A stretch of DNA of 64,000 nt, from positions 5,640,501 to 5,704,500 of the forward strand of contig NZ_CP135529.1 of the NCBI RefSeq assembly GCF_032401055.1, given 5' to 3'. The position numbers were made by a program, and so were the translations under genes. The notes beneath the pieces were generated by a model. That model did no database searches. It was not told where the DNA came from and saw only the letters and a list, made by a program, of their open reading frames with translations. This document shows, in pieces, positions 1 to 64,000 of the stretch. The number at the start of each line of letters is the position of its first letter. The first letter of the stretch is position 1. Source of the stretch: Tardiphaga sp. 709. Its GTDB lineage: Bacteria; Pseudomonadota; Alphaproteobacteria; Rhizobiales; Xanthobacteraceae.

Positions 1-1
1 C

Positions 2-454
2 GAATATCTGCGCCGACAGGCGATGAGCGTCGATCACTATGGCGCGTTCGTCGCGAAGCTGAAGAAGCAGTTTCCAGCGCAGCCGTTTCTGATCGTACGC
101 TATGGCGATCATCAGCCGGAGTTCGCGCCGGGCATTCTCGATCCCAACATGGATGAAGCAGGCCTCGGCAAGAAGCTGCAGAGTTACGACCCACGCTACT
201 ACGCGACCTATTACGCCATCGATGCGATCAATTTCGAACCGGTGAGGAGCGCGACGGTGATGGACACGATCGACGGGCCGTATCTGCCGCTGGTCATTCA
301 GGAGGCCGCGGGCATTCCGCTGGACCCGTCCTTCGAGGAGCAAAAGAAGATCATGCTTCGCTGCAAGGGACTATTTTACGCCTGCAAGGACGGGGCGGAA
401 GCGCGAAGATTCAATCGCCTGTTGATCGATGCGGGGATGATCAAGAATTTGTAA
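2..454 (+). CDS. Sulfatase-fold hydrolase/transferase, C-terminal part (cut by window edge)
   Basis: The reading frame is open to the left edge of the window, so only the last 150 residues are seen; the ATG at 23 is internal. The visible part carries a YGDHQPE segment about 35 residues in, which resembles the metal-binding Asp-His of the alkaline-phosphatase/sulfatase superfamily as found in phosphoethanolamine and phosphoglycerol (LTA-synthase-like) transferases. Such proteins usually have N-terminal membrane helices and act in the periplasm on lipids or glycans; that part is outside the window. The gene converges on the transporter gene ending at 527. The family is fairly sure, the substrate unknown. 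Confidence 0.7.
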   Translation, partial: EYLRRQAMSVDHYGAFVAKLKKQFPAQPFLIVRYGDHQPEFAPGILDPNMDEAGLGKKLQSYDPRYYATYYAIDAINFEPVRSATVMDTIDGPYLPLVIQEAAGIPLDPSFEEQKKIMLRCKGLFYACKDGAEARRFNRLLIDAGMIKNL

Positions 455-462
455 CGCGCTTC

Positions 463-524
463 CTTCTCTTACCCTCTCCCGCCTAGCGAAGCTTCGTTTC
501 GCACAGGGGAGAGGGGAAGAGAAG
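463..524. repeat. Inverted repeat between convergent genes
   Basis: An 18-base arm at 463-480 (CTTCTCTTACCCTCTCCC) pairs with 507-524 with one mismatch, around a 26-base centre. It lies between two convergent genes and could act as a bidirectional terminator or be one of the dispersed palindromes of this genome. Confidence 0.7.
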
Positions 525-526
525 TG

Positions 527-2086
527 TCACTTCGTCCCGATCTTCTCCCACAGCCACGTCGCCACGCTCTCCGGCGAACTCGTCGCATCATTGCCCGCTG
601 CGCGCAGGTTCGCCTCGCGCATCAAGGTCAGGTCGATCCTGCCAAGCACTGGCTGCAACGCGCTGCGTAGCTTCTCATCACCTGCGCGCTTCGGCGCTAG
701 CAGCATGATCGCGTCATAGGGCGGGATCGCGTGTTTGGGATCGCCCAGCACCACGAGATCGTATTTCGCGATCAGCCCGTCGCTGGTATAGCCGGCGATG
801 ACATCGACCTCGCCGGAGGCGACGGCGGCATACATGAAGTCCGGCTGCATGGTGCGCTGGGTCTTGAACGACAGGCCGTAGGCCGCTTTCAGTCCCGCCC
901 ATTCCGGCCGCGAGAAGAATTCGTAGTCGCCGGCGATGGTCATGTTGCCGCTTAGTGCCGCGAGATCGGTCGCGGTCGTGATCCCCAGCGCCTGCGCCTT
1001 TGCGCGCGGCATCACCAGCGCATAGGCATTGGCGAAACCGAGTTCGCCGAACAGAGTGATGCCCTGCTTGGCAAGCGTTGTCTTCAGCTCGATCAGCAGT
1101 TGCTCGCGCGGCAGGATCTCGCTGCGGTGAAACTGGTTGGCCCACAGCGTGCCGGAATAGTCGATGTAGACATCGATATCGCCGGAAGCCAGCGCATCAT
1201 AGATCACGCTGGAGCCGAGACCCTGCCGCGTCGTGGCGGGTAGGTTCGCTGCCTGCAGGCGCTGCGACATCAAGGCGGCGAGCACGTATTGTTCGGTGAA
1301 GGTCTTGGCGCCGACCACGATACGCGTGCCGGAGCGGGCGAATGACGGCGCGAGTGTGACGATCACCAGCGCCGCGATACCGAGCACGCCGATGGCCGTG
1401 CGGCTGCGGCTGCGCAGGCGGATGCCCGTTTCGATCAGCGCCAGCAATTGATCGACGGCCAGCGCAAGAATTGCAGCAGCGACGCAGCCGAAGATCACCA
1501 GCACCCAGTTCTGCGTCTGCAGCCCCGCGAAGATGTAGTTGCCGAGACTGGTCTGGCCGATCGGCGTTGACAGCGTCGCGGTGCCAATCACCCACACGGC
1601 CGAGGTACGGATGCCGGCCATCATGACGGGCAGAGCGAGCGGAAGTTCGACCATGGTTAGCGATTGCCGCGGCGTCATGCCGACGCCTTGAGCGGCCTCG
1701 GTCAATGCGGGATCGACGCCGTTCAAACCGGTGATGGTGTTGCGCAGCACCGGCAGCATCGAATACAGCGCCAGCGCCAGCACCGCCGGCAGGAAGCCGA
1801 AGGCCGAGAAGCCGACACCGAAATATTGCAGTGACAGCGCTGCGAGCGCCAGCAGCAGCGGATAGAACAGGGCCAGCAATGCAAGCCCCGGCACAGTCTG
1901 CACGATGCTGGCGATGCCGAGCAGGGCGCCGCGCGTCACCGGACGGTGCCGCGCAATGATAGCTAGCGGCAGGCTGATGATGAGGCCGAGCGCCAGTGCT
2001 GCGAGGCTGACGCGGACATGGCTGCCGAGATAATCCGGCAGGTGTCCAAGCGCATCGCTCCAGCGCGGATCGGTGAACAGGCTCAT
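527..2086 (-). CDS. Osmolyte-type ABC transporter, permease fused to substrate-binding domain
   Basis: A 519-residue inner-membrane protein. Residues about 20-220 form an MetI-like permease with several hydrophobic helices and an EAA-type coupling segment at 130-165 (EAAQGVGM). Residues about 255-515 are an OpuAC/ProX-type binding domain (GAKTFTEQYVLAALM near its start, DIDVYIDYSGTLW further on), the class used for quaternary amines such as glycine betaine, choline or carnitine. Fusion of the two is known in OpuA/OpuC-like systems. Its ATG overlaps the stop of the upstream ATPase gene in an ATGA, so the two are translationally coupled. Exact ligand not decidable. Confidence 0.88.
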   Translation of the reverse strand: MSLFTDPRWSDALGHLPDYLGSHVRVSLAALALGLIISLPLAIIARHRPVTRGALLGIASIVQTVPGLALLALFYPLLLALAALSLQYFGVGFSAFGFLPAVLALALYSMLPVLRNTITGLNGVDPALTEAAQGVGMTPRQSLTMVELPLALPVMMAGIRTSAVWVIGTATLSTPIGQTSLGNYIFAGLQTQNWVLVIFGCVAAAILALAVDQLLALIETGIRLRSRSRTAIGVLGIAALVIVTLAPSFARSGTRIVVGAKTFTEQYVLAALMSQRLQAANLPATTRQGLGSSVIYDALASGDIDVYIDYSGTLWANQFHRSEILPREQLLIELKTTLAKQGITLFGELGFANAYALVMPRAKAQALGITTATDLAALSGNMTIAGDYEFFSRPEWAGLKAAYGLSFKTQRTMQPDFMYAAVASGEVDVIAGYTSDGLIAKYDLVVLGDPKHAIPPYDAIMLLAPKRAGDEKLRSALQPVLGRIDLTLMREANLRAAGNDATSSPESVATWLWEKIGTK

Positions 2087-2888
2087 GTCGCGCCGCCTTG
2101 GGGCGCCGCGCTATCCTTCGGCAGCAGTATCTGAAGTCGTTCCGCTTGCCGGCGCGGTGTGCCCAGCAACTCGCCGACATAGGCGTCGCTGCTCTCGGTC
2201 AATTGCGTTGGCGTGCCCTCGGCCAGCAATCTGCCGGAGCGCATCACCGCGATCCGGTCCGCGAGCAGGATCGCCTCTGTCATGTCATGGGTGATCATGA
2301 TGGTGGTGAGGCCCAGGCTGCGATGTAGCGCGCGGTAGTCGTCGCCAAGCGCATCGCGGGTCAGCGGATCGAGCGCGCCGAACGGTTCGTCCATCAGCAC
2401 GATGCGCGGCTTCGCGGCGAGGGCACGCGCGACGCCGACGCGCTGGCGCTGGCCGCCGGAGAGTTCGTGCGGGAAGCGGTCGCGATGCTGTGTGCGGTCG
2501 AGGCGCACGAGATCGAGCAATTCATCGACGCGCCCGGCGATCTCCTTAGGGGGGTGCCAAGCAACTTGGGCGTGATGCCGATATTGTCTTTGATGCTCAT
2601 ATGCGGAAACAACCCGCCGCTCTGGAACACATAGCCGATGCGCCGGCGCAGTTCGATGGGATCAACCTGCGCCACGTCCTCGCCGGCGATGGTGATGTGT
2701 CCCGCGTCCGGCGCGATCAACCGGTTGGCCAGCCGCATCAGCGTGGTCTTGCCAGAGCCGGAGCCGCCGACCACCGCGAGGAACTCACCCTCGGCGATAT
2801 CGAGCGAGACACCGTCGACGGCGTGAATGTGGCCGCCGTCGAAGCTCTTGCTGACATGGGAGAAGCGGATGAGGGGAGGGCTCGACAT
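2083..2888 (-). pseudogene. ATP-binding protein of the osmolyte-type ABC transporter, frameshifted as read
   Basis: This is the ATPase partner of the downstream permease/binding protein. The N-terminal part (from ATG at 2888) has Walker A (GGSGSGKTT) and a Q-loop; the C-terminal part, in another frame, has the signature LSGGQRQRVGVARAL, Walker B (IVLMDEPFG) and the switch His. The frames join at a G6 run (2549-2554 on +, C6 in the gene). One more C restores a continuous GTPPKEIAGRVDELLDLV reading of normal family length, about 268 residues. Both halves are well preserved, so this is either a sequencing indel or a very recent mutation. If real, the protein loses signature and Walker B and the transporter is dead. 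Confidence 0.85.
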
Positions 2889-2895
2889 ACTCAGC

Positions 2896-3015
2896 TGTCG
2901 TCCCCGCGAAGGCGGGGACCCATAACCTCCAAGGAAGAAGGTAAGGCCCAGTCGGTCCCACAGCGCAAGACTATAACTCCTGAGGCTATGGGTCCCCGCC
3001 TTCGCGGGGACGACA
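2896..3015. repeat. Pair of palindromic repeats, perfect 29-bp inverted copies
   Basis: The 29 bases at 2896-2924 are repeated exactly in inverted orientation at 2987-3015, 62 bases apart. Each arm itself folds into a small hairpin (GTCCCCGC-GAAG-GCGGGGAC). This belongs to the dispersed GC-rich palindromes seen at several places in this window. It lies between two divergent ABC transporter genes. Confidence 0.9.
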
Positions 3016-3137
3016 TGTTGATGGGGCTTTCCGAAGCTAACACGCGGCTTCGACCGCACCAACCCGCCCCACCGTTGAATTGTCTGCCCCGCAGCGCTAA
3101 GCCAGTGGCGGAACAAAAACACTTTTGGGGAACGCGC

Positions 3138-3971
3138 GTGCAGGCAGGTGAGGCCGCGGCATCGATGGCGGTGGCGCTTGATGACGCGACGGTGGCCTTC
3201 GGCGTCGCCGACAATCGCATCTATACGGCGGTGGAGAAGGCGACACTGCGGGTGGCGGATGGCGAGTTCGTTGCCATTGTCGGGCCGACCGGCTGCGGGA
3301 AATCCACTTTGCTGAATGTCGCTGCCGGGCTGCTGGCGCCAGCTTCCGGTGCTGTCCGGATATTCGGTCAGCCGCTGGGCGGACTGAACGCGCAGGCCGG
3401 CTATCTGTTTCAGGCCGACGCGCTGTTTCCCTGGAAGACCGCCCTCGACAATGTCGCCATTGGGCTGGAGATCGCCGGCATCGCACGCGACGACGCGTTG
3501 TCGCGGGCGCAGGAGTGGTTGACCTCCGTCGGGCTCGGCGCCTTCGCGGGGCGCTACCCGCATATGCTGTCGGGCGGCCAGCGCAAGCGCGTCGGTCTTG
3601 CGCAGGTGCTGATCCGTAATCCGAAGATCCTGCTGATGGACGAACCGTTTGGGCCGCTGGATGCGCAGACCCGGCAGGTGATGGGTAACCTACTGCTGGA
3701 TCTGTGGAGCAGGGATCGGAAGGCGGTGCTGTTCGTTACTCACGATCTCGAAGAGGCGATCGCGCTGGCGGATCGCGTCGTCATCATGTCGGCGGGGCCG
3801 GGCTCGCGCATCATTGGCGACTGGAAGGTGCCGCTGCCGCGGCCGCGCGATATTTTCGAGGTGCGGCTCGACAAGGATTTTCACACGCTCCATCGCGAGA
3901 TCTGGAGTGTGTTGAAGGACGAAGTGATGAAGGGCTATGCGCAGTCGGCTGGCATGGGAGCCGCGTCATGA
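3138..3971 (+). CDS. NitT/TauT-type ABC transporter ATP-binding protein
   Basis: A 277-residue cytoplasmic ATPase of the nitrate/sulfonate/taurine group (SsuB/TauB-like). It shows Walker A (GPTGCGKST), Q-loop (YLFQADALFPWKT), signature (LSGGQRKRVGLAQVL), Walker B (ILLMDEPFGPLD) and switch His (FVTHDLEEA). The GTG at 3138 is chosen because GGGGA lies 6 bases upstream; an ATG at 3165 is the alternative. Longer upstream reading is discarded since it runs antisense through the repeats and the neighbouring ATPase gene. Its stop overlaps the permease start (ATGA at 3968-3971). The likely cargo is a small organic anion or precursor; not decidable. Confidence 0.88.
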   Translation: MQAGEAAASMAVALDDATVAFGVADNRIYTAVEKATLRVADGEFVAIVGPTGCGKSTLLNVAAGLLAPASGAVRIFGQPLGGLNAQAGYLFQADALFPWKTALDNVAIGLEIAGIARDDALSRAQEWLTSVGLGAFAGRYPHMLSGGQRKRVGLAQVLIRNPKILLMDEPFGPLDAQTRQVMGNLLLDLWSRDRKAVLFVTHDLEEAIALADRVVIMSAGPGSRIIGDWKVPLPRPRDIFEVRLDKDFHTLHREIWSVLKDEVMKGYAQSAGMGAAS

Positions 3972-4756
3972 CGCGTCCTGTATTGCTGCTGTGTCAGGTG
4001 CTCGTCGCCGTGGTCGTCATCGGGCTGTGGCACCTGCTCACCACCGTGCCGGTGCTCGGCCGCATCCTGCTGCCGCCATTCTTCTTCTCCAACCCCTGGG
4101 ATGTCGGTAGCCAGATTGTTAGCTGGTTCGCGTCAGGCATTATCTGGAAGCATCTCGGCATCACGCTGCTGGAATCCGTGCTGGCCTTTGTGATCGGCTC
4201 GACACTGGGCGTGCTGATCGGCTTCTGGTTCGCGCGCCAGCCGCGCCTCGCCGCGATTTTCGATCCCTATGTGAAGATGGCCAATGCGCTGCCGCGCGTG
4301 GTGCTGGCGCCGATCTTCGCGCTGTGGCTCGGCCTCGGCATCTGGTCGAAGGTCGCGCTTGGCGTCACGCTGGTATTCTTCATCGTATTCTTCAACGTCT
4401 ATCAGGGCGTCAAGGAAGTCTCGCCGACGGTGCTCGCCAATGGCCGCATGCTGGGCATGAGCGAGCGGCAATTGATGCGCCATGTGTTCTGGCCATCGGC
4501 GCTGTCGTGGATGTTCTCGTCGCTGCACACGGCGGTGGGCTTTGCCGTCGTCGGCGCCGTGGTCGGCGAATATCTCGGCTCGGCGGCGGGGCTGGGCTAT
4601 GTCATCCAGCAGGCGGAAGGCACGTTCGATGTGGCCGGCGTGTTCGCGGGGATGTTCGTGCTGTCGGCCTTCGTTATCGCCATCGATGTGCTGGTGTCGG
4701 TGGTCGAGAAGCGGTTGCTGGTGTGGAAGCCGGTGGTGGGTGACGGGCGGAGTTGA
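3968..4756 (+). CDS. NitT/TauT-type ABC transporter permease
   Basis: A 262-residue inner-membrane permease of the SsuC/TauC family. It has about six hydrophobic helices, including an N-terminal one at residues 5-25 and others near 70-90, 115-145, 190-210 and 225-250. The cytoplasmic coupling segment containing GRMLGMSERQLMRHV is typical of the EAA loop. The ATG overlaps the stop of the ATPase gene. The binding-protein gene (5527-6582) lies downstream, separated by a cupin gene on the other strand. Confidence 0.88.
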   Translation: MTRPVLLLCQVLVAVVVIGLWHLLTTVPVLGRILLPPFFFSNPWDVGSQIVSWFASGIIWKHLGITLLESVLAFVIGSTLGVLIGFWFARQPRLAAIFDPYVKMANALPRVVLAPIFALWLGLGIWSKVALGVTLVFFIVFFNVYQGVKEVSPTVLANGRMLGMSERQLMRHVFWPSALSWMFSSLHTAVGFAVVGAVVGEYLGSAAGLGYVIQQAEGTFDVAGVFAGMFVLSAFVIAIDVLVSVVEKRLLVWKPVVGDGRS

Positions 4757-4773
4757 GGCTGTCCCACACAGTC

Positions 4774-4812
4774 GTTCCGGGGCGTGCGCACCTTTGCGCA
4801 CGAACCCGGAAC
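4774..4812. repeat. Palindromic repeat, GC-rich hairpin
   Basis: The sequence GTTCCGGGGCGTGCGCA (4774-4790) pairs imperfectly with 4795-4812. The pattern TTCCGGGGCGTGCG also begins the element at 8363, showing that both are copies of one dispersed family. Lying just after the permease stop, it may also work as an mRNA 3' stabiliser or terminator. Confidence 0.7.
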
Positions 4813-4870
4813 CTCGAGATGTTCATCATATCTTCATCGCCTAGCATCGAGAGGTGATGAACATGTTGGG

Positions 4871-4922
4871 ATTCCGGGTCTGCGCTTTGTCCGGCGTTGC
4901 CGAACGCCGCGCATCCCGGAAT
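4871..4922. repeat. Palindromic repeat, nested hairpin
   Basis: Outer arms ATTCCGGG (4871-4878) and CCCGGAAT (4915-4922) enclose an inner stem CGGCGTT/AACGCCG (about 4892-4909). It is related to the element at 4774 and the one at 8363-8494, and sits directly after the 3' end of the minus-strand cupin gene. Confidence 0.65.
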
Positions 4923-4934
4923 GACAGTTTGTCG

Positions 4935-5396
4935 TTACGGCAGCGGCTTGGTGTCGTCCGGTGCCTGCGGCGGGGTCTTGATGGCGATGGCGCGGAACGG
5001 CTTGCCGTCGGGCTTGGTACCGCCATGGGGCGTGCCCTTCGGGATGATGATGAGGTCGCCGGCCTTGACCTGAACTTCCTTGTCGCCCAGCCACACGGTG
5101 CCGGTGCCTTCGAGGATGTACTGGATCTCGTTGGTGTTGGGATGCATGTGCTTCACCACATTGCCGTCCTGCACCGAGATGGTCGCGCCGTCGGCGGACA
5201 TGAACATCTTGGAGCGGAAGCCGGTGGGCGAGGCCGGGCCCAGCGCGTCGCCGACGAGTTCGGGGACGTGGATGACCTGGGCGGTGATGTTTTCCGCAGC
5301 CTGTGCCGGCGTGATGCCCTCGGGCACGAGATGCGTGATCAGGCAGCCGGCGGCGAAGGCGGCAGTGATCGAGAGTGTTGCGGTGATGCGCTTCAT
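4935..5396 (-). CDS. Secreted single-domain cupin protein
   Basis: A 153-residue protein with an N-terminal signal sequence (MKRIT, hydrophobic core, cleavage near AQAAEN at 33-36), so it is probably periplasmic. The cupin fold is marked by motif 1 with His83, His85 and Glu90 (KHMHPNTNE) and motif 2 with His124 (PKGTPHGG), giving a plausible metal site. The start at 5396 is supported by AGGGGGAAC just upstream; the longer reading from 5492 lacks this. It stands on the opposite strand between the permease and binding-protein genes of a NitT/TauT transporter. Catalytic or binding role unknown. Confidence 0.8.
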   Translation of the reverse strand: MKRITATLSITAAFAAGCLITHLVPEGITPAQAAENITAQVIHVPELVGDALGPASPTGFRSKMFMSADGATISVQDGNVVKHMHPNTNEIQYILEGTGTVWLGDKEVQVKAGDLIIIPKGTPHGGTKPDGKPFRAIAIKTPPQAPDDTKPLP

Positions 5397-5526
5397 GAAC
5401 GTTCCCCCTGGATGACAGTGATTTGCCGCGCGGATGCTATGTCGCGCGGCATGCGTTGACCAGTGCCGGCTTTCCAACCGGCAGAGGCTCATCTATCCTC
5501 CGCGCCTGATAGCAGCGGAGGAAATA

Positions 5527-6582
5527 ATGACAACAAACATAAAAACCGGCTTGAGCCGTTTATTCCTTGCACGTTTTTTCCTTGCGAGCCTTTTGTCGTT
5601 GTTTCTCGTTCATCCCGCTGCAGCGCAAACCAAGGTGACCATCGCGATCGGCGGCGGGGCGTGCCTGTGCTATCTGCCGACCGTACTGGCCAAGCAGCTC
5701 GGCGAATATGAGAAGGCGGGTCTCGCGGTCGAACTGGTCGATCTCAAGGGTGGCTCCGATGCGCTGAAGGCGGTGCTCGGCGGCAGCGCCGATGTCGTCT
5801 CGGGCTATTTCGATCATTGCGTCAATCTCGCCGCCAAGAAGCAGGAGCTGCAGTCCTTCGTGGTCTATGACCGCTATCCCGGTCTCGTGCTGGTGGTGTC
5901 GCCGAAGCACACCGGCAAGATCACGTCGATCAAGGATCTCGCCGGCAAGAAAGTCGGCGTCAGTGCGCCGGGCTCGTCGACAGACTTCTTCCTGAAGTAT
6001 CAGCTCAAGAAGAACGGTCTCGATCCAGCCGGTACCGCCGTGATCGGCGTGGGCCTCGGCGCGACCGCGGTGGCGGCGATGGAGCAGGGGCAGATCGAAG
6101 CCGCGGTGATGCTCGATCCTGCCGTCACCGTGCTGCAGGGCAGTCACAAAGACCTCACGATTCTCAGCGATACCCGGACGCAGAAGGACACGCTTGCGGT
6201 GTTCTCCGGCGAATATCCCGGCGGGGCGCTGTATTCGACGACCGCATGGGTCAAGGGCCACGAGAAGGAAGTGCAGGGGCTGACCAACGCGATCATGAGC
6301 ACGCTGAAATGGATCCACAGCCATACGCCGGAAGAGATCATGGCGAAGATGCCCGAAGGCATCGTCGGCAAGGACAAGGAGCTCTATCTCGCAGCGCTCA
6401 AGAACACGATCCCGATGTATTCGGAAACGGGGCTGATGGATCCGAAGGGCGCGGCGGCTGTGCTAGCTGTGTTCAGCGAGGGCTCGCCGGAGGTGGCCAA
6501 GGCCAATATCGATGTGAGCAAGACCTACACCAACAAATATGTCGAACAGTTCACCAAGACGATGGGGACGAATGCGAAGTAG
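5527..6582 (+). CDS. NitT/TauT-type ABC transporter substrate-binding protein
   Basis: A 351-residue periplasmic protein. The ATG at 5527 is preceded by GGAGG with 5-base spacing and begins a signal peptide ending near HPAAAQ (about residue 34). The mature part starts with KVTIAIGGGACLCYLPT and continues with the GSADVVSG segment common to SsuA/TauA/ThiY-like binding proteins (NMT1 fold). It is the binding component for the ATPase and permease encoded at 3138-4756. The Cys-containing ACLCYLP stretch near the N-terminus is unusual. The ligand cannot be named. Confidence 0.87.
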   Translation: MTTNIKTGLSRLFLARFFLASLLSLFLVHPAAAQTKVTIAIGGGACLCYLPTVLAKQLGEYEKAGLAVELVDLKGGSDALKAVLGGSADVVSGYFDHCVNLAAKKQELQSFVVYDRYPGLVLVVSPKHTGKITSIKDLAGKKVGVSAPGSSTDFFLKYQLKKNGLDPAGTAVIGVGLGATAVAAMEQGQIEAAVMLDPAVTVLQGSHKDLTILSDTRTQKDTLAVFSGEYPGGALYSTTAWVKGHEKEVQGLTNAIMSTLKWIHSHTPEEIMAKMPEGIVGKDKELYLAALKNTIPMYSETGLMDPKGAAAVLAVFSEGSPEVAKANIDVSKTYTNKYVEQFTKTMGTNAK

Positions 6583-6591
6583 GTTCTGCGC

Positions 6592-7299
6592 ATGATGACG
6601 CCGGTCATCCACCGCGTCACGCAACTCGACCTCACGCGCAGCGATTGGCAGTGGCCGTTCGCGCATGAGCGGCGGGACGAGATCGACGCTCACTTCGCAA
6701 GCAAGCGCGCCGAGAAGCCGCAACTGTTCAATGGGCGCGTGTTGCTGGCGCGCAATGCGCAGTTCACCGGCGATCAGTTTCGCGCGGAATATTTCGAGAC
6801 CGATTTTGCGAGCTTCCTGGCGTGGCGGGATTGGCGCTGTCCCGATCCGGATGTGTTCAACGGCTTTGGCATGGGTGCGCTGCGTGCCAGCGACGGCGCC
6901 TTCGTGCTTGGCGAGATGGGGCAGCATACATCCAATGCCGGACGTATCTATTTTGCCGCGGGCACGCCTGATCTGGACGACCTGCGCGGCGATGTCGTCG
7001 ATATCGCTGGCAGTGTGACGCGTGAAGTCGAGGAAGAGCTCGGCCTCACAGAAGCCGATTACCGCGCCGACGCTGGCTGGTCCTGCGTCGTGACGGATTT
7101 CTCGGTGGCGATGATGCGTCTTCTCGATGCGGATCAGCCGGGTGAGACGCTGCGCAGCATCATCGAGGTCAATCTTGCCGGTCAGGCCGCTCCGGAGCTC
7201 AGCGGAGTTCATCTGGTGCGCAGCGAAGCCGACTTCACCCCGACGATGCCGCTGTTTGTGACAGCGTTTATGACAGCGCAACTGACGCCGGCGATGTGA
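6592..7299 (+). CDS. Nudix hydrolase family protein
   Basis: A 235-residue soluble protein. Residues about 130-160 match the helix-forming half of a Nudix box (VTREVEEELGL), preceded by a Gly-rich AAGTPDLDDL loop. The N-terminal 80 residues are not part of the minimal domain. It follows the ABC binding-protein gene by 9 bases and may be co-transcribed with it. A second ATG three bases downstream is an equally good start. The substrate (some nucleoside diphosphate linked compound) is unknown. Confidence 0.75.
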   Translation: MMTPVIHRVTQLDLTRSDWQWPFAHERRDEIDAHFASKRAEKPQLFNGRVLLARNAQFTGDQFRAEYFETDFASFLAWRDWRCPDPDVFNGFGMGALRASDGAFVLGEMGQHTSNAGRIYFAAGTPDLDDLRGDVVDIAGSVTREVEEELGLTEADYRADAGWSCVVTDFSVAMMRLLDADQPGETLRSIIEVNLAGQAAPELSGVHLVRSEADFTPTMPLFVTAFMTAQLTPAM

Positions 7300-7365
7300 T
7301 CTGCTGGTATTGCCGGGAGCGGCACGCTACGCTTGCAGCTCCTGTGTCCCGGAGTTGCCGATCTC

Positions 7366-8352
7366 ATGTCTGCCAAGCCAGTTGTGTCTGCGTTGAAGTC
7401 CTATATCGAGCCGTATCGCATCGACGGGTCGAAGGCTTTCCACCTCAAGGCGCATGACACCAATGCCAGCGGCGGGCTGCACAAGGAGACCGGCAAGAAG
7501 ATCATCGAGGCCAACCGCCGCCGGCTGCAGGAACTGCAGGAAAAGCTCTATGCGCAGGATCGCTGGTCGCTGCTGCTGATCTTCCAGGGTATGGACGCCG
7601 CCGGCAAGGACAGCGCCATCGAAAGCGTGTTCGACGGCATCAATCCGCAGGGCTGCGAGGTGCATTCGTTCAAGACGCCGTCGTCGAACGAACTCAATCA
7701 CGATTTCATGTGGCGCCATAGCATCGCGCTGCCGCAGCGCGGACGTATCGGAATCTTCAATCGCTCCTATTACGAGGAATGTCTTGTCGTCCGTGTGCAT
7801 CCGGAGATTCTCGCCAAGCAGAAAATTCCAGCGGAGCTGGTGACGAAGGATATCTGGCGCGAGCGCTTCGAGGATATCACCGCCTTCGAGAAATATCTCG
7901 CGCGCAACGGCACAGTGGTGCTGAAATTCTTTCTCAACGTCTCCAAGGAAGAACAGCGCGAGCGCTTCCTCGATCGTCTCGAGCAGCCGGCGAAGAACTG
8001 GAAGTTCTCATCGGCCGATATCGCCGAGCGCGCGCTATGGGACAAGTATCAGGAGGCCTATGAGGACCTGATCAAGCATACGTCCTGCGAGGAAGCGCCA
8101 TGGCATGTGGTGCCGGCGGATCGCAAATGGTTCTCACGCGTGGTGATCGGCTCGGCCATCGTCAACGCGCTGGAGAAGCTGGACCTGCACTTCCCCACCG
8201 TGGACGGCGAGGCGAAGAAGGACTTTACGCTGATCCGCGAGGCGCTGGAGAAGGAAGGGCCGCCGCGGGAAGGCAAGCCTGTGGTGAAGAAGGTCGCGAA
8301 GAAGAAGGTGGCCAAACAGAAGGTGGCGAAGAAGAAAGCGGCCAAACACTAG
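7366..8352 (+). CDS. Polyphosphate kinase 2 family protein with lysine-rich tail
   Basis: A 328-residue PPK2-family nucleotide kinase, using inorganic polyphosphate to phosphorylate a nucleotide. It has Walker A at 75-81 (GMDAAGK), the lid segment NRSYYEE at 132-138 and the PPK2-typical KFFLNVSKEEQ and WHVVPADRKWF stretches. The ATG at 7366 is preferred over an in-frame TTG at 7333 on similarity of the start region to the family. The last 25 residues are a repeated KKVAK-type Lys/Ala/Val tail absent from minimal PPK2 proteins; it could bind polyphosphate or nucleic acid (inference). A dispersed palindrome follows the stop. Confidence 0.92.
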   Translation: MSAKPVVSALKSYIEPYRIDGSKAFHLKAHDTNASGGLHKETGKKIIEANRRRLQELQEKLYAQDRWSLLLIFQGMDAAGKDSAIESVFDGINPQGCEVHSFKTPSSNELNHDFMWRHSIALPQRGRIGIFNRSYYEECLVVRVHPEILAKQKIPAELVTKDIWRERFEDITAFEKYLARNGTVVLKFFLNVSKEEQRERFLDRLEQPAKNWKFSSADIAERALWDKYQEAYEDLIKHTSCEEAPWHVVPADRKWFSRVVIGSAIVNALEKLDLHFPTVDGEAKKDFTLIREALEKEGPPREGKPVVKKVAKKKVAKQKVAKKKAAKH

Positions 8353-8362
8353 GATCTGGCTC

Positions 8363-8494
8363 GTCATTCCGGGGCGTGCGAGCGTAGCTCGCGCGAACCC
8401 GGAATCCCGGAGTGCTTGGCTCTACGGAGACTCCCATGTTGAGATTCCGGGCTCGGTCTCGTCGCCTTTGGCGACGATCCCGCCCCGGAATGAC
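8363..8494. repeat. Composite palindromic repeat
   Basis: Outer arms GTCATTCCGGGGCG (8363-8376) and its exact complement CGCCCCGGAATGAC (8481-8494) enclose further short hairpins (for example CGTCGCC-TTT-GGCGACG). The arm sequence is shared with the elements at 4774 and 4871. It lies between two convergent genes. Confidence 0.85.
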
Positions 8495-8506
8495 AGTGTG
8501 TAACGC

Positions 8507-9399
8507 CTAGCTCAGCTTCAATTCCTTCAGCACCTTTGCCACCTTCTCTTGCGCCGCATCCGTCAGCGGCTGCACCGGGCGCGGTGGCTTCGCATCAGTG
8601 ATCCCCATCTGCTCGGCTGCCGCATACATCACGCGCAGGCTGGAGAATTGCTTGAACAGATCCCACAGCGGCTGCATCGCGCCGTTAAGGCGGCGCGCTT
8701 CGTCGGCATTGCCGGCCTGCGCCGCGCGGGTGATGGCTAGACAGCTCTTTGGAAACAGGCCGGCCGCCACGCAATACCAGGCATCGCCGCCGGCGAGCAG
8801 CGTCTCCATCGAATTCCAGTCCCCGGCATAGCCGACCGAGAAACCTGATGGCACGGCGGCGCGCATCTGCTTCAGGTGATCTGCGGCGAGGCTGGCTTCG
8901 GGGAGGTGCCTTTCACCGCGACGACGCCGGGAATACGTGCGATGCGGCCGACGAGGTCGGGCGTGAACTTGAAATGCGTGGTGGCGAAATTGTCGTAGAT
9001 CACGATCGGCAATTTGCTTTCACCGGCCACCACCTTGAAGTGCTCGAAGACTTCATCCTCGGTGAGCGGCGTATAGGATACCGGCGCCAGCAGGCCTGCG
9101 GCAGCGCCGGCCGCCTTGGCATCGCGGGCGAGTTCGATCGTCTCGTCGGTGCGGAGCGCGCCGATGCCGACCAGCACGGGGACGCGGCCGTTCACCTCCG
9201 CCATGGTGGCTTCAGTGGCGCGGCGGCGCTCGTCACGGCTGAGAAACGGATACGATCCGGTACTGCCTAGGAGGCCAATGGAATCGACCTTGGCTGAGGC
9301 CAGCGGCGCCACCAGCCGCCGCAGCGCGGGGGTGTCGACACGGCCATTCGTATTCATCGGCGTGATCGGGAAAGCGGATAATCCCCTAGCGAAAGTCAT
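8507..9399 (-). pseudogene. Dihydrodipicolinate-synthase-family aldolase/lyase, frameshifted as read
   Basis: A DapA/NanA-type class I aldolase. The first part (ATG 9399, 175 codons) has the GSTGSYPFLS substrate loop, Tyr109 (VSYTPL) and the Schiff-base Lys163 (VVAVKG). The reading then runs into a stop; the C-terminal 120 residues continue in another frame (8507-8880). One extra G in the G4 run at 8900-8903 restores KGTSPEASLAADHLKQMRA and a normal length near 297 residues. All catalytic residues are intact, so a sequencing indel is likely. The pathway is unknown: dapA itself is usually encoded elsewhere, and such paralogues act on various 2-keto acids. Confidence 0.82.
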
Positions 9400-9664
9400 T
9401 GTCCTGTCCTCGCAATTGCCGTTCGGTCTTAGGGCAAAAGGGTGGCTGCGAAAACGTCCAGTTGGCGATGTTCTGGCTAGGCCAGTCGGCCGCGCGCCCG
9501 AACTTCTCCTAGGAGGATTTAGGTCAGCATTTCTGACCTTCTTAGCCGTTGCAGCCTCCCGCGATTGTCGTCTAGAACGACCTCAGGCTCCGGTCGGCAA
9601 CGAACCATCAAGGGTTTTCCTTGAGACTGGTTTTGGCCGAGGATGTGGGCCTGAAGGTGTGGCA

Positions 9665-9793
9665 ATGCTGATTCGCAGCGACATGGTTGGAGTTTCCGGG
9701 GGAGTGGCTGTTGCCGCTGGTCCCGACGCGATTCCGGCTGCGCTGCGCTCCAACCTCCTTCTTGGCGGGCTGCTTCTGCTTATCTGCCCCTGA
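9665..9793 (+). CDS. Candidate leucine-rich leader peptide of leuA
   Basis: A short open frame of 42 codons (ATG 9665; a second ATG at 9683 would give 36) ends with NLLLGGLLLLICP: seven Leu codons (CTC CTT CTT, CTG CTT CTG CTT) within nine codons at 9755-9781, then an Ile codon. It stops 106 bases before leuA. Leu-codon clusters in short frames before leucine biosynthesis genes are the hallmark of ribosome-mediated attenuation. The use of CTT, uncommon in this GC-rich genome, adds weight. The exact start is uncertain. Confidence 0.6.
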   Translation: MLIRSDMVGVSGGVAVAAGPDAIPAALRSNLLLGGLLLLICP

Positions 9794-9871
9794 GCGCCGT
9801 CTGGGCCGTTTGGCCTGGGTACTCAGGGGATCATGACATTCAGAACCATCAGCTCCCTCTGGCGCCCAGAC
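9787..9871 (+). promoter_or_regulatory. leuA: Candidate attenuator RNA structures before leuA
   Basis: The bases CCCCTGAG (9787-9794), overlapping the leader stop codon, are exactly complementary to CTCAGGGG (9822-9829). GTCTGGGC (9799-9806), inside that loop, is complementary to GCCCAGAC (9864-9871). The two pairings interlock, so they could be alternative folds governed by ribosome position. No clear poly-T terminator was found, so the mechanism could be translational instead. Confidence 0.4.
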
Positions 9872-9899
9872 ACGTGCGCCCCGACCTAAGGAATATCTC

Positions 9900-11483
9900 A
9901 TGACTTCGACCACCCCGTCCGTTCAGGACAAGTCCGACAAGGACCGCGTCTTCATTTTCGACACCACCTTGCGCGACGGCGAGCAGTGCCCCGGCGCCAC
10001 CATGACCTTCGAGGAGAAGCTGGAAATCGCCGAGATGCTCGACGATATGGGCGTCGATATCATCGAAGCCGGTTTCCCGATCTCGTCGGAAGGCGATTTC
10101 GAAGCCGTCCACGAGATCGCCAAGCGCTCGAAGAAGTCGGTCATCGCCGGCCTCGGCCGCGTCAATCCGAAGGACATCGATCGCTGCGCCGAAGCGGTGA
10201 AGCCTGCCGGCGACCGCGCCCGCGTGCATATGGTGATCGCGACCTCGCCGCTGCATATGCGCGTCAAGCTGAACATGACCCCGGAGCAGGTGATCGACGC
10301 CTCGGTGGCCGGCGTCACCCGCGCGCGCAACATGGTCAGCAATGTCGAATGGTCGGCGGAAGACGCCACCCGCAGCGACATCGATTTCCTCTGCCGTATC
10401 ACCGAAGCCGTCATCAAGGCCGGCGCCACCACGGTGAATCTGCCGGACACCGTCGGCTACACCACGCCGGAGGAATACACCCGCATGTTCCGCGCCATCC
10501 GTGAGCGCGTGCCGAATTCCGATCAGGCGATCTTCTCGGTGCATTGCCATAACGATCTCGGCATGGCGGTGGCGAATACGCTCGCCGGTATCGACGGCGG
10601 TGCGCGTCAGATCGAGTGCACCATCAACGGCATCGGTGAGCGCGCTGGCAATGCCGCGCTGGAAGAAGTCGTGATGGCCATCAATGTGCGCAACGACAAA
10701 TTCCCGTACTGGAACAACATCGACCCGACCATGCTGACGCGGGCATCGAAGGTGGTCTCGGCAGCGACCTCATTCCCGGTGCAATACAACAAGGCGATCG
10801 TCGGCCGGAACGCCTTCGCCCATGAGAGCGGCATCCATCAGGATGGCGTGCTGAAGGACGCATCGACCTACGAGATCATGACGCCGGCCTCGGTCGGTCT
10901 GAAACAGTCGTCGATCGTGCTCGGCAAGCATTCCGGCCGTCACGCCTTCATCCATCGTCTGGAAGAGCTGGGTTACAAGCTGGGCAAGAACCAGATCGAG
11001 GACGCCTTCATCCGCATGAAGGCTTTGGCCGACCGCAAAAAAGATATCTATGACGAAGACATCGAGGCGCTGGTCGATCAGGAGATCGTGCAGGCCCATG
11101 ACCGCATCAAGCTGACCTCGCTGACGGTGATCGCCGGCACCCACGGTCCGCAGCGTGCCACAATGAAGCTGAATGTCGATGGTGTGACCAAGATCGAGGA
11201 AGCCGAGGGCAACGGCCCGGTCGACGCGGTGTTCAACTGCATCAAGGCGTTGGTGCCGCATGAAGCCAAGCTGGAACTGTATCAGGTCCATGCCGTGACC
11301 GAAGGCACCGATGCACAGGCAGAAGTGTCGGTGCGTCTGGCGCACGAAGGCCGCTCCATGACGTCGCGTGCGGCCGACCCTGACACGCTGGTTGCTTCGG
11401 CGAAGGCCTATCTGGGGGCGCTCAACAAGATCGTTATGAAGCGCGAGCGCGACATGCCGGTGCCGGTCGCTGCCGCGAGCTGA
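9900..11483 (+). CDS. leuA: 2-isopropylmalate synthase
   Basis: A 527-residue enzyme that condenses acetyl-CoA with 2-oxoisovalerate, the first committed step of leucine synthesis. The N-terminal TIM barrel has DTTLRDGEQCPGATM (residues 20-35, with metal-binding Asp) and the HCHNDLGMA motif that supplies the metal-binding His pair. HESGIHQDG follows, and the C-terminal regulatory domain (from about residue 390, HGPQRATMKL) binds leucine for feedback inhibition. Length is normal. AAGGA lies upstream of the ATG. A Leu-rich leader precedes it and an intrinsic terminator follows. Confidence 0.97.
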   Translation: MTSTTPSVQDKSDKDRVFIFDTTLRDGEQCPGATMTFEEKLEIAEMLDDMGVDIIEAGFPISSEGDFEAVHEIAKRSKKSVIAGLGRVNPKDIDRCAEAVKPAGDRARVHMVIATSPLHMRVKLNMTPEQVIDASVAGVTRARNMVSNVEWSAEDATRSDIDFLCRITEAVIKAGATTVNLPDTVGYTTPEEYTRMFRAIRERVPNSDQAIFSVHCHNDLGMAVANTLAGIDGGARQIECTINGIGERAGNAALEEVVMAINVRNDKFPYWNNIDPTMLTRASKVVSAATSFPVQYNKAIVGRNAFAHESGIHQDGVLKDASTYEIMTPASVGLKQSSIVLGKHSGRHAFIHRLEELGYKLGKNQIEDAFIRMKALADRKKDIYDEDIEALVDQEIVQAHDRIKLTSLTVIAGTHGPQRATMKLNVDGVTKIEEAEGNGPVDAVFNCIKALVPHEAKLELYQVHAVTEGTDAQAEVSVRLAHEGRSMTSRAADPDTLVASAKAYLGALNKIVMKRERDMPVPVAAAS

Positions 11484-11511
11484 GCGCTTCCCAAAACCTA
11501 TACGCGCAATG

Positions 11512-11541
11512 AAACGCGGTGTCGCAAGACGCCGCGTTTTT
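11512..11541 (+). terminator. Intrinsic terminator of leuA
   Basis: A 12-bp stem, AAACGCGGTGTC with GACGCCGCGTTT (one G-T pair), encloses a GCAA tetraloop and runs into TTTTT. Confidence 0.88.
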
Positions 11542-11679
11542 GCATTGCAGTAAAGCTTTTGCTGCTACCCCTGCGAAGGGAGCGATGGCGTTTGATTGCC
11601 GATGACGATAAAGCTCCCTGTGGCATCCAAGCGCAGCGACTTCTTAAAACAGCTCCGCGCGGCCAACAGGGAGAACATC

Positions 11680-12681
11680 ATGCGCAAGTTTATTTTGGCC
11701 GCAGCGTCGATCGCAGCGCTCGCGCTGGCCGGTCCGGCCTCCGCTCAATCGCCCATCGTCATCAAATTCAGCCATGTCGTCGCGCCGAACACGCCGAAGG
11801 GCCAGGGCGCGGAGAAGTTCAAGGAACTCGCCGAGAAATACACCAATGGCAAGGTGAAGGTTGAGGTCTATCCGAACTCGCAGCTCTACAAGGACAAGGA
11901 AGAGGTCGAGGCGCTGCAGCTCGGTGCCGTGCAGATGCTGGCGCCTTCGCTCGCCAAGTTCGGCCCGCTCGGTGTCAAGGAATTCGAGGTGTTCGACCTG
12001 CCTTACATCCTGCCGGACAAGGCGGCGCTGACCCGCATCACCACCGGGCCGATCGGCAAGGGCCTGCTGGCGAAGCTTGAGCCCAAGGGCATCAAGGGTC
12101 TCGCTTACTGGGACAACGGCTTCAAGATCATGACCTCGAACAAGCCGATGCATAAGGTCGCCGACTTCCAGGGCATGAAGCTGCGCATCCAGTCGTCGAA
12201 GGTGCTGGAAGCCCAGATGCGCGCGCTCGGCGCCATCCCGCAGGTGCTGGCCTTCTCGGAAGTGTATCAGGCGATGCAGACCGGCGTCGTCGACGGCAAC
12301 GAGAACACGCCGTCCAACGTCTATACCCAGAAGATGCACGAAGTGCAGAAGCACATAACGCTCTCGAACCACGGCTATATCGGCTACGCCGTGATCGTGA
12401 ACAAGAAGTTCTGGGACGGTCTGCCGGCCGACGTGAAGCCGCAGGTCGAGAAGGCGATGGATGATGCTACCGCCTACGCCAACGGCCTGTCGCAGAAGGA
12501 AAACGACGACGCCATCGTCGCGATGAAGAAGGCCGGTACCACCACCTTCTACGAGCTGAAGCCGGAAGAGCGCGCTGAATGGATGAAGGCGCTGGAGCCG
12601 GTAACCGCTGACATGGCGTCGCGCGTCGGCAAGGATCTGATTGCGGCGTTCCAGAAAGAAGCCAACGCGAAGACCAATTGA
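11680..12681 (+). CDS. dctP: TRAP transporter substrate-binding protein (DctP family)
   Basis: A 333-residue periplasmic protein. The ATG at 11680 follows AGGGAG and begins a signal peptide (MRKFIL, cleavage after ASAQ near residue 23). The mature part starts with IVIKFSHVVAPNTPKGQGAEKF, and the conserved Arg region (MKLRIQSSKVLEAQMRALGA) that clamps the carboxylate of the ligand is present, followed by NENTPSN. It feeds the DctQ-DctM membrane pair encoded next. DctP proteins bind C4-dicarboxylates or other organic acids; which one is not decidable. Confidence 0.93.
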   Translation: MRKFILAAASIAALALAGPASAQSPIVIKFSHVVAPNTPKGQGAEKFKELAEKYTNGKVKVEVYPNSQLYKDKEEVEALQLGAVQMLAPSLAKFGPLGVKEFEVFDLPYILPDKAALTRITTGPIGKGLLAKLEPKGIKGLAYWDNGFKIMTSNKPMHKVADFQGMKLRIQSSKVLEAQMRALGAIPQVLAFSEVYQAMQTGVVDGNENTPSNVYTQKMHEVQKHITLSNHGYIGYAVIVNKKFWDGLPADVKPQVEKAMDDATAYANGLSQKENDDAIVAMKKAGTTTFYELKPEERAEWMKALEPVTADMASRVGKDLIAAFQKEANAKTN

Positions 12682-12702
12682 GCACGGACGCACTCTCAAC
12701 GT

Positions 12703-12787
12703 CGTCATGCCCGGCCTTGTGCCGGGCATCCACGTCTTGAAGCGTACGGGGCAGACGTGGATGGCCGGGACAAGCCCGGCCATGACG
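12703..12787. repeat. Palindromic repeat of the CGTCATGCCCGGCC type
   Basis: A 35-base arm at 12703-12737 faces an imperfect inverted copy at 12753-12787 (CGTCATG...CCACGTCT against AGACGTGG...CATGACG). Each arm contains its own hairpin. Elements of this pattern are frequent in Bradyrhizobium-group genomes. Here it sits inside the TRAP operon between dctP and dctQ, where it could stabilise the dctP part of the message. Confidence 0.88.
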
Positions 12788-12812
12788 GAATGTGGGGAAG
12801 GGGACAAATCTC

Positions 12813-13424
12813 GTGCGGCTCTTGTTACGCATCCTCGATCGTCTCGAGGAAACCCTGATCGCGACGCTGATCGGCGCCGCGACGGTCGTGATCTTCGTTG
12901 CCGTGGCGCATCGCTACACCACCGATTTCGTGGTGTCGTATCGCAATCTGCCCGGCGCGATGGCCGCCTATAAGTTTCTCGCCAGCATCCATCTGTCCTG
13001 GGCGCAGGAACTTTGCATCTACATGTTCGTGTGGATGGCGAAGTTCGGCGCGGCTTACGGCGTGCGCACCGGCATCCATGTCGGCGTCGATGTGCTGGTG
13101 CTGCAACTGCCGCCGAAATGGCGCAAGGGCACCATCCTGTTCGGGCTTCTCTGCGGCGCGCTGTTCACCGGCATCATCGGCACCATGGGCGCGAGCTTCG
13201 TGATGGGTCTGTCGCAGACCGACCAGACATCGCCCGATCTCGAGCTGCCGAGTTGGATCGTCTATCTCTGCATTCCGCTCGGCTCCTATCTGATGTGCTT
13301 CCGCTTCCTGCAGGTCGCCTACAGCTATTTCCGCTTCGACGATCTGCCGCATCATGATCACACCCATGTGGAGGGCATCGACGTCGACACGGCGGTTGGT
13401 CCGACGCCGGAGGGCGCCCGATGA
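12813..13424 (+). CDS. dctQ: TRAP transporter small membrane subunit (DctQ family)
   Basis: A 203-residue inner-membrane protein with four hydrophobic segments (around 15-35, 65-90, 105-135 and 155-175) and the family-typical acidic-aromatic SWAQELCIYMFVWMAKFGAA stretch. The GTG at 12813 is preferred because GGGGAAGGGG lies 9-18 bases upstream; a GTG at 12792 overlaps that sequence. The C-terminal tail is His/Asp rich (HHDHTH). It overlaps the dctM start (ATGA at 13421-13424). Confidence 0.88.
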   Translation: MRLLLRILDRLEETLIATLIGAATVVIFVAVAHRYTTDFVVSYRNLPGAMAAYKFLASIHLSWAQELCIYMFVWMAKFGAAYGVRTGIHVGVDVLVLQLPPKWRKGTILFGLLCGALFTGIIGTMGASFVMGLSQTDQTSPDLELPSWIVYLCIPLGSYLMCFRFLQVAYSYFRFDDLPHHDHTHVEGIDVDTAVGPTPEGAR

Positions 13425-14746
13425 CCACGCTGTTCATTTTCGCACTGCTCATTGCGCTGATGCTCACCGGCATGCCGATCTCGATCGCACTCGGCCTGAC
13501 GGTACTCACCTTCCTGTTCTTCCTGACGCAGGTGCCGATCGAGGCGGTGGCGCTGAAGCTGTTCACCGGGATCGAGAATTTCGAGATCATGGCGATCCCG
13601 TTCTTCATCCTGGCCGGCAACTTCCTGACCCATGGCGGCGTCGCCAGACGCATGATCAATTTCGCGACCTCGATGGTCGGGCACTGGTATGGCGGTCTCG
13701 GTCTCGCCGGCGTGATGGCCTGCGCGCTGTTCGCGGCGATCTCCGGCTCGTCACCGGCGACAGTGATCGCGATCGGCTCGATCCTGCTGCCCGCCATGGT
13801 CGCGCAGGGCTTTCCGAAGCGGTTCGGCGCCGGCGTCATCACGACGTCGGGGGCATTGGGCATCCTGATCCCGCCGTCGATCGTGATGGTGATCTATGCG
13901 GTAGCGACCGGCGGCAGCGTCGCGCTCGGCCCCGATGGCGCGCGCGTCACCTCGGCGTCCGTCGGCCAGTTGTTCATCGCCGGCGTCATTCCCGGCCTGA
14001 TGCTGGCGACGCTGCTCGGCGCCACCACGGTATATCGCGCCTGGAAGTTCGATTATCCGCGGCTGCCGCGGGCGTCATGGGGCGAGCGCTTCAAGGCGTT
14101 CCGCGAGTGCATCTGGGGCCTGCTGCTGATCTTCCTCGTGCTCGGCGGTATCTATCGTGGCTGGTTCACGCCGACGGAAGCTGCGGCGGTTAGCGCCGTC
14201 TATGCCTTCATCATCGCGGTGTTCGTCTACAAGGACATGGGCCTGAAGGACGTGCCGCGGGTGCTGCTCGGCTCAGCCAGCATGAGCGCGATGATCCTCT
14301 ACATCATTACCAATGCGGTGCTGTTCTCGTTCCTGATGACGTCGGAACAGATTCCGCAGCAGCTCACCGCCTGGATCGTCGACATGGGCGTCAACTGGTG
14401 GACGTTCCTGATCTTCGTCAACATCCTGCTGCTGGTCGCCGGCAATGTGATGGAGGCGTCATCGATCGTGCTGATCACCGCGCCGATCCTGTTCCCGATC
14501 GCGGTCAAGCTCGGCGTGCATCCGGTGCATTTGGGCATCCTGATGGTGGTCAATATGGAGGTCGGCATGTGCCATCCTCCAGTGGGCCTCAATCTCTATG
14601 TCGCGTCGGGCATCGCCAAGATGGGCATCACGGAACTCACCATCGCGGTGTGGCCGTGGCTGCTGACCATGCTGATGTTCCTGGTTGCGGTGACCTTCAT
14701 CCCGGAGATCTCGCTATGGCTGCCGCGCGTTCTCGGGATGCTGTGA
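13421..14746 (+). CDS. dctM: TRAP transporter large membrane subunit (DctM family)
   Basis: A 441-residue polytopic protein, the ion-coupled transport channel of the TRAP system. It has the DctM hallmarks: N-terminal MPISIALGL, GGVARRMINFA, SGSSPATVIAIGSILLPAM and GALGILIPPSI, plus about 11-12 hydrophobic helices. It is last in the dctP-dctQ-dctM operon and translationally coupled to dctQ. Confidence 0.94.
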   Translation: MTTLFIFALLIALMLTGMPISIALGLTVLTFLFFLTQVPIEAVALKLFTGIENFEIMAIPFFILAGNFLTHGGVARRMINFATSMVGHWYGGLGLAGVMACALFAAISGSSPATVIAIGSILLPAMVAQGFPKRFGAGVITTSGALGILIPPSIVMVIYAVATGGSVALGPDGARVTSASVGQLFIAGVIPGLMLATLLGATTVYRAWKFDYPRLPRASWGERFKAFRECIWGLLLIFLVLGGIYRGWFTPTEAAAVSAVYAFIIAVFVYKDMGLKDVPRVLLGSASMSAMILYIITNAVLFSFLMTSEQIPQQLTAWIVDMGVNWWTFLIFVNILLLVAGNVMEASSIVLITAPILFPIAVKLGVHPVHLGILMVVNMEVGMCHPPVGLNLYVASGIAKMGITELTIAVWPWLLTMLMFLVAVTFIPEISLWLPRVLGML

Positions 14747-14862
14747 CGAAATTGCGGCTATAAATATTGCGACAACACATCGCGACACCACATGGCCAAA
14801 GCGTAAGTTGAACGCGCGGCAGCGCAGGATCATCTTCAGGTGACTTTCCAAAGGAGGTTGCC

Positions 14863-15516
14863 ATGAAGAAGATCTTGCTCGCCGGTGCCGCAGTTGCCGT
14901 GATCGCCGGTTCTACCGCGGTCTATGCCCAGCACCGTCCATGGATGCATCATCACGTCCGGATAAATCCGGAAGACCGCGCTGCCTTCGCCGATGCGCGC
15001 ATCGCTGCCGTGAAGGCCGGGCTCAAGCTGACGCCGGACCAGGAGAAGCTCTGGCCGGCGGTGGAGAGCGCGGTGCGCGATTTCGCCAAGCTGCGCATCG
15101 ACCGCGCCAATGCGCGCATGGAAGAGCGCAAGAACCGCGACGACGACGCGAAGCGGACCGACACCCCGGACAATCCGGTCGCCCGCCTGCAGCAGCGCGC
15201 CGGCGACATGGCCACTACGGCGGCCGCGCTGAAGAAGATCGCCGATGCCGCCGACCCGCTCTACAAGACCCTCGATGACGGGCAGAAGCGGCGACTGGCG
15301 GTACTGACCCATATGGACCACGGCTTCGGTGGCGGGGAGGGCGGCTGGCGTCACCACGGACCGCGACCCGGCTTCGAGCGCGGCAGCTTCGAGGGCGAGG
15401 GATTCGGCCCTCCCGGCGTCGACCGCCCACGTTTCGGCGATGACGGCGATCGCGGTCCCGGCGGCCCCGGCGACAGATTCGAGCGCAACCCCGCGCCGGG
15501 CGCCGAACGGCTCTGA
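14863..15516 (+). CDS. Spy/CpxP-like LTXXQ-motif periplasmic protein
   Basis: A 217-residue protein with signal peptide (MKKILLAGAAVAV..., cleavage after VYAQ near 24). The LTPDQ motif at about residues 46-50 (LKLTPDQEKLWPAVE) marks the LTXXQ/Spy family, alpha-helical periplasmic chaperones or metal-stress proteins. Residues 150-217 are an unusual low-complexity tail rich in Gly, Arg, Asp and Pro (GGGEGG, GDDGDRGPGG). AAAGGAGG precedes the ATG, giving a strong ribosome site. Function in this organism is not known. Confidence 0.82.
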   Translation: MKKILLAGAAVAVIAGSTAVYAQHRPWMHHHVRINPEDRAAFADARIAAVKAGLKLTPDQEKLWPAVESAVRDFAKLRIDRANARMEERKNRDDDAKRTDTPDNPVARLQQRAGDMATTAAALKKIADAADPLYKTLDDGQKRRLAVLTHMDHGFGGGEGGWRHHGPRPGFERGSFEGEGFGPPGVDRPRFGDDGDRGPGGPGDRFERNPAPGAERL

Positions 15517-15550
15517 TCCGGAGCAGTTTTCCACGGTCGCAATGACGAAG

Positions 15551-15577
15551 AAGCCGCTGAAATCCAGCGGCTTTTTC
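15551..15577 (+). terminator. Intrinsic terminator after the LTXXQ gene
   Basis: AGCCGCTG (15552-15559) pairs with CAGCGGCT (15565-15572) and is followed by a run of T. A second TTTTTCGCA...TGCGAAAAA hairpin follows at about 15572-15600. Confidence 0.85.
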
Positions 15578-15690
15578 GCATTTTTGCGATTGCGAAAAAC
15601 GGTGCAATTTTTGTGACAGCCGTCGCTGGACATCCCCGGATCGCTTTGCTAAACGACGCCGTCCCCACGGGGATATCCGGATCTGGATCC

Positions 15691-15766
15691 GGGCGCATAG
15701 CTCAGTTGGTAGAGCAGGTGACTCTTAATCACCGGGTCCTAGGTTCGAGCCCTAGTGCGCCCACCA
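15691..15766 (+). tRNA. tRNA-Lys (anticodon CTT)
   Basis: 76 bases fold as a cloverleaf: acceptor GGGCGCA/TGCGCCC (15691-15697 with 15756-15762), anticodon stem GGTGA/TCACC around loop CTCTTAA with anticodon CTT at 15724-15726, T-arm with GGTTCGAGCC, and an encoded CCA at 15764-15766. It reads AAG (Lys). Confidence 0.97.
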
Positions 15767-16150
15767 AAAAATCTCAACAAATCAGATTGTTAGAATTTCG
15801 GTGGTCAGTCGTTCCGACCGGACGTCGTACGTCATTCTGACTCGTCGCCGGTTTTTGTTCTTTCGCTGAGCCATCAGTCAGCCGGACGACCAAGCCACGA
15901 AGGCCCAAAACGTCGAAAACCCTTTGAGCCTCCTCGGCGCGCTGTAGCGACCGATCCTGTGATCCTTACGAATCCGAGCGAAAACACGGACCAGTTTTGC
16001 TACTGGTCCCGAGCCTCTGCGGGAGGTGGCCAGATGGAACCGCCGGGATGCGTGCACGTTCCTACATGTGGAGAAACAGCATTCTGGTGCCGTCGTGCGG
16101 CGCGCTTTGCATTCAAGTCCAGTCACGAAGTCGCAAATGGGAGTTTGTCG
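15767..16150. other. Stretch after tRNA-Lys with no recognised gene
   Basis: No convincing coding frame, integrase fragment or repeat of the tRNA 3' end was found here. The open frame from 15959 only becomes plausible at the ATG at 16151. Confidence 0.5.
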
Positions 16151-16426
16151 ATGCTCAGCGCCTACATCAACGAGAAAGATATCAGAACCGGTACTGTGAT
16201 TTCTGTCGTCGCCAGATCGGTCGCGCCGGGAGAAATTCTTGCGCTCGAATATCCAAACAAAAGTCGGGTGTCAGGTAAGGTGATCTCCGCTTCGCACAAC
16301 GAGCTCGAAATGGAGATCAATTCGGAGGCCTGGCGGCTGCGTCCACACGCTCCGAGCGACAGCACCATCCACAATGATCTGTCCGATAAGGATGCATCAT
16401 TCTGGACGGTCCAGGCGAAGCTCTAG
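16151..16426 (+). CDS. Small hypothetical protein
   Basis: A 91-residue soluble protein, not recognised. The ATG at 16151 has GGGAG 8 bases upstream. The sequence starts MLSAYINEKDIRTG and has a beta-rich middle (TVISVVARSVAPGEILALEYPNK is broken by polar turns) reminiscent of small barrel folds, and a polar C-terminus. It stands in the gene-poor stretch after tRNA-Lys. Confidence 0.45.
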   Translation: MLSAYINEKDIRTGTVISVVARSVAPGEILALEYPNKSRVSGKVISASHNELEMEINSEAWRLRPHAPSDSTIHNDLSDKDASFWTVQAKL

Positions 16427-16541
16427 ACTATTCGTCCTGGCCGGTTTTCGACCTCAATGGCCTGGTTGGAAATGGCAGCGGTCTGATTTGATGGCTGCCT
16501 AGGAATGGCCGTCCGTAGGGCCGCCTCAGTGGGCGGCTCTT

Positions 16542-16778
16542 TCATTTTGGCGACCTGGGGGCGGATCGATGGATCGTCTCGAAGCCCACGCGCGGTTCGT
16601 TCAGGATCTTCGCCAGTGGATCGTGTTTCGGCGGCGGCGGAGGGGGCGGCGTCGGTTTCTGCTGTTGTTCGACGACCATGGCACGCTCCGCATTGGCCGC
16701 GCGCGAACCGTGCTCTTCAACAAAGCCGATCCTGGGTTCGTCGAGCAGCTTGGACTGCCATGTTTTTGTGTTCGTCAT
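16542..16778 (-). CDS. Small hypothetical protein with duplicated EPRxGF motif
   Basis: A 78-residue protein, not recognised. It contains two copies of an L-x-EPR-[IV]-GF motif: LLDEPRIGFVEEH near residues 11-23 and ILNEPRVGFETIH near 58-70. A Gln-Lys and polyproline linker (seven Pro in a row) separates them. A decayed relative with a stop at codon 3 is found at 31607-31744, sharing about 88 bases including the region upstream of the start, so this is a small gene family of the lineage. Confidence 0.55.
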   Translation of the reverse strand: MTNTKTWQSKLLDEPRIGFVEEHGSRAANAERAMVVEQQQKPTPPPPPPPKHDPLAKILNEPRVGFETIHRSAPRSPK

Positions 16779-17052
16779 TCCGCCATTCTAGCCGATGACA
16801 TGCGTTCTGCAAAAGCCCGCGGGTGAGGGCGGGTGGGGATCGCACGCGCAACGCCGCCCGGAGCGGAGTATGATCGCCCCGGCGACGTTGGCTAAACACT
16901 GGGCCCTCAAATCCCCAGTTCAAATTGGTACGATGGACGTGGCTGAAAGGTTCAAGGGAGCCAAAGAAAAAAACGCCCGAGGGTATCGAGCGGGTTATGG
17001 CGGTCTGCGGTTCGGCCGTCGCCAGGCGTCGAAGGCCCTACCCATGAAATGA

Positions 17053-17080
17053 AAACCCGCCGAGTAGCGCCGGCGGGTCT
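17053..17080 (-). terminator. Candidate terminator hairpin
   Basis: ACCCGCCG (17055-17062) pairs with CGGCGGGT (17071-17078). Read on the minus strand the stem is followed by TTTTCATTTC, so it fits the minus-strand gene ending at 17107. Confidence 0.6.
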
Positions 17081-17106
17081 CTTCTACTTACTGGCGATAT
17101 GGCTCG

Positions 17107-17526
17107 TCAGGGAGCGCTCCGGGCGACCCGAGGCGTCGCTGCAGGCTCAGTGGTCCTGGTTTTCTGGATTGCGTGACTGACCGGTAATTGCAGCACGGTT
17201 GCCTTCTGCCCGGGCCTCAGGTCTGTGACGAGAACAATCCTGCCATTTGAGAATTCCAGTGCGTCGTGGTGATTGTGATATTGGCCCATGTCAATTTGGC
17301 GAAAACGGGCTAGTCGATCGTTGACGTTGCGGCGAAACACCCATCCATCGACTCGGACGTTTTCTTCAAAAGCGATCTCGGTGCCAGGGCGAAGGCATAC
17401 CGCAACGTTTGGATCGTCGAAGCTTGCGAACCCTTTAGTTGTCGTCGAAGGAAATCTTGCCGATACCAACCTATCCGCCACCTCTGCGGGACGGTTGGCG
17501 ACCGCGTGCAGGCTGTAATCACACAT
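17107..17526 (-). CDS. Conserved hypothetical protein (MCDYSLHAV type)
   Basis: A 139-residue soluble protein beginning MCDYSLHAVANRPAEVAD. From memory, proteins with this start are common in Bradyrhizobium-group genomes, but no function is known to me. The start at 17526 follows AGGAGC. The middle has a basic-aromatic stretch (RVDGWVFRRNVNDRLARFRQ) and HNHHDALEF, possibly metal binding. The tail after residue 120 is low-complexity. A hairpin with T-rich flank follows the stop. Confidence 0.65.
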   Translation of the reverse strand: MCDYSLHAVANRPAEVADRLVSARFPSTTTKGFASFDDPNVAVCLRPGTEIAFEENVRVDGWVFRRNVNDRLARFRQIDMGQYHNHHDALEFSNGRIVLVTDLRPGQKATVLQLPVSHAIQKTRTTEPAATPRVARSAP

Positions 17527-17777
17527 GGATGCGCTCCTATGGACGGCCACCCAGCAAATGCTGCAACATCCGTGAGCCCCGTTGGTTGCAGCGCGGGGCA
17601 AAAAAAGCTGCCGGCCTAGGCGATCGACGCGGAATGCTGTGACAATTCGGCGCGGAATTCATGAGCCGGAGAGATAAGTCCATGCCGTGGGTGTGACCTA
17701 ATCGTTCTCCGCGGGCCTCGTTACACTGACCGGTGAAGGACCGAGTCCTGCTTCGGCCCACCTGACGAGCACCACGG

Positions 17778-19007
17778 ATGAAGATGACCGCGATATTGGC
17801 AACGGCACTTTCGACGATGATCGGAGAAGCCGTCGCGCAGGAACGGCAGACGGCCGCAGTTAAAGCCCCAGCCGACGTCAGAAGCATCACGCCCGAACTC
17901 GCCGATTACACCGAGAAACTGTTGTTCGGTCAGGTATGGGAACGTCCCGGCCTGTCGCAGCGCGACCGCAGCGTCGTCACGGTGGCGGCCTTGATCGCCG
18001 GCGGAAAGACCGCGCAACTCACGGGGCATCTCAATCGGGCCTTGGACAATGGCGTGAAGCCCGGCGAGCTCGCCGCGATCATCACGCATCTGGCGTTCTA
18101 TTCGGGCTGGCCGAATGCCATATCGGCGGTCACCGTCGCGAAGGATGTGTTCGACAAGCGCGGGATTGCTCAATCCGACCTCGTCGCTGCTGCGGGCGAG
18201 CGGATCAAGCTGGATGCCGAGAGTGAAGCCCGGCGCGCAGCGTCGGTGGACCGCGCGGTTGGCGATGTCATCCCCGGACTCGCGACCTATACCAACGATG
18301 TCCTGTTTGGCGACCTGTGGCGACGACCCGATTTGTCGCCGCGCGACCGCAGTCTGGTGACGATTTCCTCGCTGATCGCGACAGGCGAAGCAACGCAACT
18401 GCCGTTCCATCTGTCGCGAGGCATTGATAACGGGCTGACGAGAACCGAAATCTCGGAAACCATCACACATCTGGCATTCTATGCCGGATGGCCGAAGGCC
18501 ATGTCGGCGGTGCCGCTCGCGAAAGCGGCGTTCGAGACCGTCAACTCTCCGGCGCCAGTCAGGAAGGCCGAGGGCGAGGTCGAGATTCTCCGGAGCGGTT
18601 CGCAGCCGGACAGTGTCGGCGCTCCGGAAAATTTCACTGGCAAGGTCCGCGTCGGCTCGCGTTTCCAGCGCGCCGCTCCAGCCCGCATCGGCGGCGGCGT
18701 CGTGACCTTCGAGCCCGGTGCCCATACTGCGTGGCATACGCATCCACTGGGGCAGACGCTGATCGTCGTCACCGGCGCCGGGCTCGTTCAGCATGAAGGC
18801 GGCGACATCCAGACCATGAGCGCGGGCGACGTGGTCTGGATCCCTCCGGGCGTCAAGCACTGGCACGGCGCCTCGGCATCGTCGGGGATGAGCCATATCG
18901 CAATTGCCGAGGCTCAGGACGGAAAGTCGGTCGACTGGCTCGAGAAGGTGACCGACGAGCAGTACCGGATGCACCACGGTGCCAGTCAACCGAAAATGAA
19001 ACCGTAA
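17778..19007 (+). CDS. Secreted protein with two carboxymuconolactone-decarboxylase domains and a cupin
   Basis: A 409-residue protein with an N-terminal signal-like segment (MKMTAILATALS, cleavage near VAQE at 19-21). Residues about 37-120 and 160-245 are two CMD (AhpD-like) domains with matching cores (ERPGLSQRDRSVVTVAALIAGG against RRPDLSPRDRSLVTISSLIATG). They lack the AhpD Cys-x-x-Cys pair. Residues about 285-385 are a cupin of the mandelonitrile-lyase-like type, with metal ligands in HTAWHTHPLGQT and VKHWHG. It precedes iorAB by about 155 bases and may share its pathway. Reaction unknown. Confidence 0.82.
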   Translation: MKMTAILATALSTMIGEAVAQERQTAAVKAPADVRSITPELADYTEKLLFGQVWERPGLSQRDRSVVTVAALIAGGKTAQLTGHLNRALDNGVKPGELAAIITHLAFYSGWPNAISAVTVAKDVFDKRGIAQSDLVAAAGERIKLDAESEARRAASVDRAVGDVIPGLATYTNDVLFGDLWRRPDLSPRDRSLVTISSLIATGEATQLPFHLSRGIDNGLTRTEISETITHLAFYAGWPKAMSAVPLAKAAFETVNSPAPVRKAEGEVEILRSGSQPDSVGAPENFTGKVRVGSRFQRAAPARIGGGVVTFEPGAHTAWHTHPLGQTLIVVTGAGLVQHEGGDIQTMSAGDVVWIPPGVKHWHGASASSGMSHIAIAEAQDGKSVDWLEKVTDEQYRMHHGASQPKMKP

Positions 19008-19013
19008 TACGCA

Positions 19014-19130
19014 ATGGTGAAGTGCAGTTTACTTTCGATCGGCGTAGCGATCGTGACTTCTGCGGTGTCAGTCCAGCAGGACCGCGCCAGTATCGTGAGC
19101 TATCTCCAGACCCTGACCCTGCCCAATTAG
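19014..19130 (+). CDS. Possible 38-residue secreted peptide or gene remnant
   Basis: A short frame, ATG 19014, begins with a signal-like segment (MVKCSLLSIGVAIVTSAVS) and ends SIVSYLQTLTLPN. It starts 7 bases after the previous stop and ends 35 bases before iorA. The ending resembles the tail of a small cytochrome c helix, so it may be what is left of an electron-acceptor gene. Weakly supported. Confidence 0.25.
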   Translation: MVKCSLLSIGVAIVTSAVSVQQDRASIVSYLQTLTLPN

Positions 19131-19164
19131 CAATCGCAATATTGAACCCGATCGGGAGACCCGA

Positions 19165-19632
19165 ATGGCCAGACTCAACATCAACGGCAAGCTCCTCGAC
19201 GTGGATGTCGAAGAGGACACGCCCCTTTTGTGGGTGATCCGGGACCATGTCGGTCTCACTGGAACGAAATATGGATGCGGGGTTGGCCAGTGTGGCGCGT
19301 GCACGTTGCATGTCGATGGCGTCGCGACGCGCTCCTGCGCGCTGCCCGTGAGCGCGGTGACTGTGGATCAAAAGATCGTCACCATCGAAGGACTCGGTGC
19401 CGACAAGCAGCATCCGGTGCAGCAGGTCTGGGCCGAACTCGATGTCGCCCAATGCGGCTACTGCCAGGTCGGCATGATCATGGCGGTGTCATCACTGCTC
19501 GCGCAGAATGCGAAGCCGAGCGAGGACGATATCCGCTCGGAGATCTCGAACATCTGTCGTTGCGGCACCTATCCGGGGGTGCTGGCCGGCGTGCAACTCG
19601 CAGCGCAGCGCATGGCTGCGAACAAGGGCTGA
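19165..19632 (+). CDS. iorA: Isoquinoline 1-oxidoreductase-like alpha subunit (2Fe-2S)
   Basis: A 155-residue iron-sulfur subunit of the xanthine dehydrogenase family. The N-terminal plant-ferredoxin cluster uses Cys38, Cys43, Cys46 and Cys58 (GCGVGQCGAC...C); the C-terminal helical cluster uses Cys97, Cys100, Cys131 and Cys133 (QCGYCQ...CRCG). It passes electrons from the molybdenum subunit encoded next. There is no FAD subunit gene, as is typical for the two-subunit IorAB or aldehyde-dehydrogenase type, whose acceptor is usually a cytochrome. Confidence 0.9.
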   Translation: MARLNINGKLLDVDVEEDTPLLWVIRDHVGLTGTKYGCGVGQCGACTLHVDGVATRSCALPVSAVTVDQKIVTIEGLGADKQHPVQQVWAELDVAQCGYCQVGMIMAVSSLLAQNAKPSEDDIRSEISNICRCGTYPGVLAGVQLAAQRMAANKG

Positions 19633-19644
19633 GGGAATCGTGAC

Positions 19645-21837
19645 ATGAATACGAAAACTCTTTCACGCGGCGATGTTGCGCCCACCAGCGTCTCACGTCG
19701 TGGTTTCCTCGCCAGTGCCGCCGCTGCCTCCTTCGTGCTCGGCTTCACGATTCCGCCGCGCATGAACGCAGCGGCGCAAGGGGCGACTGCCGAGGTCAAT
19801 GCCTGGGTGGTGATCCATCCTGACGACAGCATCCAGATCCGCATCGCCCGCGCCGAAATGGGGCAGGGGTCGCTGACGGGCCTTGCGCAGCTTGTCGCGG
19901 AAGAGCTCGAATGCGACTGGAGCAAGGTCGGCTTCGACCTGGTATCGCCGCATGAGAACCTGAAGCGCGGCAAGGTGTGGCGCGACATGTCCACCGGCGG
20001 CTCGCGCGCGATCCGTGGCTCGCAGGAATATGTGCGCACGGCCGGTGCCGCCGCCCGTTCGATGCTGGTCCAGGCCGCGGCGCAAGGCTGGGGCGTCAAG
20101 CCCGAGGAATGCACCGTCGTCAAGGGCATCATCACCCACGGGGCAAGCAAGCGCAGCACGACCTATGGGGCTGTCGCCGCCGCGGCGAACAAGATCACGC
20201 CGCCTGCGCAGGTCCAGCTCAAGGATCCCAAGACATGGACCATCGCCGGACAGCCGCTGAAGCGGCTGGACACGCGCGACAAGCTGAACGGCTCGCTGGT
20301 CTACGGCATGGACATCCGGATGCCCGGCATGCTGGTGGCGATCCCGAAGGCGTGTCCCGTGCATGGTGGCAAGCTGAAGAGCTTTGATGCTGCCGCGGTA
20401 TCCAAGATGCGCGGCGTGAAGCATGTGCTGCGGGTCGACGATGAAACCGTCGCCGTGGTCGCTGATACATTCTGGCGCGCCAAGACCGCACTCGACGCAT
20501 TGCCAGTGGTTTGGGACGAAGGAGATAGTGCGAAGGTTTCGAGCGAGACTATCGCCGCGAAGTTGCGCGAAGGGCTCTCCGCCGAAACGAACTTCGTTGG
20601 CAACAAGACGGGCGATGCGAAAGTTGTGCTGGCCAAGGCAATCCGCATCATCGAGGCGGATTACAGCTTCCCGTACCAGAACCACGCCCCCATGGAGGTG
20701 ATGTCGGCTACCATCCGCTGGACGCCCGAACGCTGCGAGATGTGGGGCCCCACCCAGGTCGCCGAAGCGGCGCTCGAAGCCGTGGCCGCCGCGTCCGGCC
20801 TGCCGATCGAATCCTGCATGGTTCATCCGATGCGGATCGGCGGCAGCTTTGGCCGACGCCTCTTCACCGACTATGTGCGGATGGCTGTGCTGATCGCCAA
20901 GCAGATCCCCGACGTGCCCGTGAAGATGATGTGGACGCGCGAGGAAGACATGGTGCAGGGCCGCTTCCACCCGGTCACCCAGTGCCGCATGCGCGCGGCG
21001 CTCGATCCGGCGGGGAATGTCGAAGCGCTTCATATGCGCATTTCCGGCCAGTCGATCATGGCCTATATGCGCCCGTCGGTCATGACGGCGAATGGCGATC
21101 CCTTCGCATTCCAGGGCCTGATGCCGGGCGGTGCCGAAATGGCGATCGGCTACACATTCCCGAATCTCCTGATCGATCATGCGATGTACAATCCGCATGT
21201 ACGACCCGGCGCCTGGCGCGGAGTGAACCTGAATCAGAACGCTGTCTATCTCGAATGCTTCGTCGATGAATTAGCCCATGCCACCGGTCAGGACCCGCTC
21301 GTGTTCCGGCGCAAGCTGATGGCCAATCACCCGAAGCATCTCGCCGTGCTGGAAGCGGCTGCGACGGGCATCGGCTGGGACAGCAAGCCGGCGGCGGGCG
21401 TCTATCGCGGCCTAGCCCAGGTCATGGGTTTTGGCAGTTATGTCGCCGCCGCGGCGGAAGTCTCGGTGACCAAGGGGCGCCTCAGGATCCACCGGATCGT
21501 TGCCGCCACGGATCCCGGCCATGTCGTCAATCCGCAGCAGATCGAGGCGCAGATCGCAGGCTCTTTTGTCTATGGTCTCTCCGCAATGCTCTATGGCGAG
21601 TGTACCGTGAAGGACGGCCGGATCGAGCAGGAGAACTTCGACAGCTACAACGTGATGCGGCTCGACGAGATGCCGGAGGTGAAAGTGATCACGGTGCCGT
21701 CAGGTGGCTTCTGGGGTGGTGTCGGCGAGCCGACGATCGCAGTCGCTGCACCCGCAGTGCTGAATGCTGTCTTCGCTGCCACCGGAAAACGAGTCCGGAA
21801 TTTGCCGCTCAAGAACATCGACCTTGGAACGAGCTGA
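19645..21837 (+). CDS. iorB: Isoquinoline 1-oxidoreductase-like beta subunit (molybdopterin)
   Basis: A 730-residue molybdenum hydroxylase subunit. A twin-Arg signal (SRRGFLASAAAASFVLGF, Arg18-Arg19) suggests Tat export, so the enzyme works in the periplasm. The molybdopterin-binding regions follow: GQGSLTGLAQLVAEEL near 70-90, repeated again in the C-half (RIGGSFGRRL near 395, RPGAWRGVN near 520, GGVGEPTIAVAAPAV near 690). It pairs with IorA twelve bases upstream. Substrates of the family are N-heterocycles and aldehydes; which applies is unknown. Confidence 0.9.
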   Translation: MNTKTLSRGDVAPTSVSRRGFLASAAAASFVLGFTIPPRMNAAAQGATAEVNAWVVIHPDDSIQIRIARAEMGQGSLTGLAQLVAEELECDWSKVGFDLVSPHENLKRGKVWRDMSTGGSRAIRGSQEYVRTAGAAARSMLVQAAAQGWGVKPEECTVVKGIITHGASKRSTTYGAVAAAANKITPPAQVQLKDPKTWTIAGQPLKRLDTRDKLNGSLVYGMDIRMPGMLVAIPKACPVHGGKLKSFDAAAVSKMRGVKHVLRVDDETVAVVADTFWRAKTALDALPVVWDEGDSAKVSSETIAAKLREGLSAETNFVGNKTGDAKVVLAKAIRIIEADYSFPYQNHAPMEVMSATIRWTPERCEMWGPTQVAEAALEAVAAASGLPIESCMVHPMRIGGSFGRRLFTDYVRMAVLIAKQIPDVPVKMMWTREEDMVQGRFHPVTQCRMRAALDPAGNVEALHMRISGQSIMAYMRPSVMTANGDPFAFQGLMPGGAEMAIGYTFPNLLIDHAMYNPHVRPGAWRGVNLNQNAVYLECFVDELAHATGQDPLVFRRKLMANHPKHLAVLEAAATGIGWDSKPAAGVYRGLAQVMGFGSYVAAAAEVSVTKGRLRIHRIVAATDPGHVVNPQQIEAQIAGSFVYGLSAMLYGECTVKDGRIEQENFDSYNVMRLDEMPEVKVITVPSGGFWGGVGEPTIAVAAPAVLNAVFAATGKRVRNLPLKNIDLGTS

Positions 21838-21978
21838 GAAGGGCAGTCGGCTTCGTGAGAGCGACCGCATTTGGATATGATGTCCGCTTCTGGCGACGGG
21901 CTCAACCGGTCGGCGCAACACTCTCATCTTTTAGCAAAGATGGGGTGTGAGCATGAAACAGCGACGTTGCATTTATTA

Positions 21979-22017
21979 CTTGGCGGCCCAGTGATCTGAG
22001 ATCTGGGCCGCGCCAAG
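21979..22017. terminator. Stable hairpin downstream of iorB
   Basis: CTTGGCGGCCCAG (21979-21991) pairs with CTGGGCCGCGCCAAG (22003-22017) with a two-base bulge. T-runs lie on both sides but not immediately adjacent, so terminator function between the convergent iorB and the small gene at 22041 is a guess. Confidence 0.45.
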
Positions 22018-22040
22018 CAGGCGCTCAGTCTTTTTTGACG

Positions 22041-22223
22041 CTAGTGAGGCATCCACATCGTTGTCGCCTGATCGCTCGCCTCGTATTGCTCAAGGCGATC
22101 GGCTTCCTGGCGATATGCGTGCGATGCTTCGACAAGTCGCGTGACAGTGACCGCATCCAGAATAGTCTTTGCCAACCGTTCGGCGCGGATCGCTTGTTCC
22201 CTGAGATATTGAACCCTGGTCAT
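22041..22223 (-). CDS. Small conserved hypothetical protein
   Basis: A 60-residue, highly charged helical protein (MTRVQYLREQAIRAERLAK...). GAGGG lies just upstream of the ATG. From memory, small proteins of this MTRxQYLREQAxRAERLA type recur in Bradyrhizobium-group genomes; no function is known. Confidence 0.6.
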   Translation of the reverse strand: MTRVQYLREQAIRAERLAKTILDAVTVTRLVEASHAYRQEADRLEQYEASDQATTMWMPH

Positions 22224-22493
22224 CTGCTGCCCTCACACTTGCCGATACAAGTTGAGTCAATTTCGATCGTTCCCAGCCTGTTCCCAGATGCTTAACGGAT
22301 CGTAAGCGGCGCTGGATTCGCAGTGAAGATTGTCCTGATTGTGGTAAACGCGGCGGCGTCGACCCTAATACTCCCGCGCAAACGGACATTCACGTTAGGC
22401 CCGAACATTTCGCCTGAGGTGGTAGGCATGTAAATCGCCTTCACCCTCGTTATTCGCACCGTTGCTATCCCCGGTTCAAACGGGGAGATCGCA

Positions 22494-22850
22494 ATGTCGG
22501 AGAATGCAGGCGTCGCCAAGCGGCTAGAGAAATTTCCGGCTTTCGACGGCTTTCGGGGGATTGGCGTGGTGGTGTTTACCCAATCACGCGTTTGCTGCTG
22601 CGCGAACGGGCCAAGACCGGCCGCATCTCCTTCAAGGACTTCTATATGCGCCGGGCGCTGCGCATCTTCCCGGTCTATTACCTCACGGTGCTCGTCTGCT
22701 ACTTCATCTTCAGATTGGGTCCGGCGGATACGCTGAGCCTTCTGACCTACACGTTCAATTTCTATCATCCACTGCATGCGGTGCCGAACCCGCTGGAACA
22801 CACCTGGTCATTGTCGGTGGAGGAGCGTTTCCGCTGGCCGCATCAGTTGC
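22494..22850 (+). pseudogene. Acyltransferase-3 family remnant
   Basis: An acyltransferase gene broken at least twice. The start MSENAGVAKRLEKFPAFDGFRG is the usual N-terminus. The next conserved part, LLLRERAKTGRISFKDFYMRRALRIFPVYYL up to HTWSLSVEE, is in another frame from about 22583, so some 60 codons are missing between them. After LSVEE (about 22822) similarity ends and the rest of the roughly 350-residue protein is gone. A 17-base near-direct repeat (GCGAGTCTTGACGAAG / GCAAGACTTGACGAAG) at about 22957-22993 lies just beyond. This is true decay, not a single indel. Confidence 0.8.
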
Positions 22851-23060
22851 AACCAAGGCGCGAAGCCGCCGTGATCGGTCTCGGTGACGTGCGCGTGGTG
22901 ACAGGTGTCGTCGATTGGGGAGGACGAAACCGGTCTGCCGGGACCATGTAGCGAGGGGCGAGTCTTGACGAAGAAGGGCAAGACTTGACGAAGCGTCGCG
23001 GCTGCTTCTCATTGGCTGGCAGCACGGCGATAGTCCGTGCCAGCTTGGAGGTCTCGCCCG

Positions 23061-23711
23061 ATGATCACGCTCTATCACTGCGCCCGCGCGCGCTCGTTCC
23101 GCCCGCTATGGACGCTTGAAGAGCTCGGGCTACCCTATGAGCTGAAGATGCTGCCGTTCCCGCCGCGTGTCTTTGCCAAGGAATATCTCGGCATCAATCC
23201 GCTCGGCACTATCCCGCTGATGCTCGATGGCGAGATCCGGATGACGGAATCGGCGGCGATCGCGCAATATCTGGTGACCAAATACGGCCCGACGCCGCTG
23301 GCCGTCGGCATCGACGAGCCGGACTACGGCCCGTTCCTGAACTGGCTGCATTTCGGCGAGGCGACGCTGACCTTCCCGCAGGCACTGGTGCTGCGCTATT
23401 CGAAGCTCGAGCCGGAGGAGCGCCGTCATCCGCAGGTGGTCGAGGACTATTCGAAATTCTTCCTTGGCCGGCTGCGCGTGATCGAGACCATCACGACCGA
23501 CAACGACTATATCTGCGCCGGCCGTTTCACCGCTGCGGACATTTCCGTCGGCTATGCGCTGATGCTGGCCAGCCGCCTCGGGCTTGCATCGCAATTCGGG
23601 CCGAGTGTCACAGCCTATTGGGCGCGATTGCAGCAGCGCGAGGGTTACCTGCGCGCGGTTGAGTCCGAGAACCGCGCCGGCGACGCGTTGGGTTTGGAGC
23701 GCCGCTTCTGA
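23061..23711 (+). CDS. Glutathione S-transferase family protein
   Basis: A 216-residue cytosolic protein. The N-terminal thioredoxin-like domain (MITLYHCARARSFRPLWTLEEL) has a Ser/Arg near position 10-12 where the glutathione-activating residue sits, and TESAAIAQYLV supplies the conserved gamma-glutamyl contact. The C-terminal helical domain includes the FTAADISVGYAL motif. ATG 23061 is the family-typical start. The crotonase gene follows by 44 bases and may be co-transcribed. Substrate unknown. Confidence 0.88.
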   Translation: MITLYHCARARSFRPLWTLEELGLPYELKMLPFPPRVFAKEYLGINPLGTIPLMLDGEIRMTESAAIAQYLVTKYGPTPLAVGIDEPDYGPFLNWLHFGEATLTFPQALVLRYSKLEPEERRHPQVVEDYSKFFLGRLRVIETITTDNDYICAGRFTAADISVGYALMLASRLGLASQFGPSVTAYWARLQQREGYLRAVESENRAGDALGLERRF

Positions 23712-23755
23712 GCGGCTATACCAGCCGCATCAACTTCAACCAAGCGAGCAGACCG

Positions 23756-24535
23756 ATGGCCGATGATAGCGTAATCTTGGAGAAGAAGGGCGCCGCACTC
23801 TGGATCACCATCAACCGGCCGGAGAAGCGCAATGCCATGAATGGCGATGTCATCGCCGGCATTGCCAACGGCTATCGCACCGCCCACGAGGATGCGGGCA
23901 TACGGGTGATCGTTCTGACCGGAGCGGGCGAGAAGGCGTTCTGCGCCGGCGCTGATCTGGCGAATGCGGGTGCGGCCTTCTCGATGGATTTCTCCAAGCC
24001 CAATGGGGATCTCGCCGATCTGATGCGGCTGTCGCAAAACGCCACCAAACCCGCGATCGCCCGCGTTAACGGCGTCTGCATGGCCGGTGGCATGGGGTTG
24101 CTGTGCATGACCGACATGGCGGTGGCCGCGGACAACGTGATCTTCGGTTTGCCCGAGGTGAAGGTCGGCGTGTTTCCGATGCAGGTGCTGGCGCTGCTGC
24201 AGTCCATTGCACCACGTCGCCTGGTCAACGAATGGTGCATCACCGGCGAGCCGTTCGACGCGCAGACCGCGCTTGGCGCTGGCCTGCTGAATCACGTGGT
24301 GCCGGCGGCCGAGCTAGACGGCAAGGTCGACTGGCTGATCTCGCGCATCACCGACAAGTCGCCGACCGCGATCCGCCGCGGCAAATATGCGATGCGCGCC
24401 ATCGCGGCGATGTCGTTCGACGAGAGTATTGCCTATACCGAAAGCCAGATCGCGATCCTGTCGATGACTGAGGATGCGAAAGAAGGCCTCAAGGCGTTTG
24501 GCGAGAAGCGCAAGCCGGTGTGGCCAGGGAAGTAA
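23756..24535 (+). CDS. Enoyl-CoA hydratase/isomerase family protein
   Basis: A 259-residue crotonase-fold enzyme. It shows NRPEKRNAMN near residue 20, AFCAGADL near 62 and NGVCMAGGMGLLCM near 105 forming the oxyanion hole, and LPEVKVGVFPM near 133 with the position of a catalytic Glu. The reaction on acyl-CoA (hydration, isomerisation or other) cannot be fixed from sequence. It is preceded by a GST gene. Confidence 0.88.
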   Translation: MADDSVILEKKGAALWITINRPEKRNAMNGDVIAGIANGYRTAHEDAGIRVIVLTGAGEKAFCAGADLANAGAAFSMDFSKPNGDLADLMRLSQNATKPAIARVNGVCMAGGMGLLCMTDMAVAADNVIFGLPEVKVGVFPMQVLALLQSIAPRRLVNEWCITGEPFDAQTALGAGLLNHVVPAAELDGKVDWLISRITDKSPTAIRRGKYAMRAIAAMSFDESIAYTESQIAILSMTEDAKEGLKAFGEKRKPVWPGK

Positions 24536-24571
24536 TATGCGTGCGACGGCGGCCGCCAGAGCAAGCGGCGG

Positions 24572-24682
24572 TTATCGAAATCCCATGCCGGTCGAGAGCT
24601 GAACCGCGATCAGGAAAACGCCGCCCGCAATTGGCAGGCTGACCAAACGCAAAATCTGGTTGAACGAAGCCATCTGAGCCAT
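24572..24682 (-). CDS. Possible 36-residue membrane peptide
   Basis: A short frame with one hydrophobic helix (ILRLVSLPIAGGVFLIAVQL) after a polar start MAQMASFNQ. It occupies most of the gap between the crotonase and metallophosphoesterase genes. No good ribosome site is seen, so support rests only on the composition. Confidence 0.3.
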   Translation of the reverse strand: MAQMASFNQILRLVSLPIAGGVFLIAVQLSTGMGFR

Positions 24683-24779
24683 CCATGACGTTAGCCTCGA
24701 GGCTGACTATGGATGTTTATGCTTAATCGCAGGTAAATGTGTCCGCAGTCTATGGTTGCGACGTTAGTGTCTCGGCGCG

Positions 24780-25748
24780 CTATCGGCGCTCGCTCTGTAA
24801 GCGGTGCAGCGTCACTTCCGGCGGGCAGTTCAGTCGCACCGGGAGCAGGCTGGTGCCGACGCCGACGGACGTATAGCCGGCCATGCCTTCATGGCGCCAT
24901 GCGCCGTTGCCCATATGGCGTGGCAACACGGCTTCCAGCTTGATGGCATAGCCGCCGGGCAGGCAGAGCTGGCCGCCATGGGTGTGGCCGCTCAACATCA
25001 GATCGAAATCGTGCTCGGCCGCCTCGGCATAGGTCTCGGGCGTGTGCGACAGCAGGATCGAGAAGGCGTCCGTCGGAATTTGCGATGCAACCTTCGGGAT
25101 GTCGTCGGCGAGATAGAAATGCGGATCGTCGACACCGGCGAGATAGATGTTGTCATCGCCGCGGGTGATGGTCTCGCATTCGTTGAACATCATGCGGATG
25201 CCCATGGCTTCCAGCGCCGGCGTCATGCGGATACTGTCGTGATTGCCGAGAACGCCATAGACGGAATCGCGCAGCTTCGCGCGCAGTTCACCGACACCTT
25301 CGGTGGCGCGCTGATACGGCCCATAGGTCTTGCCGCGATAGTCGCCGGTCAGCACACAGATGTCGTAATCGAGATCGCCGACGAAGGAGATCAGGTGGCG
25401 CAGCGCATCCTCGCTGAGATCGACGTGGAGATCGCTGATATGCAGGATCGTGAAGCCGTCGAACGCGGCGGGCAGGCGCGGTGAGGCGACGATATTCTCG
25501 CGGACCAACACGCGGTTAGCCTCGCGGCGGGCGCGGCCATAGAGGCCGGCGAGTTGCAGCGCGGTGCGGACGATCGGCGGTGCGGTGAGCCAGTTCTCGA
25601 GATTGAAGAACAGGCGGCCTTGGCCGAACAGCTGGTGATCGCGATGGGTCTCGATCTCCAGCCGTGCCTGCACATGCGCATCCCCGATACGGTCGATCAG
25701 CGGGCGGAGCGCGCTGTCGTCGATCGGGGGATGCGGTGGCTGAGTCAA
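24780..25748 (-). CDS. Metallophosphoesterase
   Basis: A calcineurin-like phosphoesterase of about 322 residues. The metal-binding motifs are in order: HISDLHVDL, LTGDYRG, GNHDSIR, LLSHTPE and SGHTHGGQLCLP. The YaeI/LpxH-like arrangement suggests phosphodiester or pyrophosphate hydrolysis. The start is uncertain: TTG 25748 fits just after the stop of the upstream gene (25756), while the longer frame to 25874 runs through that gene. It is probably co-transcribed with the GlcG-like gene. Confidence 0.85.
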   Translation of the reverse strand: MTQPPHPPIDDSALRPLIDRIGDAHVQARLEIETHRDHQLFGQGRLFFNLENWLTAPPIVRTALQLAGLYGRARREANRVLVRENIVASPRLPAAFDGFTILHISDLHVDLSEDALRHLISFVGDLDYDICVLTGDYRGKTYGPYQRATEGVGELRAKLRDSVYGVLGNHDSIRMTPALEAMGIRMMFNECETITRGDDNIYLAGVDDPHFYLADDIPKVASQIPTDAFSILLSHTPETYAEAAEHDFDLMLSGHTHGGQLCLPGGYAIKLEAVLPRHMGNGAWRHEGMAGYTSVGVGTSLLPVRLNCPPEVTLHRLQSERR

Positions 25749-25755
25749 CGTCGAT

Positions 25756-26187
25756 CTAGCCGGTCGAGGCCTTGAGGCCGGCTGCCTCGATGCCCGCGAC
25801 GGCTGCGATCTCGTCATTGTCCGATGTATCGCCGGAGATGCCGATCGCTCCGAGCAGGCTGCCCGATGCATCATGAATGAGAACGCCGCCCGGCACCGGG
25901 ATCAGCGCACCGCGTGCCATGGTATTCACAGCATCGATGAAGAACGGCTGTTCCTCAGCACGCTTGAACAAAGCCCGCGAGCCGAGCCCCATAGCCAATG
26001 CGCCATAGGCTTTTCCGTGGGCGACTTCGCCGCGCATCAGGCTGGTGCCATCCTGCGCGATGGTGGCCTTCACGCAGCCGCGAGCGTCGAGCACGGTGAT
26101 GACCATCGGCTTGAGCTTCATCTCGATCACCTTGGCGAGAGCGCCATCGATGATCTTGCGGGCTGTATAGAGGGTGAGGTCGGCCAT
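25756..26187 (-). CDS. GlcG/HbpS-type (DUF336) protein
   Basis: A 143-residue protein of the HbpS/GlcG family: LTLYTARKIIDGALAKV at the start, DARGCVKATIAQDG, KAYGALAMG, and the end GGVLIHD...GAIGISGDTSDNDE. Family members bind heme or sit beside glycolate/diol oxidation genes. Here it lies 12 bases downstream of a large FAD/Fe-S oxidoreductase gene, the same sort of neighbourhood as glcG in glycolate operons. Its molecular role is unsettled. Confidence 0.85.
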   Translation of the reverse strand: MADLTLYTARKIIDGALAKVIEMKLKPMVITVLDARGCVKATIAQDGTSLMRGEVAHGKAYGALAMGLGSRALFKRAEEQPFFIDAVNTMARGALIPVPGGVLIHDASGSLLGAIGISGDTSDNDEIAAVAGIEAAGLKASTG

Positions 26188-26199
26188 ATCGGTTGTTTC

Positions 26200-29169
26200 C
26201 TAGTTGAGCGTGGAAGAATGGACGTTTGTTGCGGCGCCGTCGAGGCTCATGGCCAGCACGCGCGCGACATGCAGGGCATGGCGCGAGGCGCCGTCGGCGA
26301 TTTGGTGGCGGCAGGAGGTGCCATCGGCAACGATCAGCGTATCGGCGTCGGCCTTGCGCACGGCGGGTAGCAAGGACGCCTCGGCCATCTGGATCGAGAC
26401 GTCATAGGTGTCGGCGCCATAGCCGAACGCGCCCGCCATGCCGCAGCAACTGGATTCGATGGTCTCGACCTTCAGATCCGGGATCAGGCGCAAGGCCTGT
26501 TCGACCGGTTTGAACGCACCGAATGACTTTTGATGGCAGTGGCCATGAACCATCGCCTTCGGCGCGATCGGCTTCAGCGGCAGTTGCAGCCGGCCGGCCT
26601 CGGCCTCGCGGACCAGGAATTCCTCGAACAGCATGGCGTGCGCGCTGACGCTCCTGGCCGTATCGTCGGAACGTAGCGACAGCAATTCATCGCGTAGCGT
26701 CAGCAGGCAGCTCGGCTCAAGGCCGACGATGGGGACGCCGCGTGCCGCGAAGGGCGCAAAGGTGGTGACGAGACGGTCGAGTTCGGCGCGGGCTTGATCG
26801 ACAAGGCCCGCCGAGAGGAACGTACGGCCGCAGCATAATGCGCGGCTGCTGCGATCCACCGGCTTCGGCAGATGCACACGATAGCCGCCGGCGGTGAGAA
26901 CGCGCAATGCATCGTCGAGGTTCTCGCGCTCATAGGCGCGGTTGAAGGTGTCGGCGAACAGCACGACCTCGCGGCCATCGATGGGACCGACGGCTTCGGC
27001 GTCGCTGTGAAACACGTCGCTGCGCCATTCCGGCAGGCTGCGCTTGGCGCTGATGCCCGCATAGCGTTCCAGCAGGTTGCGCAGCAGCGGGCTCTTGTTG
27101 CGCAAATTCGCCAGCGGCGCGGCGCGCGCGGCCAGTGCAGCATAGCGCGGCAGATACCCGACGAGGCGATCGCGTAGCGTGAGGCCGTGCTTCGTGACGC
27201 GCGCGGCCAGAACCTCGATCTTCATCTTGGCCATATCGACGCCGGTCGGGCACTCATGGCGGCAGGCCTTGCACGACACGCAAAGTTTCATCGTGTCGGC
27301 CATGGCATCCGACGTCAGCGCATCCGGGCCAAGCTGGCCGGAGATTGCCAGCCGCAGCGTGTTGGCGCGGCCGCGGGTGACATCCTTCTCGTTGCGCGTC
27401 GCGCGATAGGACGGGCACATCACGCCGCCCTCTAACTTCCGGCATGTGCCGTTGTTGTTGCACATCTCGATGGCGCCCTGAAAGCCGCCGCCAGCGCCGG
27501 GCCATGCCGACCAGTCGAGCGCGGTCTTGAGTTCGCCGACGCGATAGTCCGGCGTGTAACGAAACAGCGAACGATCATCCATCCTGGGCGGATCGACGAT
27601 CTTGCCGGGATTGAGGATATTCTGCGGATCGAAGCGATGCTTCACTTCGGCAAAGTCGCCGATGATCCGCTCGCCGAACATTTCGGCGTGGAATTCCGAA
27701 CGCACGAGTCCGTCGCCGTGCTCGCCGGAATGCGAGCCCTTGTATTCCCGGACCATCGCGAAGGCTTCTTCGGCGATGGCGCGCATCGCCTTGACGTCCT
27801 TGTCGAGCTTCAGATTCAGCACCGGGCGGACATGCAGGCAGCCTTCCGAGGCGTGCGCATACATGGTGCCGGTGGTGTCGTGCTTCCTGAAGATTGCGGA
27901 CAGGCGTTCGGTATAGTCGGCCAGATGCGGCAGCGGCACCGCGCAGTCCTCGATGAAGGAGACCGGCTTGCCGTCCTGCTTCATCGACATCATGACATTG
28001 AGGCCGGCCGCGCGGAATTCGGCGATGCCCGATTGCAGAGCAGGCTCGGTGATATCGACGACGCCGCCCCATTTGCGCGTCGGGTTGTTCCAGCCAAAGC
28101 CGAGATCGCCCATCAAGTCGCCGAGCTCTTTCAGCTTGGCGGCATTGGCGGCCTGATCCTCTTCCGCGAATTCGACGATCAGCAGTGCATCCGGATCGCC
28201 CCGTACGGCACTCTTGATGATCGGCTGGAACATCGCAATGTCGCGGCCGAGCGCGATCATGGTGCGGTCGACCAGTTCGACGGCGATGGGCTTGAGCTTG
28301 ACCAGATGCTGGGTCGCATCCATCGCTTCATAGAAGCTGCCGAAGTGACAGACACCGAGCGCCTTGCTGCCGATGAGCGGCCACAGCTTGAGTTCGACCT
28401 GCGTGGTGAAGGCGAGGGTGCCTTCGGAGCCCACGAGGAGATGCGCCATGTTGTTGGCGGTGTTGCGCGGCGTCAGCGCATCGAGATTGTAGCCGCCGAC
28501 CCGGCGCTGCACCTGCGGGAAGCGCTCCGCGATCTCGGTCGCTTCGCGCTCGCCGAGCGCCAGCATGTCGCGAAACAAAGCAGGCGCATCGTCCCCGGAA
28601 CTTACTTCGCCGAAATGCAGCAGATTGCCGTCAGCCAGTGCGGCATCCATCGCGATGGTGTTGTCGCGCATGGTGCCGTAGCGCAGCGAACGGCCGCCGC
28701 AGGAATTGTTGCCGGCCATGCCGCCGATGGTGGCGCGGGAGGCGGTGGACACATCGACCGGAAACCACAGCCCGTGTTTCTTCAGCTGCCGGTTGAGATC
28801 GTCGAGCACGATGCCGGGCTCGACGATGCAGGTGCGGTTCTCGACGTCGAGCGAGATGAGCTTGTTGAGATGTTTGGAGAGGTCGACGACGATGCCGTCA
28901 TTGACGGTCTGTCCGCATTGCGAGGTGCCGCCGCCGCGCGGCGTAACGATGCGGTCGTCGTCGCGACAGATCGCCAGCGCGCGCAGCGCCTCGTCGATGG
29001 TGCGCGGAACGACCACACCGAACGGTACGATCTGGTAGAACGAGGCATCGGTGGCATAACGGCCGCGATTGAACGGGTCGAAGAACACGTCGCCGGAGAC
29101 TTCTCGTGACAGCCTGGCAGCCAGCGCGCTGTCTGCAGCCGTGCTCCGAATGATTGCCGCCTTCGCCAT
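26200..29169 (-). CDS. FAD-binding and Fe-S oxidoreductase (D-lactate/2-hydroxyacid dehydrogenase type)
   Basis: A 989-residue fusion. The N-terminal VAO/PCMH FAD domain (about 45-230: VTPRGGGTSQCGQ, GGMAGNNSCGGRSLRYG) is followed by an FAD-oxidase C-terminal domain to about 540 (SGEHGDGLVRSEF near its end). A dicluster 4Fe-4S segment comes next (CVSCKACRHECPTGVDM; CxxxxxC near CNNNGTC), then two CCG-type domains (CCGRTF and SSCCGMAG) as in GlpC/LutA. This is the Dld-II/Ydi J-like layout that oxidises D-2-hydroxyacids into the quinone pool. ATG 29169 chosen as family-typical. Neighbours GlcG and serine-glyoxylate aminotransferase hint at glycolate or a related hydroxyacid. Confidence 0.88.
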   Translation of the reverse strand: MAKAAIIRSTAADSALAARLSREVSGDVFFDPFNRGRYATDASFYQIVPFGVVVPRTIDEALRALAICRDDDRIVTPRGGGTSQCGQTVNDGIVVDLSKHLNKLISLDVENRTCIVEPGIVLDDLNRQLKKHGLWFPVDVSTASRATIGGMAGNNSCGGRSLRYGTMRDNTIAMDAALADGNLLHFGEVSSGDDAPALFRDMLALGEREATEIAERFPQVQRRVGGYNLDALTPRNTANNMAHLLVGSEGTLAFTTQVELKLWPLIGSKALGVCHFGSFYEAMDATQHLVKLKPIAVELVDRTMIALGRDIAMFQPIIKSAVRGDPDALLIVEFAEEDQAANAAKLKELGDLMGDLGFGWNNPTRKWGGVVDITEPALQSGIAEFRAAGLNVMMSMKQDGKPVSFIEDCAVPLPHLADYTERLSAIFRKHDTTGTMYAHASEGCLHVRPVLNLKLDKDVKAMRAIAEEAFAMVREYKGSHSGEHGDGLVRSEFHAEMFGERIIGDFAEVKHRFDPQNILNPGKIVDPPRMDDRSLFRYTPDYRVGELKTALDWSAWPGAGGGFQGAIEMCNNNGTCRKLEGGVMCPSYRATRNEKDVTRGRANTLRLAISGQLGPDALTSDAMADTMKLCVSCKACRHECPTGVDMAKMKIEVLAARVTKHGLTLRDRLVGYLPRYAALAARAAPLANLRNKSPLLRNLLERYAGISAKRSLPEWRSDVFHSDAEAVGPIDGREVVLFADTFNRAYERENLDDALRVLTAGGYRVHLPKPVDRSSRALCCGRTFLSAGLVDQARAELDRLVTTFAPFAARGVPIVGLEPSCLLTLRDELLSLRSDDTARSVSAHAMLFEEFLVREAEAGRLQLPLKPIAPKAMVHGHCHQKSFGAFKPVEQALRLIPDLKVETIESSCCGMAGAFGYGADTYDVSIQMAEASLLPAVRKADADTLIVADGTSCRHQIADGASRHALHVARVLAMSLDGAATNVHSSTLN

Positions 29170-29401
29170 GGATTCCCGCCTTGTCCCTCTATCGTCCTGT
29201 CTTGCATCCGGATTCCGGCTTGGCAACCCAGAGGTGACGCGCTCCGGCAGTGGCAACAAGGAGATACGGGAGGGATAAGAAATCCTCATGGCTGCCCCAC
29301 GTTTTTCTTCAGCGCTCTGGTATACCAGACGCGGGACAAGCCGTTTGAAAGGTGCTATCCGGGCGTTTCAATAAAAATGGACTCCCTGGGAAGGACGAGA
29401 C

Positions 29402-30601
29402 ATGACCGTGCACACCGGAAGGCATTTCCTGCAGATTCCTGGCCCGACCAACGTACCCGACCGGGTGCTGCGGGCGATGGATATGCCCACGCTGGACCAT
29501 CGCGGTCCCGAATTCGCCGAGCTCGGCCTCCACGTCATTGCTGCGATGCAGCGTGTATTCCGGACCAAGCAGCCGGTCATGATCTATCCGTCCTCGGGCA
29601 CCGGCGCCTGGGAAGCCGCGATCGTCAATACGCTGTCGCCGGGCGACAAGGTGCTGATGGCCGAGACCGGCCAATTCGCCACGCTGTGGCGCGGCCTCGC
29701 CGAGAAGTTCAAGCTCGACATCGACTTCGTGCCGGGCGACTGGCGCCACGGCGCCGATCTCGCCGAGATCGAGAAGCGTCTCGCCGCCGACAAGTCGCAG
29801 GCCATCAAGGCGGTGATGATCGTCCATAACGAGACCTCGACCGGTTGCGTCACCCATCCGCAGGATGTCCGCAAGATCATGGACCGCGTGAAGCACCCCG
29901 CGCTGCTGATGGTCGATACGGTCTCCGGCCTCGGCTCGCTCGAATACGAACATGACGCCTGGGGCATCGACGTCTCCGTGGCTGGTTCGCAGAAGGGCCT
30001 GATGCTGCCGCCGGGCCTCGGCTTCAATGCCGTGTCCGACAAGGCGCTCGCAGCCTCCAAGACCAACAACTCCTTCCGCTCCTACTGGGACTGGGAAGAG
30101 ATCATTGCCGCCAACAAGCTCGGCTCCTGGCCCTACACGCCTGCCACCAACCTGCTCTACGCGCTGAAGGAAGGAGTGGCGATGCTGGAGGAGGAGGGGC
30201 TCGACAACGTGTTCGCGCGCCACAAGCGTCACGGCGCTGCCGCTCGCGCCGCTGTCAAGGCGTGGGGTCTCGAGACGGTCTCGATCGAGTCGCATGATCA
30301 CTCGCCGGCTTTAACGGCCGTGCTGATGCCGGACGGACATGACGCCGACAAGTTCCGCAAGGTCGTGCTGGACAATTTCGACATGTCGCTCGGCACCGGC
30401 CTCAACAAATGGAAGGGCAAGATCTTCCGCATCGGCCATATCGGCCACTTCAACGACCTGATGCTGATGGGCACGTTGTCCGGCGTCGAGATGGGTCTCG
30501 AAGTCGCCAAGGTCCCGCACCGCGCTGGCGGCGTGATGGCAGCGATGGATGTGCTGACCGGCAAAAGCGTGGTGCCGATGACCAAAGCGGCGGTGGCTTA
30601 A
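29402..30601 (+). CDS. sgaA: Serine-glyoxylate aminotransferase
   Basis: A 399-residue class V aminotransferase that moves the amino group of serine to glyoxylate, giving hydroxypyruvate and glycine. It has the N-terminal IPGPTNVP, YPSSGTGAWEAA for phosphate binding, DTVSGLGS and the PLP lysine Lys198 in VAGSQKGLMLPPG. GGAAGGACGAG lies before the ATG. It is divergent from the FAD/Fe-S oxidoreductase across about 230 bases. An intrinsic terminator follows. The enzyme belongs to photorespiratory-type or serine-cycle C1/C2 metabolism. Confidence 0.92.
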   Translation: MTVHTGRHFLQIPGPTNVPDRVLRAMDMPTLDHRGPEFAELGLHVIAAMQRVFRTKQPVMIYPSSGTGAWEAAIVNTLSPGDKVLMAETGQFATLWRGLAEKFKLDIDFVPGDWRHGADLAEIEKRLAADKSQAIKAVMIVHNETSTGCVTHPQDVRKIMDRVKHPALLMVDTVSGLGSLEYEHDAWGIDVSVAGSQKGLMLPPGLGFNAVSDKALAASKTNNSFRSYWDWEEIIAANKLGSWPYTPATNLLYALKEGVAMLEEEGLDNVFARHKRHGAAARAAVKAWGLETVSIESHDHSPALTAVLMPDGHDADKFRKVVLDNFDMSLGTGLNKWKGKIFRIGHIGHFNDLMLMGTLSGVEMGLEVAKVPHRAGGVMAAMDVLTGKSVVPMTKAAVA

Positions 30602-30642
30602 AGCCCACGAATTCCCGTCTTTGAGGCCTAACAATCTACTGG

Positions 30643-30671
30643 AGGCTGGAGCATAATCGCTCCAGCCTTTT
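30643..30671 (+). terminator. Intrinsic terminator after sgaA
   Basis: A perfect 10-bp stem AGGCTGGAGC/GCTCCAGCCT with a six-base loop ends in TTTT. Confidence 0.88.
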
Positions 30672-30713
30672 CAATATGTTGCAGCAGAATTCTGCACCAG
30701 AGGAAGAATCACT

Positions 30714-31511
30714 ATGAACGCGTCAACGCCTGCTTCTGAAGACCTGCTGTATTCCGTCGAGAACGGGATCGCGAAGATCACTTTCAACCGTCCGCAGGCG
30801 CGCAATGCCATGCTGTTCTCGATGTATGAGCGGATGGCGGAGATCTGCCAGGCCGCCAATGAGGACCGCTCGATCAAGGCAATCATCCTGACCGGCGCCG
30901 GCGACAAGGCCTTTGCTTCGGGTACCGACATCTCGCAGTTTCGTGAATTCAAGACGGCGCAGGACGCGCTCGATTACGAAGCGCGCATCGACCGTGTGCT
31001 GACCGCGCTGGAGACCTGCCGGGTGCCGACCATCGCCGCCATCGCGGGTGCCTGCACTGGCGGCGGCGCCGGCATCGCCGCCTGCTGCGACCTGCGTATC
31101 GGCACCGCGGCCACGCGCATGGGCTTCCCGATCGCCCGCACCCTCGGCAACTGCCTGTCGATGTCCAATATCAGCCGCGTGATGGCGCTGGTCGGACCGG
31201 CCCGCACCAAGGACATGATCTTCACCGCACGCTTGATCGAGGCGGAGGAGGCGCTGGCGCTCGGCCTGATCAACGAGATCGTGCCCGATGTCGAGACGCT
31301 GCAGCGCCGCGCGCTGGAACTCGCGCAACTGGTGGCCAGCCATGCGCCGATCACCCTCGAAGTGACCAAGGAAGCCGTGCGTCGGCTGCGCCCGACCCTG
31401 ACCCGTGAGGAGGGCAAGGATCTCGTGCTCAAGGCCTATATGAGCGAGGATTTCCGCGAGGGCATGGATGCGTTCCTGAACAAGCGCAAGCCGAACTGGC
31501 AGGGCAAATGA
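30714..31511 (+). CDS. Enoyl-CoA hydratase/isomerase family protein
   Basis: A 265-residue crotonase-fold enzyme: FNRPQARNAM near 22, GAGDKAFASGTDISQF near 62-77, and AGACTGGGAGIAACCDL near 107-123 for the oxyanion hole. The position matching the usual catalytic Glu region reads FPIARTLGNCLS, so the activity may differ from a standard hydratase. AGAGGAAG lies before the ATG. It stands alone between the sgaA terminator and a gene-poor stretch. Confidence 0.86.
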   Translation: MNASTPASEDLLYSVENGIAKITFNRPQARNAMLFSMYERMAEICQAANEDRSIKAIILTGAGDKAFASGTDISQFREFKTAQDALDYEARIDRVLTALETCRVPTIAAIAGACTGGGAGIAACCDLRIGTAATRMGFPIARTLGNCLSMSNISRVMALVGPARTKDMIFTARLIEAEEALALGLINEIVPDVETLQRRALELAQLVASHAPITLEVTKEAVRRLRPTLTREEGKDLVLKAYMSEDFREGMDAFLNKRKPNWQGK

Positions 31512-31606
31512 GCCGCGAAATGTCGGCGCGGCACGACGGTTTCGATCAGTTGCGACCCTAACAGTGCTGTGATCACATCAAATAGGTGCGTTTCGCGGTC
31601 TCCGCG

Positions 31607-31744
31607 CTAGCCGCCTTTTGCGCGTCCTGACTTAAAGAATGATACGCTGCGCTTCAACGTCTGGCTTTGTAAGTCATCCTCTCCAACAAAGCCCATCCTC
31701 GGCTTGTCGAGCAGCTTGGAATGCCATGATTTTGCTTATGCCAT
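31607..31744 (-). pseudogene. Decayed copy of the EPRxGF small gene
   Basis: The bases 31675-31765 match 16710-16798 closely on the same strand, including the upstream flank. The reading frame corresponding to the gene at 16542-16778 has ATG at 31744, an immediate TAA at codon 3, then WHSKLLDKPRMGFVGED and no second motif copy. It marks the left side of the AT-rich glycan island. Confidence 0.65.
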
Positions 31745-31802
31745 CCCGCTATTTTAGCTGATGGCGGGGAGGGCGTCATCCTTGCCCTGTAGTACGAGTC
31801 AG

Positions 31803-32207
31803 CTAAGCCGCCTCGGCCGTGATTGATCTGACCACAAATTCAGACTGTGAGTCGCCGGATGCGAGATTACGAATAACCAAGTTAGCGAGCTTTGCGATAT
31901 CGTCCGCCTGAATAGTAAACGCAGCCGGTTGCGCGCCGGCTTCGCAGGCCGTCTCAGCCAGGAATGACGAGCCGTCACTTTGGATGGCGCCGAACCCAAT
32001 AACGCCCGAGAGTACGTCGGCATCAAAGGTCACCGTGAGGTCGGAACGGCAAGCTTTGATCGGCCCCGGAATTTTATAAACTAGACTATATGAGCCTTGG
32101 ACCTTGCTTGATGTGCAAATGTTCTTGTCGGGCTCGCGAACTATTCGGTTTATATGCTGATGCACGCCGAGCCAAAGCGGGATCTTCCAAAATTTTTCGT
32201 TTGTCAT
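31803..32207 (-). CDS. Hypothetical protein at the edge of the glycan island
   Basis: A 134-residue soluble protein, not recognised. It contains a beta-rich centre (GSYSLVYKIPGPIKACRSDLTVTFDA broken over strands) and a C-terminal segment FTIQADDIAKLANLVIRNL. The codon use is more AT-rich than upstream genes, as in the glycosyltransferase gene that precedes it on the same strand. A carbohydrate-related role is only suggested by the neighbours. Confidence 0.5.
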   Translation of the reverse strand: MTNEKFWKIPLWLGVHQHINRIVREPDKNICTSSKVQGSYSLVYKIPGPIKACRSDLTVTFDADVLSGVIGFGAIQSDGSSFLAETACEAGAQPAAFTIQADDIAKLANLVIRNLASGDSQSEFVVRSITAEAA

Positions 32208-32528
32208 TGTTATCTCGAAGCCAACGCAACCATGATCCAAGTTTGATAGGTTGATTTAGGCTCGCGTTCAACGGCAATTTCCGACGCCGATGGTTCTCTG
32301 TACCACCTTGGCTTCTAGTAGGGCGGGCGCGATCTCTTGCCTAGACCAAGCGTAGGCAAACTTTCGGTCGCGCCATCGTGCGGTATCCCATCAGTCTGGA
32401 ACGCTAATGCCCTGTTGATCATGTTCACGCTTTCTCACTCACAACTGATGTCGGAACGGGCGGTGGGTAGGCGCACCCGAACGTCCTGCCGACGTCGATC
32501 GCCGTGTGTGGTCGTCTTGCTCCCTTAA
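32208..32528. other. Gap of about 320 bases with no recognised feature
   Basis: Short frames exist on both strands but none has a convincing start, composition or family resemblance. No strong hairpin seen. Confidence 0.4.
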
Positions 32529-33692
32529 CTAAGCGGAAAATCGCAACTCTTTGGAACGACAGATGGCTTGAGCGAGAGCTGAAATGTCGGGGGCGGACCA
32601 AACTGCCCCCGTGAGGTCCGCGTAGTGACCTTGGGGGTCTTTCAAGGGGATGAGTGTAAACGGCACCTCGACGAGGCCCGGCAGATCGCGAACTTCTGCT
32701 GCGAGGTTCCAGCCGCCGGTGATGACTGGCAAGCCGCATTGAGATGCCTCTACGAGATTAAGGCCATAACCCTCCGAGCGAGACGGTGAGACGTATACAT
32801 CAATGAGCGAATAGAAATCAGCTATGCTTATTCGGTTTGATGAATCGAATATCTGGACTCGTGGATCTCCACCAATCACTGATTCCAGCATCTTTCTTTC
32901 GAATGGTCGGTGGTTAAGATCATTGCAACGCAGAAGCAGCTGCTCGGTGCCTCGCACGGGAAATGCGGCGAAAAAAGCCCTCACCGCGTCCTCTGGATTT
33001 TTTCTATAGTAGTTGGAATCTACCGAGAATGAATAACCGGCAACAAACGAGCTAATTGAAATGCCGTGGTCGGCACGGATTGCCGCCCGGTGTTGCTTAT
33101 CGACGAGCGGGAAAGGTTCTGATGCGATCGAGTATGGGACAACTTTGATCGGCCCGGAGAATTTACGAAGATTTTTCGCGAAGCACTTCTGCAGAATATC
33201 GGTAGGCGCCCAAATCTCGTCGTAAGTGCGTGTGGCCTTGATCCAAAACTTAGGTAGCGTTTCGATCTCCCATATCCAGTGACCGATGATAGTGCGTTCG
33301 ACTAACCACGACCTATCAAATGTAGCAATTGCTGCTTGATCTGGGTTGGCGACGAAAACGACATCCGAGATATTCAGATTATAACAGTCTGCAGGGGAAA
33401 GGTATGAGGTGGCATTGGGGCTGGGTGTAAGACCCAAACACGAGGTTAAGTCTATGCGGCTTACGATCGATCCTCGGTCTTCAAGTGTTCTTGCTACCAG
33501 TTCGGCGGCCCGCGCTAGTCCGCTGCCCGCGCTGAACACGCCTGCTACAGCAACATGTATCCCCTCGAACGATCGGCATGTCCGATACTTCGAAAGATCA
33601 AAATGGCTGTCTTTCAGTCGGTGGATTTGGCGAACGCGGCTAATCCTTCTTCGCAACGCAGGAGGCAGTAAGCGTAAGGCTATTCGGAACAT
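32529..33692 (-). CDS. Glycosyltransferase family 4-type protein
   Basis: A 387-residue GT-B glycosyltransferase. The ATG at 33692 follows AGGGGTAAC, and earlier in-frame codons lack a ribosome site. The N-half has HVAVAGVFSAGSGLARAAELVART, a donor-side glycine-rich loop. The C-half has IDVYVSPSRSEGYGLNLVEASQCGLPVITGGW split by turns, containing the EGYGLNLVEA signature (the E-x7-E motif) that contacts the nucleotide sugar. The gene is AT-richer than the genome. It belongs to the presumed acquired surface-glycan module. Confidence 0.85.
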   Translation of the reverse strand: MFRIALRLLPPALRRRISRVRQIHRLKDSHFDLSKYRTCRSFEGIHVAVAGVFSAGSGLARAAELVARTLEDRGSIVSRIDLTSCLGLTPSPNATSYLSPADCYNLNISDVVFVANPDQAAIATFDRSWLVERTIIGHWIWEIETLPKFWIKATRTYDEIWAPTDILQKCFAKNLRKFSGPIKVVPYSIASEPFPLVDKQHRAAIRADHGISISSFVAGYSFSVDSNYYRKNPEDAVRAFFAAFPVRGTEQLLLRCNDLNHRPFERKMLESVIGGDPRVQIFDSSNRISIADFYSLIDVYVSPSRSEGYGLNLVEASQCGLPVITGGWNLAAEVRDLPGLVEVPFTLIPLKDPQGHYADLTGAVWSAPDISALAQAICRSKELRFSA

Positions 33693-34148
33693 GTTACCCC
33701 TAGTTTGTAGGCAAATTATATTCGCAATCTCAGCGCGTAAACTCCCAAGATCTGAGAATTCACCATGACCGTCGCTGCCCCTGTGGCGTACGGTCCGTTT
33801 AGGCGATGGTGGGGAGTACGTCACGATCTGGGTCGACCAGGCGGCTATCTTTTAGGCAGCTAAGGTCAAATGCCTACAAATTTAAAATTCTCGGTCGACT
33901 CTTCCGTGCTTCTACCCACCAACAGGGTCGATCATGGACGAGAATTTCCACGACGATATTCGACGGCAACTTAAAGCCGCCGCTGTGCTATACTTGCCTT
34001 CCATTTAGCTGTTCTAAGGTCGTGGCGATGCTCGATGCAAATGAATTTCCCCAGTGAATTCAAGTGCACAACCTGGACTTTCTCCTTAAATGGGATTGCA
34101 CGGTCGCTTTGCCAGCTTTTCGACCTGCTCAGCATCAAGGGCATCCCA
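33693..34148. other. Gene-free stretch inside the glycan island
   Basis: About 450 bases of AT-richer sequence. A + strand frame of 83 codons at 33806-34057 lacks a ribosome site and any recognisable motif. A further short minus frame (34149-34373) overlaps the GtrA gene end. Decayed coding sequence is possible but cannot be identified. Confidence 0.4.
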
Positions 34149-34356
34149 CTAATTGCCGATGACCGTTTCGGAACGTTCGATCACTTGAACTGAGTGCTTC
34201 AAATCAGCCTGCGACTCCTCAGCCACTTGGTAACTTGCAACGCTTGATAGGATGCCAACGAGGACCGATTGCCGCAAAGCAAATAGGTCTGCAGTGTCGA
34301 GAAAAACGCCTCGGCAAAGCGGAGCTCTCGTGTATTCAAGATCGAACTTCCGGTTC

Positions 34357-34761
34357 TCACTTTGAAGCCGCATGCTTGAAAACCCAAAGTCGGCTGATCA
34401 AAAAGCTGATAGGCGGCCAGGCTGCTGCGATTCCGAGGGATGTCATCGTCGGGTCCGCCAGATGATGCTCTAATATGAATGTGCTGAGAGAGCCCAACAC
34501 GATGAAAATTGTCGCCTGCATGGCGCCAAAGCGCGGCAAGTGAACTGCATGGCGGCCGGTCATACGGAATGTGAACTGATGGTGTCCAACGTATGAAACA
34601 ACGAACCCGCAAAGGATTGCCAGAATTGATGCAATCGAGGGCCGAACGCCCAGAGCTTTGACGAGCCCGATCGAGATCAGCAGGTATGTCAGTGTAGAAA
34701 GACCGCCGATTACCACGAACCGCAACAAGGTCTGCACGGTATCGTTGTTCCTGATATTCAT
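34357..34761 (-). CDS. GtrA-like flippase family protein
   Basis: A 134-residue membrane protein with four hydrophobic helices (about 13-33, 40-60, 78-98, 108-125) and the GtrA hallmarks FVVIGGLSTLTYLL and VSYVGHHQFTFRM. GtrA-family proteins are thought to flip undecaprenyl-phosphate-linked sugars to the periplasmic face. It follows the large GT-C-like gene by about 15 bases, giving two of the three parts of a Gtr glucosylation-type set. Confidence 0.86.
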   Translation of the reverse strand: MNIRNNDTVQTLLRFVVIGGLSTLTYLLISIGLVKALGVRPSIASILAILCGFVVSYVGHHQFTFRMTGRHAVHLPRFGAMQATIFIVLGSLSTFILEHHLADPTMTSLGIAAAWPPISFLISRLWVFKHAASK

Positions 34762-34776
34762 GACCGGCCGGATCCG

Positions 34777-36582
34777 TTAAGTCGAAATCTGCAAGAGATA
34801 AATCTGGACCCGGATCGGTCCGGATTCGAAGTCTTTTGGATCGATAATACTCGTTCGCCGACCCAATGCCTGAAATGCCGCCGCTAGTTTCTCGACGCGC
34901 GATCTATCATTGGTGACATACCCGATAAGATGCTTCCCCTCTGCGACAGCAGCAATACGCTCAGCCGGGATGTCGACCTGATCCATGACGCCGTCCGCGA
35001 GGAATGAGAACCCCGTCGCTCTGATAGCGCTTGCCATATATTTCAGCTTTACGACGCTCTGCGTTCCAACACATCCAGCGCCGGCCGCTATGTCCTCATT
35101 CATGTCCCCCCAGAGAAAGACGCTACTGAAAGTGTAGCCACGCTGTCTTAGATAACGATGCGAGTTGTCGACGATGGTCGTGATATGGTGACCGATCTGA
35201 CAGGAACTCGGCATGAAGATATTGATCCACGGATACGATAAGGCGAGCCCGTAGGATAGGGCGGCTACGAAGACCAGACCTCCCAGTATCCGTCGGCCGG
35301 CCAAGAGGGCCGCGCCCAAAGCCAGAGCAAAGAACGCCGCCGAAAACAGGAACGTCGTGTTGTGTTTCCACAGTGCCAATAGTGGCTGCGGGATGAGGAT
35401 CGGCGCGATGAACAGAGCGAGCGTGGCGAGTTTCCATAGAACTGCCTTCGTTCCCACTTCTGGAAGCCTGAGCCATATTGCCGCCGAAGCGGCGATTGCT
35501 CCATTCAAAGGCAAGACGATCGGGTAGGCGAAATAGCCCCAGTCCAGCGCGGTCTGGCCAGCGGTTTGCCAGCACAGCCAAAGTATCCAAGCGTACAAAA
35601 ATCCAATTGCCAGAACGACAGCGTTCCGTTCTTTCGTCGTCGCTTCGGACTTTCGAAGAGCGACACAGGCACAAACTGCAACGGCCAAAATCATGCCCCC
35701 GGTGAATTGCCCTAAATGCACCGCCGTCCAGTACCAACCCGTGGTCCAAGGATTCCACCAGGCCTTTTGCTGTGAGCTGTCTTTCACGAAAGAAGATGCC
35801 AGGTTGAATATCTTCATGAAGAAGAAGAAATCGCGGCCGACAAGCCAGTTCACAAGTCCCATAAATGCGGTGAGCGCAATGGCTCCAAATATTGCTAGCA
35901 TCGCGGTCGGCAATATTGACGGAATTCGGCCGAACCGCTCGCGATAACAAAAAACGTACTGAGCAATCAGGATGGGCGCGAGGTTGACGAAAACGATATT
36001 GGTATGAACGGTCGCGGCGAAGGCTGCGCCAGTGAGAAATAGCCCAAGGGGTCTGTAACCATCCTGTGCAGACCTGATCGTCATCCACCAGCTCATGGCG
36101 AATAGCGGACCTGCCAGGGTGTTCTGATAGTCAGCGCCGCCGCTGGCATGGGCGAAATAGTTTGACGCAAAGAATGCTGCTGCAATGAAAGCAGATGAGC
36201 GCCCAACCAGCCTTGAAAAAGCTGCGTAGAGAAATGACGAGCCGGCAGCGAGCAGGCTTATTTGAAGAAGCCAACTCGCCGCCGTTGGGGAGAAGAAGTT
36301 TCTTACGACGAACTCGAGCCAGATCCAAGGAAGGCGTGCGGCCTTATAATAATCGTTATGGAAATCCGGCCACAGATAGCTGAGGCCATACCCGTGATAA
36401 TACCACGGATCGAGCCAATCATAAGAATTAAACATCCAGCTGCTGTTTATCAGCGCTTGGAAAAGTGGAATGGAACAGATCAGCGCGACATCAAATATCA
36501 CCTTAGGGTGAGACAAATTTCTCGACCATGTGAAATTATTCCAGCGCCTGCGTTCGAGCCCGTCACGCAGTGAAATACTCAT
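34777..36582 (-). CDS. Large membrane protein, GT-C glycosyltransferase-like
   Basis: A 601-residue polytopic protein with about 11-12 hydrophobic helices in residues 25-480 and a C-terminal soluble part (about 480-601). After the first helix comes a periplasmic loop with NSYDWLDPWYYHGY, containing acidic residues in the place of the catalytic Asp of GT-C enzymes such as GT39/ArnT. The + strand gene at 56496 has the same layout (DIDTWFYYGHF). Such enzymes use polyprenyl-phosphate sugars in the periplasm. Assignment as a transferase is inference from fold and neighbours. Confidence 0.7.
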   Translation of the reverse strand: MSISLRDGLERRRWNNFTWSRNLSHPKVIFDVALICSIPLFQALINSSWMFNSYDWLDPWYYHGYGLSYLWPDFHNDYYKAARLPWIWLEFVVRNFFSPTAASWLLQISLLAAGSSFLYAAFSRLVGRSSAFIAAAFFASNYFAHASGGADYQNTLAGPLFAMSWWMTIRSAQDGYRPLGLFLTGAAFAATVHTNIVFVNLAPILIAQYVFCYRERFGRIPSILPTAMLAIFGAIALTAFMGLVNWLVGRDFFFFMKIFNLASSFVKDSSQQKAWWNPWTTGWYWTAVHLGQFTGGMILAVAVCACVALRKSEATTKERNAVVLAIGFLYAWILWLCWQTAGQTALDWGYFAYPIVLPLNGAIAASAAIWLRLPEVGTKAVLWKLATLALFIAPILIPQPLLALWKHNTTFLFSAAFFALALGAALLAGRRILGGLVFVAALSYGLALSYPWINIFMPSSCQIGHHITTIVDNSHRYLRQRGYTFSSVFLWGDMNEDIAAGAGCVGTQSVVKLKYMASAIRATGFSFLADGVMDQVDIPAERIAAVAEGKHLIGYVTNDRSRVEKLAAAFQALGRRTSIIDPKDFESGPIRVQIYLLQIST

Positions 36583-36958
36583 TCAAGCTCCAATCAAAGA
36601 TACGGCAGATGGTTGTGCAACCGACTTTAGCGCGCTGGTCTTGGAAAGAAAGCAGCCGCTTCCAATTTGTGTTGATTAGCCAAGCATATGCTGCGATTTC
36701 GCTCCAAATCTGCTGTTCTATGGTTTCGCTGGACGGACGAGGTTGTGCGGCGTCACGGTGATGACACTTTGAGAGCCTTGGAGCAACGTCGGAGAGGTCT
36801 GTAAATAGCCGTTGGAGGCCGGCACGCACCGCCCCTGACCAAAGTCAGTCCAGGCCCGCTCCCGGCACGCTTGAAGTCTCACGAAAATCCCCGCACAATA
36901 GAACCAATGAAAAATGGCGGGCATCCAATGCCCGCCGGTCTCTACAGGGAAGAAACCA
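36583..36958. other. Gap before tctC with a perfect hairpin
   Basis: No gene is recognised in these 376 bases; a minus frame of 88 codons (36563-36829) overlaps the GT-C gene start and has no known motif. At 36916-36936 the sequence GGCGGGCAT-CCA-ATGCCCGCC forms a perfect 9-bp stem, 23 bases upstream of tctC and just before its ribosome site. It could be a processing or regulatory hairpin. Confidence 0.6.
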
Positions 36959-37966
36959 ATGTCCAAGTCGATCAGGGCCACAGCTGCGCTTGCAGCCGTG
37001 CTCGCCAGTGCGCCCATCCTCTCATCGGCCACATCGCCGGCCATCGCCTGGGAGCCCACGAAGCCCGTCGAAATCGTCGTTGCAGCGGGCGCCGGCGGCG
37101 CCTCTGACCAGATGGCGCGCATGATGCAGGCCGCGATCCAGAAGAACAATCTGATGAAAGCGCCGGTGGTGGTGTCGCTCAAGGGCGGGGCCTCCGGCGC
37201 GGAAGCGCTGATCTACATGAAGTCCAGCGACGGTGACGCCAACAAGGTGCTGATCGCCTATTCGCTGATCTACATGCTGCCGCTGTCGGCCAAGATTCCG
37301 TTCAACTGGCGCGACCTCACACCGGTGTCCGTCGTCGCGATGGACCAGTTCGTGCTGTGGGACAATGCGGGTGGCGCCAAGACGGTGAAGGAATTCATCG
37401 CGGCGGCCAAGGCTGCATCGTCGCCGTTCAAGATGGGCGGCACCGGATCCAAGCGTGAAGACCATGTGCTGACCGTGTTCATGGAAAAGCAGACCGGCGC
37501 CAAGTTCTCCTATCTGCCCTACAAGTCGGGCGGCGAGGCGGCGACGCAGCTGGTCGGCAATCACACCGAAGCCAACGTCAATAACCCCAGTGAGAATCTC
37601 GAAGTCTGGCGCGCCGGTCAGGTGCGCGCGCTCTGCGTGTTCGACAAGGAACGCATCTCCTACAAGACCAAGGTCACCGAGACGCAGTCGTGGAACGACA
37701 TCCCGACCTGCAAGGAAGAGGGCCTCGACGTGCAGTATCTGATGCTGCGCGCCATGTTCCTGCCCGGCAAGGTGACGCCCGAGCAGCAGGCTTTCTATGT
37801 CGACCTGTTCGAGAAGGTGACCAAGACGGCCGAATACAAGGACTACATGGAGAAGCAGGCGCTGAAGCCGATCTTCCTGAAGGGGCCGGAGATGCTCAAG
37901 TTCCTCGAAGAGGACGATGCGCTCAACAAGTCGCTGATGACCGAAGCGGGATTCGTGGCGAAGTAA
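36959..37966 (+). CDS. tctC: Tripartite tricarboxylate transporter substrate-binding protein (TctC family)
   Basis: A 335-residue periplasmic binding protein. The ATG at 36959 follows AGGGAAG and begins a signal peptide (cleavage near AIAWE, about residue 30). The Bug/TctC family is marked by KPVEIVVAAGAGGASDQMARMM and the loops FKMGGTGSKREDH and LPYKSGGEAATQL that clamp a carboxylate ligand. It forms a TctC-TctB-TctA operon. The substrate could be any of many organic acids. Confidence 0.92.
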   Translation: MSKSIRATAALAAVLASAPILSSATSPAIAWEPTKPVEIVVAAGAGGASDQMARMMQAAIQKNNLMKAPVVVSLKGGASGAEALIYMKSSDGDANKVLIAYSLIYMLPLSAKIPFNWRDLTPVSVVAMDQFVLWDNAGGAKTVKEFIAAAKAASSPFKMGGTGSKREDHVLTVFMEKQTGAKFSYLPYKSGGEAATQLVGNHTEANVNNPSENLEVWRAGQVRALCVFDKERISYKTKVTETQSWNDIPTCKEEGLDVQYLMLRAMFLPGKVTPEQQAFYVDLFEKVTKTAEYKDYMEKQALKPIFLKGPEMLKFLEEDDALNKSLMTEAGFVAK

Positions 37967-37975
37967 GCCACGAAT

Positions 37976-38070
37976 GTCATGCCCCGCGAAAGCGGGGCCT
38001 CCAGTAAACATCGACAGCGAGAAAGCCACTGACGGTTCCGCATACTGGATCACCCGCTTTCGCGGGTGAT
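37976..38070. repeat. Two palindromic hairpins between tctC and tctB
   Basis: GCCCCGC-GAAA-GCGGGGC (37981-37998) and ATCACCCGC-TTTC-GCGGGTGAT (38049-38070) stand 50 bases apart. They resemble the pair at 2896-3015 in general form. Like the element between dctP and dctQ, they lie straight after a binding-protein gene and could raise its message level over the membrane genes. Confidence 0.8.
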
Positions 38071-38122
38071 GACAAGTTTCTTTGATGTACGAGTGTGCAT
38101 CCTTTCTCCATCCTCAGAAACC

Positions 38123-38680
38123 ATGCCAATGTCCAACACCGACCTCGAAATCATCGTCGAAGATCCGACCGCTCCGGAGGACGACTCTCCCTCCGTCGTC
38201 AGCACGCGCACCATCGAGATCATCGTCTCGCTGGTCTTGCTGGCACTGGCCATCATGCTTGGCTTTGACAACTGGCGCACCGGCATCGCCTGGGATTCCA
38301 CCGGCCCTCAGCCCGGCTACTTCCCGTTCTATCTCTCGGTCATTCTCGGCGGCGCCAGCCTTTACGGGCTGATCACGACCTTCTTCGCCCGCAGTGGCGG
38401 TTCCGGCACTTTCGTCACCCGCGCACAATTGCGGCGCGTGGCGCTGGTGTTCATTCCCACCGCACTGTTTTGTCTCGCCACGCAGTTTCTCGGCATCTAT
38501 GTCGCGAGTTTCGTGCTGATCGCCGGCTTCATGCGCATGGTCGGCAAGATCGCGCTGTGGAAGTCGCTGCTCACCGCCTTCGTGTTCACCGCGATCATGT
38601 TCGTCACCTTCGATGTCGCCTTCGACGTCATCATGCCGAAGGGGCCGATCGAGATCGGCTCTCGGTCGCTAGGACTTTAA
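38123..38680 (+). CDS. tctB: Tripartite tricarboxylate transporter small membrane protein (TctB family)
   Basis: A 185-residue inner-membrane protein with four hydrophobic segments (about 30-48, 65-85, 105-125, 135-160) after an acidic N-terminus. GPQPGYFPFYLSVILGG matches the TctB-type re-entrant segment. Start ATG 38123 or 38129. It is followed after two bases by tctA. Confidence 0.87.
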   Translation: MPMSNTDLEIIVEDPTAPEDDSPSVVSTRTIEIIVSLVLLALAIMLGFDNWRTGIAWDSTGPQPGYFPFYLSVILGGASLYGLITTFFARSGGSGTFVTRAQLRRVALVFIPTALFCLATQFLGIYVASFVLIAGFMRMVGKIALWKSLLTAFVFTAIMFVTFDVAFDVIMPKGPIEIGSRSLGL

Positions 38681-38682
38681 CT

Positions 38683-40200
38683 ATGGAAGCCTTTGGATTG
38701 TTGATGCACGGCTTTGCCGTGCTGATGACCTGGAAGATCATCTCGCTGATGGTCGTCGGTCTCGTGCTCGGCATCTTTGTCGGCGTGCTGCCGGGCCTCG
38801 GCGGCCCCAACGGCGTCGCCATCCTGCTGCCGCTGACCTTCACCATGGATCCGACCTCGGCCATCGTGATGCTGTCCTGCATCTATTGGGGCGCGCTGTT
38901 TGGCGGCGCCATCACCTCGATCCTGTTCAACATCCCCGGCGAGGCGTGGTCGGTGGCCACGACCTTCGACGGCTATCCGATGGCGCAGCAAGGCAAGGCT
39001 GCGGAAGCGCTGACGGCGGCATTTACCTCGTCCTTCATCGGATCGCTGGTAGCGGTGATGCTGATCACATTTCTGGCGCCGATGATTTCATCCTTCGCGC
39101 TGAAATTCGGCCCGCCGGAATTCTTTGCGGTCTATCTGCTGACCTTCTGCTCCTTCGTCGGTCTCGGCCGCGAGGCCAAGCACAAGACCGTCATCTCGAT
39201 GGCGCTGGGCCTGCTGATCGCCGGCATCGGCATGGACACGGTGTCGGGCAATCTGCGCATGACCTTCGGCTCGGACAATCTCCTCCGCGGCATCAACTTC
39301 CTCGTCGCGGTGATCGGCCTGTTCGGCATCAGCGAAATCCTGCTGACCATGGAAGAACGCCTCGCGCTGCGTGGCCACGCCGCCAAGATCAGCCTGCGTA
39401 CGGTGCTCAAGGTTTGGATGGATCTGCCGAAATACTGGGTGACGCTGCTGCGCTCGTCGGTGATCGGCTGCTGGCTCGGCATCACGCCGGGCGGCGCCAT
39501 CGCCGCGTCCTTCATGGGCTATAATCTCGCCAAGCGCTTCTCCAAGGATCCCGAGAGCTTCGGCAAAGGCCGTATCGAGGGCGTGTTCGCGCCGGAGACC
39601 GCGGCGCACGCCTCTGGCACCGCAGCGCTGCTGCCGATGCTGGCGCTGGGCATTCCCGGCTCGGGCACTGCAGCCATCCTGTTGGGCGGCCTGATGGTGT
39701 GGGGGCTCAATCCCGGGCCGTTGCTGTTCGTCGAGCACAAGGACTTCGTCTGGGGCCTGATCGCCTCGATGTATCTCGGCAATGTGGTCGGCCTCGTCAT
39801 CGTGCTGACCACTGTTCCGGTCTTCGCCTCGATCCTGCGCGTGCCGTTTGCGGCGGTGGCGCCGATGATCGTGGTGTCCTGTGCCATCGGCGCCTATGCG
39901 ATCCAGAATGCGATGTTCGACATCTGGCTGATGCTCGGCTTCGGCGTGGTCGGCTATGTCTTCAAGAAGATCGGCATTCCCCTGGCGCCATTCACGCTGG
40001 CGCTGGTGCTTGGCAGCCGCGCCGAGGATGCATTCCGCCTCGCCATGATCGGCTCCGGCGGCAGCGTCGGCGTGTTCTGGTCCAATGGCCTCGTTGGCAC
40101 CATCACCACGCTGGCGATTACGCTGCTGTTCTGGCCGGTGATCGATCGTGCCTTTGCGGCCGTTGCACGCATCTGGCGGCCGACGCCGGTGACGACGTAA
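38683..40200 (+). CDS. tctA: Tripartite tricarboxylate transporter large membrane protein (TctA family)
   Basis: A 505-residue polytopic protein with about 11-12 helices, the ion-driven channel of the system. The TctA hallmarks are present: GVLPGLGGPNGVAILLPLTF near residue 35, YWGALFGGAITSILFNIPG near 70, the second copy AHASGTAALLPMLALGIPGS near 310, and GLNPGPLLF. The ATG at 38683 is chosen since the longer frame runs antisense to its own operon's tctB. Operon order is C-B-A. Confidence 0.93.
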   Translation: MEAFGLLMHGFAVLMTWKIISLMVVGLVLGIFVGVLPGLGGPNGVAILLPLTFTMDPTSAIVMLSCIYWGALFGGAITSILFNIPGEAWSVATTFDGYPMAQQGKAAEALTAAFTSSFIGSLVAVMLITFLAPMISSFALKFGPPEFFAVYLLTFCSFVGLGREAKHKTVISMALGLLIAGIGMDTVSGNLRMTFGSDNLLRGINFLVAVIGLFGISEILLTMEERLALRGHAAKISLRTVLKVWMDLPKYWVTLLRSSVIGCWLGITPGGAIAASFMGYNLAKRFSKDPESFGKGRIEGVFAPETAAHASGTAALLPMLALGIPGSGTAAILLGGLMVWGLNPGPLLFVEHKDFVWGLIASMYLGNVVGLVIVLTTVPVFASILRVPFAAVAPMIVVSCAIGAYAIQNAMFDIWLMLGFGVVGYVFKKIGIPLAPFTLALVLGSRAEDAFRLAMIGSGGSVGVFWSNGLVGTITTLAITLLFWPVIDRAFAAVARIWRPTPVTT

Positions 40201-40229
40201 GTCGTGCTCGCGCCTGGCTGGATGGAGGC

Positions 40230-41159
40230 CTAATCCGGCAGTGACGGCTGCGCGAGATATGCCAGCAGCTTTATCTCGCGGCGTCCGCGGGTGACGGTGT
40301 CAAGCACGAGGCCCGACGAAAATGAGAGCACGCCGACGATCATCAGGCCGGTCGAGAGCACGGCGGTGGGCAGCCGAGGCACCAAACCTGTTTCCAGATA
40401 AGTGACGGTGACGGGAATCGCGAGGCCGATGGAGACGATGCCGAAGAAGAGGCCAATTGTGCCGAAGAAGCGCAGCGGCTTTTCCGAACGATAGAGCTTC
40501 ATGATGGTGCCGAGGATCCGGAAACCGTCCTTCCACGTGCTGAGCTTGCTGATGGAGCCCTGCGGTCGCGCGAAATACGGCGTTTCGATTTCAGCGACCG
40601 GCAGTGCGAGCTGCAGCGCATGAACGCTCAGTTCAGTCTCGATCTCGAAACCATCGGACAGCACCGGGAAGGATTTGACAAAGCGTCTCGAGAATACGCG
40701 ATAGCCTGACAGCACATCCTTGAAGTTCTGACCGAACGTCATTGACAGAAAGCCGGTGAGCAGTGAGTTACCGGTACGGTGGCCAAGGCGATAGGCAGCA
40801 ACCTGCTGCTCAATGCGGCGGCCCACCACCATGTCGAGGCGATCGTTTAACAGCGCTTCGATCATGGCTGGCGCGGATGTCGCGTCGTAGGTCGCATCGC
40901 CATCGACGAGAACATAGACATCGGCATCGACGTCACCGAACATGCGGCGGACGACATGACCCTTGCCTTGACGGGGCTCGCTGCGAACAACCGCGCCCGC
41001 CTGCGACGCGACTTCACGTGTGCGATCTGTCGAGTTGTTGTCGTAGACATAGATCGCGGCGGCGGGCAGTGCCTTCCGGAAATCGTTCACGACTGTTGCG
41101 ACTGCGATCTCTTCATTGAAGCAGGGGATCAGGATAGCGACGCGGTGCGGTGCGGTCAT
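40230..41159 (-). CDS. Family 2 glycosyltransferase, polyprenyl-phosphate type
   Basis: A 309-residue protein. Residues 1-215 are a GT-A domain (VAILIPCFNEE, YDNNSTDRT, and the metal-binding VDGDATYD). Residues about 230-300 hold two hydrophobic helices, as in DPM1/GtrB-like enzymes that load a sugar onto a polyprenyl phosphate at the membrane. It is a candidate third member for the GtrA and GT-C genes at 34.4-36.6 kb, or for the polysaccharide locus that begins here. Donor sugar unknown. Confidence 0.83.
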   Translation of the reverse strand: MTAPHRVAILIPCFNEEIAVATVVNDFRKALPAAAIYVYDNNSTDRTREVASQAGAVVRSEPRQGKGHVVRRMFGDVDADVYVLVDGDATYDATSAPAMIEALLNDRLDMVVGRRIEQQVAAYRLGHRTGNSLLTGFLSMTFGQNFKDVLSGYRVFSRRFVKSFPVLSDGFEIETELSVHALQLALPVAEIETPYFARPQGSISKLSTWKDGFRILGTIMKLYRSEKPLRFFGTIGLFFGIVSIGLAIPVTVTYLETGLVPRLPTAVLSTGLMIVGVLSFSSGLVLDTVTRGRREIKLLAYLAQPSLPD

Positions 41160-41281
41160 GGAGCTTTCCGGCGGGTTCGAGGCGCAGCACGATCTCCGAT
41201 CGACTGCACCCGGACGAAGATTTGCTCCCGATTAATGCAGCCTATGACGTTAATTTTCACAGTATTTGACAGCTCGCCGCC

Positions 41282-42475
41282 TCAGACCACCTTGCCTCGT
41301 CGCAATTCGGCGATCTCTTCGGCGCCGAAGCCGAACTCGGCGAGTAGCTCCTCCGTCTGCTCGCCGACTTCCGGCGGCCGCGCAGCCATGTGGCTCGGCG
41401 TGCGTGACAGCGTGAAGGGCTGACCGACCAGCGTGATCTTGCGGTTCTGGTCGTTGGGAACGTCCTGCGCGAGGCCCAGATGCCTGACCTGCGCATCCGC
41501 GAACATCTGGTCGACGGAGTAGATCGGACCGCAGGGCACGCCGGCGGCATTGAGGTCGTTGACCCATTCCTCGGTGGTGCGCTTTTCGGTGCAGGCGCTG
41601 ATCGCGGCGTTGAGGGCGTCGCGGTTCTTCGAGCGGGCAGGGCCGGTGGCGTAATCAGGATGGGTGATCAGTTCGGGGGCGCCGATCGCCTGGGCGCAGC
41701 GCTCCCAGATCTTGCCGCCGGTGGTGGCGATATTGATGTAGCCGTCGGAGGTCTTGAACACGCCGGTGGGAATGCTGGTCGGGTGGTTGTTGCCGGCCTG
41801 TTTCGGCACGTCCTGCTCCATCAGCCAGCGGGCTGCCTGGAAATCCAGCATGAAGATCTGCGCTTGCAGCAGCGAGGTCTGGACCCACTGGCCCTGGCCG
41901 GAGACGTCGCGCTCCAGCAGCGCCGTAAGGACGCCCAGCGCGCAGAACAGCCCGGCGGTGAGATCAGCCACGGGAATGCCGACCCGCATTGGGCCCTCGC
42001 CAGGGGCGCCTGTAATGGACATCAGTCCGCCCATGCCCTGGGCGATCTGATCGAACCCCGGCCGCTTGTGATAGGGGCCGTCCTGACCGAAGCCCGAAAT
42101 GCTGCCATAGACGATACCGGGATTGATCGCCTTCAGGCTCTCATAATCGATGCCGAGTCGGGCCTTAACATCCGGGCGAAAATTCTCGACCACAACATCG
42201 GCTTTCTCGACCAGCCGCTTGAACACTGCGAGACCGCGCGGGTCCTTCAGGTTCAGGGTCATGGCCCGCTTGTTGCGGTGCAGGTTCTGGAAGTCCGAGC
42301 CCTGCCGGGGCCCCCCGGGCTGCTCGGAACCGGCGTCGTCGCTCAGCGCATCGATCTTGATGACATTGGCGCCCCAATCCGCGAACTGCCGGACCGCTGT
42401 GGGGCCCGAGCGGATCCGGGTCAGGTCGAGCACGGTAAAGCGGGAGAGGGCCTGCGAGGCGCGCGGGAAGGGCAT
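41282..42475 (-). CDS. CaiB/BaiF-type (family III) CoA-transferase
   Basis: A 397-residue enzyme that moves CoA between carboxylic acids. It has VLDLTRIRSGPTAVRQFADWGANVIKI split at the start (CoA-binding region), NKRAMTLNLKDPRG, VENFRPDV and the catalytic Asp171 in IPVADLTAG. Length is normal. It stands between surface-glycan genes with no evident pathway partner. The acid pair is not predictable. Confidence 0.9.
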   Translation of the reverse strand: MPFPRASQALSRFTVLDLTRIRSGPTAVRQFADWGANVIKIDALSDDAGSEQPGGPRQGSDFQNLHRNKRAMTLNLKDPRGLAVFKRLVEKADVVVENFRPDVKARLGIDYESLKAINPGIVYGSISGFGQDGPYHKRPGFDQIAQGMGGLMSITGAPGEGPMRVGIPVADLTAGLFCALGVLTALLERDVSGQGQWVQTSLLQAQIFMLDFQAARWLMEQDVPKQAGNNHPTSIPTGVFKTSDGYINIATTGGKIWERCAQAIGAPELITHPDYATGPARSKNRDALNAAISACTEKRTTEEWVNDLNAAGVPCGPIYSVDQMFADAQVRHLGLAQDVPNDQNRKITLVGQPFTLSRTPSHMAARPPEVGEQTEELLAEFGFGAEEIAELRRGKVV

Positions 42476-42704
42476 TCAGAGGGCTCCGTGGGGCGGGAGG
42501 TCGGAAGGTGCCTTACCTTTCGCGCAAACCGGCAGGCTTGTCATGCCCCGGAGCGGCATGGGGTGGCCTGCATCCCCGGTAAGCTGTGCGAAAATCCTTG
42601 GGACCGGAACGCTATAAATGGTTGCAGTTTTGGAGGAGCTCGCGTGATCGCTTGAGCATCCGCATAACTGGTTGAATACTCGGGCAGTATTTGGAGTTTT
42701 GCGT

Positions 42705-42856
42705 ATGTTTGAAGGTATTCTGCTTGGACTTATCCTTTTGTGGTCGGCTATACGCTGGCAATGCGGCTGATGGCCCGGAGGGCGGACGTGCTGCATGGCC
42801 AGTTCATTCAAGTGGACCAGCGCATCGCGGCAAGCTGTAGCTATACGCGCTTGTAG
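42705..42856 (+). CDS. Possible small membrane protein, frame broken at a T4 run
   Basis: ATG 42705 has GGAG with 8-base spacing and reads MFEGILLGLILLWSAIRWQCG and stop. One extra T in the T4 run at 42736-42739 would instead give a 50-residue protein: a helix (LGLILFVVGYTLAMRLM) then a soluble tail ending CSYTRL at 42856, overlapping the manC end. The extended reading has the better shape, and the same single-base loss is seen in four larger genes here. No known family. Confidence 0.4.
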
Positions 42857-44253
42857 TCATCCTCGATCCGGACGATGTCGTCCTCGCCGAGATAGCTGCC
42901 GGTTTGTACTTCGATCAGCTCCAGCGGAATCTTGCCGGGATTTTCCAGCCGGTGGATGGCACCGAGCGGAATGTAGATCGACTCGTTCTCGTGAACGATC
43001 TTGACGAGTTCGCTGATAACCACTCTGGCTGTACCGCGCACCACAATCCAGTGTTCGGCGCGATGGTGATGCATCTGCAACGACAGTCTCTCGCCCGCTT
43101 TCACCACGATACGTTTGACCTGATAGCGCGCGCCATCCACGAGTGATTGATACGACCCCCACGGGCGATGTACCTTGAGATGGTCTTCAGTGACTTGTGG
43201 TGCGGCCACCCTCAGCTTCGTAACGAGGCGCTTCAGGCCATTGGCATCCTTTTGGCGCGATACCAGGACCGCGTCCTGCGTCGCCACCACCACAAGATCG
43301 TCGACGCCTTCCAGTGCGACCACCGGGCCATCGCTCGCGACGTGACAGTTGCGCGAGTCCTCGAACACTGCGACGCCCTGTGCAGCATTGCCCTGCGCGT
43401 CTTTTGCAGAGAGCTCCCAGACCGCAAGCCATGAACCAACATCCGACCAACCGCAGGACACCGGCACGACGGAGGCCCGTGTGGTCTTTTCCATCACCGC
43501 ATAGTCGATTGAGATCGACTTCGCCTTGCCGAAGGCGCGGGCATCGAGGGTGAAGAAGCCGAGGTCACGCCCGGCCTTCTCGATAGCCTCAGCGATGTTT
43601 TCAACGCTATCCGCATCAACGTTGCGATATTCGTCCAGCAGCATCGCCGCGCGGAACATGAAGTTGCCGCTGTTCCAGAGATAGCCGGCCTCGATATAGC
43701 CGGTTGCTGTTGCGAGGTCGGGCTTCTCGACGAATTTGGATACACTCTTCACATCGCCAGCGATCGGCCGTCCCGGCGAGATGTAGCCGTATTCCGTGGC
43801 CGGCCGTTCCGGCTTGACGCCGAACGTCACAATATGACCGCTATCGGCGGCGACCAGTCCCTGACGGCAGGCAGCAACGAAGGCGGGCGTGTCCGTAACG
43901 ACATGGTCGGCGGCAAGCGCCAGTACCACAGCATCTTCGTCGCGTGTCTGCGCGAAGGCGGCGCCAGCTGCGATCGCCGGTCCGGAATCGCGGCGCGTGG
44001 GCTCGAGCAGCACATCGGCGTCGAGCCCGATCTCATCGAGCTGCTCACGTACCATGAAGCGATAGGAGGCGCTGGTGATTACGATGGGACGCTCGAATAA
44101 AATGGGGTCCGTGACACGCAGTATCGTATCCTGAAAGGTCGAGCGGGCTCCGAACAGAGGCAAAAACTGCTTCGGACGTCCTTCGCGCGATGACGGCCAC
44201 AACCGGGTTCCGGCTCCGCCACACATGATCAGGGGAATAATGCGCTTGTTCAT
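42841..44253 (-). CDS. manC: Mannose-1-phosphate guanylyltransferase / mannose-6-phosphate isomerase
   Basis: A 470-residue bifunctional enzyme of the ManC/AlgA/CpsB type. The N-terminal nucleotidyltransferase (CGGAGTRLWPSSREGRPKQFLP, residues 10-31 in two parts) makes GDP-mannose. The C-terminal cupin isomerase domain (HRPWGSYQSL, GERLSLQMHHHRAEHW with metal-binding His) converts fructose-6-phosphate to mannose-6-phosphate. It supplies GDP-mannose to the Gmd enzymes of this locus. Its role in glycan synthesis follows from the neighbours. Confidence 0.94.
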   Translation of the reverse strand: MNKRIIPLIMCGGAGTRLWPSSREGRPKQFLPLFGARSTFQDTILRVTDPILFERPIVITSASYRFMVREQLDEIGLDADVLLEPTRRDSGPAIAAGAAFAQTRDEDAVVLALAADHVVTDTPAFVAACRQGLVAADSGHIVTFGVKPERPATEYGYISPGRPIAGDVKSVSKFVEKPDLATATGYIEAGYLWNSGNFMFRAAMLLDEYRNVDADSVENIAEAIEKAGRDLGFFTLDARAFGKAKSISIDYAVMEKTTRASVVPVSCGWSDVGSWLAVWELSAKDAQGNAAQGVAVFEDSRNCHVASDGPVVALEGVDDLVVVATQDAVLVSRQKDANGLKRLVTKLRVAAPQVTEDHLKVHRPWGSYQSLVDGARYQVKRIVVKAGERLSLQMHHHRAEHWIVVRGTARVVISELVKIVHENESIYIPLGAIHRLENPGKIPLELIEVQTGSYLGEDDIVRIEDDYKRV

Positions 44254-44436
44254 CAGTTACCGGGCCTTTATCGTCATGCCGTTGTCGGAAACCTTCATCC
44301 GGCAAAGCCGTCGCATATCAACGACCGGCCATGCCCTCGTCAATGGAACGGAAGCCCGCTCAGGAAGCCTGCGGTGAGCGATCGGGGACTGAGTGCAGCG
44401 GCGTTACCAGTCTCTCCGGTGACTCTATCGGCTGGG

Positions 44437-45525
44437 TCAATGCAGGGGGGCGTGGCGATCCGGTCGGGTAGACGTCAGGCGGCGGCCAAGGCGGATCGAG
44501 GGTTCCTCAATCAGCTTGACCGACAGCCAGGCGACCGGGATCGTCAGCAGGATGATAACAAGAGAAGTCGCTAGTCCGACCTCAATCGGGCGAGCTACTG
44601 CCCATGGCTGGCTGCGCAGATAGTGGCAGATGACTTCGAGAAAGACGACGTTGAAGAGATAGAAACTGTAGCTGATTCGTCCGAGAAAGACGGATACGGG
44701 TCTTTCAAGGAAAACGCCAAATGAGCCGCCCTTGCCGTAATAGAGTGCGGTCACCAGCGCTGCCGCAGCGACGTGCTGAAGGGTCGATCTGAAGATGATC
44801 ACAATCAGAAGAGCCACGAGCCAGCCCCACGACGGCAGGCAACGCGCGATCCAGGCGCCAGCTCGTGTTGGGATCAGCGCGCCGAGTGCGAAGCAGACCC
44901 AGAATTGCTTGAAGTACATCATGTAGGGTTTCAGCCAGGCGGCCTTGAAGATCACAACAAGGGCGAGCGATATGGCAAACAGGCCCCATTCGCCGCCCAG
45001 CCGGAACCCGGCATAAGCGAGCAGAAGAAAGATCGCTGCAATGAACTCGACGTTCAACGTCCAGGTCGCACCGTTGATCGTTATTTCGTAGAGCGTAGCA
45101 TTCAGGAGAAACCTGTCGAATGAGACAGGAATGCCTGCGGGGGGAAACACGACTGCACAAGCGACAAGGCAGACGAACAGCGCGGGATAAATACGCAGGA
45201 AACGGCGCACCAAAAACTTAAGCGACATCGGTGCGAAGCGTTCAGTATTGTTCCGCAAGCTGTTGAAGAGAACGGCTCCGCTGAGAACAAAGAAAATAAC
45301 GACTGCTGTCTCGCCGTTGAATAGCTTGAGTACGATCTTTGTCGCACGCCCGTAGGTGTCATCGATCTTTAGAATGCTCTCATAGAGAATGCGGGAAATC
45401 TGGGTCGGGTCGATGCCCAGAATGGTATGGAACACGACGACGACGAGAGCTGCGTATCCTCTAAGGCCGTCCAACTGGTTGTTCCGGTTGGTGTCCAATG
45501 GAGCTGCAGGCGCATTCGATTGCAT
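44437..45525 (-). CDS. Acyltransferase-3 family membrane protein
   Basis: A 362-residue polytopic protein of the OafA/NodX/ExoZ family, adding acetyl or other acyl groups to sugars. It begins NNQLDGLRGYAALVVVVFHT (motif with catalytic His) and continues with IFFVLSGAVLF and VRRFLRIYPALFV carrying the conserved Arg pair. About 9-10 hydrophobic helices follow. In this locus it probably acylates the exported polysaccharide. Confidence 0.88.
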   Translation of the reverse strand: MQSNAPAAPLDTNRNNQLDGLRGYAALVVVVFHTILGIDPTQISRILYESILKIDDTYGRATKIVLKLFNGETAVVIFFVLSGAVLFNSLRNNTERFAPMSLKFLVRRFLRIYPALFVCLVACAVVFPPAGIPVSFDRFLLNATLYEITINGATWTLNVEFIAAIFLLLAYAGFRLGGEWGLFAISLALVVIFKAAWLKPYMMYFKQFWVCFALGALIPTRAGAWIARCLPSWGWLVALLIVIIFRSTLQHVAAAALVTALYYGKGGSFGVFLERPVSVFLGRISYSFYLFNVVFLEVICHYLRSQPWAVARPIEVGLATSLVIILLTIPVAWLSVKLIEEPSIRLGRRLTSTRPDRHAPLH

Positions 45526-45629
45526 TTATAAAGTACTCGATCCGATGTACTGGGTGCGGACGGTGTGATCAGACTTTTATTCCGGGGCCATAGTGTCAAA
45601 TAGGATGGCCCGAAAGGTATTAGACACTT

Positions 45630-46481
45630 ATGCGAAGCATTGTGCTAGGCGCCACCGGCGTCGTCGGGGGATACATTGTCGAACAACTGCTGCAGGCCGG
45701 GCAAATGCCGTTTGCATTGTCGCGTTCGCCGCCGGCGCAAGATGCCCGCAACGTGTGCTGGTTTCGCGGCGATCTAACCGACCTTTCGGCACTGGCTCTC
45801 CCTGATTTTTCCACAATATACTGTACCGCCCATGCGGGCTCGCTCGCCGCCGGGCTCCCTCATCTGGTAGGTCCGAGCGTTCAGCGCCTCGTGCTTTTCA
45901 CATCCTCCAGCGTCGTTACCAAGCTTAATTCCGATGTGGCATACGAGCGTGAGGGACTTCAACGGCTGGCTGCAGGAGAGGCGGCGACGATTGCGTTTTG
46001 CGAAGAGCGAGGCATCGCATGGACGGTTTTACGCCCGACCATCATCTACGATGAAGGACGCGATGCGAATATTTCGCGACTTGCCCGGTTGATAGCGAAG
46101 TTCGGTGTACTGCCCTTGGCGGGGTGGGGAGCAGGACTACGGCAACCGGTGCACGCGCAGGACCTGGCCGTTGGTGCGCTTCAAGCCGCAGCCAGTCGGG
46201 CGGCTTGGAACAACACCTATGCGCTGCCGGGGGGAGATACGATCAGCTACCGCGAAATGGTGGGCCGGATCTTTGACGGACTTGGGAAGCCGCGACGGAT
46301 CGTTCCGGTGCCGGTGGCGCTTTGGCGGGTGGCTTTCTTCTTGCTGCAGCGCTGGCTCCCGAATGCGAACGCCTCCATGGGAACCCGGATGTCGAAAGAC
46401 ATGACTTTTGACGCTAGGCCCGCGCGTGAGGATTTCGGTTGGAATCCACGCGGTTTTCGTCCGCGCTTCGATAACCTGTAG
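45630..46481 (+). CDS. NAD-dependent sugar epimerase/dehydratase-like protein
   Basis: A 283-residue extended SDR with the Rossmann motif GATGVVGG near residue 8. The centre LFTSSSVVTK supplies the SDR Ser/Thr, and LRPTIIYDEGRD with GAGLRQPVHAQDLA is typical of nucleotide-sugar reductases of the WbpV type. The usual Tyr-x-x-x-Lys is not evident: the Tyr-containing segment reads VAYEREGLQR. It may be a 4-keto sugar reductase of unusual catalysis. It is a + strand gene alone between two minus-strand groups. Confidence 0.75.
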   Translation: MRSIVLGATGVVGGYIVEQLLQAGQMPFALSRSPPAQDARNVCWFRGDLTDLSALALPDFSTIYCTAHAGSLAAGLPHLVGPSVQRLVLFTSSSVVTKLNSDVAYEREGLQRLAAGEAATIAFCEERGIAWTVLRPTIIYDEGRDANISRLARLIAKFGVLPLAGWGAGLRQPVHAQDLAVGALQAAASRAAWNNTYALPGGDTISYREMVGRIFDGLGKPRRIVPVPVALWRVAFFLLQRWLPNANASMGTRMSKDMTFDARPAREDFGWNPRGFRPRFDNL

Positions 46482-46530
46482 CGATACAACATGCGAGGGT
46501 GAGCGAAGTCATGTTTGCGCGCCTAGGCGC

Positions 46531-47316
46531 TCAGACAATTTCCTTGTCGAACGTATAGGCCTCGATCATATCGTCGACCGGGCCGATCGCTCTAACTTGT
46601 CCTTTGTCCATCCAGATCGCCTTGTTGCACCAGCGTTTGCAAATCTCCGGGCTGTGGGATGCCAGCACAAGCACGTTGGCGCTTTCGACAAAGGATTCGA
46701 TACGGTGTTGAGCCTTTGCAAGAAATCCCGCATCGCCGGCGACGATCCATTCGTCCATCAGCAGGATTTCGGGCGCGAAGCAGGTGGCAACGGCGAATGT
46801 CAGACGCGTCATCATGCCCGATGAGTAGGTCCTGACCGGAATATCCAGATAGTCGCCGAGTTCCGTAAACTCCACGATCTCGGCGATCCGCTCTTCAACC
46901 TGCTGAGCCGTCAGGCCGAGGATGAGTCCTCGTAACCTGATATTATCATAGCCGCTGACCTCGCCGTCGATTCCGAGGCTGATGTCAAACATCGGAGAGA
47001 TGCGTCCCTGGGTCCGTACGATGCCCGCAACAGGCTCATAGATGCCGGCCATCACACGCAGCAGAGTTGTCTTTCCTGCGCCGTTGGAACCAATTAGTGC
47101 CACGCGGTCGCCGGCCTCGATGTTGAGCGTCACATTCCGCAGCGCTTCGACCGAGATCCGCTGATTGGCGTCGCTGGCGAGCTGTCCGCCAGAGCCGCGA
47201 AACAGTAGGCTTTTTTTCAATGAGCGAGAACCGCCATGATAGATCGGAAATGAAACACTGACGTTGTCGAGCGCGAGCAACGTCTCATTTGCGGATGTGC
47301 TTCCGGCGATACGCAT
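46531..47316 (-). CDS. wzt: Polysaccharide ABC exporter ATP-binding protein
   Basis: A 261-residue ATPase of the Wzt/KpsT/RfbE type: Walker A IGSNGAGKTTLLRV, Walker B ILLMDEWIVAGDAGF and switch HSPEICKRW. It ends soon after the ATPase fold, so it lacks the C-terminal carbohydrate-binding domain seen in some Wzt proteins that read the glycan end. The tolerance for the exported chain may then be broader. It follows wzm by five bases. Confidence 0.92.
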   Translation of the reverse strand: MRIAGSTSANETLLALDNVSVSFPIYHGGSRSLKKSLLFRGSGGQLASDANQRISVEALRNVTLNIEAGDRVALIGSNGAGKTTLLRVMAGIYEPVAGIVRTQGRISPMFDISLGIDGEVSGYDNIRLRGLILGLTAQQVEERIAEIVEFTELGDYLDIPVRTYSSGMMTRLTFAVATCFAPEILLMDEWIVAGDAGFLAKAQHRIESFVESANVLVLASHSPEICKRWCNKAIWMDKGQVRAIGPVDDMIEAYTFDKEIV

Positions 47317-47321
47317 GACTG

Positions 47322-48200
47322 TCAGACCCAGTAGGAAATACGTGAACGGAAGCGTGTGAAGAACGCACCCGCAACAGTCAGATTGATCGCCGTGATCAGT
47401 AGAACGGCGACGTAGTTTTTCATGGATGGTGCGGTGCCAAGCAGCGGCGCGCGAACGATCTCGATGAGATGGAAAAACGGATTCAGGTCGGCAACGAAGG
47501 CCTTGTTCTTCAGTAGCTCCGGCTTCCAGAAAATCGGGGTGATGAAAAAGACAATCTGAACCATCGAATTGATGAGCTGCGGAATGTCACGGAAGCGCGC
47601 CGACAGCATTCCGATAAACATGGTGGCGAGCGCGCCGTTGAGCACGATGAAGAACAGTCCCGGGATCGCCAGCAACATCACGGGCCCGGGCCAGATCTGA
47701 AAGTACAGTAGCACGCCGAAGTAGATGACGAAGTTGTGAGCGAAGATGACGAACTTGCTCCAGGTCGATCGATAGACATAGACCGTGTAGGGCAGCCGGA
47801 TCTGCTTGATGTAGGACTCGGCGCCCGTGAACAGGGTGCCGCCCTCGGTCAGAAAGCTGGACAGGAACGTCCAGACCAGAAGTCCCACGCAGAGGAACGG
47901 AAGAAATTCGTCGATCGGCGATTTGAAGAGCTCGGCATAGACGACGCCGAGCGCGACCACCATGATGGCCATGCTGGCCGTCAGCCAGAACGGTCCCAAC
48001 AGCGATCGGCGATAGCGCTGGAGGATATCGTTCCACCCGAGCCGCACCCAAAGCCGCCACATCCCGAGTCCCGATACGATGTCTTCGGTCGCGGTCGACA
48101 GTGCGTTGTCGCCGCCGCTGTGGCTGACAACGGGGGCGTTTGAACTGCTATGTGCGTGCAGCGTTTGTGACATGTGTAGAGATACCCGATCTTTCGTCAT
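47322..48200 (-). CDS. wzm: Polysaccharide ABC exporter permease
   Basis: A 292-residue ABC-2 type permease with about six helices (near 62-85, 92-115, 140-165, 175-198, 205-225, 262-282) and the family-typical RYRRSLLGPFWLTASMAIMV at the first helix. It moves lipid-linked polysaccharide to the periplasm with Wzt. Its ATG overlaps the stop of the upstream GT4 gene (ATGA at 48197-48200). Confidence 0.92.
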   Translation of the reverse strand: MTKDRVSLHMSQTLHAHSSSNAPVVSHSGGDNALSTATEDIVSGLGMWRLWVRLGWNDILQRYRRSLLGPFWLTASMAIMVVALGVVYAELFKSPIDEFLPFLCVGLLVWTFLSSFLTEGGTLFTGAESYIKQIRLPYTVYVYRSTWSKFVIFAHNFVIYFGVLLYFQIWPGPVMLLAIPGLFFIVLNGALATMFIGMLSARFRDIPQLINSMVQIVFFITPIFWKPELLKNKAFVADLNPFFHLIEIVRAPLLGTAPSMKNYVAVLLITAINLTVAGAFFTRFRSRISYWV

Positions 48201-49330
48201 CGCCCCGAGCGACGCTGGCGAACTGCATCTTCGTAGACGTTTTTCATGCGGGAGAGAAACCGCTCCCGGCCATATTCTTCGTGTGCCCGCTTGCGACCGG
48301 CATCGCCAAGACGCTTGGCCAGCGAGGGATCGTCAAGGATACGTTCAAGCGCCGACGTCAGGTCTGCAACGTCATCGACCGGCACGGTGATGGCTTCCTG
48401 ACCATCCCTGGCGACGTGCGGAACGGCGGTGGGGAGTGCAGTATTCACGATGGGCAATCCGGCCGCCATCGCTTCAAGTTGGACAATACCAAACGCTTCA
48501 GCGGGTGTCACCGAGGGGAACGCGAAGACGCGTGCGGCATACAGATGGGCCTTAACCTCGCTGGTTGGTATCCGGCCGGCGAATGTCACACGATCCGCAA
48601 CTCCCAGTCTCAGTGCCATCTGTTCGAGTTCGCTGCGCAGTTCGCCTTCGCCGATGAGTACAAGCTGCGCATCAAGGTCGCTAAGCGCTGCAATCAGATG
48701 CTTAAATCCCTTATAGGGGACAAGGCGGCCGATTCCGAGGATCATCCGAGGATACCGTTGCCTCAGCTCCTGCGCGCGGGCCTGCTCTTCAGCCGTGCAA
48801 CTGCTCCAGGCGTCAACGTCGGCGCCGTAGGGAACGACGACCCATTTCTCGCGGAAGCTTGCCAAGATCGGTGAGCTTTGCGCCGTCGATTCATGGCTGA
48901 CGACGATTTTATCGGCCCGGCGCAGCGTCGCCATGATCGCCGGCGTGACCAGCTTGCTGAGCAGCGAAAAGCCGACGATGTCGGCGTGCCAGTAGACGAT
49001 CAGCGCCGTGCTTGCGGGCAGATGGGCAACTGCCAGGTCCGAGAGCGGGAAGGGAGCATGATGGACGACAACGTCGCAGGACTTCCCGCGCTGCAGCAGT
49101 CGAAGTGGAAATGTTGGAGCCAATGGCGTCGAGAAAAACGTTCCGAGAGACGTCACGGCTTCCACCGGCACGCCATCATTCTCGTATTCGCGTGACAAGC
49201 CCTTGCGGCGAGCGACGAGGATAGCGTTGTCAACCTTATCGTGTGGAAACTTGCACAGCTCGGCGATCACGAATGGGATGCCGCCATCCACGTCGGGTCG
49301 ATAGATCTTGTAGCTGTGAAGGACTTTCAT
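48197..49330 (-). CDS. Glycosyltransferase family 4 protein
   Basis: A 377-residue GT-B enzyme. The N-domain has VDGGIPFVIAELC and the C-domain ILGIGRLVPYKGFKHLIAAL and the donor-binding VTPAEAFGIVQLEAMAAGLPIV (E-x7-E). It is first in the GT4-wzm-wzt operon, so it probably builds the glycan chain that these export. Confidence 0.9.
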   Translation of the reverse strand: MKVLHSYKIYRPDVDGGIPFVIAELCKFPHDKVDNAILVARRKGLSREYENDGVPVEAVTSLGTFFSTPLAPTFPLRLLQRGKSCDVVVHHAPFPLSDLAVAHLPASTALIVYWHADIVGFSLLSKLVTPAIMATLRRADKIVVSHESTAQSSPILASFREKWVVVPYGADVDAWSSCTAEEQARAQELRQRYPRMILGIGRLVPYKGFKHLIAALSDLDAQLVLIGEGELRSELEQMALRLGVADRVTFAGRIPTSEVKAHLYAARVFAFPSVTPAEAFGIVQLEAMAAGLPIVNTALPTAVPHVARDGQEAITVPVDDVADLTSALERILDDPSLAKRLGDAGRKRAHEEYGRERFLSRMKNVYEDAVRQRRSGR

Positions 49331-49501
49331 GATGAGATGTTTCAGTCGGAGACGGACTATCCTATCCGAGGGACGTCCGCCACGAATGGCTTCAGACAGA
49401 GCGGAGCGAAAAGGGAGGCGTCTGTTGCAGGGACCGCGCGGGGTCTAGAGCCTCTATGACGATCGAGAGTGCTTCGAGCCATGTGCCGAAGCGATCAGCC
49501 G

Positions 49502-50593
49502 TCATTCCCGGCGCGTGAAGTAGCGGAAGCCGTGGGTCTTGATCAGCTCGTCACGCTTTGCGAGCTTGAGATCTTCCGTCATCATCTCGGTCACGAGTTC
49601 TTCGAAGGTGGTCTTCGGATGCCAACCGAGCTTCTGCTTGGCCTTCGAGGCGTCACCTAGCAGGGTCGCAACTTCGGTGGGACGGAAGTACCGTGGGTCG
49701 ACGGCAACGATGCATTTCCCGGATGCGGCATCGTAGCCCTTTTCATCGACGCCGGTGCCTTCCCACCGGATCTTGAGATCGATCGCGGCGGCCGCAAGGT
49801 CGACGAAATCACGCACCGAATGCTGGACACCGGTCGCGATCACGAAATCTTCCGCGGTCTCCTGTTGTAGCATCAGCCACTGCATTTCGACGTAGTCGCG
49901 GGCGTGTCCCCAGTCGCGCTTGGCGTCGAGATTGCCGAGATACAGCCGCTCCTGGTGACCCAGGTGGATGCGCGCGAGTGCGCGCGTGATCTTGCGCGTG
50001 ACGAACGTTTCGCCGCGCAGAGGGGACTCGTGATTGAACAGGATGCCGTTGCAGGCATAGATCCCGTAGGCCTCGCGGTAATTGACCGTGGTCCAGTAGG
50101 CATACAGTTTTGCGATTGCATAGGGCGATCGCGGATAGAAGGGGGTGGTCTCCTTCTGAGGAATTTCCTGTACCAGGCCATAGAGTTCCGATGTCGATGC
50201 CTGGTAGAAGCGGGTGGTCTTCTCACGCTTCACTATCCTGATAGCTTCGAGCATGCGGAGCGCGCCGAGCGCATCCGAATTGGCGGTGTATTCCGGCTCC
50301 TCGAACGACACGGCCACGTGGCTCTGGGCCGCGAGATTGTAAATCTCGTCAGGCTGCACCTCGGCAACAATCCGGACCAATGCAGAGGAATCCGTCAGAT
50401 CGCCATAATGCAACGTGAGGTCGAAATTCTGCTCGTGCGGGTCGAGATAGAGATGGTCGATCCGATCAGTATTGAAGAGCGAGGCTCGCCGCTTGATGCC
50501 GTGCACCGCATAGCCCTTGGCCAGCAGGAGTTCCGCCAGATAGGCGCCATCCTGGCCGGTGATACCGGTAATCAATGCGGTTTTAGAAGACAT
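49502..50593 (-). CDS. gmd: GDP-mannose 4,6-dehydratase
   Basis: A 363-residue SDR making GDP-4-keto-6-deoxy-D-mannose. It has the cofactor motif [15 protein letters not shown], the [14 protein letters not shown] and STSELYG segments with catalytic Ser/Thr-Glu, and Tyr-x-x-x-Lys in [31 protein letters not shown] is a Gmd signature. GDP-mannose comes from ManC. No Fcl/GMER-like or clear Rmd gene is beside it, so the final sugar (fucose, rhamnose or perosamine type) cannot be told. Confidence 0.95.
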
Positions 50594-50873
50594 GGTGCAA
50601 GCCGCTCTGCTAAGGGAGATTGGGTCTCAGATTGTTGCGATGGGAGCTGTCGACTGCAACCCCAGTGAATAGTCAATTTGCCAGTCAAATCAACTATTTT
50701 GATCGGACCGGCACGCCTTAGCATGGCGATCAAATCCCATGCAATCCCACTGATTTTTTACCTGTGAGCATATCCGCGGAGCCCATAAGCAGGTAAGCCT
50801 TCGCGGTAGATTGTGCGAATTTGAGGGCGGTTGGGCCGGAGCCTGTCCGCGATCCGGAATACCGAGAGAGACG
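50594..50873. promoter_or_regulatory. Divergent promoter region of gmd and the rfbG operon
   Basis: About 280 bases separate the divergent gmd and rfbG genes and must hold both promoters. AT-richer patches occur around 50670-50710. No specific operator could be recognised. Confidence 0.4.
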
Positions 50874-51955
50874 ATGTCGTCCCAATTTGAAACTGTGTAC
50901 AGGAACCGCAAGGTACTGGTCACCGGCCATACCGGATTCAAGGGGGCTGGCTGTCCAGCTGGCTGCATCTGCTCGGTGCCGATGTCTACGGCATGAGCCT
51001 CGAGCCGGACACAACTCCCAACCTGTTCAACGCGATAGGTCTTGGCGATCTGATGCATTCGGAGATCATCGATATCCGTAATGCTGCCGATGTCAGGCAG
51101 GCCGTCGAGGCCTGTGCACCGGAAATTGTTTTTCACCTCGCCGCGCAGCCGCTGGTCCGCAAGTCCTACAGCGACCCAATTGAAACATTTGCGACGAATG
51201 TCGTTGGCACTGCGGCTGTGCTCGATGCCTGCCGACAATGCGGCTCAGTGAAAGCGGTTGTCTGTGTGACAACCGATAAGGTCTATCTGAATAAGGAAGA
51301 AAATCATCCTTATGTCGAGGGCGACAGGCTGGGCGGGCTCGACCCCTACAGCGCCAGCAAGGCCTGCGCGGAGCTGGTCGCTTATGTGTACCAGCGCAAT
51401 TTTCATCGCGCTGGTGGCGTGCCTCTGATCGCGACAGCCCGTGGCGGCAATGTTGTCGGGGGTGGGGACTGGTGCGCGGACCGGATAATCCCGGACATAG
51501 TGCGCGCGCTGGCCGCGCGGCAACCGCTGAAGCTGCGCAATCCTGCCGCCGTCAGGCCCTGGCAGCATGTTCTCGAACTGTGCGAGGGCTATTTGGAGCT
51601 GGGCGCGCGACTGTTTGCCGATGAGCGCGATATTGCCGACGCCTGGAATATCGGCCCGATGGCTGAAAGCACACTGACCGTCAGCGAACTCGTCAAGCTG
51701 GCCTTGGCGTTATGGAAGCTGCCCGAGCATCCGGTGGAAGTGGAGCGCGCGGCGCTGCACGAGGCGCAATTGCTGCGCTTGAATATCGAGAAATCGCTCC
51801 AGCGCCTGAACTGGCGACCGCGTCTCGCGGTCAAAGACACGCTGACGTGGACCGTTGATTGGTACAGGGATTACTATGAAGCTCCTGCGCGCGCACGCGA
51901 TATGACATTCGCGCAAATCAAGTCGTTCCAGAACATGATGGCGCCGAACCGTTGA
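50874..51955 (+). pseudogene. rfbG: CDP-glucose 4,6-dehydratase, frameshifted as read
   Basis: An SDR converting CDP-glucose to CDP-4-keto-6-deoxyglucose. ATG 50874 reads KVLVTGHTGFKG and then leaves frame at the G5 run 50942-50946. One more G restores GGWLSSWLHLLGADVYGMSL and joins the long downstream frame with TTDKVY, the Tyr-x-x-x-Lys in DPYSASKACAEL, and TARGGNVVGGGDW. The restored length, about 360 residues, is normal. Without repair the cofactor loop is lost. It stands first in an overlapping operon with rfbF further down. A sequencing indel is the simplest reading. Confidence 0.88.
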
Positions 51956-52884
51956 CCCATTCCGGCGCAGTTCTGATAACCGGAGCGACCGGCTTCATCG
52001 GTCGCCACTTGGCCCGGCATCTTGCGGGGCTGGGCTATGCCGTCACCTCGCTGCAGCGCTCCGATACCCCCGTCGATGGTGTGAGCGCGACTATCGTAGT
52101 GCCGGAATTCGAGCCGTCGGCCATTGCGCATGCCTTGTCCGGCCAGTCCTTCGATCTCGTGTTCCATCTGGCTAGCTATGGCGTCAACCCTACCGAGCGC
52201 GACGCAGAGGCCATGTTTCGGGTCAATGTCGATGTGACGCGGAGTGTGGTGCAGCAGGCCAAATTCTGCGGGGCGAAGGCTGCGGTCATCAGCGGCAGCG
52301 GGGGCGAATACGACCTCGCGGGCGTCACCAGTCCGGTGACGGAGCAGCAGCCTCTCGAAACATTCAAGCTGTACGGGGCTTCCAAGGCCGCCGCGAGCCT
52401 CTGCGCGCTGGCCATGGCGCGAGATCTCGGTTTGCCCCTTGTCGTGGGGCGGCTGTTTGGCGTATTTGGCCCCGGAGAAGCGCCGCACCGGCTGCTGCCC
52501 AGTCTGGTGAATAGTCTACAGAACAATGAGCGCGTGCGGCTGTCGGCGGGCTTGCAGCGCCGGGATGCGCTATATGTCGACGATGCAGTTGCGGCCCTGA
52601 TCGAACTGGCGCTGTGCGTCAAACGAGAGCCGCAGGTCGTCGTCAATATCAGTTCGGGGGATGCGCAGACGGTGCGCGCGTTTGCCGAAATGGTCGCGGA
52701 CACATTGCAGGCGCCGCGATCCCTGCTTGGTTTCGGCGATATCGACACCAGGCCGGACGACGTTGCCTGTTTTGCAGGCGACCCGCAGCGCCTTTTTGAG
52801 CTTACGGGCTGGAAGCCCGCTCACACATTAGCGAGCGGGATACGTGCGGCAATCGACGGTATGACAATTCGAGCGAGAACATGA
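51952..52884 (+). CDS. NAD-dependent epimerase/dehydratase (sugar reductase/epimerase)
   Basis: A 310-residue extended SDR: cofactor motif TGATGFIGRHLARHL, ISGSGGEYDLAG, and Tyr-x-x-x-Lys in LYGASKAAASL. It begins at a TTG that overlaps the rfbG stop (TTGA), so it is coupled to it. Placed between rfbG and rfbF, it probably reduces or epimerises the CDP-4-keto-6-deoxyhexose to the final CDP-sugar, like paratose/abequose-type synthases, though no RfbH (3-deoxygenation) is present, so a 6-deoxyhexose is more likely than a 3,6-dideoxyhexose. Confidence 0.84.
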   Translation: MTHSGAVLITGATGFIGRHLARHLAGLGYAVTSLQRSDTPVDGVSATIVVPEFEPSAIAHALSGQSFDLVFHLASYGVNPTERDAEAMFRVNVDVTRSVVQQAKFCGAKAAVISGSGGEYDLAGVTSPVTEQQPLETFKLYGASKAAASLCALAMARDLGLPLVVGRLFGVFGPGEAPHRLLPSLVNSLQNNERVRLSAGLQRRDALYVDDAVAALIELALCVKREPQVVVNISSGDAQTVRAFAEMVADTLQAPRSLLGFGDIDTRPDDVACFAGDPQRLFELTGWKPAHTLASGIRAAIDGMTIRART

Positions 52885-53879
52885 ACGGTACTGCTGAGCA
52901 AATAAAACGGCGGCTGATTTCTATCTCGGTACCCGTTCTCAACGAAGAGGGAAATATCGACCAGTTGATCCTGCGTCTGCAGGGCGTTGCCCGCGATAAT
53001 CCCGCATATGATTTCGAGTTCGTCGTCACCGACAATGCCAGCACCGATGAAACATTTGCGAAGCTCGCCGAACATGCGGTAGCAGAAGCTCGGCTTCGCG
53101 TGTTCAAGTTCTCGCGTAATTTCGGCTTCCAGCGCTCGATCCTGTTCAATTTGCTGAATACCCGAGGCGATGCCGCCGTTCAGGTCGATGCCGACCTGCA
53201 GGATCCGCCCGAACTGATCACGCAGTTTCTCGAGAAGTGGGAGCGCGGTTTCAAGGTCGTTTATGGCATCCGCCGTAAGCGCAAGGAAAATCTCGCGTTG
53301 CTGTGGGCGCGTAAGATACACTACCGGCTGCTGCGAATGCTGAGCGAAGTCGAAGTCCCTGTCGATGCGGGCGATTTCCGCCTGATCGATCGTTCGGTCA
53401 TCGAGCACCTACGCAGCTTCGAGGATCGGTCGCCATATCTTCGCGGAATCATCGCGTCGATCGGCTATGCGCAGGCCGGCATCGTCTATGACCGTGCAGA
53501 GCGAACCGTCGGCAAGAGCAAGTTCAATTTCTTCAAGCTGCTGACGCTATCGATCGACGGCGTGTGCAGCCAGTCGACGAAGCCGCTGCAATACATCACG
53601 ATGTTCGGCTTCGCGGTCTGCGGCATTTCAATCCTGCTGATGGTCGCGTATCTGATTGACTATATCTTCACCAGCGGAACCGATCCGCGCGGCTTTACGA
53701 CGCTAGTTCTCCTGACCTTGGCTTCCATCGGGCTGAACGCAGCCTTCGTCGGGTTGCTCGGTGAATATATCGGCCGAATATTCAGCACCGTACGCGGCGG
53801 TCCCGTTGCAATTGTCTCCGACCGCATCGATTCCTTTGCTATCGAGCATGAAGAGAACATGGAGATTCGATCCAAATGA
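52881..53879 (+). CDS. GtrB-like polyprenyl-phosphate glycosyltransferase
   Basis: A 332-residue GT2 enzyme. The GT-A part has ISVPVLNEEGNIDQLI, VTDNASTDET, the metal site in VQVDADLQDPPE and the acceptor-side VGKSKFNFFKL motif. Two hydrophobic helices (about 240-265, 277-300) close the protein, as in GtrB/PglH-like DPM enzymes that load Und-P. It overlaps both neighbours by four bases. Likely donor is the CDP-sugar made by the adjacent genes; that is inference. Confidence 0.87.
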   Translation: MNGTAEQIKRRLISISVPVLNEEGNIDQLILRLQGVARDNPAYDFEFVVTDNASTDETFAKLAEHAVAEARLRVFKFSRNFGFQRSILFNLLNTRGDAAVQVDADLQDPPELITQFLEKWERGFKVVYGIRRKRKENLALLWARKIHYRLLRMLSEVEVPVDAGDFRLIDRSVIEHLRSFEDRSPYLRGIIASIGYAQAGIVYDRAERTVGKSKFNFFKLLTLSIDGVCSQSTKPLQYITMFGFAVCGISILLMVAYLIDYIFTSGTDPRGFTTLVLLTLASIGLNAAFVGLLGEYIGRIFSTVRGGPVAIVSDRIDSFAIEHEENMEIRSK

Positions 53880-54649
53880 AGGCCATTATTCTCGCCGGCG
53901 GATTGGGCACCAGACTCTCGGAGGAGACCGATCTCCGGCCAAAGCCGTTGGTCGAGATCGGCGGCCGCCCCATTCTGTGGCACATCATGAAAATGTATGA
54001 TGCCGCCGGTATCCGGGATTTCATCATCTGCGGCGGATACAAGGCCTCGATGATCAAGCGCTACTTCGCGAACTATCGCCTCGAAGAAAACGACATCGAA
54101 GTCGACACGTTGACGGGAAGCATTCGATACCTGTCGACGTCGGTGCAAGAACACTGGAAGGTTACCGTCATCGATACCGGTCTTGAAACAATGACCGGTG
54201 GGCGCCTTCAGAAAGTTCGTCATCTAGTGAAAGATGAAGCCTTCTGCGTGACCTATGGCGACGGCGTTTCGGACATCGACATCGCAGCGCTGATCGACGC
54301 GCACAAGAAGCACGGCAAGCTGGCTACGATCACTGCCGTACCGAGCCCGGGTCGCTTCGGCATTCTCGACATCAATGCAGGTGGCGGCGTTGATGAATTT
54401 CTGGAGAAGCCGCATGCGGAGATGGGCTGGATCAACGGAGGCTTCTTCGTTCTGCAGCCGGAAGCGCTCAATTATATCGAGGATGAGACCACGATCTGGG
54501 AGCGCAAGCCGCTCGAGAAGCTGGCCAAGGACGGACAACTGGTCGCGTACCGACATTCCGGGTTCTGGAAACCCATGGATACGCTGCGCGACAAGCGGGA
54601 ACTCGAGCAGCTTTGGTCCGAGAATCCTCCGTGGAAGAAATGGTCGTAG
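53876..54649 (+). CDS. rfbF: Glucose-1-phosphate cytidylyltransferase
   Basis: A 257-residue nucleotidyltransferase making CDP-glucose from CTP and glucose-1-phosphate. It has LAGGLGTRLSEETDLRPKPL with the activated-phosphate motif, VEIGGRPILWHIMKMY typical of RfbF, TYGDGVSDIDI and GGFFVLQPEAL. With rfbG this fixes the pathway as CDP-6-deoxyhexose synthesis. Length is exactly as in the family. Confidence 0.95.
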   Translation: MKAIILAGGLGTRLSEETDLRPKPLVEIGGRPILWHIMKMYDAAGIRDFIICGGYKASMIKRYFANYRLEENDIEVDTLTGSIRYLSTSVQEHWKVTVIDTGLETMTGGRLQKVRHLVKDEAFCVTYGDGVSDIDIAALIDAHKKHGKLATITAVPSPGRFGILDINAGGGVDEFLEKPHAEMGWINGGFFVLQPEALNYIEDETTIWERKPLEKLAKDGQLVAYRHSGFWKPMDTLRDKRELEQLWSENPPWKKWS

Positions 54650-54658
54650 GATAACGCC

Positions 54659-55345
54659 ATGAGCGCCCCAGAATTTGATCCCTATAGCAACGACTACAAG
54701 TCCCTCGTCAACGAATCGTTGGCGTTTTCGGGGCTGGACGTCGATTACTTTACGCGGGTTAAGGCAGAGTATCTGAAGGACATTCTGCTCAAGACCTTCG
54801 GCAAGACAGAGGTCGACGTGCTAGACCTCGGCTGCGGGATCGGAAATTATCACGCACTGCTCCGGCCTTCGCTCCGGTCGCTTGCGGGCATCGACGTCTC
54901 GAGCGAAAGCATCAAGATCGCCACGACCAGAAATGCCGATGTGAACTACAAGGCGTTCGATGGCTCGGATATTCCGTTCGCGGAGAACTCGTTCGACGTC
55001 GTGTTCGCCGTCTGCGTGTTTCATCATATTCCCGTCGCGGCGCGGGCGGCGCTGATCGAAGACGCCAGGCGCGTGCTGCGCGATGGCGGCATCTTCGTCA
55101 TCTTCGAGCACAATCCCATTAACCCGCTGACGATGCGCGTGGTCAATCGTTGCGTGTTTGACAAGGACGCTATTCTTCTGAAGAGCGCTGAAGCCGAAGG
55201 GTTGCTCGCGAATGGCGGCTTCAAGGATGTCCGGTCGCGCTTCATTCTGACCATCCCGTCATTCAACAAGGTAACGCGCATGCTGGATCAGTCGTTCGGA
55301 AGGCTCCCGCTGGGTGCTCAATATTTCTCGATGGGCCACGTTTGA
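54659..55345 (+). CDS. Class I SAM-dependent methyltransferase
   Basis: A 228-residue enzyme with SAM motif I VLDLGCGIGNYH, acidic loop GIDVSSESI, and post-motif FDVVFAVCVFHHI. It lies 9 bases after rfbF and overlaps the GtrA gene, so it probably methylates the sugar or the glycan of this operon. The target atom is unknown. Confidence 0.86.
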   Translation: MSAPEFDPYSNDYKSLVNESLAFSGLDVDYFTRVKAEYLKDILLKTFGKTEVDVLDLGCGIGNYHALLRPSLRSLAGIDVSSESIKIATTRNADVNYKAFDGSDIPFAENSFDVVFAVCVFHHIPVAARAALIEDARRVLRDGGIFVIFEHNPINPLTMRVVNRCVFDKDAILLKSAEAEGLLANGGFKDVRSRFILTIPSFNKVTRMLDQSFGRLPLGAQYFSMGHV

Positions 55346-55767
55346 TGCTAATGCCGAGTGCGGCTGATCGTCGCCGTCTTGGTCTGTTGCTCGTGCGGTT
55401 TTCAGTTTCCGGTCTGTTCAACGGCATGGTCTATGCTGCCGGATTTCTCGCAGCACTACGGTTTCTAAATTTGCCGAGTTCTGCTGCGTCGTGCGTCGGC
55501 TACCTCGCGGGCCTTGCGGCGGGCTTTCTAATGCACAGGAATTTCACGTTTCTGGTTGGCGGTTCCTGGAAACGCCAGATGGTCAAATACGGCGTCGCCC
55601 AGGCCGGGGTGATGTCGGTTGTATCCGGGGTCTCCTACATTGCCGCCAATGTCATGCAATGGCCGACCTATGCGGTCATCGCCTCGGGGATCGTCGTGGC
55701 GCCGGTCCTGACGTTCACGCTGTTGAATTACTGGGTCTTTCCACCTAGAACCGACGCGGCTTTCTAA
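55342..55767 (+). CDS. GtrA-like flippase family protein
   Basis: A 141-residue membrane protein with four helices and the hallmarks FSVSGLFNGMVYAAGFLAAL and GFLMHRNFTFLV. It would flip the Und-P sugar made by the GtrB-like enzyme of the same operon. Coupled by overlap (ATGA) to the methyltransferase gene. A second GtrA-like gene lies at 34357-34761. Confidence 0.87.
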   Translation: MMLMPSAADRRRLGLLLVRFSVSGLFNGMVYAAGFLAALRFLNLPSSAASCVGYLAGLAAGFLMHRNFTFLVGGSWKRQMVKYGVAQAGVMSVVSGVSYIAANVMQWPTYAVIASGIVVAPVLTFTLLNYWVFPPRTDAAF

Positions 55768-55777
55768 GGACGATGAA

Positions 55778-56398
55778 GTGGCTGATCTGCGTGACGTTCT
55801 TGCGATTCCTCAAATCTATCAAGGCTTTCAGAGGGCCGGTGGCTTCTTTGGCGCGCGCCTGACCGCGATGCAGAGGTATCTGCCCATCGCGGAGGATACC
55901 CGGATCGTCGACGTGGGTTGCGGTCCCGGCTACTTGCGGGATTTTCTGCCGAGATCCTCTCAGTATTTCGGCTTCGACACCGACGAGCGCTACATCGCGC
56001 GCGCGCGAAAAACGCAGCAGCCGCAGGATCGCTATCGTTGCCAGATCTTCGACGAGGCTGCAGCGGCCGAAGTTACTCCTGTCGATATCATCATGATGAA
56101 CGGGTTGTTGCACCACCTGACCGACGACGAAGCACGCAATCTTCTGGCGGCGTCCGTTTCCGCGCTGAGCCCGGGCGGCCGAATTTTCACGCTGGACGGA
56201 TGCTATATTCCCGGACAGACGCTGTTCCGGAAGACGCTGCTAGACTGGGATCGCGGCCAGTATGTCCGCACTGCTGAGCGCTACAAGGCGCTCTTCCCGG
56301 GCGCCGCCGTGTCACTATCAGCGTATGTCGATGAAGACCTGTCGCGGATCAGCTACACATTTCTGAGTATCGTTGCGACTAAACACGGAACGAGTTGA
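55778..56398 (+). CDS. Class I SAM-dependent methyltransferase
   Basis: A 206-residue enzyme. The GTG at 55778 follows AAGGA and reads MADLRDVLAIPQIYQGFQ. Motif I is IVDVGCGPGYLRDF, followed by FGFDTDERYI and PVDIIMMNGLLHHL. It sits between GtrA and the GT-C-like gene, so methylation of the transferred sugar is likely. It differs clearly from the methyltransferase at 54659. Confidence 0.85.
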   Translation: MADLRDVLAIPQIYQGFQRAGGFFGARLTAMQRYLPIAEDTRIVDVGCGPGYLRDFLPRSSQYFGFDTDERYIARARKTQQPQDRYRCQIFDEAAAAEVTPVDIIMMNGLLHHLTDDEARNLLAASVSALSPGGRIFTLDGCYIPGQTLFRKTLLDWDRGQYVRTAERYKALFPGAAVSLSAYVDEDLSRISYTFLSIVATKHGTS

Positions 56399-56495
56399 GT
56401 TCGGCGACGCCAGTGGCGTGATGTCGGCGGTTTTTCGACCGAGATTCTCGCGCTGAACGACCGCCGAAACAGGACCTGAAGACGACAAGGTGACT

Positions 56496-58568
56496 ATGAC
56501 GCGGACCTCCTTCTTGCCATCCTTGCTTCCGTCCTCTGGCGGGTCTCGCGTCATCCTTGCTCTGTTCGCCATTCTTCCGATTGTCGTGGTTCTCGCGAAC
56601 TATGAGGTGCTGGGCAATCGCGTCGCGGATATCGACACTTGGTTCTATTACGGCCACTTCACGTCGCTGGGGCAGTACCGCAATGTCGATGCCTTCATCG
56701 GCAACAACTACTACCAGACCCGGTTGCCATACCTCATTCCCGGCTACATCATCTTCTCGCTGTTCTCCGAGACATGGGCCAAGTTCATTCTGGCCTACCT
56801 GAGCTATGCGGTGACGACCGCCAGTTTCTATTATCTCGTCGCTGCGAATTTCGACCGCCAGAAGGCGATGCTGGTCACTGCGCTGTTCGCGACGGATGTT
56901 TTCTTCGTTCGCGGCTATGGTTGGAACTATGTCGATATCGGCGTTCTCGCTTATTTCACCATCGGTATGGCCGCGCTGACGTGGGCGGGCAAGGAGCAGG
57001 CGGGACGTTTCGTCAAACTGGCGCTGGCGGGATTTGCCTTTGCCTGCATGTTGTTCATTCACTTGGGCTCGACCATCCTCGCTGCGCCTGCATTGGCCTA
57101 TGTCTGGTATCGCATCCCGGAGGCACGCACACGCCGGGGCATGAACTGGACCATTGCCGGGATCGTGGTCGGCGCCGTCATTGCGCAGTTGCTGTTCGGC
57201 ATTCTGAACAAGGCGATCTGGGGCAGCCGCTTCTTCTTCCTCTTTGAGCAACTGGCGGTCGGCAAGATCGAGTTGAAGACGAATCCGAGCTGGGAATCCC
57301 CGTTTGCGCTGCTGCGGAATGGTCCCTGGGTCACCGTCCACTTTGGCATCTGGCTCGCATCCGTAGCGGCGCTGATCCTCAACCTGCTCGGCCGGGTGCG
57401 CTTCGAACGTCCAGCCATCGTCTGGCTGTCGTCTGTCGTCGTCCTCTATGCGGCACTCTTTGCGGTCGATGCGGCAGGCTTTTCGAACTTCACCATGCGT
57501 GAAGGTTTGCGCATGACCTTCTTCCTAACAGCGTCGTATTTCTGTCTGCCGTTTCTCATCGGGGGGACGCTACCGCGTTGGGCTACCAGTTCCGTGGTTG
57601 CGATCTGCGTCCTCGCGCTAGCAGCCAATCTGCGCCTGCATCTCGATGAGCATCTCGTCGATGGACGCATTCTGGCGGCGGTGATCGCGCTGGCCCTCAG
57701 TCTGGGTTTCTATGTGCGGCGGGCGGCGATCATGGCAGCCGCGCTGGTTGTCGTCATTGTCGCGCGTTTCTTCGTTGTGTGGCCGTTCGCACAGAACGAG
57801 ACGATCTATCAAGCCCATGCGCTCATTCAGTTGCTGGCCGGAAATGACCTTCCGCGGTTCATTACGTCGGACAAGGATCCGCTCTATGGGTCTATTCTTG
57901 CCTGTGTGATCAGCACCTTCACCGAGCGGGCATGGTGGATGCACGGACAGAATTTTCCGGAGCTTCCGCCGCAGGCGATGTGGTACAAGAGCAAGGTGTT
58001 TTTGCTTAGCTCGACCATCAAGGATCCCAATGAGGCCGCGCGATTGCTTGGGCCGAATGTGGACAAGATCGAGCCGATCGCGTCGTTCCGTCTGGGCGCA
58101 TCGAGCAGTACATTTTATGTGTCGCAGTTCGAGGTAACGAACCGGATCGGCTTTCCCGCCGTTTTCGCAAAGTTTCAGAAACAGAGTTCTGCGATCCCGG
58201 CATCGATGCTTTCTTCGACGATCGAGGGAGATACGATCCGCGGTGAAGGCCGCCTGGCGGACGGCAAATCGAAGACGGGCTATCTCACCTTCGGGCCCTA
58301 TGCGTCACTGTCGCGCGGAAAATACAGGTTTGTCTTCAAATACGGTCCGAGCTCCGGTCAGCAGGAATGGGACGTCGTAGTGCCGGATGCCGGCAAGGGC
58401 ATGCGTACATTGGCGAAAGGCACGTTTGCCCCAACCGACAAGGTCGGGCAGGAGGTGACGGTCGACGTCGATCTTCCCAGTGACGTGATCAATCTCGAGG
58501 CCCGGACGCACTTTGCGGGTAACGGTACGTTGGGCGTTTCCGCTATCGGTATCATTCCGCTAGACTGA
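56496..58568 (+). CDS. Large membrane protein, GT-C glycosyltransferase-like
   Basis: A 690-residue polytopic protein with about 11-12 helices in residues 18-430 and a C-terminal beta-rich soluble domain (about 540-690). The first periplasmic loop has NRVADIDTWFYYGHFTSL, with the acidic pair expected for a GT-C catalytic site, and NNYYQTRLPYLIPGYI matches the layout of the protein at 34777-36582 (YYKAARLPWIW). ATG 56496 has AAGG at 5-base spacing; GTG 56490 is the alternative. It would transfer the flipped sugar to a periplasmic acceptor (inference). Confidence 0.72.
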   Translation: MTRTSFLPSLLPSSGGSRVILALFAILPIVVVLANYEVLGNRVADIDTWFYYGHFTSLGQYRNVDAFIGNNYYQTRLPYLIPGYIIFSLFSETWAKFILAYLSYAVTTASFYYLVAANFDRQKAMLVTALFATDVFFVRGYGWNYVDIGVLAYFTIGMAALTWAGKEQAGRFVKLALAGFAFACMLFIHLGSTILAAPALAYVWYRIPEARTRRGMNWTIAGIVVGAVIAQLLFGILNKAIWGSRFFFLFEQLAVGKIELKTNPSWESPFALLRNGPWVTVHFGIWLASVAALILNLLGRVRFERPAIVWLSSVVVLYAALFAVDAAGFSNFTMREGLRMTFFLTASYFCLPFLIGGTLPRWATSSVVAICVLALAANLRLHLDEHLVDGRILAAVIALALSLGFYVRRAAIMAAALVVVIVARFFVVWPFAQNETIYQAHALIQLLAGNDLPRFITSDKDPLYGSILACVISTFTERAWWMHGQNFPELPPQAMWYKSKVFLLSSTIKDPNEAARLLGPNVDKIEPIASFRLGASSSTFYVSQFEVTNRIGFPAVFAKFQKQSSAIPASMLSSTIEGDTIRGEGRLADGKSKTGYLTFGPYASLSRGKYRFVFKYGPSSGQQEWDVVVPDAGKGMRTLAKGTFAPTDKVGQEVTVDVDLPSDVINLEARTHFAGNGTLGVSAIGIIPLD

Positions 58569-58645
58569 CGAGACAACGCAGGTCCTGCGATAAACAACTG
58601 TGAAACGCTGAAAATGTTGAACCCGGATTTCGATCGGAATGACCG

Positions 58646-59641
58646 TTGAGCAAGACAGCTTTGGTGACCGGTGCGTCCGGACAGGACGGTAGCTATCTGA
58701 TCGAGCTGTTGCTTGAGCGTGGCTATCACGTGCACGCGCAGTCGCGCGATCCGGCCGGGGCTGTCGAAACCAGACCGGCGGTCACCTGGCACGCTGGCGA
58801 CATCGCTGACAGCGAATTTCTGAAGCGATTGATCGGCGACACTTCGCCCGATGAGATCTACAATCTTGCAGCGATCACGCGCCCCGGATTGTCGTGGCAG
58901 TACCCGGAGCAGACGGCAGTTCTGAATGCTCTGGTGCCGCAGCGCATTTGCGACCTGCTGGCTCAGGCAGGTTCTTCATGCCGGCTGTTTCAAGCCTCGA
59001 CGTCTGAAATGTTCGATGGCGAACATGGGCAGGCCCAGAGCGAAACCACGCCGTTCAATCCGCAGTCGCCCTATGGAATATCGAAGACATTCGCGCATCG
59101 GACCGTCGGCGCATTTCGCAAACAGCGAGGTTTGCACGCGTCATGCGGCATTTTGTTCAATCACGAAAGCCCGCGTCGCGGGCTCAGTTTCGTGTCGCAG
59201 AAAATCGCCCATGCGGCGGCGGCTATCTCGTTGGGAATGCGGGAGACTCGTGAGCTAGATGAACGCGAGCGGCCGATCGTTGCCGAAGGCAAGCTGCATC
59301 TCGGCAATATCCATGTTCGCCGGGATTTCGGTTTCGCTGGCGATGTCGTGGTGGCGATGCATCTGATCGTTACCAGCAACCAGCCGGACGACTACATCAT
59401 CGGCACTGGCGAGAGTCGCTCGATCGCGCAATTCTGCGAGCAGGCGTTTCGCCATGTCGGCCTTAACTGGGAGGACCACGTGGTCGTCGATCAGGCGCTG
59501 GAGCGCAACGTCGACACACCCTTTACCCAGGCGGACGCGTCAAAGCTGACTGCGCGGCTTGGTTGGAAACCGAAAGTCAGTTTCGATGCGCTGGTCGACA
59601 TGATGGTGAATGAGCGAATCCGCATCCTGCAGGGCGGCTAG
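58646..59641 (+). CDS. GDP-mannose 4,6-dehydratase-like protein
   Basis: A 331-residue SDR of the Gmd family, shorter and divergent from gmd at 49502. It has TGASGQDGSYLIELLLERGY, ITRPGLSWQ, STSEMFDG and Tyr-x-x-x-Lys in SPYGISKTFAHR, plus the Gmd-type NHESPRRGLSFVSQKIAHA. TTG 58646 is taken as the start. It could act on another GDP-sugar or be a Rmd-like reductase. Its TAG overlaps the restored stop of the convergent gene. Confidence 0.86.
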   Translation: MSKTALVTGASGQDGSYLIELLLERGYHVHAQSRDPAGAVETRPAVTWHAGDIADSEFLKRLIGDTSPDEIYNLAAITRPGLSWQYPEQTAVLNALVPQRICDLLAQAGSSCRLFQASTSEMFDGEHGQAQSETTPFNPQSPYGISKTFAHRTVGAFRKQRGLHASCGILFNHESPRRGLSFVSQKIAHAAAAISLGMRETRELDERERPIVAEGKLHLGNIHVRRDFGFAGDVVVAMHLIVTSNQPDDYIIGTGESRSIAQFCEQAFRHVGLNWEDHVVVDQALERNVDTPFTQADASKLTARLGWKPKVSFDALVDMMVNERIRILQGG

Positions 59642-59723
59642 GACCGGTCTATGGCGCGGCTCGCATGGAGCCCGCGGAGCATGCCGTTCAAGCGGCTCGC
59701 CAGAACCTGCCAGTTGCGCTGCG

Positions 59724-62700
59724 CTAGCCATGTGGCCGCATTGGTTTGCATTTTTTCCTCGCGTCGTGATCGCCCAGCAATTGCGCGATGCCGCGGTCGA
59801 TGGCGTCCTGCTCAAATCCATCGAACCTCACGACTGCGGTCCCCAACTCGTCGAAGATGGCCGCGGGCGTGACAGCGACCGGAGTGCCGCTGGCCAGCGC
59901 AATGCGAACGGCGCCGCTGGCGGATTCCGGGCTCTCATCATAGGGGAGGATCAACAGGTCGCATTCTGCGAGCTGGGCAAGGCTGTTGTTGTCGGTCTGG
60001 AAATCCGTCTTCCACTCGATCAGTTCAAACACGCCAAGCGTTTTTGCCAGCGCCTTGCAGCGCGCGATTTCGTCTGTGGATGTCGCCGATTCATACTCGG
60101 CGTTGACGAGCCGCAGCCGAATGTTCGGCCATTTCTGCCTGAGGCTGACCAAAGCGTGTATGAGCTTCGACAGCCCCTTGCCGGGCAGGAAGAAGCCATA
60201 AGAGCCGATGACCGGTGCGCTGCTTCCGATCAGTTGGCGAGCTTCGGAAGCATTGAAACGCTGCGGTGCGCCATGCGGGAAGTATGTGACGTTGGCGATC
60301 AGGCCCCAATCCTTGAGGCGATTGAGGTCGGCGATTTGGTGAACGAGAACGCGCGTCGAACGGCGAAGCGCCGCGATGATCGAGTTTCGTTCGTCTTCAG
60401 GGAGCTTTGCGAGGGTCGGGACGGAGTGCAGCACGACGACCGTAACCCGCGTGGCGAGGCGTGTGTCCCGGAGCAGCTTTGCGAGGTCCTGCCATGATAT
60501 CAGGCCGGGCTGGTGCTGAATGACAAGAACCTCAGGATCACTGACTGACACGCTGCGCGCCAGACGATCCATGACGCCGCTCTCTTCGAGCATGGTCCAT
60601 GCGGGAACGATCTGCGGTCTGGTGGCGCCGTCTTTGACCCGTGTCCGGTCGTCGCTCAGGATCGTGAGCTTGATCGCGTCCGGAGCGGTCTTCTCAATCA
60701 TTCTGTCGAGCAGGAAGCGCGAATACTCGGCCACGCCGCATTTTACGTCCCAGGTCGATATCCAGCCGACGCGCAGTATTTTGGCGCGTGTGGAGATGAC
60801 GTCCACGGCGCCGTTCACCAGACGTTCGACCCAGGGTGCCTGCGCCAGCGAGCGTTCGATATCGGCGGCCGCGCGCCGGGCCTTCTGCCTTGACGCGCTG
60901 TTGCTGTCGAGACGCTCCCGGTGAATTTCGCGGAAGGCGGCTGTGAGGTCGTCGAGGTCCGGCTCGACCCACAAGGATGAATTGTCGGCGACGTGGCTTG
61001 CCGAGCGTGCGAAATGGAATGCCACGAAGCGGCAATAGTCCGATGACGTGAAGTCCGCGTGGCCGCCATAGCCGGTGACGATCAACGGCATGCCTGCCGC
61101 CATGGCTTCCGCGGCCGGAAGGTTGAAGCCTTCGCCGCGGGTCGGCAGCACCATGGCGTCGGCGTCGCGAAACAGCGCGAGCATCTGATCGTCGTCGAAG
61201 TCCTGTTCGATCACGGTGATATCCGCGATCTCCGGATCTTCACGCCTCAGTCTGGCGACCTGTTCGGCGATGTCGCTATGAGGATTGGGGAAGGTCTTGA
61301 TGATCAGCCGCACCGTGTCTTCCCGGCGAAAAGCTTTCGCATAGGCGGCGATGAGGACATCTGCGCCCTTTCGGGGAAAGCAGGACGACACGTGCAAGAA
61401 GGTGAACGGCCGTTCGGCAAGCGTTGCGGATCGCTCGAGGCCGATCTTGCGATAGCCGCTCAGGTCGGGCGCATAGCCGACATCGAGGATCGGACGCCAG
61501 ACGCCGGAGTCGATCAGCGACTTCGTGACGAATGTGGTTGGAGCCAGGATGGCCTCGAAGTCCTCATTGAGCGCCTCCACGATGGCCGGCGGTAGCAGGG
61601 ACTCTTCCCAGAACAGCATCGCAAACTTGTGCCCGGGCACGTCCGGCACGTAGATGGGATAATGCTGGCTGATGACGATCTGCGGTTCTGTCGGTGGCTC
61701 GTCGCGTGACACCAGCGATGCGATGATGTTGGCCTGCGCCGCCGATTCATCGCCGAAGTCCGGGACGGGGCCGTTCTCCCAGGGTATGACGCGCTGGTGG
61801 CCCGGACGTTCAGCTTCCATCGTCGTCGCCATGGACCGATTCACGGCGGCGAGGCTGTAGGCGCCTTGTACATGGCCGACGAATGTTGTGTGCAGATTGC
61901 GGAATATCCCACGCCTCGTATCGGGGTCGAGCGGTAGTCTCGCGCCGGCCGCTGCCAGTGCGCGCAGCAGCGCCGGGACATGACGGTTGAGCTCATATCG
62001 ACTGATGAAGGCGAGCTGGCGTGCGACGACCCGGTCCCGAAAGTCCTGATCTGTTGCGAGTTGCATCAAAGCGTCCGCCACCGCATTGGCAGAACGTTCG
62101 GTCAAAGAGATGGCTGCATCCGCGATCGTATAGGCGATCGCGGAACAGGGCCATGCAATGACCGGCAGGCTGTGCGCCATGGCCTCGATCAGCGGAACGC
62201 CGAAGCCCTCGTGGTAGCTCAGGGATACATAGGCGTGCGCCGTATTGAACCAGCGATGCAGTTCCTCATCGGAGACGGCGCCTGTCAGGATAACGTGCTC
62301 ATCCAGATGATGTTGCGCGGCGCGGCGGCGAATTTCGGCGGGGTAGGCGTCCTCTATCGAGTCGAAGCGTCCGACGATGACAAGGCGCGATGGCCGAGCA
62401 TATCGTCGTGCGAATTCCGCGAAGGCGTCGACGAGATCGGCCTGTCCCTTTGACTTCGTCACCCGCCCGACGAACAGCACCGTAAACGGATCGGCGTTCG
62501 TCACGTTCGGTTTGGCAGGAGGCTGCCCGGCGTCACGCGGCCGCAACGTGTCGAGATCGAACAGAAGCGAACTGACCGCGGGGCTCTCGTAGCCGCAACG
62601 CTGTAGCTCCAGCATGTTGAACTCGCTGTCCGCAAGCGCAGCCAGCATATGTGGACGCATATCGACCAGTTGCCGTCGGCCTAGTTCGGAATAGGGGATC

Positions 62701-63305
62701 ATCCATGGCGCATCGCCGAGAAACTCAGGCGGCGTCACGTTGTGATACATCAGGATCTTGCGGGCATCGAGCGACAGGATGAAGTCGAGAATGCCATGAC
62801 CCATCGAGTGATGGACAATCAGAACGTAGTCGTCGTGATTGGGCAGGTCGTCCGCCAGAAAAAGCACGTCGGACAATCTCGGGTCGCGGTGCTCGACGAA
62901 GATTTCGCTCTCATAGCCGAGACCGCGCAGAAGACGCTGAACCAGAAAAAGCGAGTTCGTCACCGCGTCGCCTACGGCGGATCCGGAATGAAACTGATGC
63001 ACCGTGCGGATCTGCGTGCGCCCGCCGACATACGGGACGGCTGCCTGCAATGCGCCCGCGGATTTGACCCGCGGATTGACCGGCACCGGCTGCTTCATCA
63101 GCCCGGCGCGAACCAGCGCCTTGACCGTCAGGAAACGTGCAAGACGCACGCCGCGCTCTGCTGTAGTGCCGCGTCCTGATGCCTTGTTAAGTCGCTGGAC
63201 AAGGCCGAGCGGAATGCCGGCGCTGATCAGCGCCGCGCCGTAGCGTCGTCGGGCAAGGTTCTGAAAGATGGGTGGGACGCGTCCGAACAACTGCAGATCT
63301 CTCAA
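59724..63305 (-). CDS. Giant glycosyltransferase with three GT-B sections, C-terminal frame break
   Basis: A 1193-residue protein as read. Section 1 (about 105-470) has VLFVGRVTKSKGQADLVDAF and EGFGVPLIEAMAHSLPVI. Section 2 (about 530-850) has HVSSCFPRKGADVLIAAY and GEGFNLPAAEAMAAGMPLIV. Section 3 (about 865-1190) has GWISTWDVKCGVAEYSRFLL and SYGFFLPGKGLSKLIHAL, with a weaker donor motif (ESASGAVRIALASGTPVAV). Sections 1 and 2 look active; section 3 may be degenerate. The end ARKKCKPMRPHG departs from family expectation: one more A in the A6 run (59751-59756 as T on +) would extend the protein by about 29 residues to a stop at 59638. It probably builds the cell-surface glycan. Confidence 0.87.
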   Translation of the reverse strand: MRDLQLFGRVPPIFQNLARRRYGAALISAGIPLGLVQRLNKASGRGTTAERGVRLARFLTVKALVRAGLMKQPVPVNPRVKSAGALQAAVPYVGGRTQIRTVHQFHSGSAVGDAVTNSLFLVQRLLRGLGYESEIFVEHRDPRLSDVLFLADDLPNHDDYVLIVHHSMGHGILDFILSLDARKILMYHNVTPPEFLGDAPWMIPYSELGRRQLVDMRPHMLAALADSEFNMLELQRCGYESPAVSSLLFDLDTLRPRDAGQPPAKPNVTNADPFTVLFVGRVTKSKGQADLVDAFAEFARRYARPSRLVIVGRFDSIEDAYPAEIRRRAAQHHLDEHVILTGAVSDEELHRWFNTAHAYVSLSYHEGFGVPLIEAMAHSLPVIAWPCSAIAYTIADAAISLTERSANAVADALMQLATDQDFRDRVVARQLAFISRYELNRHVPALLRALAAAGARLPLDPDTRRGIFRNLHTTFVGHVQGAYSLAAVNRSMATTMEAERPGHQRVIPWENGPVPDFGDESAAQANIIASLVSRDEPPTEPQIVISQHYPIYVPDVPGHKFAMLFWEESLLPPAIVEALNEDFEAILAPTTFVTKSLIDSGVWRPILDVGYAPDLSGYRKIGLERSATLAERPFTFLHVSSCFPRKGADVLIAAYAKAFRREDTVRLIIKTFPNPHSDIAEQVARLRREDPEIADITVIEQDFDDDQMLALFRDADAMVLPTRGEGFNLPAAEAMAAGMPLIVTGYGGHADFTSSDYCRFVAFHFARSASHVADNSSLWVEPDLDDLTAAFREIHRERLDSNSASRQKARRAAADIERSLAQAPWVERLVNGAVDVISTRAKILRVGWISTWDVKCGVAEYSRFLLDRMIEKTAPDAIKLTILSDDRTRVKDGATRPQIVPAWTMLEESGVMDRLARSVSVSDPEVLVIQHQPGLISWQDLAKLLRDTRLATRVTVVVLHSVPTLAKLPEDERNSIIAALRRSTRVLVHQIADLNRLKDWGLIANVTYFPHGAPQRFNASEARQLIGSSAPVIGSYGFFLPGKGLSKLIHALVSLRQKWPNIRLRLVNAEYESATSTDEIARCKALAKTLGVFELIEWKTDFQTDNNSLAQLAECDLLILPYDESPESASGAVRIALASGTPVAVTPAAIFDELGTAVVRFDGFEQDAIDRGIAQLLGDHDARKKCKPMRPHG

Positions 63306-63417
63306 AGAGCTTTGTCAAAATGTCTTTTGAAACGGCCGGCCGGACGCCGTTTTGGTAGCCATTTGATACCACTGCCGCAATGACGAAGCCAATGCAAGCA
63401 GGCCTGACTAGACGTCG

Positions 63418-64000
63418 TCAGGCCTCATCCGGAACATTTGCGTCGAGTTCCGCAGTCCAGATCCTGGCCGAGGAATCGCTGGGTGCGCGCCAGTCGCCGC
63501 GCGGCGATAGTGAGCCGCCTGATGCGACCTTGGGGCCGTTCGGAATGGCCGAGCGCTTGAACTGGCTGATCTGAAAGAACCGGTACACGAAGGTCCGCAG
63601 CCACTTCTTGACGACCGCCAATTCGAATGAGTGCTTGTCCTGCTCCAGCATGCCGGGTGGCCACTCGCCCGCCTTCGCATCGCGCCAAGCGTTCCAGGAC
63701 AGGAAGGCGACCTTGCTCGGCCGGAAGCCAAATCGTGTGATGTAGTAGAGGTTGAAGTCCTGCAGGGCATACGGGCCAACAATCTGTTCGGTGCTTTGGG
63801 CAGGACGGTCACCGTCGCCGGGAACCAGCTCGGGCGAAATCTCGGTGGCAAGGATCGACCGCAGGATGGTCGATGCGCTGTCGCCGAATTCCCGGCGGTC
63901 AGCCACCCAGCGGATCAGGTGCTGGATTAGCGTCTTGGGAACCGAAGCGTTGACGTTGTAGTGCGACATGTGATCGCCGACGCCATAGGTGCACCAGCCG
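63418..64000 (-). CDS. nadE: Glutamine-dependent NAD synthetase, C-terminal part (cut by window edge)
   Basis: The frame is open to the right edge ([20 protein letters not shown] lies before and around the ATG at 63969, which is internal). The visible 193 residues match the end of NadE synthetase domains: [21 protein letters not shown] in two parts, [13 protein letters not shown] and [12 protein letters not shown]. NadE makes NAD from deamido-NAD using an N-terminal glutaminase, which lies outside the window. It marks the end of the glycan locus. Confidence 0.88.

Follow-up and report, generated by a model that had tools for sequence, protein, structure and literature searches.

Gene content and organization of the locus

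Open reading frames and profile matches were analysed in a stretch of 64,000 nucleotides (64 kb) from the genome of the soil bacterium Tardiphaga sp. 709, hereafter called the window. Eight genes of the + strand were found at 50874-58568, and the kinds of products agree with those predicted earlier from the sequence: RfbF and RfbG both exceeded the curated TIGR cut-offs, and models for an SDR, a GT2 transferase, GtrA and methyltransferases were matched. The genes, including a possible ninth member of the unit, are as follows:

50874..50996, + strand: rfbG, N-terminal piece, which holds the start codon and the NAD-binding motif GHTGFKG and is not in frame with the main piece
50993..51955, + strand: rfbG, main piece, CDP-glucose 4,6-dehydratase (TIGR02622, 377 bits, cut-off 278.45, model positions 35-351)
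51952..52884, + strand: red, extended SDR (PF01370), probable CDP-4-keto-6-deoxyhexose reductase, possibly also epimerase
52881..53879, + strand: gtrB, GT2 polyprenyl-phosphate sugar transferase (PF00535) with Asn52 at the base-contact position
53876..54649, + strand: rfbF, glucose-1-phosphate cytidylyltransferase (TIGR02623, 379.6 bits, cut-off 300.25)
54659..55345, + strand: mt1, class I SAM methyltransferase (PF08241)
55342..55767, + strand: gtrA, putative polyprenyl-phosphate-sugar flippase (PF04138, 47.1 bits, cut-off 26.1)
55778..56398, + strand: mt2, class I SAM methyltransferase (PF08242/PF13649), kept in L011
56490..58568, + strand: gtc, multi-spanning membrane protein of 692 aa, putative GT-C transferase (hydrophobic segments, first-loop motif, relative in L081)
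58646-59641, + strand: GMD-like SDR gene, possible ninth gene of the unit, 77 bp downstream (TIGR01472, 265 bits, below the cut-off of 415)

As predicted, the eight genes overlap or are closely spaced, with 4-bp overlaps at the four pairs rfbG/red, red/gtrB, gtrB/rfbF and mt1/gtrA and gaps of 9, 10 and 91 bp at the remaining junctions. A synteny search, which had been proposed together with the original prediction, revealed all eight genes in identical order and with 62-89% identity to the window in the Tardiphaga MAG BWSM_99 (locus L011); therefore, the gene order is not due to chance. The GMD-like gene is kept at the same place in L011. For the six operon genes for which dN/dS was computable between the window and L011, values of about 0.07-0.15 were obtained, which are rough at a dS of 1.5-1.9. 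No Rfam match at gathering scores was obtained in 40000-64000, and scans for promoters and terminators gave fewer sites than in shuffled sequences.

Frame break in rfbG

The operon had been described as complete, which does not hold for the sequence as it stands, because rfbG is frame-broken and nothing other than its main piece reaches the CDP-glucose 4,6-dehydratase cut-off anywhere in the genome. The first 24 codons and the remainder of the gene lie in different frames: the frame starting at 50874 reads MSSQFETVYRNRKVLVTGHTGFKG... and reaches a stop at 50996, while the first start codon of the second frame is at 50993. Thus, rfbG cannot be read in the window as one frame with the NAD-binding motif. 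In L011 it can, since there the gene is intact and the residues matching the N-terminal piece are in frame with the rest. A programmed frameshift was therefore set aside, as the same region is one frame in the second Tardiphaga. The break is located at a single-base run, and at such runs sequencing errors are common.

A genuine break would leave this strain without a working pathway, and the operon could then be a decaying relic in which the remaining genes are heading for loss. We regard this as unlikely: although the genome has just this one CDP-glucose 4,6-dehydratase and the break falls in it, all nine further genes that were compared between the window and L011 are open, the divergence from L011 is constrained according to the rough estimate given above, and the site is of an error-prone type.

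CDP-sugar supply, methyltransferases and membrane components

For red, the PDB relatives include the GDP-6-deoxy-lyxo-4-hexulose reductase 2PK3, and red homologues adjoin gtrB, rfbF and rfbG elsewhere. The PDB relatives of mt1 are general, with the D-glucose O-methyltransferase 6UV6 among them (5.8e-9), and a homologue with 54% identity occupies the same position in L054. RfbH, the E1 enzyme of the CDP-3,6-dideoxyhexose pathway, is present in sister modules, while no RfbH-like match was obtained in the window. A weak DegT match was seen in L015.

The large membrane protein postulated as a GT-C-like transferase is present, with a length of 692 aa instead of the 690 residues originally given. 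A crude scan yielded about 10-12 hydrophobic segments; the first loop carries a conserved motif, and the C-terminal part is predicted to form strands. No Pfam or NCBIfam match was obtained for the protein itself. Its homologue in L081 (20% identity, E 1e-5) passes PMT_2 with 29.0 bits (cut-off 26.1), so that a GT-C relationship of the window protein is supported through this intermediate. The protein is accordingly termed a putative GT-C transferase, assigned indirectly via L081. AF2 models reached a mean pLDDT of 38.7 with two sequences and 40.7 with three, too low to judge the fold. The profiles of the window GT-C family and of its roseobacter counterpart matched only weakly (probability 34 and 59), so we do not treat them as a single family. 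Neither a scan of viral contigs with the GT-C alignment nor tblastn in plasmids detected a relative.

Linkage of gtrB with rfbF and rfbG in other bacteria

Among the top 47 class-level GtrB homologues, rfbF/rfbG were found within 9 kb for 10 of the first 11 in comparison to 1 of the next 36 (Fisher p 2e-8, kinship ignored). The 47 were taken from the first 48 non-self class matches, leaving out G898 (contig start), and the count ends at G1048; G024 (= L237, met via its rfbG), which ranked later, is linked as well. Stretches were cut less than 8 kb from gtrB in 4/11 of the first and 10/36 of the next group.

Further Alphaproteobacteria, rhizobial and roseobacter plasmids among them, have gtrB beside rfbF/rfbG, often together with gtrA, reductase, methyltransferase and GT-C-like genes. 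Here, GT-C-like denotes members of either GT-C family or ORFs of at least 430 aa with at least 8 hydrophobic segments, a loose definition by which other membrane proteins may be included. In L054, from another family of the same order, the arrangement rfbG-SDR-gtrB-rfbF-mt1-gtrA-11TM protein equals that of the window minus mt2. L082 carries rfbG-SDR-gtrB-rfbF, and L081 carries rfbG-gtrB-rfbF-GT-C, with a GT-C of the family of the window protein. Plasmids of Labrenzia, Leisingera and Palleronia encode GtrA, a hypothetical protein (PMT_2-like in Labrenzia), rfbF, rfbG, DegT, MT, SDR and gtrB, and a variant of the module is present in two Sinorhizobium plasmids. Hence, the module is not peculiar to the genome of Tardiphaga sp. 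709. The earlier view, in which Gtr-like logic is coupled here to a CDP-sugar supply of its own, finds good support in this cross-family linkage and in the existence of a GtrB clade associated with rfbF/rfbG. Its author did not know this as a described system. No description of the module was found in the searchable papers on CDP donors with GtrA/GtrB; modules of the same kind are contained in annotated public plasmids.

At the phylum level, a GtrB was nearby in only 5 of the 33 rfbG matches drawn, including the window and G710. For the 31 rfbG loci fetched at this level, some of them cut by contig ends, a GtrB was found near in 3 and not in 28, so CDP sugars mostly go elsewhere. This common use of CDP sugars by other transferases, together with the presence of several other glycosyltransferases in the window, would fit two separate neighbouring functions, with cytoplasmic glycosyltransferases placing a CDP-6-deoxyhexose in the polysaccharide backbone and GtrB, GtrA and the GT-C decorating with glucose or another UDP-sugar. 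However, gtrB overlaps red on one side and rfbF on the other by 4 bp each, its adjacency recurs in other families, and we consider such a division of functions improbable. The residue described below bears on it as well.

Asn52 of GtrB

PDB relatives of the window GtrB include the GtrB structures 5EKP/5EKE (E ~1e-58) and ArnC 9BHC (1.5e-32), and homology to GtrB 5EKP and ArnC spans nearly the whole chain. In the alignment with 5EKP and ArnC, Asn52 stands opposite the second Asp of their motif. This position is equivalent to Asp39 of SpsA, which coordinates uracil N-3 according to the available text of PMC3849446, and is Asp in UDP-using relatives.

An Asn-type GtrB was present in all 32 loci linked to rfbF/rfbG; gene by gene, Asn was found in 32/34 linked versus 4/57 unlinked GtrBs (limit 100 bits, by which a GtrB-like fragment of 86 bits in L032 was left out). 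For the GtrBs of L044, L047 and L048, picked for their Asn in short stretches, the flanks placed rfbF/rfbG 4-5 kb away. Asp-type GtrBs less than 9 kb from rfbF/rfbG were the second GtrB of L080 (1.4 kb) and of L085 (8.5 kb), which each also hold an Asn-type GtrB nearer to these genes; for a third (G937, L136), the distance to an rfbG is about 10 kb. The two loci with a second, Asp-type GtrB are in favour of separate functions. Against them, the linked loci each contain an Asn52 GtrB of one clade, and Asp is found in UDP-type GtrBs and in two other GtrBs of the Tardiphaga sp. 709 genome. As far as sequence comparison allows, rfbF/rfbG linkage and Asn52 speak against UDP-glucose as donor.

On a tree of 80 rows, Asn52 arose by a single change, leaving no independent origins to test. 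Linkage and residue therefore cannot be counted as independent evidence, and Asn52, replacing Asp, is a candidate for a CDP-specificity switch of GtrB rather than a proven one. Asn also occurs at the same motif in the AglJ-like GT2 at 40233-41159 of the window, which has no known CDP link, and in other GT2s. Among non-GtrB GT2s near rfbF/rfbG it is frequent, e.g. in L055, L172, L175, L195, L196, L223, L225, L230 and L247; since Asp or other residues occur there too (the second GT2 of L055 and of L172, and L058, L070, L220, L227 and L233), no Asn rule is claimed for these enzymes.

The single change and the occurrence of Asn in GT2s whose donor is not assigned would also suit a residue that marks the clade but does not influence which base is used, e.g. 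one connected with the sugar or the membrane partners. To this reading we give a real but minor chance, as Asn is kept in clade members that are only ~31-39% identical to the window GtrB and have very different partner genes, and as the position contacts the base in SpsA according to the available text of PMC3849446. At about even chances, a proteobacterial GtrB clade has moved from uracil to cytosine by one Asp-to-Asn change, thereby making CDP-6-deoxy- and CDP-3,6-dideoxyhexoses available for lipid-linked decoration in the periplasm; many modules would then be built on this clade, the Tardiphaga operon among them, in which flippases (GtrA or LPG-synthase-TM type), GT-C enzymes and methyltransferases are exchangeable.

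Proposed function

Taken together, the operon probably represents a three-component periplasmic glycosylation module (GtrA/GtrB/GT-C) with its own CDP-sugar supply. Judged by family membership, RfbF would make CDP-glucose and RfbG CDP-4-keto-6-deoxyglucose, which the SDR encoded by red may reduce to a CDP-6-deoxyhexose. Methylation of the sugar, either ahead of its transfer or afterwards, could be the task of one or both methyltransferases. GtrB, whose base pocket presumably accommodates cytosine through the exchange of Asp for Asn52, would transfer the sugar from CDP to undecaprenyl phosphate, as linkage and residue suggest, and GtrA, as expected for its family, would flip the lipid-linked sugar. 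The 692-aa GT-C-like protein may then carry out periplasmic transfer to a surface glycan. The probable acceptor is the polysaccharide that the adjacent Wzm/Wzt-like ABC transporter exports; genes for a glycan exporter of this kind are located at 46531-48200 (NCBIfam, below cut-off).

If this proposal is true, a single residue could suffice to guess which nucleotide a GtrB uses. This would help in sorting the many unassigned gtrA/gtrB sets by donor, and predictions on rhizobial and roseobacter surface sugars, including methylated and dideoxy sugars, would be directly testable.

Comparison with known systems

With the Gtr serotype-conversion sets of Shigella and Salmonella phages and E. coli K-12 (yfdGHI), the operon has in common GtrA, GtrB and a large membrane transferase. 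These sets consist of three genes without sugar-nucleotide supply, and the order yfdG-yfdH-yfdI without such supply was also seen in E. coli K-12. Unlike them, the Tardiphaga operon adds rfbF, rfbG, a reductase and two methyltransferases, and its GtrB carries Asn52. Identity between the window GtrB and phage GtrBs was 31-37% among the 20 phage records listed; Asp is at position 52 in YfdH and in all 15 loci from viral contigs, where the stretches covered contain no rfbF/rfbG. ArnC/ArnT lipid A modification, which uses UDP-L-Ara4FN as donor and lipid A as acceptor, likewise employs a GtrB-like Und-P transferase with adjoining sugar-nucleotide genes, but ArnC differs from the window GtrB by Asp at position 52.

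The three-component pentofuranose systems of Citrobacter youngae O1/O2, as far as described in the available text of PMC11127046, resemble the proposed module in periplasmic addition to an ABC-exported polysaccharide by a loading enzyme, a flippase and a GT-C. They differ in a donor derived from PRPP and in a different loading enzyme, and the term CDP is absent from the main text of that paper. In the Gram-positive CsbB/GtcA/YfhO type of multi-component transmembrane glycosylation, reviewed in PMC8035078 with no occurrence of the term CDP in the main text, a GT-A polyprenyl-P transferase is combined, as proposed here, with a GtrA flippase and a GT-C, many of them PMT_2, while the sugars in the table rows shown are Glc, Gal and GlcNAc. 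If the proposed function is correct, polyprenyl-phosphate glycan decoration would extend beyond the UDP-sugars and PRPP-derived pentoses of these systems (PMC8035078, PMC11127046).

Operon structure and rfbG reading frame

The operon comprises eight genes:

50874-58568, + strand: rfbG, SDR reductase, gtrB, rfbF, methyltransferase, gtrA, second methyltransferase, 692-aa membrane protein

Four adjacent gene pairs overlap by 4 bp. The original prediction had given the kinds of product correctly, with one important omission: rfbG lies in two frames. Its start at 50874 opens 40 codons including the NAD-binding motif, while the remainder, matching TIGR02622 with 377 bits from model position 35 onward, is found in a different frame. 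The break falls within the conserved NAD-binding region of rfbG (50874-51955) and may be either genuine or an artefact of sequencing. No second protein of the Tardiphaga sp. 709 genome scored above the TIGR02622 cut-off. In the Tardiphaga MAG BWSM_99 (L011), the same region is contained within a single open frame of 404 codons.

A GMD-like dehydratase (58646-59641, +), below the gmd cut-off, is encoded 77 bp past the gene of the 692-aa protein and at the same place in L011; it is possibly a ninth operon gene. A 1193-aa protein with three GT4-type stretches (59727-63305, −) adjoins the operon and is also kept in L011.

Conservation within the genus and family

L011 belongs to the same genus as the window genome, and genome G244, which has the same contig, was rated 'same genus'. 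All eight genes occur in L011 in unchanged order with 62-89% identity; dN/dS was ~0.07-0.15 in the six genes where it was computable, rough values because dS was 1.5-1.9. The 692-aa protein is rare: among 296 sampled genomes of the family, four have a match, two of them genus members (own genome and G244). RfbG was detected at E ≤ 1e-60 in 7 of 18 genus genomes, own genome counted. The operon looks like a strain-variable surface-glycan locus.

Linkage of gtrB to rfbF and rfbG

GtrB homologues were ranked across 385 genomes of the class, and 47 of the 48 best non-self matches were scanned for rfbF/rfbG over ~9 kb per side (contig permitting). Ten of the top 11 homologues (38-50% identical) were linked to rfbF/rfbG; at the sole exception, L128, the contig stops 346 bp after gtrB. 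Among those ranked next, linkage was found for 1 of 36 (L119). Fisher's test gave p = 2e-8 for this difference, with kinship ignored, and contig ends cut 4 of 11 and 10 of 36 stretches, respectively. For the reverse direction, 33 rfbG matches were obtained from 83 genomes of the phylum. GtrB was present near rfbG in 3 of the 31 fetched loci and, with the window's own locus and G710 (both with GtrB and counted separately), in 5 of 33 overall. The rule is therefore one-directional: GtrB of this kind accompanies CDP-sugar genes, and the converse does not hold.

Asn52 and its association with CDP-sugar genes

The window GtrB carries Asn52 (TDNAS) at the second Asp of the GT2 motif 'DDGS', which, by our count along the SpsA sequence, corresponds to SpsA Asp39. 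In phmmer alignments, Asn52 was paired with Asp in 5EKP and in ArnC. SpsA Asp39 is described as coordinating uracil N-3 (PMC3849446). Asp would accept the uracil N3-H, and Asn could form pairing contacts with cytosine at N3 and at its amino group.

Asn was counted gene by gene in GtrB-like proteins above 100 bits after removal of duplicates, with genes within 9 kb of rfbF/rfbG regarded as linked. Before flanks were extended, Asn was present in 29 of 31 linked GtrBs vs 7 of 60 others. Three of these seven (L044, L047 and L048, first seen as 3.9-kb stretches) lie 4-5 kb from rfbF/rfbG/rfbH, and with flanks added the final count was 32/34 linked vs 4/57 unlinked. Every linked locus (32/32) has an Asn GtrB. 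Both linked Asp GtrBs are second GtrBs, in L080 (13111-14064; 1.4 kb from rfbF/rfbG) and L085 (15695-16648; 8.5 kb), where the other GtrB has Asn; these sequences may reflect two donors side by side. Asn was also present in all nine GtrBs reached via rfbF/rfbG and not via GtrB or reductase similarity (L033, L034, L036, L168, L189, L194, L231, L237, L239).

Among the GtrBs with Asp are E. coli YfdH and ArnC, two further GtrBs of the Tardiphaga sp. 709 genome and those of 15/15 viral-contig loci; no rfbF/rfbG was detected in the stretches examined around these 15. The unlinked Asn GtrBs are L108, L117, L128 and L141, and RfbG is encoded elsewhere in the genome for three of them; none was found in the 89%-complete genome of L128, the contig-end case. 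Asp cases came from 31 genomes; eight of these have an RfbG elsewhere, and in two of the eight (G978, G997) a different GtrB, with Asn, lies near that RfbG. A second GtrB/GtrA set, which also includes a DegT-like protein and an SDR, is located ~2-9 kb beyond the window end (L015, 2237-8601). Asp occupies the base position in the GtrB of this set, and no rfbF/rfbG match was found there.

In a tree built from 80 GtrBs, the Asn sequences all lie on one side of a single branch (support 83, not starred), with a starred 28-row core. The Asp/Asn state changed once on this tree, in agreement with a 63-row tree; the Asn52 pattern therefore goes back to a single historical event and has been maintained either by selection or by descent. 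Asn is also found close to rfbF/rfbG in several GT2s that do not belong to the GtrB family, and others there have Asp. 'DNGS' also occurs in some GT2 rhamnosyltransferases. G937 contains an additional Asp GtrB ~10 kb from an rfbG. An AglJ-like GT2 of the window (40233-41159, −; TIGR04182 below cut-off) has Asn in a DNNS motif and is not known to be linked to CDP; L034 encodes a protein whose start is almost identical, 6-8 kb from rfbF/rfbG.

The 692-aa protein as putative GT-C transferase

Profile searches gave no direct family match for the 692-aa protein. A crude scan indicated ~10-12 hydrophobic segments; D49, Y53, G55 and R78 of a first-loop motif are kept in seven aligned family members, and AF2 drew the C-terminal part as strands with low confidence. 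Stepwise links connect the family to a protein of L081 above the PMT_2 cut-off (29.0 vs 26.1 bits); L014 and L079, both below this cut-off, are linked in the same way. PMT_2 is a member of the GT-C clan. These similarities suggest that the 692-aa protein is likely a GT-C transferase.

Elsewhere in the window (34360-36582, −), a GtrA gene adjoins the gene of a 601-aa paralogue of the 692-aa protein, closest to the GT-C of the L081 CDP module. No GtrB was found beside this pair within the window, and the pair may share the operon's lipid-linked sugar.

Related modules in other bacteria

Related loci came from searches with the reductase at order level and with GtrB at class level. L054, from another family of the order, has rfbG-SDR-gtrB-rfbF-mt1-gtrA-11TM protein, i.e. 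the window order minus the second methyltransferase. L081 has rfbG-gtrB-rfbF-GT-C, its GT-C being from the window's own family. In L082 (rfbG-SDR-gtrB-rfbF) and L057 (SDR-gtrB-rfbF), the places expected for gtrA and GT-C are taken by an LPG-synthase-TM protein (PF03706) and by a membrane protein of 753-763 aa. The LPG-synthase-TM protein, which comes after rfbF (L057 6147-7145, L082 10606-11655), is possibly an alternative flippase in place of GtrA. According to their annotation, public plasmids from Labrenzia, Leisingera and Palleronia encode consecutively GtrA, a hypothetical protein, rfbF, rfbG, a DegT-type aminotransferase, a methyltransferase, an SDR and a GtrB-like GT2; a comparable set is present on two plasmids of Sinorhizobium. 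Among 26 tabulated linked loci, some ending at contig edges, gtrA is present in 17, a membrane protein that is GT-C-like by a loose definition in 19, and both in 15. The module is thus wider than the Tardiphaga sp. 709 genome.

Sugar product, acceptor and comparison with known systems

Since no RfbH-like protein is encoded within the window, the expected product would be a 6-deoxyhexose and not a 3,6-dideoxyhexose. Its stereochemistry depends on the SDR, whose PDB relatives include a 4-ketohexulose reductase; the methyltransferases have general relatives only. Wzm/Wzt-like exporter genes (46531-48200), manC, gmd and glycosyltransferases adjoin the operon, which makes an ABC-exported polysaccharide the likely acceptor. 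This would resemble the Klebsiella and Citrobacter systems, for which such an acceptor is described (PMC11127046).

With its GtrB and GtrA features, the operon would work like a three-component system in which the GT-C member is putative and the transfer predicted. The term CDP is absent from the main texts of two papers on such systems (PMC11127046, PMC8035078), and no description of CDP-fed sets was found in the literature searched, which takes in few subscription journals.
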